Positions 1 through 39,722 of a stretch of DNA of 39,722 nucleotides are shown here, one piece after another. The notes beneath the pieces are model-generated. The model was not told where the DNA came from. It made no database searches and saw only the letters and a program-made list of their open reading frames with translations. Position 1 is the stretch's first letter. Every line of letters begins with the position of its first letter. The position numbers and the translations under genes were made by a program. Source of the DNA: a virus. The stretch lies in IMG/VR virus record IMGVR_UViG_3300028883_000084, positions 1-39,722 of that record. One strand, given 5' to 3'.

Positions 1-2
1 TC

Positions 3-578
3 TACGATCTGGAGACTACCGGGATAAACCATAAGCAAAACTCCATACACCAATTAGCAGGACTAATAGAAATAGATGGGGAGATAGTAGAGGAGTTCGA
101 TATAAGAGCTAGACCCCATCCAAAAGCTAAAGTTTCCGAAAAAGCCTTAGAGGTAAGCGGTACTACTATGGAGCAATTAGAGAGCTACCAAAGCCAGAAA
201 GAGGCGCATTTCGAGTTTACAGCTATGCTTAGGAGTTATGTAAACAGGTTCGATAAAAGAGACAAAGCTTTCTTAGTCGGGTATAACAATAGGCATTTTG
301 ACGATTTTTTCCTTAGAACTTTGTTTGAGATTAACGGAGATTCTTATTTCGGCGCTTATTTCTGGGTCCCTACTTTCGATACCATGATCTTAGCCGGGCA
401 ATTTTTAGAGTATTGTAGGCCGAAAATGAAGGATTTCAAATTGAAGACTGTAGCGGAGTATTTGGGTCTGGTCGAGAAAGACAGCGACAAATGGCACGAT
501 GCGCTATTCGATGTAAAGGTTACCAGAGAGATTTATAAGACAGTTACTAAACCTCTACACGTAGGAGGATTAATATAG
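3..578 (+). CDS. DnaQ-like 3'-5' exonuclease (5' end cut by window)
   Basis: The reading frame is open from base 3 and its start lies outside the window. It shows the three DEDD exonuclease motifs: Exo I as YDLETTG at the very left edge, Exo II as NNRHFDDF, and Exo III as HDALFDV, an H-x-A-x(2)-D form. This fold removes nucleotides from 3' ends in proofreading or DNA processing. As a stand-alone phage gene it probably acts in replication or host DNA breakdown, and it may belong to the replication module, which would continue into it on a circular map. The family is clear; the exact substrate is not. Confidence 0.85.
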   Translation, partial: YDLETTGINHKQNSIHQLAGLIEIDGEIVEEFDIRARPHPKAKVSEKALEVSGTTMEQLESYQSQKEAHFEFTAMLRSYVNRFDKRDKAFLVGYNNRHFDDFFLRTLFEINGDSYFGAYFWVPTFDTMILAGQFLEYCRPKMKDFKLKTVAEYLGLVEKDSDKWHDALFDVKVTREIYKTVTKPLHVGGLI

Positions 579-586
579 AAAACAAT

Positions 587-619
587 ATATTTTTTTAAAA
601 TTTTCTAAAAAATATTTTT
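587..619 (+). terminator. AT-only hairpin after the exonuclease gene
   Basis: ATATTTTTT (587-595) is the exact reverse complement of AAAAAATAT (607-615), followed by a short T run. An all-AT stem is a weak intrinsic terminator, but it lies right after the stop codon at 578. The same arrangement recurs at 11139-11176. Confidence 0.3.
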
Positions 620-637
620 ATTTCTCGTAAATATTTA

Positions 638-645
638 TATCTTTA
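638..645 (+). promoter_or_regulatory. Possible Bacteroidetes -7 element (TATCTTTA)
   Basis: It matches TAnnTTTG at all but the last base. No good -33 TTTG was seen. Initiation would fall near 652, just before the first hairpin of the structured region, so this could drive an untranslated RNA. Confidence 0.35.
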
Positions 646-651
646 CTCTCG

Positions 652-937
652 TAATAAAGCAGCCGAGGAGAAAGCCCTCGGTATCGTTCTTTTATTTTTT
701 GAGGTTTCGCTTTTTCTTTGGTTAGTAGACTTGATCGCCTTGAATTAGAAAAAGCGAGCTGAATTTTAGCAAGACTTCAGCTTTTTAGTTGAGGTTAAGG
801 CCGCCGAAAATATTCTTTTTCATAGAGGATTGTATTGATTAATCGGCGGCCGATCTTAGGGGTTCGGGAACGAAAGAGCCGAAGTAAAGTAAAATAGATC
901 ATGCCCGTTCGCTCAATGGTCAGCCCCTAAGATTTTT
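652..937 (+). ncRNA. Candidate structured non-coding RNA
   Basis: This 286-base stretch has no supported gene but holds a tiled chain of perfect stems. CCGAGG/CCTCGG pairs at 663-668/676-681. A 10-bp stem pairs 707-716 with 748-757. AGCTGAA pairs 757-763 with 776-782. A 9-bp stem pairs GGCCGCCGA 799-807 with 843-851. A 10-bp stem pairs ATCTTAGGGG 853-862 with 924-933 and encloses TTCGG/CCGAA at 863-867/879-883. A T run follows the last stem (933-937), as in an intrinsic terminator. No known RNA family was recognised: RNase P, tmRNA and 6S signatures were not evident. A long structured leader for the gene at 967 is the main alternative. Confidence 0.45.
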
Positions 938-966
938 AAGTAGTAGAAACGGGAAAACTATATAAA

Positions 967-1233
967 ATGGATTTAACTAATTTAAACGAGAAGAGCCTCC
1001 GAGAAGGAGAGCGATTTCATTTTGATAACAGCGAACATTGCGACCGGATTCAATCCGATGATTTAAGAGGCGGTTTTTGTGATTTTAATAAGAGGTTTCA
1101 ATTATTCAGTATTTTCTTTAATGGCGCTTGTATCCATACAAGTAGAACCTTTCGAGCTATGAAAGCCAGACTAACTAAGCTAACGGATAAATGGCATTTA
1201 GAAGAAATTACTGAGGAGGAGGCTTGCTGGTAA
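967..1233 (+). CDS. Small hypothetical protein
   Basis: An 88-residue soluble protein with no family I recognise. It is polar at the N-terminus, with a central hydrophobic stretch (FQLFSIFFNGACI) and an acidic C-terminus (EEITEEEACW). The start follows an A-rich leader (tataaaATG), the usual context here. It is the first gene after the structured non-coding region and is followed after 1 base by the next gene, so the two are probably co-transcribed. Confidence 0.6.
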   Translation: MDLTNLNEKSLREGERFHFDNSEHCDRIQSDDLRGGFCDFNKRFQLFSIFFNGACIHTSRTFRAMKARLTKLTDKWHLEEITEEEACW

Positions 1234-1234
1234 T

Positions 1235-1585
1235 ATGGGAAAATCAGAAACTTACTCTAATGCCGTCTGTTACAACTATTCGAAATTAACTACTCGGTAT
1301 TTCAAACGAGGAGGCGCAGACGTGAAAGCCTACGTAGAGGGCCACTTAGTTACTGCTACAGGCATTGTTATTATCTACGGGCAAGGTTATATAGAGGGAA
1401 GTTTAAAGCTGGCCATTTTTAGAATGGTTAAAAGCGGTAAGGTTTACACCAAGACGATAAAGGGTAAGGCTTATACCGATATTGGGCTAGCTCGAAAAGC
1501 CGGAGAGTTCGCCGAAGAGCTTTATGGATTAAACACCAGAGATTTTAACAAGGCGATTAACAAGGTAAAAAGAAACGAATTCTAA
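1235..1585 (+). CDS. Hypothetical protein
   Basis: A 116-residue basic protein, not recognised. It starts one base after the preceding stop in the recurring context taatATGGGA. A Gly/Ile/Val-rich middle (TATGIVIIYGQGYIEG) suggests beta strands, followed by Lys-rich segments. It has no signal peptide or membrane helix. It lies in a run of tightly packed same-strand small genes typical of early phage regions. Confidence 0.6.
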   Translation: MGKSETYSNAVCYNYSKLTTRYFKRGGADVKAYVEGHLVTATGIVIIYGQGYIEGSLKLAIFRMVKSGKVYTKTIKGKAYTDIGLARKAGEFAEELYGLNTRDFNKAINKVKRNEF

Positions 1586-1607
1586 GCGAATTAAAAACAG
1601 TATAGTT

Positions 1608-1832
1608 ATGGGAAAAACTAAGATTAAAGATAAGAAAGTCTTCGATCGAAAAAAGGAAGACTTCTGCAACGTGTATAAGGAACTTATTATTAATTGGTAT
1701 AGAGGTAGACTAAGTAAGAAGGCCGAAAAACTTCTAGTTAAAGAAGCTAGGCTCTTAATCGGATACCATACTAGAACGCAGCCTAGAGATATACTAAACT
1801 CGCTCTACAGCCAAATAAGAAAAACTTTATAA
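1608..1832 (+). CDS. Small basic hypothetical protein
   Basis: A 74-residue, very Lys/Arg-rich protein with no recognised family. Its composition would suit nucleic-acid binding, but no motif supports that. It starts with ATGGGA after an A-rich leader and ends one base before the next gene, indicating an operon. Confidence 0.55.
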   Translation: MGKTKIKDKKVFDRKKEDFCNVYKELIINWYRGRLSKKAEKLLVKEARLLIGYHTRTQPRDILNSLYSQIRKTL

Positions 1833-1833
1833 T

Positions 1834-2298
1834 ATGGGACCTTATTTAATCGTAATTATATTTTATTTCTACTCTTGTTTTTTCATTCTCACCTTCGAGC
1901 ATGACGATATAGAAAACGGCCTCGAAAGGATGCTAGTAGCCCTTTTCGGAATGTTAGCTCCTGTTGCGGCGTTAATATACTTCCTACATAAAATAGGCTT
2001 GAAATTATACAACGCCTTAGCAGGCTATATAGAGCTTAGCTTCTTCATAAACTATTACCTTATTAGAGATCGTAAGCAGTATATCGTTAAAGGCGGTATA
2101 CTGGAAGACGAGAAACATTTAAAATTTACTCACGCTTCTATAAAGAGGTATAGGTCCAGAAAATCGCTAAAGGCTATTATCAAAATGCACGTTTTAAAAA
2201 AAGTACTCGAAGAGAACGAATTAGAATTAATTGAGTGGCCGAAAGGCGGCTATATAATTTCCAACCGTAAAAAACAGAAAGCAGAATATAAAAGCTAA
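1834..2298 (+). CDS. Membrane protein with two N-terminal helices
   Basis: A 154-residue protein. Two hydrophobic segments lie at about residues 2-20 and 33-53, separated by a short acidic loop. A basic cytoplasmic-type domain of about 95 residues follows, rich in Lys and Arg. No family is recognised. The topology fits an inner-membrane-anchored early protein, perhaps for exclusion or host interaction, but nothing shows this directly. It begins one base after the previous stop. Confidence 0.6.
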   Translation: MGPYLIVIIFYFYSCFFILTFEHDDIENGLERMLVALFGMLAPVAALIYFLHKIGLKLYNALAGYIELSFFINYYLIRDRKQYIVKGGILEDEKHLKFTHASIKRYRSRKSLKAIIKMHVLKKVLEENELELIEWPKGGYIISNRKKQKAEYKS

Positions 2299-2302
2299 AT
2301 AA

Positions 2303-2782
2303 ATGGGAATACGTAAGCTATTAATATCTGGGCTAGTTTGTCTTTACAAAGGCCACTTTAGAAGGATTTACCTCTACCTTTTAGATAAGGATTTCAGAGA
2401 GGATATAAACTTTATAGCTGAAATCAAAAAGCAGAAGCTTAAGAAAATTAGAGCTAAGGTCCCTCTCTATGCTATAGAGCACTCCCATAGAGTAATATAC
2501 CGTAACTGGGTTAGGACTCTGGTAGCTGAGTATTGCGACTCGTTAAATAACTACGATCTTATAGAGCTCTATGAGTACGCCCCAGGTAAATTCTTACCTC
2601 TTGACGGTAACCATAGATTAGCCGCTTTAAATATTACTCACTCGAAAGCCGACGACGTGGAAGTATTTCTCTGGGTGCTAGATACTCCTAAAGAAAAAGG
2701 CAATATAGTTATGAATAAAGAATCGCTAACGGTTAACCGCCAATTACTCCCAGACTTAAAAGATAAAGCACTTAAAAATTAG
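2303..2782 (+). CDS. ParB/sulfiredoxin-fold-like protein
   Basis: A 159-residue protein. Near residues 99-107 it has LDGNHRLAA, matching the DGNHR..A signature of the ParB N-terminal/sulfiredoxin superfamily, preceded by a PLYAIEHSHR segment. Full ParB proteins also carry a helix-turn-helix domain, which is absent. Stand-alone phage versions are thought to be nucleotide-binding or nuclease-like modifiers; the actual role is unknown. It sits 4 bases after the membrane protein gene and 5 before the next gene, consistent with one operon. Confidence 0.65.
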   Translation: MGIRKLLISGLVCLYKGHFRRIYLYLLDKDFREDINFIAEIKKQKLKKIRAKVPLYAIEHSHRVIYRNWVRTLVAEYCDSLNNYDLIELYEYAPGKFLPLDGNHRLAALNITHSKADDVEVFLWVLDTPKEKGNIVMNKESLTVNRQLLPDLKDKALKN

Positions 2783-2787
2783 AGAGT

Positions 2788-3288
2788 ATGGATAGTGTTA
2801 GACCTATAACTTTAACAGATACTGAAAAGTTAGAATGCCTTACATGGTGTCGAGATAAGCTAGCCGCCGGGGAGGAATACGGAGTATGCGGATTAATTAG
2901 AAGGTATATACGTAATAAATACGGCTCTTATCAAGCCTGTTGCTTCGGTATAGAGCATATTTTCCCCGAATGGCTCAGAAGAGAAAAGGAAAGATCGACT
3001 AACTCTAGAGCAGAACCGCATTGGTGGGAAACTTCTCCCTTCGACTTCGATAGTAGAATTAAAGCAATAGATAAGACAGCAGCCGAGATAACTAGAGTTA
3101 AAGAATTAGATGGAGCGGCAGGAAAAAACCAGACTTTTCTAGAGTTAGTGAAGCAAAGAGGCGTTTTAGTTAAGGCTTTAACTGAAAACAGAACCTCTAA
3201 CGCAATGGAAGCTTTAAGAGCTGATAGGATAAAATCCGAGATCGAAAAACTCGATAAACTTATTTTAGAGCTGAACTTATTATTTTAG
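2788..3288 (+). CDS. Hypothetical protein with Cys-rich N-terminus and coiled coil
   Basis: A 166-residue protein. Residues 10-60 contain several Cys and aromatic residues (CLTWCRDKL, YQACCFG, FPEWLRR). Residues 90-165 are highly charged and look helical or coiled. Similar N-terminal patterns occur in small phage accessory proteins, but I cannot name a family. The start follows the previous gene by 5 bases. Confidence 0.55.
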   Translation: MDSVRPITLTDTEKLECLTWCRDKLAAGEEYGVCGLIRRYIRNKYGSYQACCFGIEHIFPEWLRREKERSTNSRAEPHWWETSPFDFDSRIKAIDKTAAEITRVKELDGAAGKNQTFLELVKQRGVLVKALTENRTSNAMEALRADRIKSEIEKLDKLILELNLLF

Positions 3289-3301
3289 AATTAAAAAGCA
3301 A

Positions 3302-3523
3302 ATGGAGCGTAGAGAATTACCAGAGATTGCACTAGATTTGAATGAGTCTAAAAAACTTGGCCGATTAGGCCAGGTTCAAATAAAAGCCGATAATCTTAAG
3401 AAAGGCGAAACTGTTCAAATAGTTAGCCCTTCTAAAAGATACCGAACTAAAAAAGCTATTGTCTTTAGAGAGTACGAGACGCTCGGAGGAGGCAAGATCG
3501 TAATTTTAAAAGCGAGTAGGTAG
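3302..3523 (+). CDS. Small hypothetical protein
   Basis: A 73-residue basic protein with alternating short strands (VQIKADNLKKGETVQIVSP, KIVILKAS), consistent with a small beta-barrel. No family is recognised. It is the last gene in native phage style before the cassette-like block that starts near 3524. Confidence 0.5.
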   Translation: MERRELPEIALDLNESKKLGRLGQVQIKADNLKKGETVQIVSPSKRYRTKKAIVFREYETLGGGKIVILKASR

Positions 3524-3528
3524 AATGG

Positions 3529-3553
3529 GTTTAAATGTACTTAGCACTTAAAC
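3529..3553 (+). repeat. Imperfect hairpin at the edge of the first cassette-like block
   Basis: GTTTAA (3529-3534) pairs with TTAAAC (3548-3553), and pairing continues imperfectly inward. It separates the gene ending at 3523 from the inserted-looking genes that follow. Confidence 0.35.
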
Positions 3554-3561
3554 TAGAGACA

Positions 3562-3600
3562 ATGAGAATATACATAGCAAGCTCATGGAAAAAGCAATAG
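3562..3600 (+). pseudogene. 12-codon remnant MRIYIASSWKKQ
   Basis: An ATG in the context GAGACAATGAG opens a frame that stops after 12 codons. MRIYIASSWK resembles the N-terminus of small nucleotide/TIR-like phage proteins that begin with a similar strand and SSW motif; this comparison is from memory. It overlaps the start of the next gene at 3585 in another frame. The likely reading is a gene deleted after its first codons, but a short leader peptide is possible. Confidence 0.3.
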
Positions 3601-3770
3601 ACTTCGTACCTGATAGAGTAAGATATTATCTCCTTGACTGGAAAGATAGAAACATGAAAGCGTTTAAAGAAATGACCGGAAAGGAATCATTAAGGGAATT
3701 GAACAGGAGGCAAATAAAGGATTTGTTTAATAAAGTAGCGTCAAGAGATTCACAAATACTAGATAGCTAA
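3585..3770 (+). CDS. Small hypothetical protein
   Basis: A 61-residue basic, probably helical protein with no family recognised. Its stop codon lies inside GCTAACC, the word that also ends the next gene and begins a 34-base repeat leading into the following ATG. Base use differs from the surrounding phage genes, suggesting an inserted cassette. Another ATG at 3655 could serve as a shorter start. Confidence 0.5.
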   Translation: MEKAIDFVPDRVRYYLLDWKDRNMKAFKEMTGKESLRELNRRQIKDLFNKVASRDSQILDS

Positions 3771-3799
3771 CCAAAACCCAAGACAATGAGTAAAGCAGA
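3766..3799 (+). repeat. 34-base intergenic/start repeat, copy 1
   Basis: It runs from GCTAACC through the ATG to AGTAAAGCAGA. It is repeated with one mismatch at 3973-4006; the ATG part recurs at 6046-6065. It spans one gene's stop codon and the next gene's first five codons (MSKAE). Confidence 0.8.
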
Positions 3800-3977
3800 G
3801 TACAGAATAGAAACCCTAAAAGCAAGTGAAGACAAAGCGTACTTGCCTGCTCAGATATTGGGAGGCAAAAAGATACTTTGGACTACTGAACCAATGAGTA
3901 TATCTGAATGTAAGGCGTTTATAGATAGATTTTCTCAGCAGCGCTGGCAATGGATTTTATTAGGTATAAAGCGCTAA
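3786..3977 (+). CDS. Small hypothetical protein beginning MSKAE
   Basis: A 63-residue soluble protein, not recognised, with Trp-rich segments (KILWTTEP, RWQWILLG). Its first five codons and leader duplicate those of the gene at 3993, although the rest of the two proteins differs. The gene ends inside GCTAACC. The pattern suggests that unrelated coding parts were placed behind copies of one initiation module. Confidence 0.5.
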   Translation: MSKAEYRIETLKASEDKAYLPAQILGGKKILWTTEPMSISECKAFIDRFSQQRWQWILLGIKR

Positions 3978-4006
3978 CCAAAACCAAAGACAATGAGTAA
4001 AGCAGA
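3973..4006 (+). repeat. 34-base intergenic/start repeat, copy 2
   Basis: Same element as 3766-3799, differing at one base in the C/A-rich leader. It again joins a stop codon to an MSKAE start. Confidence 0.8.
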
Positions 4007-4226
4007 AGAGCATTTAAAAAAGCCTGATTATCTTTTTTATAGCTCAACAATTGAGGGAAGGAGAGATTTTGTAAGAGCTGAAAGATATTACTATAAACAA
4101 TTAAGCGAACAACTCCAAACCCAATTAAAAGAGCTAGCGAAAGAGACCCAATGCCAGCATAAGCGAAAAGTTTGGGTTAAACAAATTGCAGAAACTTATT
4201 GCCCTGAATGTCGAGAAATAATCTAA
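3993..4226 (+). CDS. Small protein with possible zinc-binding Cys/His set, MSKAE start
   Basis: A 77-residue protein. Its C-terminal third has CQH followed about 15 residues later by CPEC, a plausible Cys/His zinc-binding set. The N-terminal part is helical and charged. It shares its start module with the gene at 3786. The stop codon lies in TCTAAC. No function can be assigned. Confidence 0.5.
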   Translation: MSKAEEHLKKPDYLFYSSTIEGRRDFVRAERYYYKQLSEQLQTQLKELAKETQCQHKRKVWVKQIAETYCPECREII

Positions 4227-4241
4227 CAAAGACCGGAGGTT

Positions 4242-4499
4242 ATGAGTAAGCAAATGACAATAAAAGAAGCTTGGCAGATCGCCGATAATTGGCACAAAAG
4301 AGCGCGCAGGCTTTATTATTTGGCCGCTAAGGACGAGAATTACTCCGTAGAGCAGAGAAATAAAGCTGTAAACTTAGCTATGGAAATGCTACATAGATGC
4401 CGTGCTTTAGCTCGTAAGATAAAAGAGGCTGAATATGCAGCTTTAAAGTTCAATAAGGAATTCAAAACGGGAGGGCGTGTAGATGTTAGACAATACTAA
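4242..4499 (+). CDS. Small helical hypothetical protein
   Basis: An 85-residue basic, Ala/Arg/Lys-rich, probably all-helical protein with no family recognised. Its leader carries GGAGG 5 bases before ATG, one of the few Shine-Dalgarno-like sites in the window. It overlaps the kinase-like gene by 17 bases, suggesting translational coupling. Confidence 0.55.
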   Translation: MSKQMTIKEAWQIADNWHKRARRLYYLAAKDENYSVEQRNKAVNLAMEMLHRCRALARKIKEAEYAALKFNKEFKTGGRVDVRQY

Positions 4500-5016
4500 G
4501 GCAGAGATTAGAGCGCGCGATATAGCTAAAGCGATCGTAAAAGATACTGGCGTTACTGCAGCTGCTCTCGATATGGTGTTAGGAGAATATATCGGCTCTG
4601 GAGCTACTAGAGTAGTCTATAGCTATGGTCCAGACCCTCGTTACGTTGTTAAGATACAGGACGACGAAACTAGCGGCTTTGATAATGTTATAGAATGGTC
4701 GATCTGGTCCTTAGTTGAGAATTACCAAGCGGAGGCCTATCGAGATATTACGCGCTGGTTCGCACCTTGTAAATGTATAAGCGATAACGGTAGAATGCTC
4801 ATACAGCGAAAGACAAAGCCAATTAACTCTATGGCCGACTTGCCGGATAAAATACCTAACTTCTTTACCGATATAAAGCCGGAGAATTTCGGGCTTATAG
4901 GTAAGAATCTAGTTTGCCATGATTACGCCGACGTACTCTATAGGTTAGGATACCTTGGCTTTAATAAACGAATGAGAAGCGCTAAAAAAGCGTTTGCGGA
5001 ATTTTATAAAAGTTAG
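4483..5016 (+). CDS. Minimal protein-kinase-like protein
   Basis: A 177-residue protein with nearly every catalytic landmark of the protein-kinase fold in order. These are a glycine-rich loop GSGATRVVY (39-47), the ATP lysine in VVKI (Lys57), a candidate helix-C glutamate (Glu71), a catalytic loop DIKPEN (Asp130, Lys132, Asn135) and a metal-binding Asp147 in HDYAD, in the place of DFG. It is far shorter than a typical 250-300 residue kinase: the insert between hinge and catalytic loop is small and most of the C-lobe and activation segment is missing. It could phosphorylate a host or phage protein or be a pseudokinase. It overlaps the upstream gene, and the methyltransferase gene follows 3 bases later. 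Confidence 0.65.
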   Translation: MLDNTKAEIRARDIAKAIVKDTGVTAAALDMVLGEYIGSGATRVVYSYGPDPRYVVKIQDDETSGFDNVIEWSIWSLVENYQAEAYRDITRWFAPCKCISDNGRMLIQRKTKPINSMADLPDKIPNFFTDIKPENFGLIGKNLVCHDYADVLYRLGYLGFNKRMRSAKKAFAEFYKS

Positions 5017-5019
5017 AAT

Positions 5020-5652
5020 ATGGGAAAGAAATTATTAGAACTGTTCGCAGGGTCCAGAAGCATAGGAATAGAGGCCCAAAAGCAAGGCTTAGAAGTTTTT
5101 TCTATCGATTGGCAGCCGTTTAACGGTATAGACTTAGCTATAGATATAGAAGAACTAACGCCTAAACATATACCTTTTATCCCGGATGTAATCTGGGCCT
5201 CTCCAGATTGCACGACTTACAGCATAGCAGCCTGCAGCACTCACCGAACGAATAGCATAGAGCCCAAAACTGAATACGCTAAGAAATGCGATAGGACAAA
5301 CCGGCATTTTATAGAGCTAATAAAATTTTATCTAAAGCTTAATCCGTCCTTACTTTTTTTTATAGAGAATCCTCGCGGAATGCTTCGTAAAATGCCTTTT
5401 ATGCAAGATTTCGATAGGCATACTATTTGGTATTGTAAATACGGAGACTTAAGAGCTAAGCCTACGGATATCTGGACTAACTCTATCGAGTGGGTGCCTC
5501 GCCCCCAATGCAAAAACGGCAATAAAAACTGCCATCACCAGCCAGCCCCTAGAGGGTCTAGAACAGGCACCCAAGGAGTAAAAGGCTCCTACAACAGATC
5601 GAAAATACCGGAAGAACTCTGTAGAGAAATTATAGCTAGTTGTATTGAGTAA
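5020..5652 (+). CDS. C5-cytosine DNA methyltransferase-like protein
   Basis: A 210-residue protein. Motif I is LLELFAGSRSIGIEA (residues 5-19), the AdoMet-binding loop. A motif IV-like WASPDCTTYS carries the candidate catalytic Cys64, and FIENPRG (114-120) stands for the ENV motif. Usual Dcm-type enzymes exceed 300 residues, and a large target-recognition domain is not visible, so specificity may be low or activity altered. Methylating phage DNA would protect it from host restriction, fitting the nearby Lar-like gene. The start is the recurrent aatATGGGA context. Confidence 0.75.
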   Translation: MGKKLLELFAGSRSIGIEAQKQGLEVFSIDWQPFNGIDLAIDIEELTPKHIPFIPDVIWASPDCTTYSIAACSTHRTNSIEPKTEYAKKCDRTNRHFIELIKFYLKLNPSLLFFIENPRGMLRKMPFMQDFDRHTIWYCKYGDLRAKPTDIWTNSIEWVPRPQCKNGNKNCHHQPAPRGSRTGTQGVKGSYNRSKIPEELCREIIASCIE

Positions 5653-5664
5653 AAGTTAGAAACT

Positions 5665-6045
5665 ATGAATAGAGATATCAAAACGATAGCCGTAGCAGGC
5701 GGAATAAGTAGCTTAAATGCTGAGCATCTAGCTATTTTAAAAGAACATAATATCGAGGTGCTGGACGCAGAGCAGCTTCCAACCGCTCCGACGACCTCCT
5801 TAGATGAGGTAGGCCGATCAGTAGCTTATTTAGATGCAGCCACTAAAGACGCCTCGATAGAGGCTCAGAAGTTAGCCGAACTGGTAGAACTCACCTATAT
5901 AGATCGGCCCGGTAAGAATGGACTCCCAGCTAAAAAAGTCGTAGGGGAGCGCGTGGAGGTAAGAACCGATAAAAAGATAGGCCGTAACGAAATTTGTCCT
6001 TGTGGGAGCGGTATGAAGTATAAGAAATGCTGTATTAAATATTAG
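5665..6045 (+). CDS. SEC-C zinc-motif protein
   Basis: A 126-residue protein ending in a SEC-C motif, [19 protein letters not shown], the small zinc-binding tail also found on SecA and many unrelated proteins. The N-terminal 90 residues are not recognised. SEC-C tails usually mediate protein or ribosome contacts. The gene follows the methyltransferase gene by 12 bases and is the last gene in native style before the second cassette-like block. Confidence 0.7.
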
Positions 6046-6051
6046 AAGACA

Positions 6052-6069
6052 ATGAGTAAAGCGGAATGA
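6052..6069 (+). pseudogene. Orphan start module MSKAE-stop
   Basis: AGACAATGAGTAAAGCGGA, a third copy of the start module seen at 3781 and 3988, is followed directly by TGA, leaving a five-codon frame. It looks like an initiation module whose coding part was lost or replaced by the next insert. Confidence 0.4.
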
Positions 6070-6079
6070 ATTTTAAACC

Positions 6080-6110
6080 GTGTTAACGTTTCGTTTTTGA
6101 GCGTTAGCAC
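6080..6110 (+). repeat. Cassette-boundary hairpin A
   Basis: GTGTTAACG (6080-6088) pairs with CGTTAGCAC (6102-6110) with one G-T wobble, around a 13-base loop. The TAAC...GTTA outer bases recall attC-type sites. It sits between the orphan start module and the gene at 6126. Confidence 0.5.
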
Positions 6111-6125
6111 ACAAACAATAGTACA

Positions 6126-6332
6126 ATGCAGAAACTATTTAAAATTATCCCTCCTAAGATGCCAAACTTTGTGAGGTTTGAAAAAGAAGCACAACTAAAA
6201 CAAGACGGGTTCAAAGTTGATGAAGGATTTGATATTAAGAACTTCACCCAAGACGAAGCCGAAGAGTTTGCAGAACTTATGAGAACTGAGTTTTTGAAAC
6301 ACTGGAACGAGCGTAGGCAAAATGAACGCTAA
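6126..6332 (+). CDS. Small hypothetical protein in cassette-like block
   Basis: A 68-residue soluble, charged protein with no family recognised. Its stop codon is embedded in CGCTAACG, the first bases of the next boundary element, a placement usual for gene cassettes. The leader (acaatagtacaATG) resembles leaders of small Bacteroidetes cassette genes. Confidence 0.5.
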   Translation: MQKLFKIIPPKMPNFVRFEKEAQLKQDGFKVDEGFDIKNFTQDEAEEFAELMRTEFLKHWNERRQNER

Positions 6333-6380
6333 CGTTGTTGATAAGGTGTCGTGGCCGACCTGAACCGAGCCACTAGTTAA
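6326..6380 (+). repeat. Cassette-boundary element B
   Basis: TAAC (6330-6333) and GTTA (6376-6379) form the outer inverted pair, and GTGGC (6351-6355)/GCCAC (6369-6373) the inner one. This two-step imperfect hairpin has the layout of an attC site, though the 7-base core consensus is not matched exactly. It contains the stop codon of the upstream gene. Confidence 0.45.
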
Positions 6381-6406
6381 TATTAAACCGAAAAACTTAA
6401 ATAAAG

Positions 6407-6628
6407 ATGAACGATAATAAACAAACCAAAGGCCATGCACCCTTAGCAGGTGTTGTGCTTCCGTGCCCGTTTTGTGGGGGAAATGATTTAATATTTCACG
6501 AATCTAAATCATCTGATAAAACTATGACTTGGCATCATTTACATCACGGGCCGACAAAGGAATGCTCCGTTTCATTTATGCACAGCGACAAGGATAGACT
6601 TATTGAATTGTGGAATAGCAGGGCATGA
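6407..6628 (+). CDS. Lar-family restriction alleviation-like zinc protein
   Basis: A 73-residue protein with the Lar layout: an N-terminal LPCPFCGG zinc knuckle, a middle segment with one further Cys, and a C-terminal LIELWNSRA matching the family's xxWNxR ending. Rac-prophage Lar relieves host type I restriction. The second CxxC pair of typical family members is not obvious here (only Cys at KECSVS plus several His), so zinc ligation may differ. It lies in a cassette-like block beside a methyltransferase gene, a plausible anti-restriction pairing. Confidence 0.75.
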   Translation: MNDNKQTKGHAPLAGVVLPCPFCGGNDLIFHESKSSDKTMTWHHLHHGPTKECSVSFMHSDKDRLIELWNSRA

Positions 6629-6632
6629 AGCA

Positions 6633-6657
6633 CAACGGTTTTGATATGAATCCGTTG
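6633..6657 (+). repeat. Cassette-boundary hairpin C
   Basis: CAACGG (6633-6638) pairs with CCGTTG (6652-6657) across a 13-base loop, immediately after the Lar-like gene's stop. It is part of the non-coding leader if the next gene starts at 6700. Confidence 0.4.
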
Positions 6658-6699
6658 CGATTTAAACACGAAATATCAATTAATTTAAAATACAATATT

Positions 6700-6939
6700 A
6701 TGTTACAGAAATTATCTAAATACCTGATTACTAAGCAATGGTTTATATCTTTTGTTAGGCTTTCGTTGCCTGATGAAAAAGAACTGAATGCTCTTAGAAG
6801 CCAATACAGAGCTAGTGGCGGAGATGCAGGATGGATAAAAGACGCTTACAAGAAAGGGTTTATTGATGGGTGGAATAAGAAAAGAACCGATAGCCACTTG
6901 CGGAAACCGATATATAAACCAAAATGCAATGAAGCCTAA
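6700..6939 (+). CDS. Small hypothetical protein
   Basis: A 79-residue protein, or 104 if translated from the ATG at 6625 that overlaps the Lar-like stop as ATGA. I prefer 6700 because 6625-6699 contains the boundary hairpin and ends in an AT-rich leader (aatattATG) like other cassette genes. The C-terminal half has AYKKGFIDGWNKK, common in small phage proteins of unknown role. The stop lies inside GCCTAAC, which fits the RYYYAAC core of an attC half-site. Confidence 0.5.
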   Translation: MLQKLSKYLITKQWFISFVRLSLPDEKELNALRSQYRASGGDAGWIKDAYKKGFIDGWNKKRTDSHLRKPIYKPKCNEA

Positions 6940-6960
6940 CTCGTTGATATCGCAAGCAAA
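6933..6960 (+). repeat. Possible attC-like half-site D
   Basis: GCCTAACTCGTTG begins at the stop codon and matches RYYYAAC followed by CGTT, as in the left half of some integron sites. No matching GTTRRRY right half was found downstream, so it is a half-site or a coincidence. Confidence 0.25.
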
Positions 6961-6992
6961 AGTTTGGATAACACTCCTATAGAGAAAAATAA

Positions 6993-7223
6993 ATGGCTGG
7001 TAATTATTTAGACGGATACGCTAAGGAAATCTGCGGCCATTGCGGACTTAAGAGAACTGCAGAAGGTTACGACGGCTGTATAGGTGAGTTGAATACTGCT
7101 AAAGTTATGAATGCCTGCTGTGGCCACGGAGAAGACCGGACGGCGTACGTCCAATTTTGGAATGGTGAAAGGATAGCGGGCAAAATAGCTATAGAATATA
7201 TTAAGAAGAATAAAAGGATATGA
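6993..7223 (+). CDS. Small Cys/His zinc-binding-like protein
   Basis: A 76-residue protein with CGHCG (residues 14-18), a Cys at about 29 and ACCGHGE (about 41-47), a dense Cys/His set suggesting a structural zinc site. The pattern CxxCG...GC...NxCCGHG occurs in small phage proteins of unknown role. Native phage-style base use resumes here after the cassette-like block. It overlaps the next gene as ATGA. Confidence 0.6.
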   Translation: MAGNYLDGYAKEICGHCGLKRTAEGYDGCIGELNTAKVMNACCGHGEDRTAYVQFWNGERIAGKIAIEYIKKNKRI

Positions 7224-7414
7224 AAAAATTAGCTAAAAAGTACGGTTTTGTTTTTATAGTGCTTACCGTTACTCCTGCAGCTCTCTTCGTAAAATTAATA
7301 ACTAAGGGGCTGCTTTTAGAGACCGCTATAATAAGCCTGCAAATACCTTTTATAGCCTTACAGGCTCTTAGTCTCTTTATTATAATCTACTACAGAAAGG
7401 AAGTTTTCGAATAA
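7220..7414 (+). CDS. Small two-helix membrane protein
   Basis: A 64-residue protein with two predicted membrane segments (about 9-27 and 33-56) and a basic N-terminus. Start and upstream stop overlap as ATGA, so translation is coupled. No family is recognised. Small membrane proteins in early phage regions often act in exclusion or inhibit host functions, but nothing specific is visible. Confidence 0.55.
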   Translation: MKKLAKKYGFVFIVLTVTPAALFVKLITKGLLLETAIISLQIPFIALQALSLFIIIYYRKEVFE

Positions 7415-7675
7415 ATGAATATACGGCCTTTAATACCAGGATGTAACTACCATACCAATTGGCAAGAGGATAAAGCTATGCGCTTTGTACTCGGTAAGGT
7501 CTCTCGATCTGGCTCCAGAGTTTTACTCTACACTAGAAGAACGCGGAATAGTTTCTGGGCCAATGCTTCCGATCTTATTTTCATAAGGACTAGATACAAC
7601 CTTGAAAAAGGTAAGCGTCTAGCCAGGAGAGCTAAAGACGACTTTAAAATTTTAAAACGGGCTAAAAGCGCCTAA
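7415..7675 (+). CDS. Small basic hypothetical protein
   Basis: An 86-residue, Arg/Lys-rich protein with a central strand-like region (RVLLYTRRTRNSFWANASDLIF). No family is recognised. It begins directly after the stop of the membrane protein gene (TAA then ATG), so it belongs to the same operon. Confidence 0.5.
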   Translation: MNIRPLIPGCNYHTNWQEDKAMRFVLGKVSRSGSRVLLYTRRTRNSFWANASDLIFIRTRYNLEKGKRLARRAKDDFKILKRAKSA

Positions 7676-7722
7676 AAACACTTAAAAACGTAGTAATTAG
7701 TATAAATTCTTAATTTAAGCAA

Positions 7723-7872
7723 ATGTTTATAATTTGGGTAATTATCTCGCTTATTAATAGCGGTAAAATCGACTGGGAAGTGAATAAATTGAACGTTTTA
7801 GACTCTTGGGCTATGCCTTTTCTAATAGACCTGCTTCTAATATTGATCTATTTAACTCTAAAGCAGCTCTAA
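7723..7872 (+). CDS. 49-residue membrane peptide
   Basis: A short frame encoding two hydrophobic stretches, MFIIWVIISLI at the N-terminus and PFLIDLLLILIYLTL at the C-terminus, joined by a polar loop. The start follows an A-rich leader (aagcaaATG). It lies at the end of the accessory operon, just before the AT-rich repeat region. Length, composition and position support a real gene, but the role is unknown. Confidence 0.45.
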   Translation: MFIIWVIISLINSGKIDWEVNKLNVLDSWAMPFLIDLLLILIYLTLKQL

Positions 7873-8004
7873 TATTTTATTTCCTCAATCTAAAAAATTA
7901 GGATTCTGAGGTCTTCCTAGTGTAAACAATGCTGTAAACAATAAAAATTCATTGTTTACACTCCAGAGGAAAATATCCGAAAAATTTCCGTAAAACTTCT
8001 ATTC

Positions 8005-8158
8005 GTAAACAATAATAAACAATAAAAAACAATCATTGTTTACTCTGGATTGCTAGAGCCTAAAGGCTTATATGTAATTGTAAACAATAAAACAATAATA
8101 TATTAAAATAGTAGTATAGTGATATTATATAGTATAATATGTAAAAAAATAGGATAAA
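8005..8158. repeat. 154-bp block shared with 31259-31412 (copy 1)
   Basis: It aligns without gaps to 31259-31412 with about 140 of 154 positions identical by manual count. It contains three full iterons and an AGCC-TAAA-GGCT mini-hairpin (8057-8068). Confidence 0.85.
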
Positions 8159-8187
8159 AAAGCTATAAAACGCGTATATAAGTTAAA

Positions 8188-8214
8188 AAGCTCGTTTTTA
8201 TTGTTTACGAGCTT
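8188..8214. promoter_or_regulatory. 8-bp hairpin around an iteron
   Basis: AAGCTCGT (8188-8195) pairs with ACGAGCTT (8207-8214). The iteron ATTGTTTAC (8200-8208) lies in the loop and edge of the stem. It could be an extrusion or termination site within the repeat region. Confidence 0.4.
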
Positions 8215-8379
8215 AAAAAATAGCTAAATTCTCAATATTCACAGGCTATACAGACGTAAACAATAAAAAAAAGCATTGTTTACAGCGAAACCTCAAACCT
8301 TTACCAGTAGCGGCTTGTAGCGTAAACAATGATTGTTTACATATTATTTTTTAATTATCGGTTAAAATTTCTTTTTCTA

Positions 8380-8387
8380 TACTTTTG
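8380..8387 (+). promoter_or_regulatory. Promoter -7 box TACTTTTG for the packaging operon
   Basis: A perfect match to TAnnTTTG, 17 bases before the small-terminase ATG. The sequence from TTAAAATTTC to ACTTTTG is almost the same as at the replication-operon promoter (31642-31649). No clear -33 TTTG is present, so an activator bound at the upstream repeats may be needed. Confidence 0.6.
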
Positions 8388-8403
8388 TTAGAAACTTTTT
8401 AAG

Positions 8404-8898
8404 ATGGGCAAACGAATAGAATTAGATAGAGACCAAGAGGATTACTGGGATAAAAGAAAACGAAGAGGGCGGCCTAAAGCCCTTAAGTCCCCAGATCATC
8501 TCTGGAGCTTAGCCTGCGATTATTTCAAAAGAAGAGATAAGCAGAAAATAGTAAAAAAGGAATTTATTCGGGGAGGAGAGAGAGCCGGAGAAGTTGTAGA
8601 CTTGGAGCAAATGGTCCCTTATACTTGGCAGGGTTTTGAAGCGTATTTGCACGAACGTAAAATTATCGCGCACCTTAGAGACTACAGGGCTAACAAGGGA
8701 AATTACTACGACGATTACTCGGAAATTCTAATCGTGATAGGGCATATTATGTACGATCAGAAGTTTACTGGCGCCGCCTCTGGAGCCTTCAATGCTAACG
8801 TAATTATCCGCGATCTCGGCCTCTCAGAAAGAACAGAAATGTTAATACAACAAGAGCAGCCGCTTTTCGGAGATACCGACGAAGAAGAGAACGACTAA
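8404..8898 (+). CDS. terS: Terminase small subunit
   Basis: A 164-residue protein directly upstream of the large terminase gene. It begins with a basic GRPKAL stretch and has the aromatic/charged layout of small terminases (TWQGFEAYLHE, then a hydrophobic helix through IVIGHIMYD, then ASGAFNANVIIRDLGL). An acidic tail (GDTDEEEND) ends it. Small subunits form a ring that recognises the packaging site on phage DNA. It is the first gene of an operon behind the iteron cluster. Confidence 0.75.
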   Translation: MGKRIELDRDQEDYWDKRKRRGRPKALKSPDHLWSLACDYFKRRDKQKIVKKEFIRGGERAGEVVDLEQMVPYTWQGFEAYLHERKIIAHLRDYRANKGNYYDDYSEILIVIGHIMYDQKFTGAASGAFNANVIIRDLGLSERTEMLIQQEQPLFGDTDEEEND

Positions 8899-8906
8899 TT
8901 CGATAT

Positions 8907-10178
8907 ATGGGCGCGCTAAAACATATAGTTGGCGAGATACCCGGCTTTAAGTATACTACGGCCATAGCCAAGCTTCGCAAGTTAACTAAGCGTTTTAGGA
9001 TTGTCCCTGGAGGAACCTCAGCTGGCAAGACGTACGGTATACTCCCTATTTTAATCGACAGAGCGGCTAAAACTCCTAATTTAGAGATATCGGTCGTATC
9101 CGAATCTATTCCGCACTTACGTAAAGGGGCGCTTAAGGATTTCCTTAAGATTATGAAGGTAACCGGCCGCTATATTGACGCCAACTATAACCGGACCTTG
9201 TTAACCTATCAATTTTCTAACGGCTCCTACATTGAGTTTTTTAGCGCAGACCAAGAGGAGAAAGTTAGAGGACCTCGCCGTAATATCCTCTACGTTAATG
9301 AAGCCAACGCTATTAATTTCGATACTTTCCATAATCTCGCTATCCGTACCGATCTCGAGATATGGTTAGACTTTAACCCTTCTAGGGAGTTCTGGGCACA
9401 CACGGAGTTAGCCGAATATAAAGAGCCGGATGCAGACTGGCTAACGCTTACTTACGAGGATAACGAAGCCCTTAGCCCGGCTATCGTAAAAGAGATTGAG
9501 AAGGCTAAAATTAAAGCCTTTATTAATCCGAATTTAGAGCCTTCTCAGCTTCTAGAGGAGAGGAATATTAAGAGCAATTACTGGGCTAACTGGTGGAAGG
9601 TTTATGGCCTTGGGCTAGTCGGCTCTCTAGAGGGTGTAATATTTAGTAATTGGACCACTATAAACGAGCTACCTAAAGCAGCTAGGTTACTAGGCTACGG
9701 TATGGATTTCGGCTGGAGTAACGACCCTAGCACCTTAGTAAGCGCTTGGGTTTATGAGGGTAAAGTAATCTGGAAGGAGCATTTTTACCAGTCAGGATTA
9801 AAGACTAGAGAGATAGCCGAGCTTATGAGAAAGGCAGGCGTAAGGAAAACGGACTTTGTAACGGCCGATAGATCGAACGGCCGATTAATTACTGAGTTAG
9901 AGGAGTTCGGCTTTAAAATACGGAAATCGGAGTCCGGACCTGGTAGCATAGAGCTAGGTATAGAAACTCTGCTAAAAGAGGAATTCTTAGTTACGGCCGA
10001 TAGTGTTAACATGATTAACGAGCTTAGAAATTACTGCTACGAGAAGGATAAAACAGGTAAGACTCTAAACGAACCTATAGACGACTTTAACCACGCTATA
10101 GACCCTATGCGGTATTTAGCCTACTTCAAATTAAGCGCTCAGAAAAGCCGCAAGCGAGGAGTAAAAAGGAGAAATTAA
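8907..10178 (+). CDS. terL: Terminase large subunit (packaging ATPase and nuclease)
   Basis: A 423-residue protein. The Walker A loop is GGTSAGKT (residues 35-42) and the Walker B-like strand ILYVNEA (127-133) has Asn in the usual first-acidic place, as in several phage TerL groups. The C-terminal RNase H-like nuclease shows MDFGWSNDP (near 264), ADRSN (near 318) and DDFNHAIDPMRY (near 392). It pumps DNA into the prohead and cuts concatemers. The start is 8 bases after the small subunit. The length is normal to slightly short. Confidence 0.95.
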   Translation: MGALKHIVGEIPGFKYTTAIAKLRKLTKRFRIVPGGTSAGKTYGILPILIDRAAKTPNLEISVVSESIPHLRKGALKDFLKIMKVTGRYIDANYNRTLLTYQFSNGSYIEFFSADQEEKVRGPRRNILYVNEANAINFDTFHNLAIRTDLEIWLDFNPSREFWAHTELAEYKEPDADWLTLTYEDNEALSPAIVKEIEKAKIKAFINPNLEPSQLLEERNIKSNYWANWWKVYGLGLVGSLEGVIFSNWTTINELPKAARLLGYGMDFGWSNDPSTLVSAWVYEGKVIWKEHFYQSGLKTREIAELMRKAGVRKTDFVTADRSNGRLITELEEFGFKIRKSESGPGSIELGIETLLKEEFLVTADSVNMINELRNYCYEKDKTGKTLNEPIDDFNHAIDPMRYLAYFKLSAQKSRKRGVKRRN

Positions 10179-10188
10179 AAAACTTTTC

Positions 10189-10196
10189 TATCTTTG
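10189..10196 (+). promoter_or_regulatory. Possible promoter -7 box TATCTTTG
   Basis: A perfect TAnnTTTG match only 5 bases before the ATG at 10202. If used at normal spacing, transcription would begin at or next to that ATG and give a leaderless mRNA. No -33 TTTG was seen. The identical box occurs at 28906. Confidence 0.35.
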
Positions 10197-10201
10197 AGAG
10201 T

Positions 10202-10543
10202 ATGAGAAATCTTGTTCTTATACTGCTTCTATCTGTAGGCTTTAGTTTAAGCGCTACGAGTTCGGGGTCTTCGGTTACTCCGTTCGCAGATGAAAAAGCA
10301 GCTATTAGTATCGATTTTGACGTAGGGACCATAGAGACAGCCGCTGAGGTAGCGGCCGTATCTACCCAAGCGTTAGAAATCGGCACTTACAAGCTGCAAA
10401 TCGAAAAGCCTCCTAGTTTAGAGGTTTTAAATAGTGGATTGAATCCGCAAACGATTAGAGCGGACCAGTTTAGTAAGACGCCAGCTAAGAACAATAAATG
10501 CTTTAGACGTGCTCGCGACGGATTGACAAAGGCATTATCTTAA
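10202..10543 (+). CDS. Exported hypothetical protein
   Basis: A 113-residue protein with an N-terminal signal-like segment (MRNLVLILLLSVGFSLSA) and no lipobox Cys. The rest is polar and unrecognised, ending in a basic stretch (CFRRARDGLTKALS). It may go to the periplasm or cell surface. It stands alone between the large terminase gene and a strong terminator and may have its own promoter. Confidence 0.6.
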   Translation: MRNLVLILLLSVGFSLSATSSGSSVTPFADEKAAISIDFDVGTIETAAEVAAVSTQALEIGTYKLQIEKPPSLEVLNSGLNPQTIRADQFSKTPAKNNKCFRRARDGLTKALS

Positions 10544-10562
10544 TATGCTAAACGAACGAATA

Positions 10563-10594
10563 AAAAAGCCCCCTAAGAGATTAGGAGGCTTTTT
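10563..10594. terminator. Bidirectional intrinsic terminator
   Basis: A 14-bp stem, AAAAAGCCCCCTAA (10563-10576) with TTAGGAGGCTTTTT (10581-10594), one mismatch, GAGA loop and T runs on both strands. It ends both the rightward packaging transcript and the leftward two-gene operon. Confidence 0.9.
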
Positions 10595-10612
10595 GTTTTA
10601 TAAGGCTCAGGT

Positions 10613-10792
10613 CTACAAGCTATCTATATACTTCTTAGCCTTTTCGATTGAGTTCTCCGAACCGTCCGCGAAAATATCGCCTGCAATACATTTTACCAGC
10701 TTGAAGCCTTTGTATATTATAGCGCTATGGCTTTTAACATCCGTACGCTTCTCAATTCTAAAGCCTTTATAGTTTTCCGTCTTCATTTCCAT
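10613..10792 (-). CDS. Small hypothetical protein on minus strand
   Basis: A 59-residue protein beginning MEMKTENYKGFRIEKRTD and ending EKAKKYIDSL. The YKGFRIEK and YKGFKLVK segments suggest a small beta-rich protein with a final helix, a shape common among short phage and bacterial proteins. It follows the 79-residue gene on the same strand by about 48 bases and ends just before the shared terminator. A second Met two codons in is an alternative start. The plus-strand frame here has no comparable support. Confidence 0.6.
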   Translation of the reverse strand: MEMKTENYKGFRIEKRTDVKSHSAIIYKGFKLVKCIAGDIFADGSENSIEKAKKYIDSL

Positions 10793-10808
10793 TTTTTTAG
10801 AGTTTATA

Positions 10809-10829
10809 GGAGACCTCCGAAGAGGCTCC
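10809..10829 (-). promoter_or_regulatory. Intercistronic hairpin with UUCG tetraloop
   Basis: On the minus strand GGAGCCTC-TTCG-GAGG-T-CTCC forms an 8-bp stem with one bulge closed by the very stable C(UUCG)G loop. No T run follows, so it is more likely an mRNA-stability or processing element between the two minus-strand genes than a terminator. Confidence 0.45.
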
Positions 10830-10840
10830 TTGTTAAGTTT

Positions 10841-11080
10841 TTATTGTTTAGAGTATATCAATTGTCCAGCGTCGTAAGCATCATTTACTAGGCTTGCGAA
10901 CTTATCCGTATTTAAACACTTAAAAGTTATACGGTGAGCCAGTTCTACGTCGTCGCAGATTTGAAAGGATTTGTTTAATAGAGTCTCATAACCTACTAGC
11001 ATTAAATCGGCCTTATCTCCAAAGCCTTCTTTTATCGCTTTTTTTACTGTATTACTCGCTACTAATATTACTTTTCCCAT
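10841..11080 (-). CDS. Hypothetical protein, first gene of minus-strand operon
   Basis: A 79-residue soluble protein, not recognised: MGKVILVASNTVKKAIKEG, then a helical C-terminal half. It starts in the recurrent ATGGG context, about 17 bases downstream of the expected transcript start from the minus-strand promoter. Together with the 59-residue gene it forms the only leftward operon in the window, isolated between two late rightward blocks. Confidence 0.65.
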   Translation of the reverse strand: MGKVILVASNTVKKAIKEGFGDKADLMLVGYETLLNKSFQICDDVELAHRITFKCLNTDKFASLVNDAYDAGQLIYSKQ

Positions 11081-11103
11081 TTTTTTCGTTTTTTATTATA
11101 GAT

Positions 11104-11131
11104 CAAATATACGCGTAATATTTTAAGCAAA
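11104..11131 (-). promoter_or_regulatory. Minus-strand promoter (TTTG ... TATATTTG)
   Basis: On the minus strand TTTG lies at 11131-11128 and TATATTTG at 11111-11104, a perfect TAnnTTTG, with a 16-base spacer, slightly shorter than usual. It sits 24 bases before the ATG at 11080. Confidence 0.6.
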
Positions 11132-11138
11132 GAAATTT

Positions 11139-11176
11139 TTTTCCGTTTTTTTATAAAAAAAGTTTTTATTTCTCGT
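11139..11176. repeat. AT hairpin followed by TTTTTATTTCTCGT
   Basis: TTTTTTTATAAAAAAA is followed by TTTTTATTTCTCGT at 11163-11176. The same 14 bases, also behind an AT hairpin, occur at 615-628. The rest of 11081-11256 has no gene; a small CCGAAA/TTTCGG hairpin (11182-11194) followed by T residues precedes the next promoter. Confidence 0.5.
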
Positions 11177-11207
11177 TTTATCCGAAAATTTCGGGCTTTT
11201 TAGTTAT

Positions 11208-11215
11208 TACATTTG
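11208..11215 (+). promoter_or_regulatory. Promoter -7 box TACATTTG for the virion operon
   Basis: A perfect TAnnTTTG match in the divergent region, 41 bases before the ATG at 11257. The predicted leader is A-rich (ctattataaaattATGGG), as expected for Bacteroidetes initiation. Confidence 0.5.
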
Positions 11216-11256
11216 GAGCCGACAAACCTAGAAAAACACTAAACTATTATAAAATT

Positions 11257-11907
11257 ATGGGACTATTAGCAGAATGCCCACCGGCCGCAGAGATAGCCGA
11301 CGTAGACGTAACAGGCTGCCAGGAGCAGCTAGGACAAATCCAAAAAGTAATATTCCAGAGAAAATTCTCTACGGGTTCTACTCGTAATAAGTTCGTTATC
11401 GGAAGCGACGACCCCGAGCTTTTAGCTAGCTGGACTTCTCTATTGTCAGCTTCGGACGGCACTAAAGTAGTACAGTCTCCTTTTATCTCCGGTCCTGCTA
11501 CTGAACCAGGAGCGGCTAGAACTTACGGAGGAGGTAACGATACAATCGGAGGTATTGAGATCGTTATCGGTAGAGAGCCTACTACGTTTACGGCTAACAT
11601 GATTAACGTAAGACAGAAGGCGGCCAAAGCGCTAAAACAGTATATGACTGAGACGCTGCAAGTCTACTTAGTAGATGAGCACGGGCAAGTAGCTGGACTT
11701 CACGGAGCCACCGACGACCCAGACTCGCCTACGGACTTTATGGGTATCCCTATCCGCGGATTCTTTATAGGAGATAAGAATTTTGGAGGACTAGAGGAGG
11801 TAGATATGAATACGATCTCCTGGGCATTCGAACCTAACTGGTCGGACAACCTCTATATTATTAAGCCTTCGGATTTTGACCCGCTCAACGATTTAGTTAG
11901 TCCTTAA
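11257..11907 (+). CDS. Virion protein, candidate tail-tube protein
   Basis: A 216-residue, Gly- and beta-rich protein without signal peptide or membrane helix. GQIQKVIFQRKF near residue 28 and a middle EIVIGREP strand are typical of structural proteins in Bacteroidetes phages. The region where siphoviruses usually keep their tail-tube gene, just before the tape-measure gene, has none of suitable size, so this protein is the best tail-tube candidate. That is inference from size and elimination; a head decoration or neck protein is possible. It has its own promoter. Confidence 0.5.
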   Translation: MGLLAECPPAAEIADVDVTGCQEQLGQIQKVIFQRKFSTGSTRNKFVIGSDDPELLASWTSLLSASDGTKVVQSPFISGPATEPGAARTYGGGNDTIGGIEIVIGREPTTFTANMINVRQKAAKALKQYMTETLQVYLVDEHGQVAGLHGATDDPDSPTDFMGIPIRGFFIGDKNFGGLEEVDMNTISWAFEPNWSDNLYIIKPSDFDPLNDLVSP

Positions 11908-11945
11908 TTAGTTACTTTTAAGTTTTGAACTAAACCGATATAGCT

Positions 11946-12176
11946 ATGTCCGAAAAGCAGAAAAAAAAGCCGTCTATGGTTAAGCTCGTAGTAAAACACG
12001 CAGCTAAACCAGACGGCAAAAAGCAAATTATCCAGAGCCGAGAGTTTAATCTAGCACACGCTGAGCGTTTACTAAGCAGAGAAAATAACGGCGGCTGGGA
12101 ATTAGCCGAAGACTCTAATTTTAAATTCGACAAAAAGAATGGCCTTAGCCTCAAATCTGGTAAAACAGAGAGTTGA
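11946..12176 (+). CDS. Small basic protein before portal
   Basis: A 76-residue, Lys-rich, highly charged protein, not recognised. Its 3' end overlaps the portal gene by 38 bases in another frame, suggesting coupled translation. It could be a small head-assembly or DNA-binding factor, but no motif shows this. Confidence 0.5.
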   Translation: MSEKQKKKPSMVKLVVKHAAKPDGKKQIIQSREFNLAHAERLLSRENNGGWELAEDSNFKFDKKNGLSLKSGKTES

Positions 12177-13875
12177 AGGGCCGGAGAAAAAACAGACAAT
12201 AGCTAAAGCTGTAAACCACGAGGAGCGCCTCAAATTTCACGCTGAAAGCTACCTTTATCCGTCTGGAATCTCTAAGCCTCTAACTCAGTTTTTAGACTGG
12301 GTTAGAGAGCTACTCCCTAAAGACAAATTCTCTATTTTCGTTAGCCTCTTTAAGCTTCCCGTCCTTACGGTCGATTTAACGGAGACGATCTTTAACGAGC
12401 TGGAACGAGTTTTCGACGGCCGAAACGCTGCAGTTAATTACCAGTTCGAATCCCCGGACTTATTAGACGACTGGGAAGAGTACAGAACAGAGAAGCTAAA
12501 AGAGCCGTCCGTTTGGCGGGAAAAAGCTTGGGACCAGATAAAATCCGGCATTAATTCGGTTATCGTTATCGATCTACCTAGAGAGCAGCTGGATATGAGA
12601 CCAGAGCCTTATTTTTACTTTCTAGATATTCGAAACGTTATAGACTATAGTTTTAGAAATGATCGCATCGAATGGATAATTTTCAAATGCCGAGAGGGCG
12701 AGATAACAGTTATCGACGACGAGCATTACCAAGTTTTTACCCTTGACGGAAACGGACAAGTAGCAGGTGAGGCCATATTAGAAGAGGCTCACGAACTCGG
12801 CTACTGCCCCGCGCAATTTCTTTGGTCCGATTCCTTGACAAAAGAAGAGCCAGACTTAAAGAAATCTCCTTTATCCGCTCAATTAAGTAATTTAGATTGG
12901 CTGCTCTTCTACTCGATCAGTAAGAGGCATTTAGACCTCTACGCCCCTTATCCTATATATTCGGCTTACGAGGCTGATTGCGATTTCCAAAATAACGAGA
13001 CAGGAGACTACTGCGACGGCGGCTATTTAAGAGGCGACGACGATAATTATAAGGTCTTAAGAGACGGCGGAGTTATGCAATGTCCGGTATGCGCCGAGAA
13101 AAGACTAGCAGGAGTAGGAGCTTTTATCGAAGTGCCGGCCCCTCAGTCGAAAGAGGACCCAGACCTCCGAAACCCCGTTTCTATTACTCAGATCGATAAA
13201 GCAAGTTTAGAATATAACGTCGAAGAGGTTACTAGGCTAGGAGACCATATTTTTAACTCCGTAGTAGGGGTAGGCGGAGACGTTACAGCTAAGAAAGCCG
13301 TAAACGAAAAGCAAGTTATAGCTAACTACGAGAGCCGCTCTACGATTATAAACGCCTTAAAGCAGAATATCGAGAAAGCCAGGCGTTTTACAGCCGAAAC
13401 TATCTGCCGTCTTCGATATGGTAACGAATTTAATTCGGCTAGTATCAATTTAGGTACAGAGTTCTATATCTATACTATAGACGACCTTTACGAGCAGTAT
13501 AAAGCAGCGAAAGCCAACGGCTCCAGCGAGGCAGAACTAGACCAGATCAATAGCCAGATATTAGAGACTGAGTATAGGAATAATCCTAACCTAATGCAGC
13601 GTATGTTAGTGCTTAAACATTTGGAGCCTTACAGGCATTATACGCTAGAGGAGCTTATGAAAATGGGCGAAAAAAACTGGATAGACCCTCTACTACTACA
13701 GATAAAAATAAATTTTAATAGATTTGTAGATAAATTTGAACGTGAGAATATGAACGTAGTCGAGTTCGGCTCGCAAATAGAGTTCAATAAAAAGATCGAA
13801 AACATAACCAATACTTTTATAGACTATGTCAAACAGGAACAAAAACAACGGGGGCAACTCGACCAAGGAGAGTAA
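12139..13875 (+). CDS. Portal protein
   Basis: A 578-residue acidic protein of portal size, in portal position between terminase and scaffold/capsid genes. It has the mixed helical layout of SPP1/HK97-type portals, with a long helical stem and C-terminal helix (NFNRFVDKFERENMNVVEFG onward). A four-Cys insertion, Cys-x-Phe...DYCDGG...CPVC, lies near residues 279-323 and may bind zinc. Portals form the dodecameric ring through which DNA enters the head. The assignment rests on position, size and layout. Confidence 0.75.
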   Translation: MALASNLVKQRVEGPEKKQTIAKAVNHEERLKFHAESYLYPSGISKPLTQFLDWVRELLPKDKFSIFVSLFKLPVLTVDLTETIFNELERVFDGRNAAVNYQFESPDLLDDWEEYRTEKLKEPSVWREKAWDQIKSGINSVIVIDLPREQLDMRPEPYFYFLDIRNVIDYSFRNDRIEWIIFKCREGEITVIDDEHYQVFTLDGNGQVAGEAILEEAHELGYCPAQFLWSDSLTKEEPDLKKSPLSAQLSNLDWLLFYSISKRHLDLYAPYPIYSAYEADCDFQNNETGDYCDGGYLRGDDDNYKVLRDGGVMQCPVCAEKRLAGVGAFIEVPAPQSKEDPDLRNPVSITQIDKASLEYNVEEVTRLGDHIFNSVVGVGGDVTAKKAVNEKQVIANYESRSTIINALKQNIEKARRFTAETICRLRYGNEFNSASINLGTEFYIYTIDDLYEQYKAAKANGSSEAELDQINSQILETEYRNNPNLMQRMLVLKHLEPYRHYTLEELMKMGEKNWIDPLLLQIKINFNRFVDKFERENMNVVEFGSQIEFNKKIENITNTFIDYVKQEQKQRGQLDQGE

Positions 13876-14203
13876 CGCCGAAGAAAGCGCAGCTAAAGAC
13901 TTCGCAGAAGAGGCTAAGCAGCCAGAAGAGGCTAAGCAGCCAGAAGAGGCTAAGCAGCCAGAAGAGGCTAAGCAGGATTTATCCGCTAAAAATGGGCCAG
14001 TAACTAAGAATTACAAAGTGCCTAAAGGCGAGGAAAAATTCGTCCACGTCGAAGTAGAAAAGAAGAAGTTTAACGCCGATACGGGCGAAAGACTCTCTAA
14101 GCCTTTCGTTCAAAAGTTCAATGTTAAGGAGTGGCCACAGGTTAAGAAAGACCTACCAGGTTTAGGCTATAACTCTGTACACGTCTTACACGAGCCTAAG
14201 TAA
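13826..14203 (+). CDS. Hypothetical protein with EEAKQP repeats
   Basis: A 125-residue hydrophilic protein. Its N-terminal 55 residues are low-complexity and acidic, with EEAKQP repeated in tandem. The C-terminal part (VPKGEEKFVHVEVEKKKFN onward) looks like a small folded domain. It overlaps the portal gene by 50 bases in another frame. A head-assembly accessory role is likely from position only. Confidence 0.6.
   Translation: MSNRNKNNGGNSTKESNAEESAAKDFAEEAKQPEEAKQPEEAKQPEEAKQDLSAKNGPVTKNYKVPKGEEKFVHVEVEKKKFNADTGERLSKPFVQKFNVKEWPQVKKDLPGLGYNSVHVLHEPK
13907..13975 (+). repeat. 18-bp tandem repeat (3.8 units)
   Basis: GAAGAGGCTAAGCAGCCA occurs three times exactly (13907-13960), followed by 15 bases of a fourth copy. 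It encodes the EEAKQP repeats, and perfect DNA identity suggests recent or unstable expansion. Confidence 0.9.
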
Positions 14204-14213
14204 AGATTTACTG

Positions 14214-14246
14214 AGCCAGTTAACTTTTAGAGTTTTCTGGCTTTTT
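14214..14246 (+). terminator. Intrinsic terminator
   Basis: AGCCAG (14214-14219) pairs with CTGGCT (14237-14242) and is followed by TTTTT. It lies in the gap between the repeat-protein gene and the scaffold gene and may tune portal versus capsid expression. Confidence 0.65.
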
Positions 14247-14295
14247 ATATTTCCACTAATTCACTTTATTATTAACATAATTCAAGAGTAAAATT

Positions 14296-15240
14296 ATGGC
14301 ACTAGATGCAGAAACTCTAAAAGCTAACGAGTCCTTAAAAGAATTGAGCGACGACGTTATAAACACTATTACTACCTTGTCTAAAAACGACGAGGAGAAA
14401 GTTATTAATACTAAGATCGGAGAGCACCACGGCCTTATAGAGAAGGACGTAAAAGAGGTAACCGGTCTAGAGAAAAAAGAGGGGGAGAAATCGTACGAAT
14501 ATATGAAGCGAGCGCTTTCTGCCTATAAGGAAAAAGCGGCCTCCGCGGAGACTCTGCAGACTCAAATCAGCGATAAGGAGAGTAAGATCGCAGAATTAGA
14601 GAGAAAGATAGCCGAAGGAAGTACGGACGAAGCTCTTAAGACTCAGCTTTCGGACGCTCAGAGCGCCTTAACTCAGCTTAAGGAGCAGTATGACACGGAT
14701 AAAGAGAACTGGAAAACTAAAGAGACTGAGTTCTCCGGTAAGCTAAGCCAGGTTAAAGTAGATAATGTATTTACCGCTGTAGAGGCTGGCCTAAAATTCA
14801 AATCTAGTTATCCTGAGAGCGTTCAGAAGACTTTACTATCCTCAACTAAAGGCCAGATACTAGGAAAGTATACTCCAGATTTTATCGACGACGGCCAAGG
14901 CGGTAAGGAAATGGTCTTTAGAGATAAGGATAACGAGATCGTAAGAAATAAGGCTAACGGCTTGAAGCCTTACACGGCCGAAGAGCTTATGCGAGAAAAT
15001 TTAGGAGAGGTTCTCGACACAGGTAAAAACCAAAAAGGCTCTGGGAGCGAAGAGCCTGGCGGCGGAAACGAAGAAATTACGCTTACCGATCTGGCGGGAG
15101 TTAAGACTCAAAAAGATGCTAGCGATATTATCGTTAAGTATCTTATGGCCCAAGGCCTCTCCAGAGGTACTGCAGAATTCGCAGAAAAGCAGCGAAAAAT
15201 CTGGGAGGATAATAAAATTAGTAGCCTCCCTATTAAATAA
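14296..15240 (+). CDS. Capsid scaffolding protein
   Basis: A 314-residue, highly charged protein with a predicted coiled coil at about residues 70-155 (repeated KE/AE-LQ heptads). A Gly/Glu-rich linker (KGSGSEEPGGGNEE) and a short C-terminal helical segment follow. This is the typical layout of scaffolding proteins that assemble inside the prohead and leave before packaging. It lies between portal and major capsid genes. No protease motif was seen, so it is probably scaffold only. Confidence 0.75.
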   Translation: MALDAETLKANESLKELSDDVINTITTLSKNDEEKVINTKIGEHHGLIEKDVKEVTGLEKKEGEKSYEYMKRALSAYKEKAASAETLQTQISDKESKIAELERKIAEGSTDEALKTQLSDAQSALTQLKEQYDTDKENWKTKETEFSGKLSQVKVDNVFTAVEAGLKFKSSYPESVQKTLLSSTKGQILGKYTPDFIDDGQGGKEMVFRDKDNEIVRNKANGLKPYTAEELMRENLGEVLDTGKNQKGSGSEEPGGGNEEITLTDLAGVKTQKDASDIIVKYLMAQGLSRGTAEFAEKQRKIWEDNKISSLPIK

Positions 15241-15256
15241 CCAATATTTAGAAACT

Positions 15257-15652
15257 ATGAAATATTTATTTTTAAAATCCTTTTTCTTTTTAGCTATTTG
15301 CTTTTTATCGGCCCCTTTGTTAGCGCAAGGGGAGACCTTAGAAGTTTTAGAAGTGGATAGTTTTTTCCAAACCTTTGCGGGTCTGGTAGCTACTATTCCT
15401 TTCTTAACAGAGTTCTTTAAAAAGCTTTTAGGTAAAACGGAAAGCTCTCCTAATTTAGCCGTCCAGATTTTCTCTTGGGTGGTCGGATTATTTCTGGCAA
15501 TTATGGGTAAATTGCTAGGCTTGGGGTATCTGGCAGAATTAAGCTGGCTCTGGGTTATAGTTTACGGATTAGGAGCCGCCCTCGCTGCTAACGGGGTGGC
15601 CGATACTAAGATTATTGTGAAAATTTTCAAACTTTTCAAAAAATCGGCTTAA
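15257..15652 (+). CDS. Holin-like membrane protein
   Basis: A 131-residue protein from the ATG at 15257; an upstream in-frame start at 15116 would overlap the scaffold gene and hide the signal-like N-terminus. Residues 1-24 (MKYLFLKSFFFLAICFLSAP) form a signal peptide or first helix. Two further hydrophobic segments follow, the first with SWVVGLFLAIMG and the last ending AALAANGVAD. The SW-V...ANG pattern recalls small holins of Bacteroidetes phages, from memory. Its place between scaffold and capsid genes, far from the endolysin, is unusual. Confidence 0.5.
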   Translation: MKYLFLKSFFFLAICFLSAPLLAQGETLEVLEVDSFFQTFAGLVATIPFLTEFFKKLLGKTESSPNLAVQIFSWVVGLFLAIMGKLLGLGYLAELSWLWVIVYGLGAALAANGVADTKIIVKIFKLFKKSA

Positions 15653-15717
15653 ATTAGCAACCAATTAAAGAGCGCACGGGTAACGCTTAAGTTTTTAAGA
15701 CTAAAAAATAGAAAAAG

Positions 15718-16758
15718 ATGTCTTTAGTTAATACTAGAATCCAGAATGTTAGATCAAATTCTAACTTGGACAAAAACGAGCTGCGCCCGAGCCGCTACGG
15801 GGCTTTAGATTTGTTTATGATGCAATCTATGCAGCCAGGAGGTATCCTTACGGATGATCTCAAAAAAAGAGCAATGGCTTCGATAGGAAACACGCTGGAA
15901 ACCCCAGTTATAGACTTCGACGCTGGTATTTCAATCGGTTCGACTAGGTCGGTTACGATTGCAGATAGCGAGAATACCTCCCAAATGTATTCGATAAGTT
16001 TTACGACTTATGCCTGGGGTTTTACAATTATCCCAGCTCTTTTTATGAATAATGAATTGAGCGTGCAGGAAGACTTCGAACGTAAGTTCTTGAAGTACCT
16101 GTATAAGTTTGCAGAGACTCTAGATAGCGCGGCTTTATCTGCTCTATCTACAAATAAGACGCAAGTCTTTAACGAGCTGCTTACTTATACTACTACGGCC
16201 AACGTAGTACAAGTTCCTTACGTAGATCGTGAGAATATTATCGGAGACCTTAATCCAATGATGGCCGCTAACGACCATTTCGGAGGCATTCACTTACTCG
16301 GTAACGGGGGAGTAGAGGCAGCTATCCGTAAAATGGCCGAGAAAGGGCTGTATAATGAGGTTAATAAAACTCTAGAGTATAGCGATAAAACTCTCCATTT
16401 CTCTAGCCGTTTGGCTAATGGAGGCGGAGAGCACGCTAATATGTACGGAGTACAATCTGGCTCTTTAGGCGTTCTGCAAAGAATGGAGAGAGAAAGTATC
16501 TTACAGACCTCTATGGCCGACGGTACGGAGTGGGATATCGATACGCTGCCGCTTATCAATTTCCCTGTAGGTACTTATTTCTACGAGAGTAAAGGAGATT
16601 TTAACGCTATCGCTGGAGCCGCTTCTGCGGATATGACGAGAGCGAAGAAAGAGCATTACGGCTTCGCTGTGGATGTAGCTTTCTTAACTCCTTACAATAG
16701 CGACCTTTCTACTATCGCTAATCCGATTATGAAAGCCGCAATCTTAGACCCAGTCTAA
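15718..16758 (+). CDS. Major capsid protein
   Basis: A 346-residue protein directly after the scaffold region, of normal size for an HK97-fold capsid protein. An N-terminal helical arm is followed by mixed alpha/beta sequence, with a conserved-looking end (YGFAVDVAFLTPYNSDLS). It is flanked by its own leader and a strong terminator, as expected for a highly expressed gene. Fold assignment is from position and size; sequence motifs for this fold are weak. Confidence 0.75.
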   Translation: MSLVNTRIQNVRSNSNLDKNELRPSRYGALDLFMMQSMQPGGILTDDLKKRAMASIGNTLETPVIDFDAGISIGSTRSVTIADSENTSQMYSISFTTYAWGFTIIPALFMNNELSVQEDFERKFLKYLYKFAETLDSAALSALSTNKTQVFNELLTYTTTANVVQVPYVDRENIIGDLNPMMAANDHFGGIHLLGNGGVEAAIRKMAEKGLYNEVNKTLEYSDKTLHFSSRLANGGGEHANMYGVQSGSLGVLQRMERESILQTSMADGTEWDIDTLPLINFPVGTYFYESKGDFNAIAGAASADMTRAKKEHYGFAVDVAFLTPYNSDLSTIANPIMKAAILDPV

Positions 16759-16783
16759 TAGGTTATTAATTGAATAGTTGAGA

Positions 16784-16815
16784 AAGGGGAGAGGCAAAAA
16801 GCCCCTCCCTTTTTT
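16784..16815 (+). terminator. Intrinsic terminator after capsid gene
   Basis: A GC-rich 12-bp stem with one mismatch (16784-16795 with 16801-16812), an AAAAA loop and a T run to 16815. It would cap the abundant capsid transcript and reduce downstream tail expression. Confidence 0.85.
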
Positions 16816-16835
16816 CTTTAAAAACTCTTAGCGCA

Positions 16836-18137
16836 ATGTACCGAGTAAGCGATTTAAAAAGCGGCTATAGCGGCCTTATAGGATGGAGGCAGAACCAGAA
16901 AACTAGCACCCTACAAATAGCTAATAGTTTAACGGCTAGCTCTAGCGGCCTTTACTTTCAAGATTTTCACCCTCTTCTAAATATCGAGATTTTAGAACAG
17001 TATGCCCCGGAGTTCGAGGAAGGGACCTACACGGCTTACGATTCTGGAACGGCCTACGCTGTAGGAGATAAAGCGAGCTATTCTAGCGTTAATTACCGCT
17101 GTATAAAAGCCGGCACAGGCAACCAGCCGGATACCTCAGCGGAGTACTGGGAGGTATATACTCCTTTCAGCGAATGGCTACAAGAGCAGACCGAGGCCTC
17201 TATAGCTAAAATGCTGCAAAACCTCTGGACTCAGAAAATAGCCGACAGGACCGCTAAAAACATTCTGGAACATAAGGCGCTATTCGATCGCCCAGGACGT
17301 TTAGCCGATACTATTGATAACGGTAATTATCTCGTAGGTTTCGAAATAACCCCTTTGAGGAGTGATAGCGTAACGCTTAAAATAGATAAGATCGGCGCAC
17401 AGTTTGAAGGAGTGGAAGACCTTACCCTATATCTATTCCATTCTAGCCAGTTGGCGCCGGTCCAGACTATTATTTTAAACAGAGCGAAAGATAAAAGTTT
17501 AGAGTGGTTTACCCCTTCCGAGGAAATCTACCTCCCCTATTTATCGGAGGATACCGACGCGGGGGGTACTTGGTATCTCTGCTACGATCAGAGAGCTTTA
17601 GGCGAGACAGTTAAGGCTATAAAAAAGGATAGGGACTGGAGTAAAAGACCTTGCGGCTCTTGCAATAGTTCAGAAATGATAGCGCAAAAAACTTGGAGCC
17701 GATATTTAGAAATATACCCTTTCAAAAATGGTAACGATTTCGATAGCGGAGACCCAGAGCTATTCGATATATCCGATAATCTGTACGACCTACAGACTAA
17801 TTACGGCCTCAATTTACAAATTACTTTAGAGTGCGACGCTACGGATACTCTAATAGAGCAGCGTCGATCTTTTCAAAATCTTTTAGGTCTGCAAGTGGCC
17901 GCCGATCTGCTTAGATATATGGCTTATAACCCCTCGAATAATATTAACCGTAAGACGCATAATACCAGCGTTCAACAAATATTATACGAGCTTGACGGAG
18001 ATAGCCAAGGGCATAAAAAAAGCGGACTGAATTACGAGTTAGGTAAAGCTATGGAGGCGGCCTCCGTAGATTTAAACGGAATGAGTAGAGTCTGCTACAG
18101 TTGTAACCGTAAAGGGGTTAAGTATAGAACGATATGA
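16836..18137 (+). CDS. Virion protein with chitin-binding-like module
   Basis: A 433-residue protein. At residues 67-108 it carries a motif like carbohydrate-binding modules of the ChtBD3/CBM5-12 type: YDSGTAYAVGDKASY, then YRCIKAGTGNQP and EYWEVY. The rest is unrecognised, with four Cys near PCGSCN and CYSCN. Its place after the major capsid gene and before the gp10-like gene suggests a head-surface or connector protein that displays a sugar-binding domain. It overlaps the next gene as ATGA. Confidence 0.55.
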   Translation: MYRVSDLKSGYSGLIGWRQNQKTSTLQIANSLTASSSGLYFQDFHPLLNIEILEQYAPEFEEGTYTAYDSGTAYAVGDKASYSSVNYRCIKAGTGNQPDTSAEYWEVYTPFSEWLQEQTEASIAKMLQNLWTQKIADRTAKNILEHKALFDRPGRLADTIDNGNYLVGFEITPLRSDSVTLKIDKIGAQFEGVEDLTLYLFHSSQLAPVQTIILNRAKDKSLEWFTPSEEIYLPYLSEDTDAGGTWYLCYDQRALGETVKAIKKDRDWSKRPCGSCNSSEMIAQKTWSRYLEIYPFKNGNDFDSGDPELFDISDNLYDLQTNYGLNLQITLECDATDTLIEQRRSFQNLLGLQVAADLLRYMAYNPSNNINRKTHNTSVQQILYELDGDSQGHKKSGLNYELGKAMEAASVDLNGMSRVCYSCNRKGVKYRTI

Positions 18138-18574
18138 AAGCGCTCTCTACAATGATAGAGCGGCTTAAAGAGGTAGAGGAAGAGATTACCCAAGCTATAA
18201 GGAAAACGCTAGAGGATAATAAAGCGATTATTCTCGATATGAATACCGAGGACCAGCTTTTCGATAGAGGGGTAACGAGAGAAGGAGTACCGATAGAGAG
18301 ATACGCGCCTTATAGACCTTTTACGATATCGGTAAAAAGAGCGAAAGGGCAGCCGACCTCTAGAGTAACTCTAAGAGATAGCGGAGATTTTCACGAGTCG
18401 TTTTTCATTAATTTTGATAACGATAGTTTCGAGATCAAAGCCTCGGACGAGAAGACGGAAAAATTAAAGTTTCAATATGGGGCCGAAATTATGGGATTGA
18501 CTAAAGAGAATATGCAGGATTTATCGGAGAACTATATTAAGCCTGTAGTTCGTGAAATACTTAGTAAGATATGA
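18134..18574 (+). CDS. HK97 gp10-like neck/tail-completion protein
   Basis: A 146-residue protein with an N-terminal helix, then a segment TLRDSGDFHESFFINFDND and a later FQYGAEIMGLTKENMQDL, typical of gp10/virion-morphogenesis proteins that join head and tail. ATGA overlaps on both sides tie it to its neighbours. The assignment is by pattern and position. Confidence 0.6.
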   Translation: MKALSTMIERLKEVEEEITQAIRKTLEDNKAIILDMNTEDQLFDRGVTREGVPIERYAPYRPFTISVKRAKGQPTSRVTLRDSGDFHESFFINFDNDSFEIKASDEKTEKLKFQYGAEIMGLTKENMQDLSENYIKPVVREILSKI

Positions 18575-20079
18575 GCCTAGAATCGATACCTAAAATAAAT
18601 AATCCGGAGTTTTTCGATAAGATTATCGTAGAGCTGCAGGATATACTCTCGTATAGGCTAGACTGGCTAACGCATTCACTCGGAAGGAGCCAGAAACTTA
18701 CTAAGCTAAAAGACGGGAGAGAATACAATTACCCCGGCATACATATAGAAGGCTCTAGCTATGAAGACCTATTACCAGGGACTAACCTAGGTAATTACTC
18801 TTTTTTTCAACTGGAAGACCCCACAACTATAAAAGTATTTCCTAACTCTTCGACACAAGGAAGTACAAAGGCTTCTATTATTTTCTGGTTTAACATTGAG
18901 GAGGTGCTAGACCAGACAGGTTACAGGAATACGGAGGAAGTTAAGGCGGATATAATCGGCGTTTTAAGTAAGAATTTAAGACTTACAACGGGTAGGTTTA
19001 CTTTGGAAAAAGTCTACGAGGAGCCTAGCAATATCTACAAAGGCCACAGCATAAAGCAAGTAGATAAACAGCACCTTATGCAGCCTTACGCTGGTTTTAG
19101 ATTCGAAGGGACCCTTTTATACATAGATAACTATTGCGGCGATACTTCGGACCCGTTGACAGTTATCGGAGATACCGCTAGCCTAAGCATAAATACGCCT
19201 CTAAGCGTAGACGTGCTAGCTAATGACGACGGAGGAGGCTCTGAGCTAAGATTATTAGCGATATCTCAACCGTTGCAAGGCGCTACCGCAGAGATCGTAG
19301 ACGGTGAGGTACTAATAACTCCAGAGACCGACTGGACAGGCGTATCTTACCTTACTTATCGAGTAACGAACGGCTATTTTACGGAGACTGGTATTTTAGC
19401 TTTTACTGTGGCCACCGCCGCCCCTTACGGTATTCAATACCAGAGCGCCCTATCTGGGTGGTCTGGCCAGAATGTTTCCTATAGAACCGGGGACGAAGGC
19501 TGGCTTTTAGCAAACGGCCATTTTGACGACTATATCCTACCAAATCCGGCCGTAATTCAAGTACTCGATATCGAAGCCGCCGACCCTTTCAGGACTCTAA
19601 AATACGATAATGTATTCGGGAATAAGAATCGATTTACGGACTTCGAAGGATTACAGAATTACCCTAAGTACTCGGCGTCAGATGTTAGGGACGTAGCAGT
19701 TGTTATCGACCACTTATACGGCTTTGCTCTTTTGACTCATATAGACGAGATTAGCATTTCTTACGGGATGAATTTTACCGAGGCTGTCGCTTACGGTGCT
19801 GGTACGTTTAGCGGTTATACTGGTTTTAACGTAATGCCGTTTAAAGAGTTAAACCGAATCGCCGACCAAGGAGGCGGCGTTCTTCAGTTATTCGATAGAG
19901 AGCCTTTTAACGTCAATTTCGGCGGCGGTGTTATCTTGTCCTCAACAGTTTATCTTTCAAATACTAATAATTCTTTAGGGATGGTAGGCGGCAACGGTAA
20001 TACCTTCTCTTCAAGCGGCTTTGATATTGATCGCCTTTATTGGTGGTCTAAGAATATTCAACAAACATTACAGCCATGA
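18571..20079 (+). CDS. Tail-completion-like protein fused to Ig-like and C-terminal beta domains
   Basis: A 502-residue protein in three parts. Residues 1-188 look like a tail-terminator/completion domain, where a compact protein of about 150 residues would be expected after gp10. Residues 195-282 form a cadherin/Ig-like domain with the hallmark SVDVLANDDGGG, a repeated-strand pattern and YLTYRVTNG. Residues 285-502 are Gly/Ser/Tyr-rich and beta-like, possibly a surface-binding domain. Such a fusion would display adhesion domains at the neck or tail. Both junctions are ATGA overlaps. Confidence 0.55.
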   Translation: MSLESIPKINNPEFFDKIIVELQDILSYRLDWLTHSLGRSQKLTKLKDGREYNYPGIHIEGSSYEDLLPGTNLGNYSFFQLEDPTTIKVFPNSSTQGSTKASIIFWFNIEEVLDQTGYRNTEEVKADIIGVLSKNLRLTTGRFTLEKVYEEPSNIYKGHSIKQVDKQHLMQPYAGFRFEGTLLYIDNYCGDTSDPLTVIGDTASLSINTPLSVDVLANDDGGGSELRLLAISQPLQGATAEIVDGEVLITPETDWTGVSYLTYRVTNGYFTETGILAFTVATAAPYGIQYQSALSGWSGQNVSYRTGDEGWLLANGHFDDYILPNPAVIQVLDIEAADPFRTLKYDNVFGNKNRFTDFEGLQNYPKYSASDVRDVAVVIDHLYGFALLTHIDEISISYGMNFTEAVAYGAGTFSGYTGFNVMPFKELNRIADQGGGVLQLFDREPFNVNFGGGVILSSTVYLSNTNNSLGMVGGNGNTFSSSGFDIDRLYWWSKNIQQTLQP

Positions 20080-20354
20080 TATATAAAGCAAAAACAGAGC
20101 AAACGATTTTCGATATTCGAAATAAAAAGGGACTGATCTCCTCGAAATGGGAGGCTAGAATCAGCCCGAACGGGGTCCGATATCGTTGGGACGGTAGTAA
20201 TATCGTTGAAGTCGATTTGGTCTTAAAAGAAGAGGGCGCAAAGTTTGAGCACGGCCGAACCTTGACACTAAATACAAACGGCGGCTCTTGGGACGAGCAG
20301 CGAGTAATTAGCGAAGTACTTAACGCTCTAGGGGAAAATTTTGAATTAGTTTAG
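20076..20354 (+). CDS. Small hypothetical tail-region protein
   Basis: A 92-residue soluble protein. Its first residues (YKAKTEQTIFDI) faintly resemble a LysM start, but the domain is incomplete. The rest is beta-like and unrecognised. It is coupled to the preceding gene by an ATGA overlap. Confidence 0.5.
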   Translation: MIYKAKTEQTIFDIRNKKGLISSKWEARISPNGVRYRWDGSNIVEVDLVLKEEGAKFEHGRTLTLNTNGGSWDEQRVISEVLNALGENFELV

Positions 20355-20355
20355 A

Positions 20356-20616
20356 ATGGTAACTTTTACAGCATATACTCTATTACAAGCGAGTTTTTCG
20401 GCTTTCTTAATACTATTCTTTAATGTTACTGGAAGTAGAAATTACCTAGTAAGTCGGTCAAAAGCCATAATTTCTAAAATTTTCGATTGTGATTTTTGCC
20501 TCTCTTTCTGGATAAATTTGATTGTCTCTATAGGGCAGATTGTTTTTAACGAGTTAGATATCCTTTATTTTCTAATGGCCGTAGCAGCTACGCCTATAAC
20601 TAAAAAATTACTATGA
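20356..20616 (+). CDS. Small membrane protein with CDFCLSFW motif
   Basis: An 86-residue protein with three hydrophobic segments (about 6-24, 50-65, 69-80) and a central CDFCLSFW. The CxxCxxFW motif is found in small phage and bacterial membrane proteins (DUF1360-like). Why such a gene sits among tail genes is unclear. It overlaps the next gene as ATGA. Confidence 0.55.
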   Translation: MVTFTAYTLLQASFSAFLILFFNVTGSRNYLVSRSKAIISKIFDCDFCLSFWINLIVSIGQIVFNELDILYFLMAVAATPITKKLL

Positions 20617-21389
20617 GCATTGAGAAAATAGGAGGTTATAAGATAGAGTTTTTTGAATCTATAGAGGAGCTGCCCGCTAAGCGTTTCCATAAATTCAATA
20701 AATATTTATTGATCGATTCCGGTATTGGAGGAGATATTAACGACGTCAGCCAGCACCTATCGAAAATAGAAGCTTTCATAAATAAGGGTGAGAAAGAGAA
20801 GGCTCTAAAACAAGTGAAGAACTTAAGACAATGTTTTTACCAAGTTGCCGAGGAGCTGCACGTAGGGCACTTAAGCCTTATAATACTGATTAAAACTATA
20901 AACGGGAAGCCCTTAAACGATTTATCAGATGAAAACGTAAGAAGGCTATCGGATAAGCTTCTTAACGCTAAAAAGAGTTTTTTGGAAAAGCTGATCGATC
21001 GGCTTAAAAAAAAAATCGACGACGACCTAAAAGAGTATTTTCCAGAGCATAGCAGTAACGTTAGAGAGTTAGAATTTACCGGCCAGCTGAGGTCTAGAAC
21101 CTTACTTTTACTAGACTCAATTATAAAAGGCCAGGATAATTCCGAGAAAATAAAGAAGGTAGAGCTAGGAATCCTTACTATGGTTAACCCTTTAAGCTTC
21201 CAAGGTAAAGGCAATGCTATAGTAAAACACGAAAAGCAATTCCAGGAAATGCTCGTTATTTTAAAAGATGGGATTAACTTCGAGGTTACGGATAATACTA
21301 CAGTTCTCGAAATGTTTACCGCGTTAGAGAGGCTTAAGAAGAAATTTAAACCGCAAAAAGATGGCAGAAGACAACCCGCTAAAGTATAG
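20613..21389 (+). CDS. Candidate tail-assembly chaperone
   Basis: A 258-residue, helical, Lys-rich protein directly upstream of and overlapping the tape-measure gene by 29 bases. This is the usual slot of the tail-assembly chaperone, often made in two forms by frameshifting. No obvious slippery frameshift site was established here. The C-terminal tail is strongly basic (RLKKKFKPQKDGRRQ). Function is inferred from position only. Confidence 0.4.
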   Translation: MSIEKIGGYKIEFFESIEELPAKRFHKFNKYLLIDSGIGGDINDVSQHLSKIEAFINKGEKEKALKQVKNLRQCFYQVAEELHVGHLSLIILIKTINGKPLNDLSDENVRRLSDKLLNAKKSFLEKLIDRLKKKIDDDLKEYFPEHSSNVRELEFTGQLRSRTLLLLDSIIKGQDNSEKIKKVELGILTMVNPLSFQGKGNAIVKHEKQFQEMLVILKDGINFEVTDNTTVLEMFTALERLKKKFKPQKDGRRQPAKV

Positions 21390-24348
21390 CGATTTTATAC
21401 AGCCAGACGCTAGTATTAACGATCTGATTAAACAGCTTGAAAAGCTACAGACCGTCTACGCCGATCTTTTCGAAAATGTTAAGAAGGAGGCCGAAGACGT
21501 CCGTAAGTCTATAGAGACTATGAGCGGAAGCCAAGAGCAGCACCGTAAGACAGTTAAGAAAGCTGCAGACGATGCGGACCGACTAGCTAAAGCGCAAGAG
21601 AAATTAACCGAAAGCCAGGGAGAAGTAGCGGAGGAGTTAGCCAGGCTTAGAGCTGAGCAGCAAAAACAGAATAACGTTAATAAGCTTACCGCAAAATTAA
21701 ACGACGCGGCCGAAGGCTCCTATAATAAGCTTAGCGCCCAATACAGCCTTAACAAGTTGAAGCTAAACGCTCTTAGTAAAGAGCAAAGGGCTAATACCAA
21801 AGAAGGGCAGGAACTGGAAAAGCAAACCAAGGCTATTTACGAAGAAATGAAAGTCTTACAGGAGGCTACAGGAAAGCACACTTTAAGCGTAGGAGATTAC
21901 GAAAAAGGCTGGAAAGGTTTAGGCGATCAATTAAGCAATGTACCTGGAGCGACTGGAGCCGCTGCAGGAGGAGTAAAAGGTTTAGGCGCCTCCTTGAAAG
22001 CTCTTCTAGCTAATCCGATTGTATTATTTATCGCTGCAATAGTAGGCGGCGTAACGGCTCTTTTTTCCATATTTAAAAAGACTAAAGCGGGGAGCGATCT
22101 CTTTGCTAAAAGCGCCGCAGCTCTGCAAGGTATATTGTCCGCTATAACAGGTATAGTAAGTAGACTTTATGAAGGACTACTGGCGGTATTCGAAGACCCT
22201 CAGGCCGCTATGGAAGGTTTCTGGGATGCTTTGAAAAAGAATATAGTTAATAGACTGCAGGGAGTAGCTAAATTGGTAAGCTCTGTTAGTGCGGCTTTTA
22301 ATTCTCTCTGGAATAGAGATTTAGAAGGGGCAAAGAAAGCGGCGTTAGATGCTGGTAAGGCGTTTATCCAAATGAATACCGGACTAGATGAAGACCAGCA
22401 AAAAGCTTTCGCCGAAGCTGTTAGGCAAACAACGAAAGGAGTAAAAGATCAAGCTTTAGCTTTTTACGAACTTGAAGAGGCTAGATTAGCGACACAGAGG
22501 GCTAATAGGAAATTAGAGAAATCGATCGAGGATATAGTTACCGCGGAAGAACTTCAAAAAGCTATAGCGGACGACGTTACTAAGTCTTTTGCTGAGAGAG
22601 AAGCAGCTGCGGCTCTTGCTAACGAGAAGACCAGAGAGAGAGCCGAAATAGAGAAGCAAATAGCTAGCGATAATTTAGCGCTGCTTAATAGGGAGCTTGA
22701 TCTAAGACAGGCTAACGGGGAGGACGTAGAGGAGCTTCTAGATAGTCAGCTAGAAGCCTATAAGACTCTTAAAGCCGCAGAGCGTGAGTATTTATTAACT
22801 GTTAGGGATAATGAGAAACGCCTAAGCGAATTAAAACAAGATCGATTAGAAAAAGATTTGGATATTCTTATAGATGGCTTTGACAATCAAAAAACCATTA
22901 ACGAGAGATTAATCGCAGACGAAACTAAGACTTTCAGCGAACGTCAGCAATTACTAGATAAAACTAGAGAATTAGCAGACGATACTTTTAGTAAGCAAAT
23001 CTCAACAATATCGCAATTTACGGACGCGCAAATAAACGCTAACGACTTATTGGCGGAAAGCGACGCAGTCGTTTTGAACCAGAAAATAAGATCGTTAGGG
23101 TTATCTGAAATTATAGAAGGCCGTCTTTTAGAGATTGTTAGGGAGAGGCGTATAGTTACCCAAGATTTAGCCGAAGCAGAGCAAGACCTCAACGCCTCTA
23201 GATTAGAGGCTAATCGTTTAGAGTACGATCTTAAGTTAAGAACCTACGACGAGGCTTACGATTTCCAAATGAGCGAAATAGAGCTAGTTAAAGATACAGA
23301 GCAGGAAAAGACTAGGTTAAGGCTCCAAGCTGAAAGAGAAAGACTGGAGAAAATACTAGCTTTAAATAAAACAGGTTTAAGGCAGCTCTCCGATGTTCAG
23401 CTCAATACTATGCGAAATACGCTGGATAAAATAGACAGCGAAATAGGGAAAATCGAACAAGACCAAAGTTTCGATATCTATAGAGCTGTCGGACTTAAAT
23501 TAGACGATAGCCAGCGCCAATCTATAGCCCAAAGTACAGCCTTTACAGTTGGACAGCTTCAAAGTATATTAGCTTCTAATATAGCAATTACAGATCAAGC
23601 TATCCAGAAAAATAGCCAAGCTATAGCCTCGGCTCAAACAAGATTAGACGCGGAGCTAGAAAAACAGGAGCAAGGGCAAGTTAATAACGTGCAGGCGGCG
23701 CGCAGAGAGGTAGAGATAGCTAAACAAAAAGAAAGAGATTTACTTAAAGAGAAGCGCAAGGCTCAAAAAGCGCAGTTTCTTTTAGATACAGCTCAGCAAA
23801 CCTCTAGCTTAATTACGGCCTCCGCTAATATATGGAAATCTATGTCCCCTTTAGGTCCTTGGGGTATCGGATTAGCTTTAGCTTCTATTGGTACGATGTT
23901 CGGCTCATTTGTGGCCGCTAAGGTTAAAGCGCGAAAGCTATCGCAGTCCCAAGAGTTCGCAGATGGGGGCTGGGAGATATTGCAAGGCGGCTCTCATGCT
24001 TCCGGGAACGATATACCTCTTAATATGGGGGACGGTAGAGACCGTCGAGCAGAAGGAGGCGAAGCTTTCGCAGTTATCAATAAGAGAAATACGGCTAAAT
24101 ATAAAAGCTTATTACCTAATATTTTTAACAGTCTAAACGCTGGTAATTTCGAGAAGAATTTCGGCGGGGCGTTTCTAGACGACCCTAGATATTTTATAAA
24201 TGCCTCCGGGTACGATAACGAGAAGCTAGGAGCTATAGAGGAGGACCTTAACGCTATAAGAGTTAGAGGAGAGAGTAAGAGGACCTATAAAAACGAAAAA
24301 GGCCAAACGGTCGAAGAGTACAGAAACGTAAAAACGATATATGTCTGA
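21361..24348 (+). CDS. Tape measure protein
   Basis: A 995-residue protein, the longest in the window. Long coiled coils (about 15-170 and 350-810) are rich in Glu, Lys, Ala and Gln. Hydrophobic segments lie near 215-237 (ANPIVLFIAAIVGGVTALF) and 832-855 (WGIGLALASIGTMFGSF). This is the standard layout of proteins that set tail length and help DNA cross the membrane. At roughly 0.15 nm per residue it suggests a tail near 150 nm, estimated from the general rule. Confidence 0.9.
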   Translation: MAEDNPLKYSDFIQPDASINDLIKQLEKLQTVYADLFENVKKEAEDVRKSIETMSGSQEQHRKTVKKAADDADRLAKAQEKLTESQGEVAEELARLRAEQQKQNNVNKLTAKLNDAAEGSYNKLSAQYSLNKLKLNALSKEQRANTKEGQELEKQTKAIYEEMKVLQEATGKHTLSVGDYEKGWKGLGDQLSNVPGATGAAAGGVKGLGASLKALLANPIVLFIAAIVGGVTALFSIFKKTKAGSDLFAKSAAALQGILSAITGIVSRLYEGLLAVFEDPQAAMEGFWDALKKNIVNRLQGVAKLVSSVSAAFNSLWNRDLEGAKKAALDAGKAFIQMNTGLDEDQQKAFAEAVRQTTKGVKDQALAFYELEEARLATQRANRKLEKSIEDIVTAEELQKAIADDVTKSFAEREAAAALANEKTRERAEIEKQIASDNLALLNRELDLRQANGEDVEELLDSQLEAYKTLKAAEREYLLTVRDNEKRLSELKQDRLEKDLDILIDGFDNQKTINERLIADETKTFSERQQLLDKTRELADDTFSKQISTISQFTDAQINANDLLAESDAVVLNQKIRSLGLSEIIEGRLLEIVRERRIVTQDLAEAEQDLNASRLEANRLEYDLKLRTYDEAYDFQMSEIELVKDTEQEKTRLRLQAERERLEKILALNKTGLRQLSDVQLNTMRNTLDKIDSEIGKIEQDQSFDIYRAVGLKLDDSQRQSIAQSTAFTVGQLQSILASNIAITDQAIQKNSQAIASAQTRLDAELEKQEQGQVNNVQAARREVEIAKQKERDLLKEKRKAQKAQFLLDTAQQTSSLITASANIWKSMSPLGPWGIGLALASIGTMFGSFVAAKVKARKLSQSQEFADGGWEILQGGSHASGNDIPLNMGDGRDRRAEGGEAFAVINKRNTAKYKSLLPNIFNSLNAGNFEKNFGGAFLDDPRYFINASGYDNEKLGAIEEDLNAIRVRGESKRTYKNEKGQTVEEYRNVKTIYV

Positions 24349-27004
24349 TCTATCCTATTTTATTTTTACTCTACTGCATCGTAATAGCGACGAGTCTAAT
24401 TTAATAGACCCTTTTAAGTTCGTCGAAGGTATTATAGTTGGCCCGGACGGCTCTATAACTGAGAGCGTGAATTACGCTACTACGAATTTTATAGAGGTAA
24501 GCCCTTCTACGGGTTACGAAGGCCACAGCGATAGCCTAAGTAGCGGAGGCAAAATATTCTTTAAGCTGGTAGAATATGACGAGAATTTCGTATTAGTTGA
24601 TGGGGCAGGCGCGACTAACGTAGATAGCTTTACAACAAATGCGGACACTAAATACGTTAGGCTGACTATGCGCTCTACGGCTTTCGGTTCTGATTTGAAA
24701 ACGAACGCCCTTATAGAAGGTAGCGGGACTAATTTCGCGCCCTACTATACCTCTAGAGTTCTGAGGCCGATATATGAGGATTTAGAGAGAACCTTAAATT
24801 ATGAGAAAGGGCAAAATTTTCTACTCGAAAAGCTTAACGGCGATTTTAAGCTCTCCGATCTGGACTACGACTATCTTATAGATTTAATGGAAACGGATTT
24901 AGATACTAAATTCCTAGTAGAGATAGCGGACCAGAAAAACGAAATGCCGGACTTGTTACAGGAGTTCTATATAACGGATTGCGATTTTAACGCGGACGAT
25001 AGGCTAATAACTGTAAAAAGCAAAACTGCCAACGCCGCAGATGAGATACTTAGAAATTATAAAACTAAAATAGATTTTTCAAAGATCAATATACCCCTTT
25101 CTAGCGTTACAGTTTTCCAAAGATCAATACTGCAGATATACCAAAGAGGGGCTACAGTAGTTACGAACGTTAAAGCAGGTGAAGTATGGGAGGAGCCAGT
25201 CGGATATTATAAAGGACGAGTATACGATAGGTCTCTGCTAACAGGGGACCATTACTGCGCTAGAATTAACGACCAAGTTATTATTAACTCTGGCTACTCT
25301 TCTGAACTTTCTACCGACGTAACCGGAACCTACGATTATGCGGGGGACGTATCCGGTTTCCCTTCTTACGACGATGGGACCTATAGGATAATTATAAACG
25401 TACCTAATACTAGATGGGAAATAAGAAGGATTTCGGATAATGCTCTTTTATACGTTTCGAATTACGGAGGAGGTTTAGAGCCTGAGGATACCGCTTTTTT
25501 TGGAGAGTTTGAGGGCGCAGGAAGTGAAACAGGTACTCTATATCTCGACGTTATGGATATTTATTTCCGTTTGATAACGAATAACGGTTTTATAATAGAC
25601 AACTTCACAAGTCCGGGCACAGGGTACGCTACCAGCCAAAGAGTTTCCTACGATTTAGCCGTATTTAAGAACGACTATAACTTTGTGGCTCCTGCTTCTC
25701 TGTTGTATATAAATTCGAGTTCTAATTTCAATTTCGACAGCTCCGTAAGAGAGGACCCGAAAAGCGTAGATAAGAATTTCGGCAAGATATCAGAACCCTA
25801 CTATAACGCTGGTAAATACTTTAACGGTATAGCCTCAGGAGCCTCTTTATTTAGAATTCCAATATGCCCGGCTAGCTGGAGGAGCGTACAGGCATATTTA
25901 CAAATCAGCGATAACAGTTTGGCGGGTTTCGATATAGCAAATACTAGGAGGTTCAGAGTGGATAATGCTATGAATATAGTAGATATACTTAGGGCTTTTC
26001 TTCAGGAGCTCGAAATAGATATAATGCACGAATACGAGAGTCTTTTTAGCGAATTCCTATATGGAGATTTTCCGTACACTACTTTTGGTTTCCAGCGTTT
26101 CTTCGATATAGAAGCCCAAGACGACGCTACTACCGAGGATACCCCTACTAAAAATACAAGGAAGTTCTTACTCGATAAAAAAGCCTTTCTAGAGTATAAT
26201 TTTAAAACTTTACCTAATAAGCTAGAGCTTAGCTTAGAGGAGTTTTTTACAATTTTAAATACGATTTACCGTATTAATTGGCACGTAGACGGGCGTAAAT
26301 TAATCTTAGAGCACGAGTATTGGTATAAGAGAGGAGGCTCCTACTCTTCTGATATAGTGGAGGTAGATACTACCTTAATCTCCAACCCAAGAAACGGGAA
26401 ACCTTGGTCTTACGCTCAAAATAAATTCTCTTTTAATAAAATCGAAATACCGGAAAGGATAGAAACGACCTGGATAGAAAGGTCTAACGAGTATTTCGAT
26501 GGGTTTCCGATCGATTTAAAAAGTAGCTTTGTAGATAAAGAGAACATAGAAGAAAACCAGCTAGACGTATTTACTAATATAGATTACCTATTTTTTAACA
26601 GGAATGTTAACGATTCCGGCTTTCTAATGGTAGAAGCTGTAGAAGCTCCTATAGAAAGCGGCGGCTCCGATGTTTGGCACGCTGCTTTTACGGAAGCCCT
26701 ACAGGATGGAGTTACCCCTATAGTTTTACAAAATGGTCTACTTACTTGGCCTCTTATCCACGAAGAGTACTGGGTTTACAATCTACCAACTAGCGACGTC
26801 AGTATAAACGGCCTATATCCTTTTTCTGTAAGTAATAATATTACCCGTAAAAAAGAGCAGGATATAGTTTTCCCTTACCTAAGTAATTTAGCTAACTTTG
26901 GTTTGATTAAGACCAGTTTAGGGAATGGGGAGCTAATTAGCGCTAAAATAAGTATGGGTAGCCGAATGGTAGAGGCTAAAATAAAACACGATACAGAGTT
27001 ATGA
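24341..27004 (+). CDS. Distal tail/baseplate protein with jelly-roll-like module
   Basis: An 887-residue protein downstream of the tape measure gene. Residues 27-125 resemble a sugar-binding-type beta sandwich found in tail proteins (strands with NFIEVSPSTGYEG and TNADTKYVRLTMRS). The remaining 750 residues are rich in Tyr, Asp and Phe and look like stacked beta domains typical of tail-tip proteins. It overlaps the tape measure gene by 8 bases and the next gene as ATGA. It probably forms part of the tail tip that contacts the host. Confidence 0.6.
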   Translation: MSDLSYFIFTLLHRNSDESNLIDPFKFVEGIIVGPDGSITESVNYATTNFIEVSPSTGYEGHSDSLSSGGKIFFKLVEYDENFVLVDGAGATNVDSFTTNADTKYVRLTMRSTAFGSDLKTNALIEGSGTNFAPYYTSRVLRPIYEDLERTLNYEKGQNFLLEKLNGDFKLSDLDYDYLIDLMETDLDTKFLVEIADQKNEMPDLLQEFYITDCDFNADDRLITVKSKTANAADEILRNYKTKIDFSKINIPLSSVTVFQRSILQIYQRGATVVTNVKAGEVWEEPVGYYKGRVYDRSLLTGDHYCARINDQVIINSGYSSELSTDVTGTYDYAGDVSGFPSYDDGTYRIIINVPNTRWEIRRISDNALLYVSNYGGGLEPEDTAFFGEFEGAGSETGTLYLDVMDIYFRLITNNGFIIDNFTSPGTGYATSQRVSYDLAVFKNDYNFVAPASLLYINSSSNFNFDSSVREDPKSVDKNFGKISEPYYNAGKYFNGIASGASLFRIPICPASWRSVQAYLQISDNSLAGFDIANTRRFRVDNAMNIVDILRAFLQELEIDIMHEYESLFSEFLYGDFPYTTFGFQRFFDIEAQDDATTEDTPTKNTRKFLLDKKAFLEYNFKTLPNKLELSLEEFFTILNTIYRINWHVDGRKLILEHEYWYKRGGSYSSDIVEVDTTLISNPRNGKPWSYAQNKFSFNKIEIPERIETTWIERSNEYFDGFPIDLKSSFVDKENIEENQLDVFTNIDYLFFNRNVNDSGFLMVEAVEAPIESGGSDVWHAAFTEALQDGVTPIVLQNGLLTWPLIHEEYWVYNLPTSDVSINGLYPFSVSNNITRKKEQDIVFPYLSNLANFGLIKTSLGNGELISAKISMGSRMVEAKIKHDTEL

Positions 27005-27873
27005 GTTTAAAACATAACATAAACGTCTTGCCGTTCTATACTGATCTCAGATACCAAGACTATAAGAGAGAGTTTAACTTTGGAGCTATCTATAAGCTAT
27101 ATAGCCCTTCGGCTAGACTTTTACCTTTCCAGATTATAAGGACCCATAGAAGCTCTACTCCGATTACCTCAGTAACTCTACAGAAAATAAAACCAAACGG
27201 GGCTTTAGATGGAGCGGCGGTAGATATAACAGCTCAGGTTAGCGGCTCGGGTTTGAATATACTAGAATTCTCTGCGGACGGCTACGATATTATAAAATAT
27301 CCTGGGGCTTTAATATTCCCTTCTTATTCGATCGGATTAGGGCAATATTATATTACCATTACTGACGGGACGGAGACCTGGTATAGTGAGATATTTACAA
27401 CGGTTAACGATTCAAGTAAACTAATACGCTTAGTCTATTCTAGTATCGATAATATTACCGTACCTGGAGGCCATATAGACTATACAGCGCCTTTCGCTTT
27501 TGAATGTTATATAGATTCGAAACTAGGTAAGCCTAGATATCCTTTCGAGGAGGAAGTAAAGAAAAGAGACGGGTTTACATTCCCGGAGAAGCAAATAAGC
27601 GAAAAGCGCTACGTTTTTGAATTCGTAGCCCCAGAATATCTACTAGATGCTTTGCGATTAGTCAGGCTTAACGATGTAGTTAGAATAGTCTCCGAGGGAG
27701 TTACTTACGAAGTCGAGACTATATTTATAGAGTCTAGATGGCAAGATCAAGGAAATTTAGCAATAGTTACTGTAGAGTTCGGAATATCCTCTATAGTTAA
27801 GAAGACCGGAGGGGGTTACGCTCTAGATGGAGGGGATTTTATGGACGATTTTAACGACGATTATTTTCAATAA
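27001..27873 (+). CDS. Tail protein
   Basis: A 290-residue, beta-rich protein, not recognised beyond its resemblance to mid-size tail-tip proteins of Bacteroidetes phages (an Ig-like segment near 55-140, SVTLQKIKPNG ... YYITITDGTETW). It ends with a Gly/Asp-rich tail. Coupling to the upstream tail-tip gene through ATGA supports a shared structure. Confidence 0.55.
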   Translation: MSLKHNINVLPFYTDLRYQDYKREFNFGAIYKLYSPSARLLPFQIIRTHRSSTPITSVTLQKIKPNGALDGAAVDITAQVSGSGLNILEFSADGYDIIKYPGALIFPSYSIGLGQYYITITDGTETWYSEIFTTVNDSSKLIRLVYSSIDNITVPGGHIDYTAPFAFECYIDSKLGKPRYPFEEEVKKRDGFTFPEKQISEKRYVFEFVAPEYLLDALRLVRLNDVVRIVSEGVTYEVETIFIESRWQDQGNLAIVTVEFGISSIVKKTGGGYALDGGDFMDDFNDDYFQ

Positions 27874-27892
27874 TATATAAAAAATTAAAGCT

Positions 27893-28900
27893 ATGAGCTA
27901 CGAAAGTTTAAAAACCGCAATCGAGGACGTAATTACGACCAATGGTAACGGAGAAATTACAGGGGCTATACTTAGAGTCCTCTTAACTAATAATATAGTC
28001 CCTATACTTGGGGAGTCTCATTATAAAGGGATTGCTGTAGCGGCTACTAATCCAGGTACGCCAGAATATGACGTATTTTATTTAGCCACTACTGCAGGGA
28101 CCTACTCCAATTTTGGAGGGGCTAGCTTAAACGCAGGGCTAAGCATACTAGCCTACTCTACTAGCGGCGCCAGTTGGTCCGCTGTTCAATTAATCGATAC
28201 TGATCTATATTTAACGAAAGGAGGTTACGGAAATACGGCCCAAGATTTAGCGGACAGCATAACTGCTAACGCGGGAGATATATCCACAAACGCGAGCGAT
28301 ATAGCTACCAATGCCAGTAATATATCTACTAATACCAGTAATATATCCACAAACGCGAGCGATATAGCTACCAATGCCAGTAATATAGCTACTAACGCTT
28401 CGAATATTTCCGGGCTTTCTTCTAGCGTCGGCAATAATACTGGTAATATATCTACTAATACGACGGATATAGCAGGTAAATTAGATAAAGGCTCTTACGA
28501 AGGGTTGGACGCTGCAGCTTTGGACAACTCTATCCAAACCAATACCGGCAATATATCTACTAATACCAGTAATATAGCTACTAATGTCTCAGATATTGCG
28601 GCGCTAGAAGTCTTAACAGATGCCACAATACCGCTTTTCAAAGCCGTATCTATCAATTCTAGTGCTGAGGCTGGAGATTTTATGCTGGTTACTACTGGAG
28701 GAGACCCTAAAACTATGACGTTGAACGAAGGGCCTACTCTTAACGATGTCGTTAGGGTTACCATAGCAGACTCTGGAGGAGGTACTGTTACTATAGACGG
28801 TAACGGCTTTAATATAAACGGGTCAGGCACGCAGAATTTCTCTACGCAGTACGAAGTTAAAACACTCCAGTTTACAGGTTCGGAATGGGTTATGTGGTAA
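27893..28900 (+). CDS. Tail fibre with seven-residue repeats
   Basis: A 335-residue protein. The N-terminal 110 residues carry a compact module with FYLATTAGTYSNFGG, common at the attachment ends of Bacteroidetes phage fibres. Residues 125-240 are mainly seven-residue repeats of the form IxTNxSx, likely a trimeric coiled or beta-helical shaft. The end (about 245-335) is beta-rich with Gly/Thr repeats. It probably mediates adsorption. Repeat number may vary by recombination, since the DNA repeats are nearly exact. Confidence 0.75.
   Translation: MSYESLKTAIEDVITTNGNGEITGAILRVLLTNNIVPILGESHYKGIAVAATNPGTPEYDVFYLATTAGTYSNFGGASLNAGLSILAYSTSGASWSAVQLIDTDLYLTKGGYGNTAQDLADSITANAGDISTNASDIATNASNISTNTSNISTNASDIATNASNIATNASNISGLSSSVGNNTGNISTNTTDIAGKLDKGSYEGLDAAALDNSIQTNTGNISTNTSNIATNVSDIAALEVLTDATIPLFKAVSINSSAEAGDFMLVTTGGDPKTMTLNEGPTLNDVVRVTIADSGGGTVTIDGNGFNINGSGTQNFSTQYEVKTLQFTGSEWVMW
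28278..28387 (+). repeat. 63-bp-spaced direct repeat in the fibre gene
   Basis: About 47 bases beginning ATATATCCACAAACGCGAG at 28278 recur at 28341, three 21-bp heptad units apart. Further near copies follow to about 28590. Confidence 0.8.
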
Positions 28901-28905
28901 ATTAC

Positions 28906-28913
28906 TATCTTTG
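28906..28913 (+). promoter_or_regulatory. Possible promoter -7 box TATCTTTG
   Basis: A perfect TAnnTTTG match followed by GAGA, as at 10189. Located between the fibre gene and the lysis-region genes, 23 bases before the next ATG. It could start the lysis transcript; no -33 TTTG is evident. Confidence 0.4.
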
Positions 28914-28936
28914 AGAAAATCGAAAAACTAGAAATT

Positions 28937-29161
28937 ATGAGCGAACTATCGGACACTATCGACGGCTTTACGGAAGCTCAAAAGCAGAAGTTTAACCAAA
29001 CTTGCACCTCTAAAATATATTCGGACGCGGACGGCTCTCTGACTACGGAAGAAGAGGACCAAGCTACTAACGCAGCGAACGAAGTTGATAACTTAAATGA
29101 TGCTGAGTTAAACGATCTTATCGGAGAGCTTACTTTAAATCTCTCAGGTAGACCGTGTTAG
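28937..29161 (+). CDS. Small acidic hypothetical protein
   Basis: A 74-residue acidic protein with an EF-hand-like stretch (DADGSLTTEEEDQA) and a helical end, not recognised. It overlaps the next gene by 7 bases and begins the probable lysis block. Confidence 0.5.
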   Translation: MSELSDTIDGFTEAQKQKFNQTCTSKIYSDADGSLTTEEEDQATNAANEVDNLNDAELNDLIGELTLNLSGRPC

Positions 29162-29499
29162 AAAAACATAGATATAAAGCCCTACTTGTAACTTCTATAG
29201 CCTTATATATCATTGTCTATTTTGGAACAGGTCTATTTACTAAAGGCTCTGCGGAGGCTAAGGATTTCTATTTTATAGGGATGACCGCAGTAGAATTACT
29301 CCAAGGTTTTATATTTCTGAAAGTTTTCAATCATCCTATAGTTAAGACTTATTTAGGTTTTTTACTCGGTAGACTTTTTAACGAAATATTCTTAGTAGGG
29401 ACTTACGGTTGGTTTGAGATTGCGGTAACTGGATTTTTATTTATATGGTTTTCTTTTAATCATGGAGAATTTAAAAGAGGTAGCGGAGGAGCTAGCTAA
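29155..29499 (+). CDS. Multi-helix membrane protein, possible holin
   Basis: A 114-residue protein with about four hydrophobic segments (10-28, 40-58, 63-75, 84-101) and short polar loops. The start is GTG at 29155, overlapping the upstream stop; no better start was seen. Its place two genes before the endolysin makes a holin role plausible. Short charged ends fit, but no holin family signature was recognised. Confidence 0.45.
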   Translation: MLEKHRYKALLVTSIALYIIVYFGTGLFTKGSAEAKDFYFIGMTAVELLQGFIFLKVFNHPIVKTYLGFLLGRLFNEIFLVGTYGWFEIAVTGFLFIWFSFNHGEFKRGSGGAS

Positions 29500-29860
29500 G
29501 CTCCAGAAAAGCAACGATAAAATACTAGAGGCTTTGCTCGGCGATCGGTTCGACGAAGACCGACCGGGATTAGTACGCCAAGCCCATACTAACGCTAAGA
29601 ACATAGAGAGAAACTTCCGTAAAATATTAGAGCTGCAAAGGGAGTGCGTAGATATTAACGATAAGATAATTAAAATCGATAGAGAAACAAAAACGCTAAA
29701 GGAAGCCCATAAAGAACTTAAAAATCCTTTCGGTAAAATATTACTGAGCGCTACCGGAGGCACTTTAGTAGGTGCCGGCGGCGCTACTTTTGGCGAGAAA
29801 ATATTCATTTGGCTAAAGCATTTTTTCATTTACCTCTTCAAATCCGGAGGACCTTCCTAA
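29462..29860 (+). CDS. Coiled-coil protein with C-terminal membrane segment (XhlA-like)
   Basis: A 132-residue protein. Residues 1-85 are a charged coiled coil, and residues 92-125 contain a Gly-rich hydrophobic segment (ILLSATGGTLVGAGGATFG) and an aromatic tail. This resembles XhlA-type lysis proteins, which have a soluble coil and one membrane anchor and work with a holin. It overlaps the upstream membrane gene by 38 bases. Assignment is from architecture and neighbourhood. Confidence 0.5.
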   Translation: MENLKEVAEELAKLQKSNDKILEALLGDRFDEDRPGLVRQAHTNAKNIERNFRKILELQRECVDINDKIIKIDRETKTLKEAHKELKNPFGKILLSATGGTLVGAGGATFGEKIFIWLKHFFIYLFKSGGPS

Positions 29861-29866
29861 AAACAA

Positions 29867-29891
29867 AAAGCTGACTAACTTAGTCAGCTTT
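29867..29891. terminator. 12-bp near-perfect palindrome, possible terminator
   Basis: AAAGCTGACTAA (29867-29878) and TTAGTCAGCTTT (29880-29891) are exact complements around one base. A/T ends are present on both strands but the T run is short. It may be a weak bidirectional terminator or a protein-binding site before the endolysin gene. Confidence 0.55.
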
Positions 29892-29962
29892 CCGCCAGTA
29901 GAATTAGGATAAATGGGAAATATCCAAAAGAGAAGTATTGTACTGCCAAATATAATAAAATT

Positions 29963-30601
29963 ATGGATAAGATAACCCTAGAGAGAATCGATAGAATGCA
30001 CCCCGCCGTAAAAGACGATCTTAAAAGAGATTACTTATACTGCAATAATAAGATTTTAGGTAGAGGAGTTAGGCTTCGTTTCGCTCAAACTCTTAGAACT
30101 TTCGAAGAACAGGACGAACTTTACGCCCAAGGAAGAACCAAAGCCGGTCCGATAGTTACTAATGCGAAGGGCGGGCAATCTTACCATAATTACGGGTTAG
30201 CTTTTGATATCGTACTAATGATCGATAAAAATTTAGACGGTAATTTCGAAGAGGTGAGCTGGGACCGGATAAAAGACTCTGATAAAGACGGTATAGCCGA
30301 TTGGGAGGAAGTTACAAAATTTTTCGAAAGGAAAGGCTGGGAGAATGGGGCTAGGTTTGGAGACGCTCCGCATTTTCAGAAGAATTTTGGGATTAATTGG
30401 AGGGACTTGCTTAGGAGATATAAAGCTAAAGATTTTATAGATGGCGTTTTTGTTCGGTTAAAGAGTAGCAATGCTGTAAATCATTCTATAGAAGAGATCG
30501 CAAAAATTATCGCGGCTAAAGCTGGATTTCCTAACTCCTATAAAAAAGTAGAAAGTTCTTTAAAGAGAGGACTTCCTCTACCTTTTAAATTAAAAGATTA
30601 A
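29963..30601 (+). CDS. Endolysin, M15-family peptidoglycan endopeptidase
   Basis: A 212-residue protein. The zinc-peptidase motif SYHNYGLAFD (73-82) supplies His75 and Asp82, and APHFQ (135-139) supplies His137, matching L-Ala-D-Glu/VanY-type peptidases that cut the peptide stems of peptidoglycan. Between them lie two calcium-loop-like acidic stretches (DKNLDGNFEE and DSDKDGIADWEE), possibly regulatory. The C-terminal 65 residues may bind the wall. No signal peptide is seen, so release needs a holin. Confidence 0.9.
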   Translation: MDKITLERIDRMHPAVKDDLKRDYLYCNNKILGRGVRLRFAQTLRTFEEQDELYAQGRTKAGPIVTNAKGGQSYHNYGLAFDIVLMIDKNLDGNFEEVSWDRIKDSDKDGIADWEEVTKFFERKGWENGARFGDAPHFQKNFGINWRDLLRRYKAKDFIDGVFVRLKSSNAVNHSIEEIAKIIAAKAGFPNSYKKVESSLKRGLPLPFKLKD

Positions 30602-30605
30602 CCTT

Positions 30606-31238
30606 ATGAGCCTCTTAAATAGATTAGAGAGTTTTCTACTTGTAATAGTAGTTACTCTCAGTATAATTGTAAGCCTGCAGTATTGCGGAGATAAGCCTCA
30701 AACCGATAATATAACAATACCTGAGAAGAAAGGAACCTTTGAGCCTCAGGAGCCTAAATACGTATATAGAGACTCTCTAATATATCTAGATTCAATCGTA
30801 TATAAGGATACTACTATTTATATAGATAATCCAATTAATAAAAACTTGGCTTTGGAATACAAGGCCGCTAAGGATACTATAGAGAAGCTCAAACTTTACC
30901 TCGACGCTATTCAGATAAGGCAATTTAAAAATACTTTCGAAGACTCGCTACTAAAACTAACTATCTCCGGGGAGGTCCAAGGGCATTTAAACTACTTACA
31001 ACCTGACTATACTATAAAAGAAAGGCATATAGAAATTACTAACACGGAGCTAGTTTTTAGAATACTCTTAGGCGGTCAAATAGAGAGCAACGAAGCTTTT
31101 AACGATTTAGATTATAACCTTAACTTATCTCTACAGAATAAGAGAAATAGAATATATGGTATAGGATATTCTAGAAAGTTCGGCCAGAATTATTACTCGA
31201 TAAGGTACGAGCATCCGATTTTCGAATTAAAGAAGTAA
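30606..31238 (+). CDS. Membrane-anchored spanin-like protein
   Basis: A 210-residue protein with one N-terminal membrane helix (about 8-26, VIVVTLSIIVSLQYC). A long periplasmic part follows: Pro-rich start, predicted coil (about 75-110), and a C-terminal beta-rich end (YGIGYSRKF, YYSIRYEHP). It lies 4 bases after the endolysin gene. In Gram-negative phages this slot holds spanins, which join inner and outer membranes during lysis. The LQYC end is not a good lipobox. Assignment by place and architecture. Confidence 0.5.
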   Translation: MSLLNRLESFLLVIVVTLSIIVSLQYCGDKPQTDNITIPEKKGTFEPQEPKYVYRDSLIYLDSIVYKDTTIYIDNPINKNLALEYKAAKDTIEKLKLYLDAIQIRQFKNTFEDSLLKLTISGEVQGHLNYLQPDYTIKERHIEITNTELVFRILLGGQIESNEAFNDLDYNLNLSLQNKRNRIYGIGYSRKFGQNYYSIRYEHPIFELKK

Positions 31239-31258
31239 TTCCCGTAAAATTCCCATCT

Positions 31259-31412
31259 ATAAACAATGATAAACAATAAAAAACAATCATTGTTTACGTT
31301 GAATTGTTAGAGCCTAAAGGCTTATATGTAATTGTAAACAATAAAACAATAATATATTAAAATATTAATATAATGATATTATAATATATAATACGTAAAT
31401 AAATAGGATAAA
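31259..31412. repeat. 154-bp block shared with 8005-8158 (copy 2)
   Basis: Ungapped counterpart of 8005-8158, with the same AGCC-TAAA-GGCT mini-hairpin at 31311-31322. Confidence 0.85.
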
Positions 31413-31458
31413 TAAAGTAATATGTACTCTATAATAAGTTAGCGGGTTTTATTGTTTT

Positions 31459-31512
31459 ATTGTTTACAAATCGCGGAAAGCCCCGCCCCCAAAGGATTGT
31501 AGCGTAAACAAT
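31459..31512. repeat. 54-bp direct repeat, copy 1
   Basis: It begins ATTGTTTAC and ends GTAAACAAT, so each unit has inverted iteron ends. Its core includes GCGGAAAGCCCCGCC, which can form a small GC hairpin in otherwise AT-rich DNA. The exact repeat is at 31534-31587. Confidence 0.95.
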
Positions 31513-31533
31513 CATTGTTTACAAGTTCAAACC

Positions 31534-31587
31534 ATTGTTTACAAATCGCGGAAAGCCCCGCCCCCAAAGGATTGTAGCGTAAACAAT
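31534..31587. repeat. 54-bp direct repeat, copy 2
   Basis: Identical to 31459-31512 over all 54 bases, 75 bases downstream of it. It lies 54 bases upstream of the promoter -7 box. Confidence 0.95.
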
Positions 31588-31641
31588 AAAATTTTTTTAA
31601 TATTTTCTTATTAATATTTTCAATTTTAAAAATTTCTTCTA

Positions 31642-31649
31642 TACTTTTG
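31642..31649 (+). promoter_or_regulatory. Promoter -7 box TACTTTTG for the replication operon
   Basis: A perfect TAnnTTTG match, 23 bases before the regulator ATG. The preceding bases (TTAAAAATTTCTTCTA) nearly match those at the packaging promoter (8380-8387), so both operons probably respond to the same factor. Confidence 0.6.
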
Positions 31650-31672
31650 GCTTTCTAATATATTCGTCTTAT

Positions 31673-32107
31673 ATGAAAAAAATTGACCTTAGAGAGATCA
31701 TTAAAGCCGAGGGCTTAAATAAAAAGGAACTTGCTAGACAGCTTTTTCCAGGCAATAAGTACCCAAGTCTATCTCTTAACAGGATAATTAACGGAGAGGC
31801 TTTATTAGATGCCGACCAAATAAGTAAACTTTCTTTAATAACAGGTAGGAATATTTCGGACCTATTCGATACTGGGAGCTGGAAGACTACTAAATCTAAA
31901 GATAGTTCTCCGCATCTACATATATTTGAAAACGGTAGCTATAAAGTGGAGTACGACGCAGCGAGCGGAGCTACTAGACTTTTTCACAGTAATAGCCTTT
32001 TTCACGGTACAGTAATTACTAAGCCAAGTATTACTTTAGACGAATTCCTTAACGAAATCAATTCAATAATTAATAATTACCAAAAAAATGGGAAAAGTAG
32101 AAATTAG
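31673..32107 (+). CDS. XRE/Cro-like DNA-binding regulator
   Basis: A 144-residue protein. Residues 1-62 form a Cro/CI-type helix-turn-helix (LNKKELARQLFPG, then SLNRIINGEALLDADQISKLS). The C-terminal 80 residues contain strand-like segments and a final helix (TLDEFLNEINSIINNY), perhaps for dimerisation. It is the first gene after iteron cluster 2, so it may bind the palindromic GTAAACAAT sites at its own promoter and at the packaging promoter. No protease or Cys/Ser-Lys dyad typical of LexA-like repressors was seen. Confidence 0.7.
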   Translation: MKKIDLREIIKAEGLNKKELARQLFPGNKYPSLSLNRIINGEALLDADQISKLSLITGRNISDLFDTGSWKTTKSKDSSPHLHIFENGSYKVEYDAASGATRLFHSNSLFHGTVITKPSITLDEFLNEINSIINNYQKNGKSRN

Positions 32108-32477
32108 TTTAACGATGGCTGCTACCTCAGAAGAGATAGCCGCAAACATAGAAGTATTAAGTAAGATTAAAGAGGCTTTAGATACCTCTAGTAAATCAAA
32201 AGTTAAAAAAGGCGCTGGCTCCAGCTCAGCTGCGGTTAAATCAGAAAAGCTTGAGAAGGAAGAGGCTAAAGAGCCTGAGAAAAAGGAGGAGGAAGAGAGT
32301 AGCTCTAGCTCCGAGATTTCTTTAGCCGATCTGCTTAAGATTGTGCCAGAGAAAGCTAAAGCGGGCTTTAGAGACGATATAAAGGAGAAGCTGCAGGAGT
32401 TAGGAGCCGATAGAGTTACAAAGCTCGAAGAGAAGCACTACGACGACTTTAAAGAATTCCTAGACGGTTTAAAATAG
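32088..32477 (+). CDS. Hypothetical protein with low-complexity centre
   Basis: A 129-residue acidic protein. The N-terminus (VEISLTMAATSEEIAANIEVL) and the C-terminal domain (LLKIVPEKAKAGFRDDIKE onward) look folded; the middle is a Ser/Lys/Glu-rich linker. It overlaps the regulator gene by 20 bases and leads the replication genes, so a replication or recombination accessory role is likely, without a recognised family. Confidence 0.5.
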   Translation: MGKVEISLTMAATSEEIAANIEVLSKIKEALDTSSKSKVKKGAGSSSAAVKSEKLEKEEAKEPEKKEEEESSSSSEISLADLLKIVPEKAKAGFRDDIKEKLQELGADRVTKLEEKHYDDFKEFLDGLK

Positions 32478-32487
32478 GAGGTTCTTT

Positions 32488-33690
32488 ATGGAAAAGCACG
32501 AAGAGAGGGACCACGCCCTCCTTTCAGCTTCCGGCTCTAGCCGTTGGCTGAACTGTACGCCGAGCGCTCGTATAGAGGAGGAATTATACCCGAAAAACGA
32601 TACAGGTAGCGTTTATGCCAGAGAAGGTACTCTGGCCCACGAATTAGCCGAGTTAGAACTAAGCTATAAATTCGGAAGTATTAAGAAAGTAGAGTATTAC
32701 CAAAGATTAGAATCTATTAAAGAGCACGAGCTTTACAGTTCAGAAATGCCTGAGGAGGTCGCTAAGTACGTAGATTACGTCTGGGAGGAATATTTAGAGA
32801 GAAGTAAAAAAGCTGAATCTACTCTTTTAATAGAACAAAAATTCGACCTAACTAGCTATGTTCCGGAGGGCTTCGGTACGGGAGATTCTAGTATTATAAG
32901 CGAGCCTTTACTGGAGATCGTAGATTTAAAATATGGTAGAGGTAATACAGTATATGCTCCGGATAACCCTCAGTTAAAACTATACGGCTTAGGCGCCTTA
33001 GAGGAGCTATCCTTACTTTATGAAATTGAAACCGTAAAGCTTACGATCGTACAGCCCCGACTTAACCATTTTAGCAGCTTCGAGATTTCAGTCGAGGAGC
33101 TTTTAGATTGGGGGGAGAATGAAGTAAGACCGAAAGCGGAAAAAGCTTTTAAAGGAGAAGGCGATTTTAAAGCGGGTGAATGGTGCAAATGGTGCAAATT
33201 TAAAGCTACTTGCAAGACTCTAGGAGAGAAAGCTCTTAGTATAGCTAAGGAGGATTTTACCGAAACTAAGGACGTTACTAAAGCTTTAAATCCTTCCGCT
33301 TATTCAGATGAAGAGCTTATCGATATTTACGATAAGCTGCCCCTATTTGAGATTTGGGCAGGGGCAGTTAGAGAGCATTTTTTAGCCGAGGCTTTAGAAG
33401 GTAAGAAATGGCCCGGACTTAAATTAGTGGCCGGTAGATCATCTAGGAAAATAGTAGATGAGGAAGGCGTAATAGAAGCTTTGAAAAAAAGGAAAATACG
33501 CCTTACGGATTTCATGCCTAGAAAGCTTTTAGGCATAACAGGCTTAGAGAAACTACTCGGAGCTAAAAAGTTTCAAAAAGCTTTAGGGCCTTATATTGTT
33601 AAAGCTGAGGGAAAGCCTACTTTAGTAGCTGAAAGCGATAAAAGGCCAGAAATAGGCGGAGTAGCTTCGGCTAAAAACGATTTCGAATAA
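32488..33690 (+). CDS. DUF2800 RecB/Cas4-like nuclease
   Basis: A 400-residue protein of the DUF2800 family, a PD-(D/E)xK nuclease group near Cas4/RecB. Visible motifs are ARQL-type N-terminus (SASGSSRWLNCTPS), GTLAHELAE, GTGDSSII, EIVDLKYGRG with the D...ExK-like core, QLKLYGLGAL, and a Cys group WCKWCKFKATC fitting an iron-sulphur or zinc site. It probably processes DNA ends in replication or recombination. GGAGG lies 8 bases before the ATG. Confidence 0.85.
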   Translation: MEKHEERDHALLSASGSSRWLNCTPSARIEEELYPKNDTGSVYAREGTLAHELAELELSYKFGSIKKVEYYQRLESIKEHELYSSEMPEEVAKYVDYVWEEYLERSKKAESTLLIEQKFDLTSYVPEGFGTGDSSIISEPLLEIVDLKYGRGNTVYAPDNPQLKLYGLGALEELSLLYEIETVKLTIVQPRLNHFSSFEISVEELLDWGENEVRPKAEKAFKGEGDFKAGEWCKWCKFKATCKTLGEKALSIAKEDFTETKDVTKALNPSAYSDEELIDIYDKLPLFEIWAGAVREHFLAEALEGKKWPGLKLVAGRSSRKIVDEEGVIEALKKRKIRLTDFMPRKLLGITGLEKLLGAKKFQKALGPYIVKAEGKPTLVAESDKRPEIGGVASAKNDFE

Positions 33691-33720
33691 ATCAATTATT
33701 TAATTTAATCTATATTAGAA

Positions 33721-34266
33721 ATGTCAGAATTAAAGACAAAGGTTATTATCGGAACCAAGGAAAAACCGGTTAGATTTTCTTACGCTAACGTATTCAAACC
33801 GAAAGCAGCTAACGAAGGCGAGGAGCCTAAATATAGCGTTTCGGTAATTATTCCTAAAGAGAATAAAGAGGATATAGCTAAGATCGAGAAAGCTATAGAA
33901 AACGCTATAGAATTAGGTAAGTCGAAACTTGGGAAAATCCCTAAAGATTTGAAAACTCCTCTTAGAGACGGGGACGAAGAACGCGACGACGAAGCTTACG
34001 CCGATTCGATGTTTATCAATGCAAATAGCAATAGAAAGCCGGGCATTGTAAACGAAGACCTAGAGGAAATTATAGAAGTAGATGAATTCTATAGCGGCTG
34101 TTACGGTAGAGTGGCAGTAAACTTCTACGCTTATAACGTAGGTAAGTCTAAAGGGATTGCTGCAGGTTTACAGAACCTACAAAAAACCGAAGACGGCGAA
34201 GCCTTAAGCGGAGGCTCTACAGCCGCGCAAGATTTCGGAAGTGGGGACGAAGACGACCTCCTTTAA
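33721..34266 (+). CDS. DUF2815 single-stranded DNA-binding protein
   Basis: A 181-residue protein of the DUF2815 group, linked to phage ssDNA-binding proteins. RFSYANVFKPK and YSVSVIIPKENKEDI match the family start. GCYGRVAVNFYAYNVGKSKGIAAGL forms the later strand region, and the acidic tail ends DEDDLL, like SSB tails that bind partner proteins. It always travels with DUF2800 nuclease and polymerase genes in such modules. Confidence 0.85.
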   Translation: MSELKTKVIIGTKEKPVRFSYANVFKPKAANEGEEPKYSVSVIIPKENKEDIAKIEKAIENAIELGKSKLGKIPKDLKTPLRDGDEERDDEAYADSMFINANSNRKPGIVNEDLEEIIEVDEFYSGCYGRVAVNFYAYNVGKSKGIAAGLQNLQKTEDGEALSGGSTAAQDFGSGDEDDLL

Positions 34267-34291
34267 TTTTCTATATTAATTTACCAGAGAA

Positions 34292-34315
34292 GGGCGCCCC
34301 CAGGGCGTCCTTTTT
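34292..34315 (+). terminator. Strong GC hairpin and T run 5 bases before the polymerase ATG
   Basis: GGGCGCCC (34292-34299) pairs with GGGCGTCC (34303-34310) with one G-T wobble, CCA loop, then TTTTT. It meets intrinsic-terminator rules but lies inside the replication operon, so it probably attenuates polymerase and downstream expression. Confidence 0.8.
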
Positions 34316-34320
34316 ACCCT

Positions 34321-36291
34321 ATGGCTAAAACACTCCATATAGATATTGAGACGTACAGCTCCGAAGACCTTCGAAAAGTAGGGGTTTATAAATATATCGA
34401 AAGCGAGGATTTCGAAATTATCCTTCTAGCCTACGCTCTAGACGAAGGGCCTATAAAAATCGTCGATCTGCTCCAAGGCGAGCGAATCCCTAAAGAATTC
34501 ATAGACGCCTATTATGACGACCGTATAGAAAAGCACGCCCATAATGCGAATTTCGAGAGAGTATGTTTAACTATAGGTTACGGTATGGATATACCTCTAA
34601 GGGTTTGGCGCTGCTCGGCTGTTAAATCTCTTTATTGCGGCTATCCTATGGACTTAGACCAAGCGAGTAAAGTATTAAAGCTAGAGAGCGAAGCTAAGCT
34701 CTCTACAGGTAAAGCTTTAATACGCTATTTCTGTATGCCTGTTAAACCTACTAAAACGAACGGCCAGCGAACTCGTAATTATCCAGAGCATAATCTGGAA
34801 AAATGGGAGGAGTTCAAAGAATACAACAAACAGGACGTAGTAGCCGAAAGAGCTCTACTTAAGAAATTAGAAGGCTATGAAATGCCTAAAACAGAACTAG
34901 AACTCTACTTTCTAGATCAGAAAATAAACGACGAAGGTATTAGGATAGATATCCCTTTCGTTAAAAATATCATTAAGCTCGATAAGGAGAACTCTAAAAA
35001 TCTATCGATTAGATTAAAAGAACTAACTGAATTAGAAAATCCGAACAGTCCAGCCCAGTTAAAAGAATGGTTAAGTGAAGCCTTAAACGAAGAAGTTACT
35101 ACATTGGCTAAAGACGCGATACCGGAGCTTATAGAAAAAGCTGGCGCTGGTCCTGTTCGGGAAGTTTTAGAGCTTAGGCAAAAAAGCGCTAGAACTTCAA
35201 TAAAGAAGTATTTAAAGATGCTCTTATCTGTTAACGAAGACGAAAGAGTAAGAGGGCTTTTCCAATACTACGGAGCCAGTAAAACAGGACGCTGGGCTGG
35301 TCGTAGAGTTCAAGTTCAAAATTTACCTAGAACTTATCTAGAGAATTTAGAACTCGTAAGGGAACTTTTCAAAAATCTAATGTTAGAGGATATCGATCTT
35401 TTATACGAGAGCGTCTCGGATACACTAAGCCAATTAACTAGAACCGCTTTTATACCTTCTAAGAATAAGCGTTTCTTTGTTGCTGATCTCTCAGCGATAG
35501 AGGCTAGAGTTACGGCCTGGTTCGCAGAGGAGAGCTGGAGATTAGAGGTATTTAAGACCCACGGTAAAATTTACGAGGCCTCAGCTTCTCTAATGTTCGG
35601 AGTACCTCTAGAAGAAATCGGAAAAGGCTCCGACTTAAGACAAAAAGGAAAAGTAGCGGAGCTAGCTCTTGGCTACCAGGGGGCTTTAGGTGCTATGGTT
35701 AAAATGGGAGGGGAGGATATGGGCTTAAGCGAATCGGAAATGCGTACAATAGTTAAAAAATGGAGAGCTAAAAGCCCTAATATCGTACGCTTATGGAGCA
35801 CTACAGAGAAAGCAGCGTTAAGAGCTGTAAAGACTGGTAAAACTGTAACTCTTAAACAGTTTAAAGGTTTAGAGTTTTCCTACGACGGTAAGGCACTTAG
35901 TATAAAGTTACCCTCTGGGCGAAAGCTATTCTACCCTTCGCCTAGCATCTATCGCAACCGATGGGATAAAGAAGCTCTTAGATATATGGGTTTAGACCAA
36001 ACAACTAGACAATGGAAAAAGATAGAAATGTATGGGGGTAAGTTCGTCGAGAATATAGTACAAGCTTTCTCTAGAGATATCCTAGCCGATATTATGCTGA
36101 GGTTAGATAAAAAAGATTTTAATATCGTTATGCACGTACACGACGAAGTTATTCTAGATATTTACGGCCGAGCTAACGATAGAGGCTTATTAGAATTTAT
36201 CTGCGAGGAAATGAGCCGACCTATATCTTGGGCCCCAGATTTAGTACTAGCCGCGGACGGCTATATAAGTGAATTTTATAAAAAGGATTAA
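34321..36291 (+). CDS. Family A DNA polymerase
   Basis: A 656-residue polymerase. A DnaQ-type exonuclease domain starts at once with LHIDIETYSSEDL. The polymerase domain has motif A as DLSAIEARV (about 388-396), the O-helix region RQKGKVAELALGYQG (about 440-454) and motif C as VMHVHDEVILDI (about 601-612). It replicates the phage genome and has its own proofreading domain, separate from the exonuclease at the left edge. The start is fixed by the DIET motif a few residues in. Confidence 0.95.
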   Translation: MAKTLHIDIETYSSEDLRKVGVYKYIESEDFEIILLAYALDEGPIKIVDLLQGERIPKEFIDAYYDDRIEKHAHNANFERVCLTIGYGMDIPLRVWRCSAVKSLYCGYPMDLDQASKVLKLESEAKLSTGKALIRYFCMPVKPTKTNGQRTRNYPEHNLEKWEEFKEYNKQDVVAERALLKKLEGYEMPKTELELYFLDQKINDEGIRIDIPFVKNIIKLDKENSKNLSIRLKELTELENPNSPAQLKEWLSEALNEEVTTLAKDAIPELIEKAGAGPVREVLELRQKSARTSIKKYLKMLLSVNEDERVRGLFQYYGASKTGRWAGRRVQVQNLPRTYLENLELVRELFKNLMLEDIDLLYESVSDTLSQLTRTAFIPSKNKRFFVADLSAIEARVTAWFAEESWRLEVFKTHGKIYEASASLMFGVPLEEIGKGSDLRQKGKVAELALGYQGALGAMVKMGGEDMGLSESEMRTIVKKWRAKSPNIVRLWSTTEKAALRAVKTGKTVTLKQFKGLEFSYDGKALSIKLPSGRKLFYPSPSIYRNRWDKEALRYMGLDQTTRQWKKIEMYGGKFVENIVQAFSRDILADIMLRLDKKDFNIVMHVHDEVILDIYGRANDRGLLEFICEEMSRPISWAPDLVLAADGYISEFYKKD

Positions 36292-36294
36292 GAT

Positions 36295-38688
36295 ATGAAA
36301 TACGACGGATTACTCGATCTGGCAACCGGTCGAAGCGCAAAAAGCAAAGTTTGGAAGAACGTAAAGCTAGACTGGTCCGAGCTAGTCCATAGACTAACTA
36401 TTGAGAATAAGACGAACGAGACTTTTAAAGAGTTTTTAGCTGCTAATAAAGAGGAGCAGCTGAATATAAAAGACGTTGGGGGTTACGTAGGCGGTTACTT
36501 AAGAAGCGGTAGACGGAATCCTACTAACGTAGTGCATAGGCAAATTCTTACTCTAGATATAGATTTCGCTCATATTGGATTTTTCGAAGACTTTCAAATT
36601 ATTTACGATAATGCGGCCGTTATCCATGCTACCCACAAACATAGCCCAGAGAGTCCAAGATTAAGGCTAATTATGCCGCTAAGCGAACCAGTAGGGGCGG
36701 ACAAATACGCCGCTATTTCTAGATGGATAGCCGGCAGTCTAGGTATTGAGCTTTTCGATAAAACTACTTTCGAAGTAAATAGGCTAATGTTTTGGCCGTC
36801 CTCTCCTAAAGACGTCGAGTATTATTACGAGGTTCAAGATGGCCCTTGGATAGATGTAGAGGAAATACTCAGCTACTATAACGACTGGACCGATTCTAGC
36901 CTATGGCCGACCGCAGATAGAGAAATCCAAGCGGTAGAAGGTACTATAAAAAAACAGGAGGACCCAGCCCAGAAAAAAGGTTTAGTAGGCGCTTTCTGTA
37001 GGACTTACTCGATAGAAGAGGCAATAGAGGTTTTTTTATCGGAGGATTACAAGCCCTCTGCTATCGAGAATAGATATACTTACGTTAAAGGCTCTACTGC
37101 AGCGGGGCTTTTGATCTACGGCGATAAATTCGCCTACTCGCACCATGGTACAGACCCAGCCAGCGGCAAACTATGTAACGCTTTCGATTTGGTTAGACTT
37201 CATAAATTCGGCCATTTAGACGAGGATAGAAGCTCTAAGACCAGTTTTACTAAGATGGAGGCTTTAATCCTAAAGGATAAGAAAGTTAAAAAAACGATAG
37301 CGGCCGAAAGCTTAGGAGAGGCCCGCTTTGATTTCGCCGAGGATGAGCCGGCTACAATTATCAACGAGGACGATCTCAACTGGACCGAGGACCTAGATGT
37401 AAATACTAGAGGCGAGTACCTCTCTAGCGCTACAAACGTTAATCTAATATTCGCTAATGATATAAGACTGAAAGGTTTATTTAGAAAAAACGATTTTGAC
37501 GCTAGGCGTTACGTATTCGGTAACCTTCCTTGGCGTAAAGTAGAGAAACCAGAAGTAGTTAAGAATGTAGACTATAGCGGAGTAAGGAATTATATAGAGA
37601 GTATTTACGGAATCTCAGGAGCTTTAAAGATAGACGATTCGCTGGCGCTGGAATTCGAACGTAACGCTTATAACCCGGTTAAGCAGTACCTAGCTTCTTT
37701 AAAATGGGACGGGAAAAAAAGAGTAGATACGCTTTTAATAGATTATTTTGGAGCCGAGGATAACGTATACACTAGAGACGCTATTCGTAAGATGTTAGCT
37801 GGAGCTGTGGCTAGAGTATTTAAACCGGGCTGTAAATTCGATCTAGTCCTAACTTTAGTAGGGGAGCAAGGTAGCGGAAAATCTACTTTCGTAAAAACTT
37901 TAGGCGGGCCTTGGTTCTCAGATACTTTTTTAACTGTGCATGGGAAGGAGGCTCTAGAGCAAATCCAAGGCGCTTGGCTTATTGAGATAGCTGAATTATC
38001 CGGGTTACGTAAGGCTGAGGTAGAAGCCGTTAAACATTTCATTTCTAAACAGGAGGACGTATTTAGGCCAGCTTACGCTAGAAGTACAGAGACTTACAGA
38101 AGGCAATGCGTTTTTTTCGGGACTACTAATAATAAAGACTTTCTAAGGGACCCCTCCGGAAATAGGCGTTTTCTTCCTATCGACGTAAATAGCGCCGAGG
38201 CTACTAAAAACATCTTTACGGAGTTTAAAGATGAAGTAGACCAAATCTGGGCCGAAGCCTACCAGATATACCGTAAAGGTGAAAAGCTTTATATGGAGGG
38301 AGAATCCGAAGAGATCGCCAAACTAGAGCAAGAGCGCCACAGCGAGCTAGACGAGAGAAGAGGTATAATAGAGAGATATTTAGAGACCGAGTTCCCAAAT
38401 GATTGGGAGAAGAAAGATATTTACGAGCGCAGGCTATGGCTTAACGACCCTCTTACCGCGAAAAATAAAAAGGAAACGCTTAAAAGAAAAAATATAGTTT
38501 GCGTGGCCGAGATTTGGAGCGAATGCCTAGAGAAGAATAAGGAGCAACTAGATAGATATAAGGCTAGGGAGCTTAACGATATTATGAGAAGTATACCAGG
38601 CTGGCGCTCTACTCAGAGTACTAGACGATTTTCTTTTTACGGAGTACAGCGATATTATGAGAGAATCCGAGAAGAGGCTGGAGAATGA
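36295..38688 (+). CDS. VapE-family primase/helicase
   Basis: A 797-residue protein. The N-terminal half has a primase-like domain (ILTLDIDFAHI, then HKHSPESPRLRLIMPLSE). The C-terminal half is a VapE-type P-loop ATPase: GEQGSGKST (about 523-531), ELSGLRKAEVEAVK, then FFGTTNNKDFLRDPSGNRRFLPI. It probably makes primers and unwinds DNA at the replication fork. It begins 3 bases after the polymerase stop and overlaps the next gene by 32 bases. Confidence 0.9.
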   Translation: MKYDGLLDLATGRSAKSKVWKNVKLDWSELVHRLTIENKTNETFKEFLAANKEEQLNIKDVGGYVGGYLRSGRRNPTNVVHRQILTLDIDFAHIGFFEDFQIIYDNAAVIHATHKHSPESPRLRLIMPLSEPVGADKYAAISRWIAGSLGIELFDKTTFEVNRLMFWPSSPKDVEYYYEVQDGPWIDVEEILSYYNDWTDSSLWPTADREIQAVEGTIKKQEDPAQKKGLVGAFCRTYSIEEAIEVFLSEDYKPSAIENRYTYVKGSTAAGLLIYGDKFAYSHHGTDPASGKLCNAFDLVRLHKFGHLDEDRSSKTSFTKMEALILKDKKVKKTIAAESLGEARFDFAEDEPATIINEDDLNWTEDLDVNTRGEYLSSATNVNLIFANDIRLKGLFRKNDFDARRYVFGNLPWRKVEKPEVVKNVDYSGVRNYIESIYGISGALKIDDSLALEFERNAYNPVKQYLASLKWDGKKRVDTLLIDYFGAEDNVYTRDAIRKMLAGAVARVFKPGCKFDLVLTLVGEQGSGKSTFVKTLGGPWFSDTFLTVHGKEALEQIQGAWLIEIAELSGLRKAEVEAVKHFISKQEDVFRPAYARSTETYRRQCVFFGTTNNKDFLRDPSGNRRFLPIDVNSAEATKNIFTEFKDEVDQIWAEAYQIYRKGEKLYMEGESEEIAKLEQERHSELDERRGIIERYLETEFPNDWEKKDIYERRLWLNDPLTAKNKKETLKRKNIVCVAEIWSECLEKNKEQLDRYKARELNDIMRSIPGWRSTQSTRRFSFYGVQRYYERIREEAGE

Positions 38689-38938
38689 ACTCCGCAGAGC
38701 GGTTAAGAATACAGGCGGACTCTGTTTAAAAATGGGAACTAGCTTTTTATCTGGTATTCCAGATCGACTCTGCTTATTCGCTGGCGGCCGTGTTTGCTTC
38801 GTAGAGGTTAAAACAACCGGAGAGAAGCCAAAAAAAATACAGCTTTTCTTCATGCGTAAGTTAGAAAAGTTAGGTTTCGATGTCAGGATTATAGATAATA
38901 CTAAAGCCCTGGAGGAGCTAATAAATTACTATGGATAA
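38657..38938 (+). CDS. VRR-NUC domain nuclease
   Basis: A 93-residue stand-alone VRR-NUC protein: GIPDRLCLFAGGRVCFVEVKTTG carries the GxPD and ExK residues of this PD-(D/E)xK nuclease family, followed by Q-x-FFMRKLEKLGF. These enzymes cut branched DNA and commonly pair with SNF2 helicases in phages, as here. It overlaps genes on both sides. Confidence 0.9.
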   Translation: MRESEKRLENELRRAVKNTGGLCLKMGTSFLSGIPDRLCLFAGGRVCFVEVKTTGEKPKKIQLFFMRKLEKLGFDVRIIDNTKALEELINYYG

Positions 38939-39722
38939 GAAAGACCTTTACCCTTACCAACTTGCTAACGCTAACCATGTTATAGAAAACACCCATTGCG
39001 CGCTTTTCGCAGAAATGGGCCTCGGTAAAACGGTTAGCACTCTAACAGCTATAAATTTTCTAATGTTTGAAAATTTAGAGATCGATCGCGTTTTAGTTAT
39101 AGCGCCTAAGAGAGTAGTAGAGAGCGTATGGGCTGAGGAGTGCGAAAAATGGAACCATTTAAAGCACTTGAAAGTTATTAAGATTATTGGAACTGAAAAA
39201 CAGCGTAGATCAGCTCTAGTTAAAAAAGGAAATATTTACCTTATAAGCAGAGATAATATAGCTTGGCTATGCGCTCTTTATGGAGGAGATATGCTCCCTT
39301 TCGATATGCTCGTAATAGATGAGTTGAGCAGCTTTAAGAATAACAACTCGGTAAGGTTTAAAGCTCTTAGAAAAGTCCAGCCTTCTTTTAACAGAATAGT
39401 AGGATTAACCGGAACGCCTGCACCTAATACGCTACTAGATTTATGGCCGCAAATATGGCTTTTAGACAGAGGAGAGAGACTCGGTAAGTTTATTACTACT
39501 TATCGACACGACTATTTTAAACCTGGTAAACGTAACGGACAAGTTATATATAGTTACGACCTAAGAGATTCGGCCGAGCAAATGATATACGATAAAATCG
39601 GCGATATCTGTATGAGTATGAGCGCTAAAGATTATCTAGATTTACCGGATAAGATCGTTAACGAGATAAAAATTAATTTCCCAGATAAGCTCCTCAGTAA
39701 ATACGAAGAATTCGAAAGGGAG
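38931..39722 (+). CDS. SNF2-family helicase (3' end cut by window)
   Basis: 264 codons are visible. The first helicase motifs are present: Q-type start LYPYQLANA, Walker A AEMGLGKTVS, Walker B VIDELSSFK and motif III GLTGTPAPN. It is the phage SNF2-like translocase usually placed after VRR-NUC, likely assisting replication or repair. The start overlaps the previous stop by 8 bases (ATGGATAA). The second RecA-like domain lies beyond the window. Confidence 0.92.
   Translation, partial: MDKKDLYPYQLANANHVIENTHCALFAEMGLGKTVSTLTAINFLMFENLEIDRVLVIAPKRVVESVWAEECEKWNHLKHLKVIKIIGTEKQRRSALVKKGNIYLISRDNIAWLCALYGGDMLPFDMLVIDELSSFKNNNSVRFKALRKVQPSFNRIVGLTGTPAPNTLLDLWPQIWLLDRGERLGKFITTYRHDYFKPGKRNGQVIYSYDLRDSAEQMIYDKIGDICMSMSAKDYLDLPDKIVNEIKINFPDKLLSKYEEFERE

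Follow-up and report, generated by a model that had tools for sequence, protein, structure and literature searches.

In satellite phage P4, ori and crr are 2 cis-acting sites that carry the same repeats, as do the 2 loci described below, and the alpha protein initiates replication as a helicase whose DNA-binding domain is C-terminal, resembling the role proposed here for VapE; alpha is a primase-helicase whose sequence differs from that of Pri-Rep. Alpha and its ori site are mentioned in PMC6092414, in which the PICI origin is described as lying directly 3' of rep, with 2 sets of iterons around an AT-rich region. Phage SPP1 contains 2 similar origins, oriL and oriR, served by one initiator; they form a distant, similarly organised pair with direct repeats and an AT-rich unwinding element, and are thought to drive the theta-to-sigma switch, with the change to concatemer synthesis proposed to occur at the second origin (PMC6316719, PMC3485210).

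The window, that is, the whole stretch of viral DNA analysed here (39,722 bp, an IMG/VR virus record), carries 2 copies of a noncoding block that, from sequence analysis and structure prediction and with a probability of roughly 0.75, we consider to be paired PICI-type replication origins bound by VapE and arranged like oriL and oriR of SPP1. As in the pri-rep-ori modules of PICI/SaPI, the Rep helicase is of the VapE/PriRep type, with a similar C-terminal domain (PMC6092414; PDB 7pds), and an AT-rich region lies between 2 iteron sets, the iterons differing between elements (PMC6092414). By contrast, PICI/SaPI elements have one origin, placed directly 3' of rep, whereas here a complete phage encoding a family A polymerase has 2 copies, both away from vapE. 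As in SPP1, distant loci share similar repeats and an AT-rich element; SPP1, however, relies on G38P, on G39P as helicase loader and on a helicase of the DnaB type, and its origins are approximately 12-13 kb apart, with oriL within gene 38. No G38P/G39P/G40P system was seen among the scanned ORFs of the window, the replication operon of which encodes an exonuclease, SSB, PolA and VapE.

A duplicated block at 2 operon boundaries

Coding sequence of the window lies nearly all on the + strand. Intergenic region T is followed by the terminase, structural and lysis operon, and intergenic region E by the XRE gene and genes for an exonuclease, SSB, family A polymerase and VapE helicase. The 2 regions contain the following features:

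7676-8403, + strand: intergenic region T, from the early operon end to the terminase small subunit gene; 11 of 18 GTAAACAAT sites
7922-7959, unstranded: extra left iterons of T, at 7922 (+), 7934 (+) and 7951 (-)
8005-8158, + strand: block T, putative origin copy 1
8005 (+), 8015 (+, 1 mismatch) and 8035 (-): left iteron set of block T, then a spacer, an iteron at 8080 (+) and the AT-rich core
8092-8151, + strand: AT core of block T, 53/60 AT; fourth most AT-rich 60-mer of the window
8200-8283, unstranded: right-hand iterons of T, at 8200 (-), 8256 (+) and 8275 (-)
8322-8340, unstranded: palindrome of T, GTAAACAATGATTGTTTAC
8380-8387, + strand: Bacteroidota -7 element TAnnTTTG (TACTTTTG) of T, starting 24 nt before the start codon of the terminase small subunit gene
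31239-31672, + strand: intergenic region E, from the late operon end to the XRE gene; 7 of 18 GTAAACAAT sites
31259-31412, + strand: block E, putative origin copy 2
31346-31405, + strand: AT core of block E, 56/60 AT; most AT-rich 60-mer of the window
31459-31587, unstranded: right-hand iterons of E, inside an exact 54-bp tandem duplication (31459-31512, 31534-31587)
31504-31522, unstranded: palindrome of E, within the region of the 54-bp tandem duplication
31642-31649, + strand: -7 element TACTTTTG of E, starting 31 nt before the start codon of the XRE gene

According to the original prediction, 8005-8158 aligns without gaps to 31259-31412 with about 14 mismatches; we confirmed the ungapped alignment over 154 nt and counted exactly 14. 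The match reaches 177 nt at 88.1% identity (E = 1.5e-61), and the copies are in direct orientation, 23,254 bp apart. The longest exact repeat of the window measures 57 nt, against 14-16 nt in 5 mononucleotide shuffles. The predicted match of the 27 nt at the palindrome (8315-8341 and 31497-31523) is interrupted at 1 position, and the promoter core matches as well; the promoter-like TATACTTTTG ends both regions, 24 nt (T) and 31 nt (E) before the start codons. The 9-bp iteron GTAAACAAT is present in 18 exact copies, with 0.24 expected and a maximum of 2 in shuffled sequences (n = 100); 11 copies lie in 7676-8403, 7 in 31239-31672 and none at any other site of the window. Each block has the form of iterons, AT-rich core and inverted iterons, with a separate Bacteroidota promoter (TAnnTTTG) downstream. 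Of 34 E and T regions, which are not independent, a few being duplicated or from close relatives, 25 have TAnnTTTG in the 120 nt preceding the first gene (shuffles: mean 3.4, maximum 8). The 54-bp duplication of region E encloses GC-rich sequence together with iterons.

Searches of Rfam, and of phage records with region T (blastn), gave no match, and the third-position skew of the window displayed no clear origin signal. The exact palindrome had 20 matches in bacterial genomes, mostly single, and no host regulon was seen among them. The Prevotella genome UW_TS_PREV2_1 (L058, L060, L065-L068, L071 and L072), also brought up by this search, contains many intergenic arrays of approximately 22-bp repeats, including GTAAACAATNATTGTTTAC, which appear to be unrelated to the phage origins. 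Within ORFs of the window, a 21-bp repeat array (28259-28594, in ORF 27893-28900) encodes repeats of a short peptide and probably corresponds to a fibre or coiled coil, and an 18-bp tandem repeat (CAGAAGAGGCTAAGCAGC) occupies 13905-13993 of ORF 13826-14203. Small early ORFs share near-identical gene-start segments (AAGACAATGAGTAAAGC; 3766-3799, 3973-4006 and 6046-6077), and an ORF matching the Lar restriction alleviation family (6407-6628) is located near a DNA methyltransferase homologue (5020-5652).

Conservation of the paired layout

The same layout, with an identical or closely similar iteron, is found in 9 genomes, namely the window, the cultivated Croceibacter phage P2559Y and 7 IMG/VR contigs, and the palindrome was found in 25 viral-contig stretches; several of our counts use loci selected by motif and thus measure the conservation of the arrangement rather than its frequency, and genes of the uncultivated contigs are simple open reading frames. 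In the P2559Y record, the motif is present at both boundaries of the 2 corresponding operons, and in contig G011 region E contains variant iterons only. Across most of 30 aligned E and T regions the order is the same: iterons ending in the palindrome, a spacer of approximately 40 nt, GTAAACAATGTAAACAATAA, the AT core and inverted iterons. Each of the 9 genomes in which both loci are present contains its own E/T duplicate, with 70-88% identity. In the window, E and T are 88% identical, versus 72% for window E and P2559Y T, and recombination may homogenise the twin copies in some lineages, judging from these identities. In the partial contig L046 (G020), a single intergenic region (16508-17465), with a single block, lies between divergently oriented terminase and XRE operons.

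Cultivated Bacteroides, Phocaeicola and Elizabethkingia phages, selected by VapE similarity, display the paired layout with different iterons that are common to E and T. In Bacteroides phage BF503P1 the duplicate is 79.6% identical over 191 nt (iteron CATTTTRCYAC) and in BU241P1 83% over 226 nt (iteron ATGCACAG); TCUEAP1 has the iteron TGTCTCAAA at both loci, and BV57P1, BO668P1 and BC669P3 also possess the paired layout. SJC11 has a weak duplicate (71% over 133 nt) with iterons common to both loci, and the Parabacteroides phages PM682P4 and PM116P1 showed no clear duplicate. Since the iterons differ between phages yet match at E and T, the layout outlasts the iteron, and comparison of the sequences indicates that both copies within a genome change together. 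The suspicion that a two-locus, noncoding architecture is shared among Bacteroidetes phages was therefore correct, and the architecture is widespread, extending to phages with other iterons. Between the small early genes of TCUEAP1 and BU241P1 (L105/L106) there are numerous repeats of 75-95 bp, which may be promoter cassettes.

The positions of the copies are constant, one preceding the early operon and the other the terminase genes, even where the terminases differ. The 88% identity of the window copies could also be that of a chance or recent segmental duplication with no function, a reading we regard as negligible and reject, since it is contradicted by the conservation of both positions across phages, which are constant for several unrelated iterons and with 70-88% identity between copies. 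T adjoins the terminase small subunit gene throughout, and direct repeats could recombine, as would be expected if T were a pac- or cos-linked site and E a cryptic second one, or if the pair recombined genome copies. However, the terminase genes after T belong to several unrelated families that share the block, whereas the VapE/PolA replication module is conserved, and the iteron arrays of more distant relatives follow vapE, not terminase; we thus rejected a pac site and hold a role in packaging or recombination to be very improbable.

A single locus after vapE outside the clade

Directly after vapE, the Bacillota phages phiFL4A and Paenibacillus phage Bob possess an AT-rich stretch and clusters of iterons that are mostly private, and the assignment of the single-locus relatives to Bacillota is based on these 2 phages; Corynebacterium phage Stiles has a weaker set of 3 copies at the same place. 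Iterons within 450 nt after vapE were detected at 44 of 83 vapE loci, a total that includes loci with too little downstream sequence. The clade L117-L134 contributes none of the 44, and no iterons after vapE were found in 19 clade relatives. In the window, vapE overlaps the next gene and the putative origins lie elsewhere, whereas the relatives outside the clade have the element immediately 3' of the rep-type gene. As these post-vapE iterons have the place and layout of the proven origin of PICI satellite islands, they tie the element to the VapE initiator.

Among 14 further clade members picked by VapE, several with upstream sequence too short to judge, 8 have at least 4 clustered GTAAACAAT-like sites (at most 1 mismatch), located approximately 5-7 kb upstream of vapE; 7 of the 8 are contigs outside the group definition, and G012 (contig L121) was omitted from this check. 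In L134, which has a clade-type VapE, no GTAAACAAT cluster was present within the 22 kb examined.

The reading as origins is favoured because the iterons flank an AT-rich core, because the element travels with the VapE/PolA module across unrelated terminases and because in Bacillota relatives a single locus of this kind follows vapE directly.

Candidate iteron-binding proteins

The genes following the 2 regions, and the VapE domain considered below, are as follows:

8404-10178, + strand: terminase genes after block T (small subunit 8404-8898, large subunit 8907-10178)
31673-32107, + strand: XRE-like protein, first early gene; PHROG repressor families, E 4e-4
32488-38688, + strand: replication module of 4 genes, from exonuclease to VapE
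32488-33690, + strand: PD-(D/E)XK exonuclease
33721-34266, + strand: ssDNA-binding protein
34321-36291, + strand: family A DNA polymerase
36295-38688, + strand: VapE helicase
38485-38685, + strand: C-terminal winged-helix domain of VapE (residues 731-797), putatively iteron binding, with group-specific Y755, N761 and T776

The VapE profile matched the satellite-island initiator PriRep1 (PDB 7pds, a structure with bound dsDNA) with E 1.4e-111 over 363-788, C-terminus included. A winged helix is predicted for the last 67 residues (pLDDT 87 in a 117-residue model), and the C-terminal model matched 7pds in Foldseek (E 1.7e-5). VapE is present in the compared phages of both iteron classes, GTAAACAAT and other. 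In a comparison of 12 GTAAACAAT phages with 7 phages with other iterons, the residues invariant in the former were missing from the latter at 3 of 18 invariant positions in the winged helix versus 7 of 240 invariant positions elsewhere (hypergeometric P = 0.025). The same data served to define the iteron groups and to find and count the separating residues, and the GTAAACAAT phages form one clade. The 3 residues, Y755, N761 and T776, lie in what is predicted to be the recognition helix and the wing. A partial Mantel test of iteron against the winged helix, given the core, yielded 0.177 (p = 0.001), a support that was lost when the GTAAACAAT clade was cut to one genome (0.033, p = 0.31); the covariation statistics are thus modest and rest partly on one clade. 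VapE probably binds the iterons via its C-terminal winged helix. In L129, a clade-type VapE with Y755 replaced by W accompanies a variant iteron (GTAAACAC / CTGTTTAC, about 12431-12443), a possible natural specificity change as far as the sequences indicate.

The original prediction offered 2 explanations, namely one factor setting both operons or 2 origins. The latter is favoured by the AT-core layout and the linkage to VapE/PolA; a transcription switch run by the XRE-like protein is not. Under such a switch, the product of the first early gene would bind GTAAACAAT at both loci and repress or activate the early and late operons together, in keeping with each operon having its own block, with the operator-like position of iterons and palindrome close upstream of both promoters, and with an XRE homologue, following the E block, in 9 of 23 motif-bearing records besides the window. 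Single-protein patterns retrieved no XRE protein from viral contigs; related XRE proteins were later found via the DNA motif. However, the recognition helix of the XRE protein does not track the iteron in the few sequences available: G022 has GTAAACAAT as in the window and a very different helix, and BF503P1 a similar helix and a different iteron, a disagreement that leaves this protein unsupported as the common factor. Moreover, no XRE homologue was seen among the inspected early genes of BU241P1, an operator needs no AT-rich core with convergent flanking iterons, and in relatives outside the clade the element follows vapE rather than preceding an operon. We thus find operator arrays unlikely, and the XRE-like protein would act as a regulator and is not our preferred candidate for binding the iterons.

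A transcriptional role may coexist with the origin role. Iteron plasmids often autoregulate adjacent promoters, and the initiator-bound iterons could likewise be both origins and autoregulators of adjacent promoters, coupling the timing of replication and transcription, which would extend the reading as origins rather than exclude it. The window iterons are near TAnnTTTG promoters, with about 40 nt separating the end of the T palindrome from the -7 element downstream, but the distance from block to gene in relatives varies widely, from about 250 to 830 nt, and this second function seems possible, if rather doubtful.

Proposed mechanism and implications

If the blocks are paired origins, VapE would bind the iterons through its C-terminal winged helix, melt the AT core and then load itself, after which the family A polymerase, SSB and exonuclease would copy the phage DNA. 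Replication would start at one copy, and a later start or stall at the other would produce concatemers for packaging, as proposed for SPP1; by this analogy, the T copy may serve the concatemer switch. Tentatively, at somewhat less than even odds, a lineage of Bacteroidota phages would have moved a PICI-type origin off the initiator gene and kept 2 copies at the early and late operon boundaries, with one VapE driving early theta replication from E and concatemers from T, and with iterons changing in step at both, a private origin code for each phage type.

No described origin for these gut and marine Bacteroidota phages was found in the literature searched, which was open-licence only; an earlier description may exist in subscription journals. 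The paired, easily recognised elements would mark candidate origins in many cultivated phages in one step, and also provide a candidate initiator domain. The layout also makes it possible to ask directly if an additional origin next to the terminase genes sets off the change to DNA that is ready for packaging, with the single-copy Bacillota arrangement serving as a natural control.
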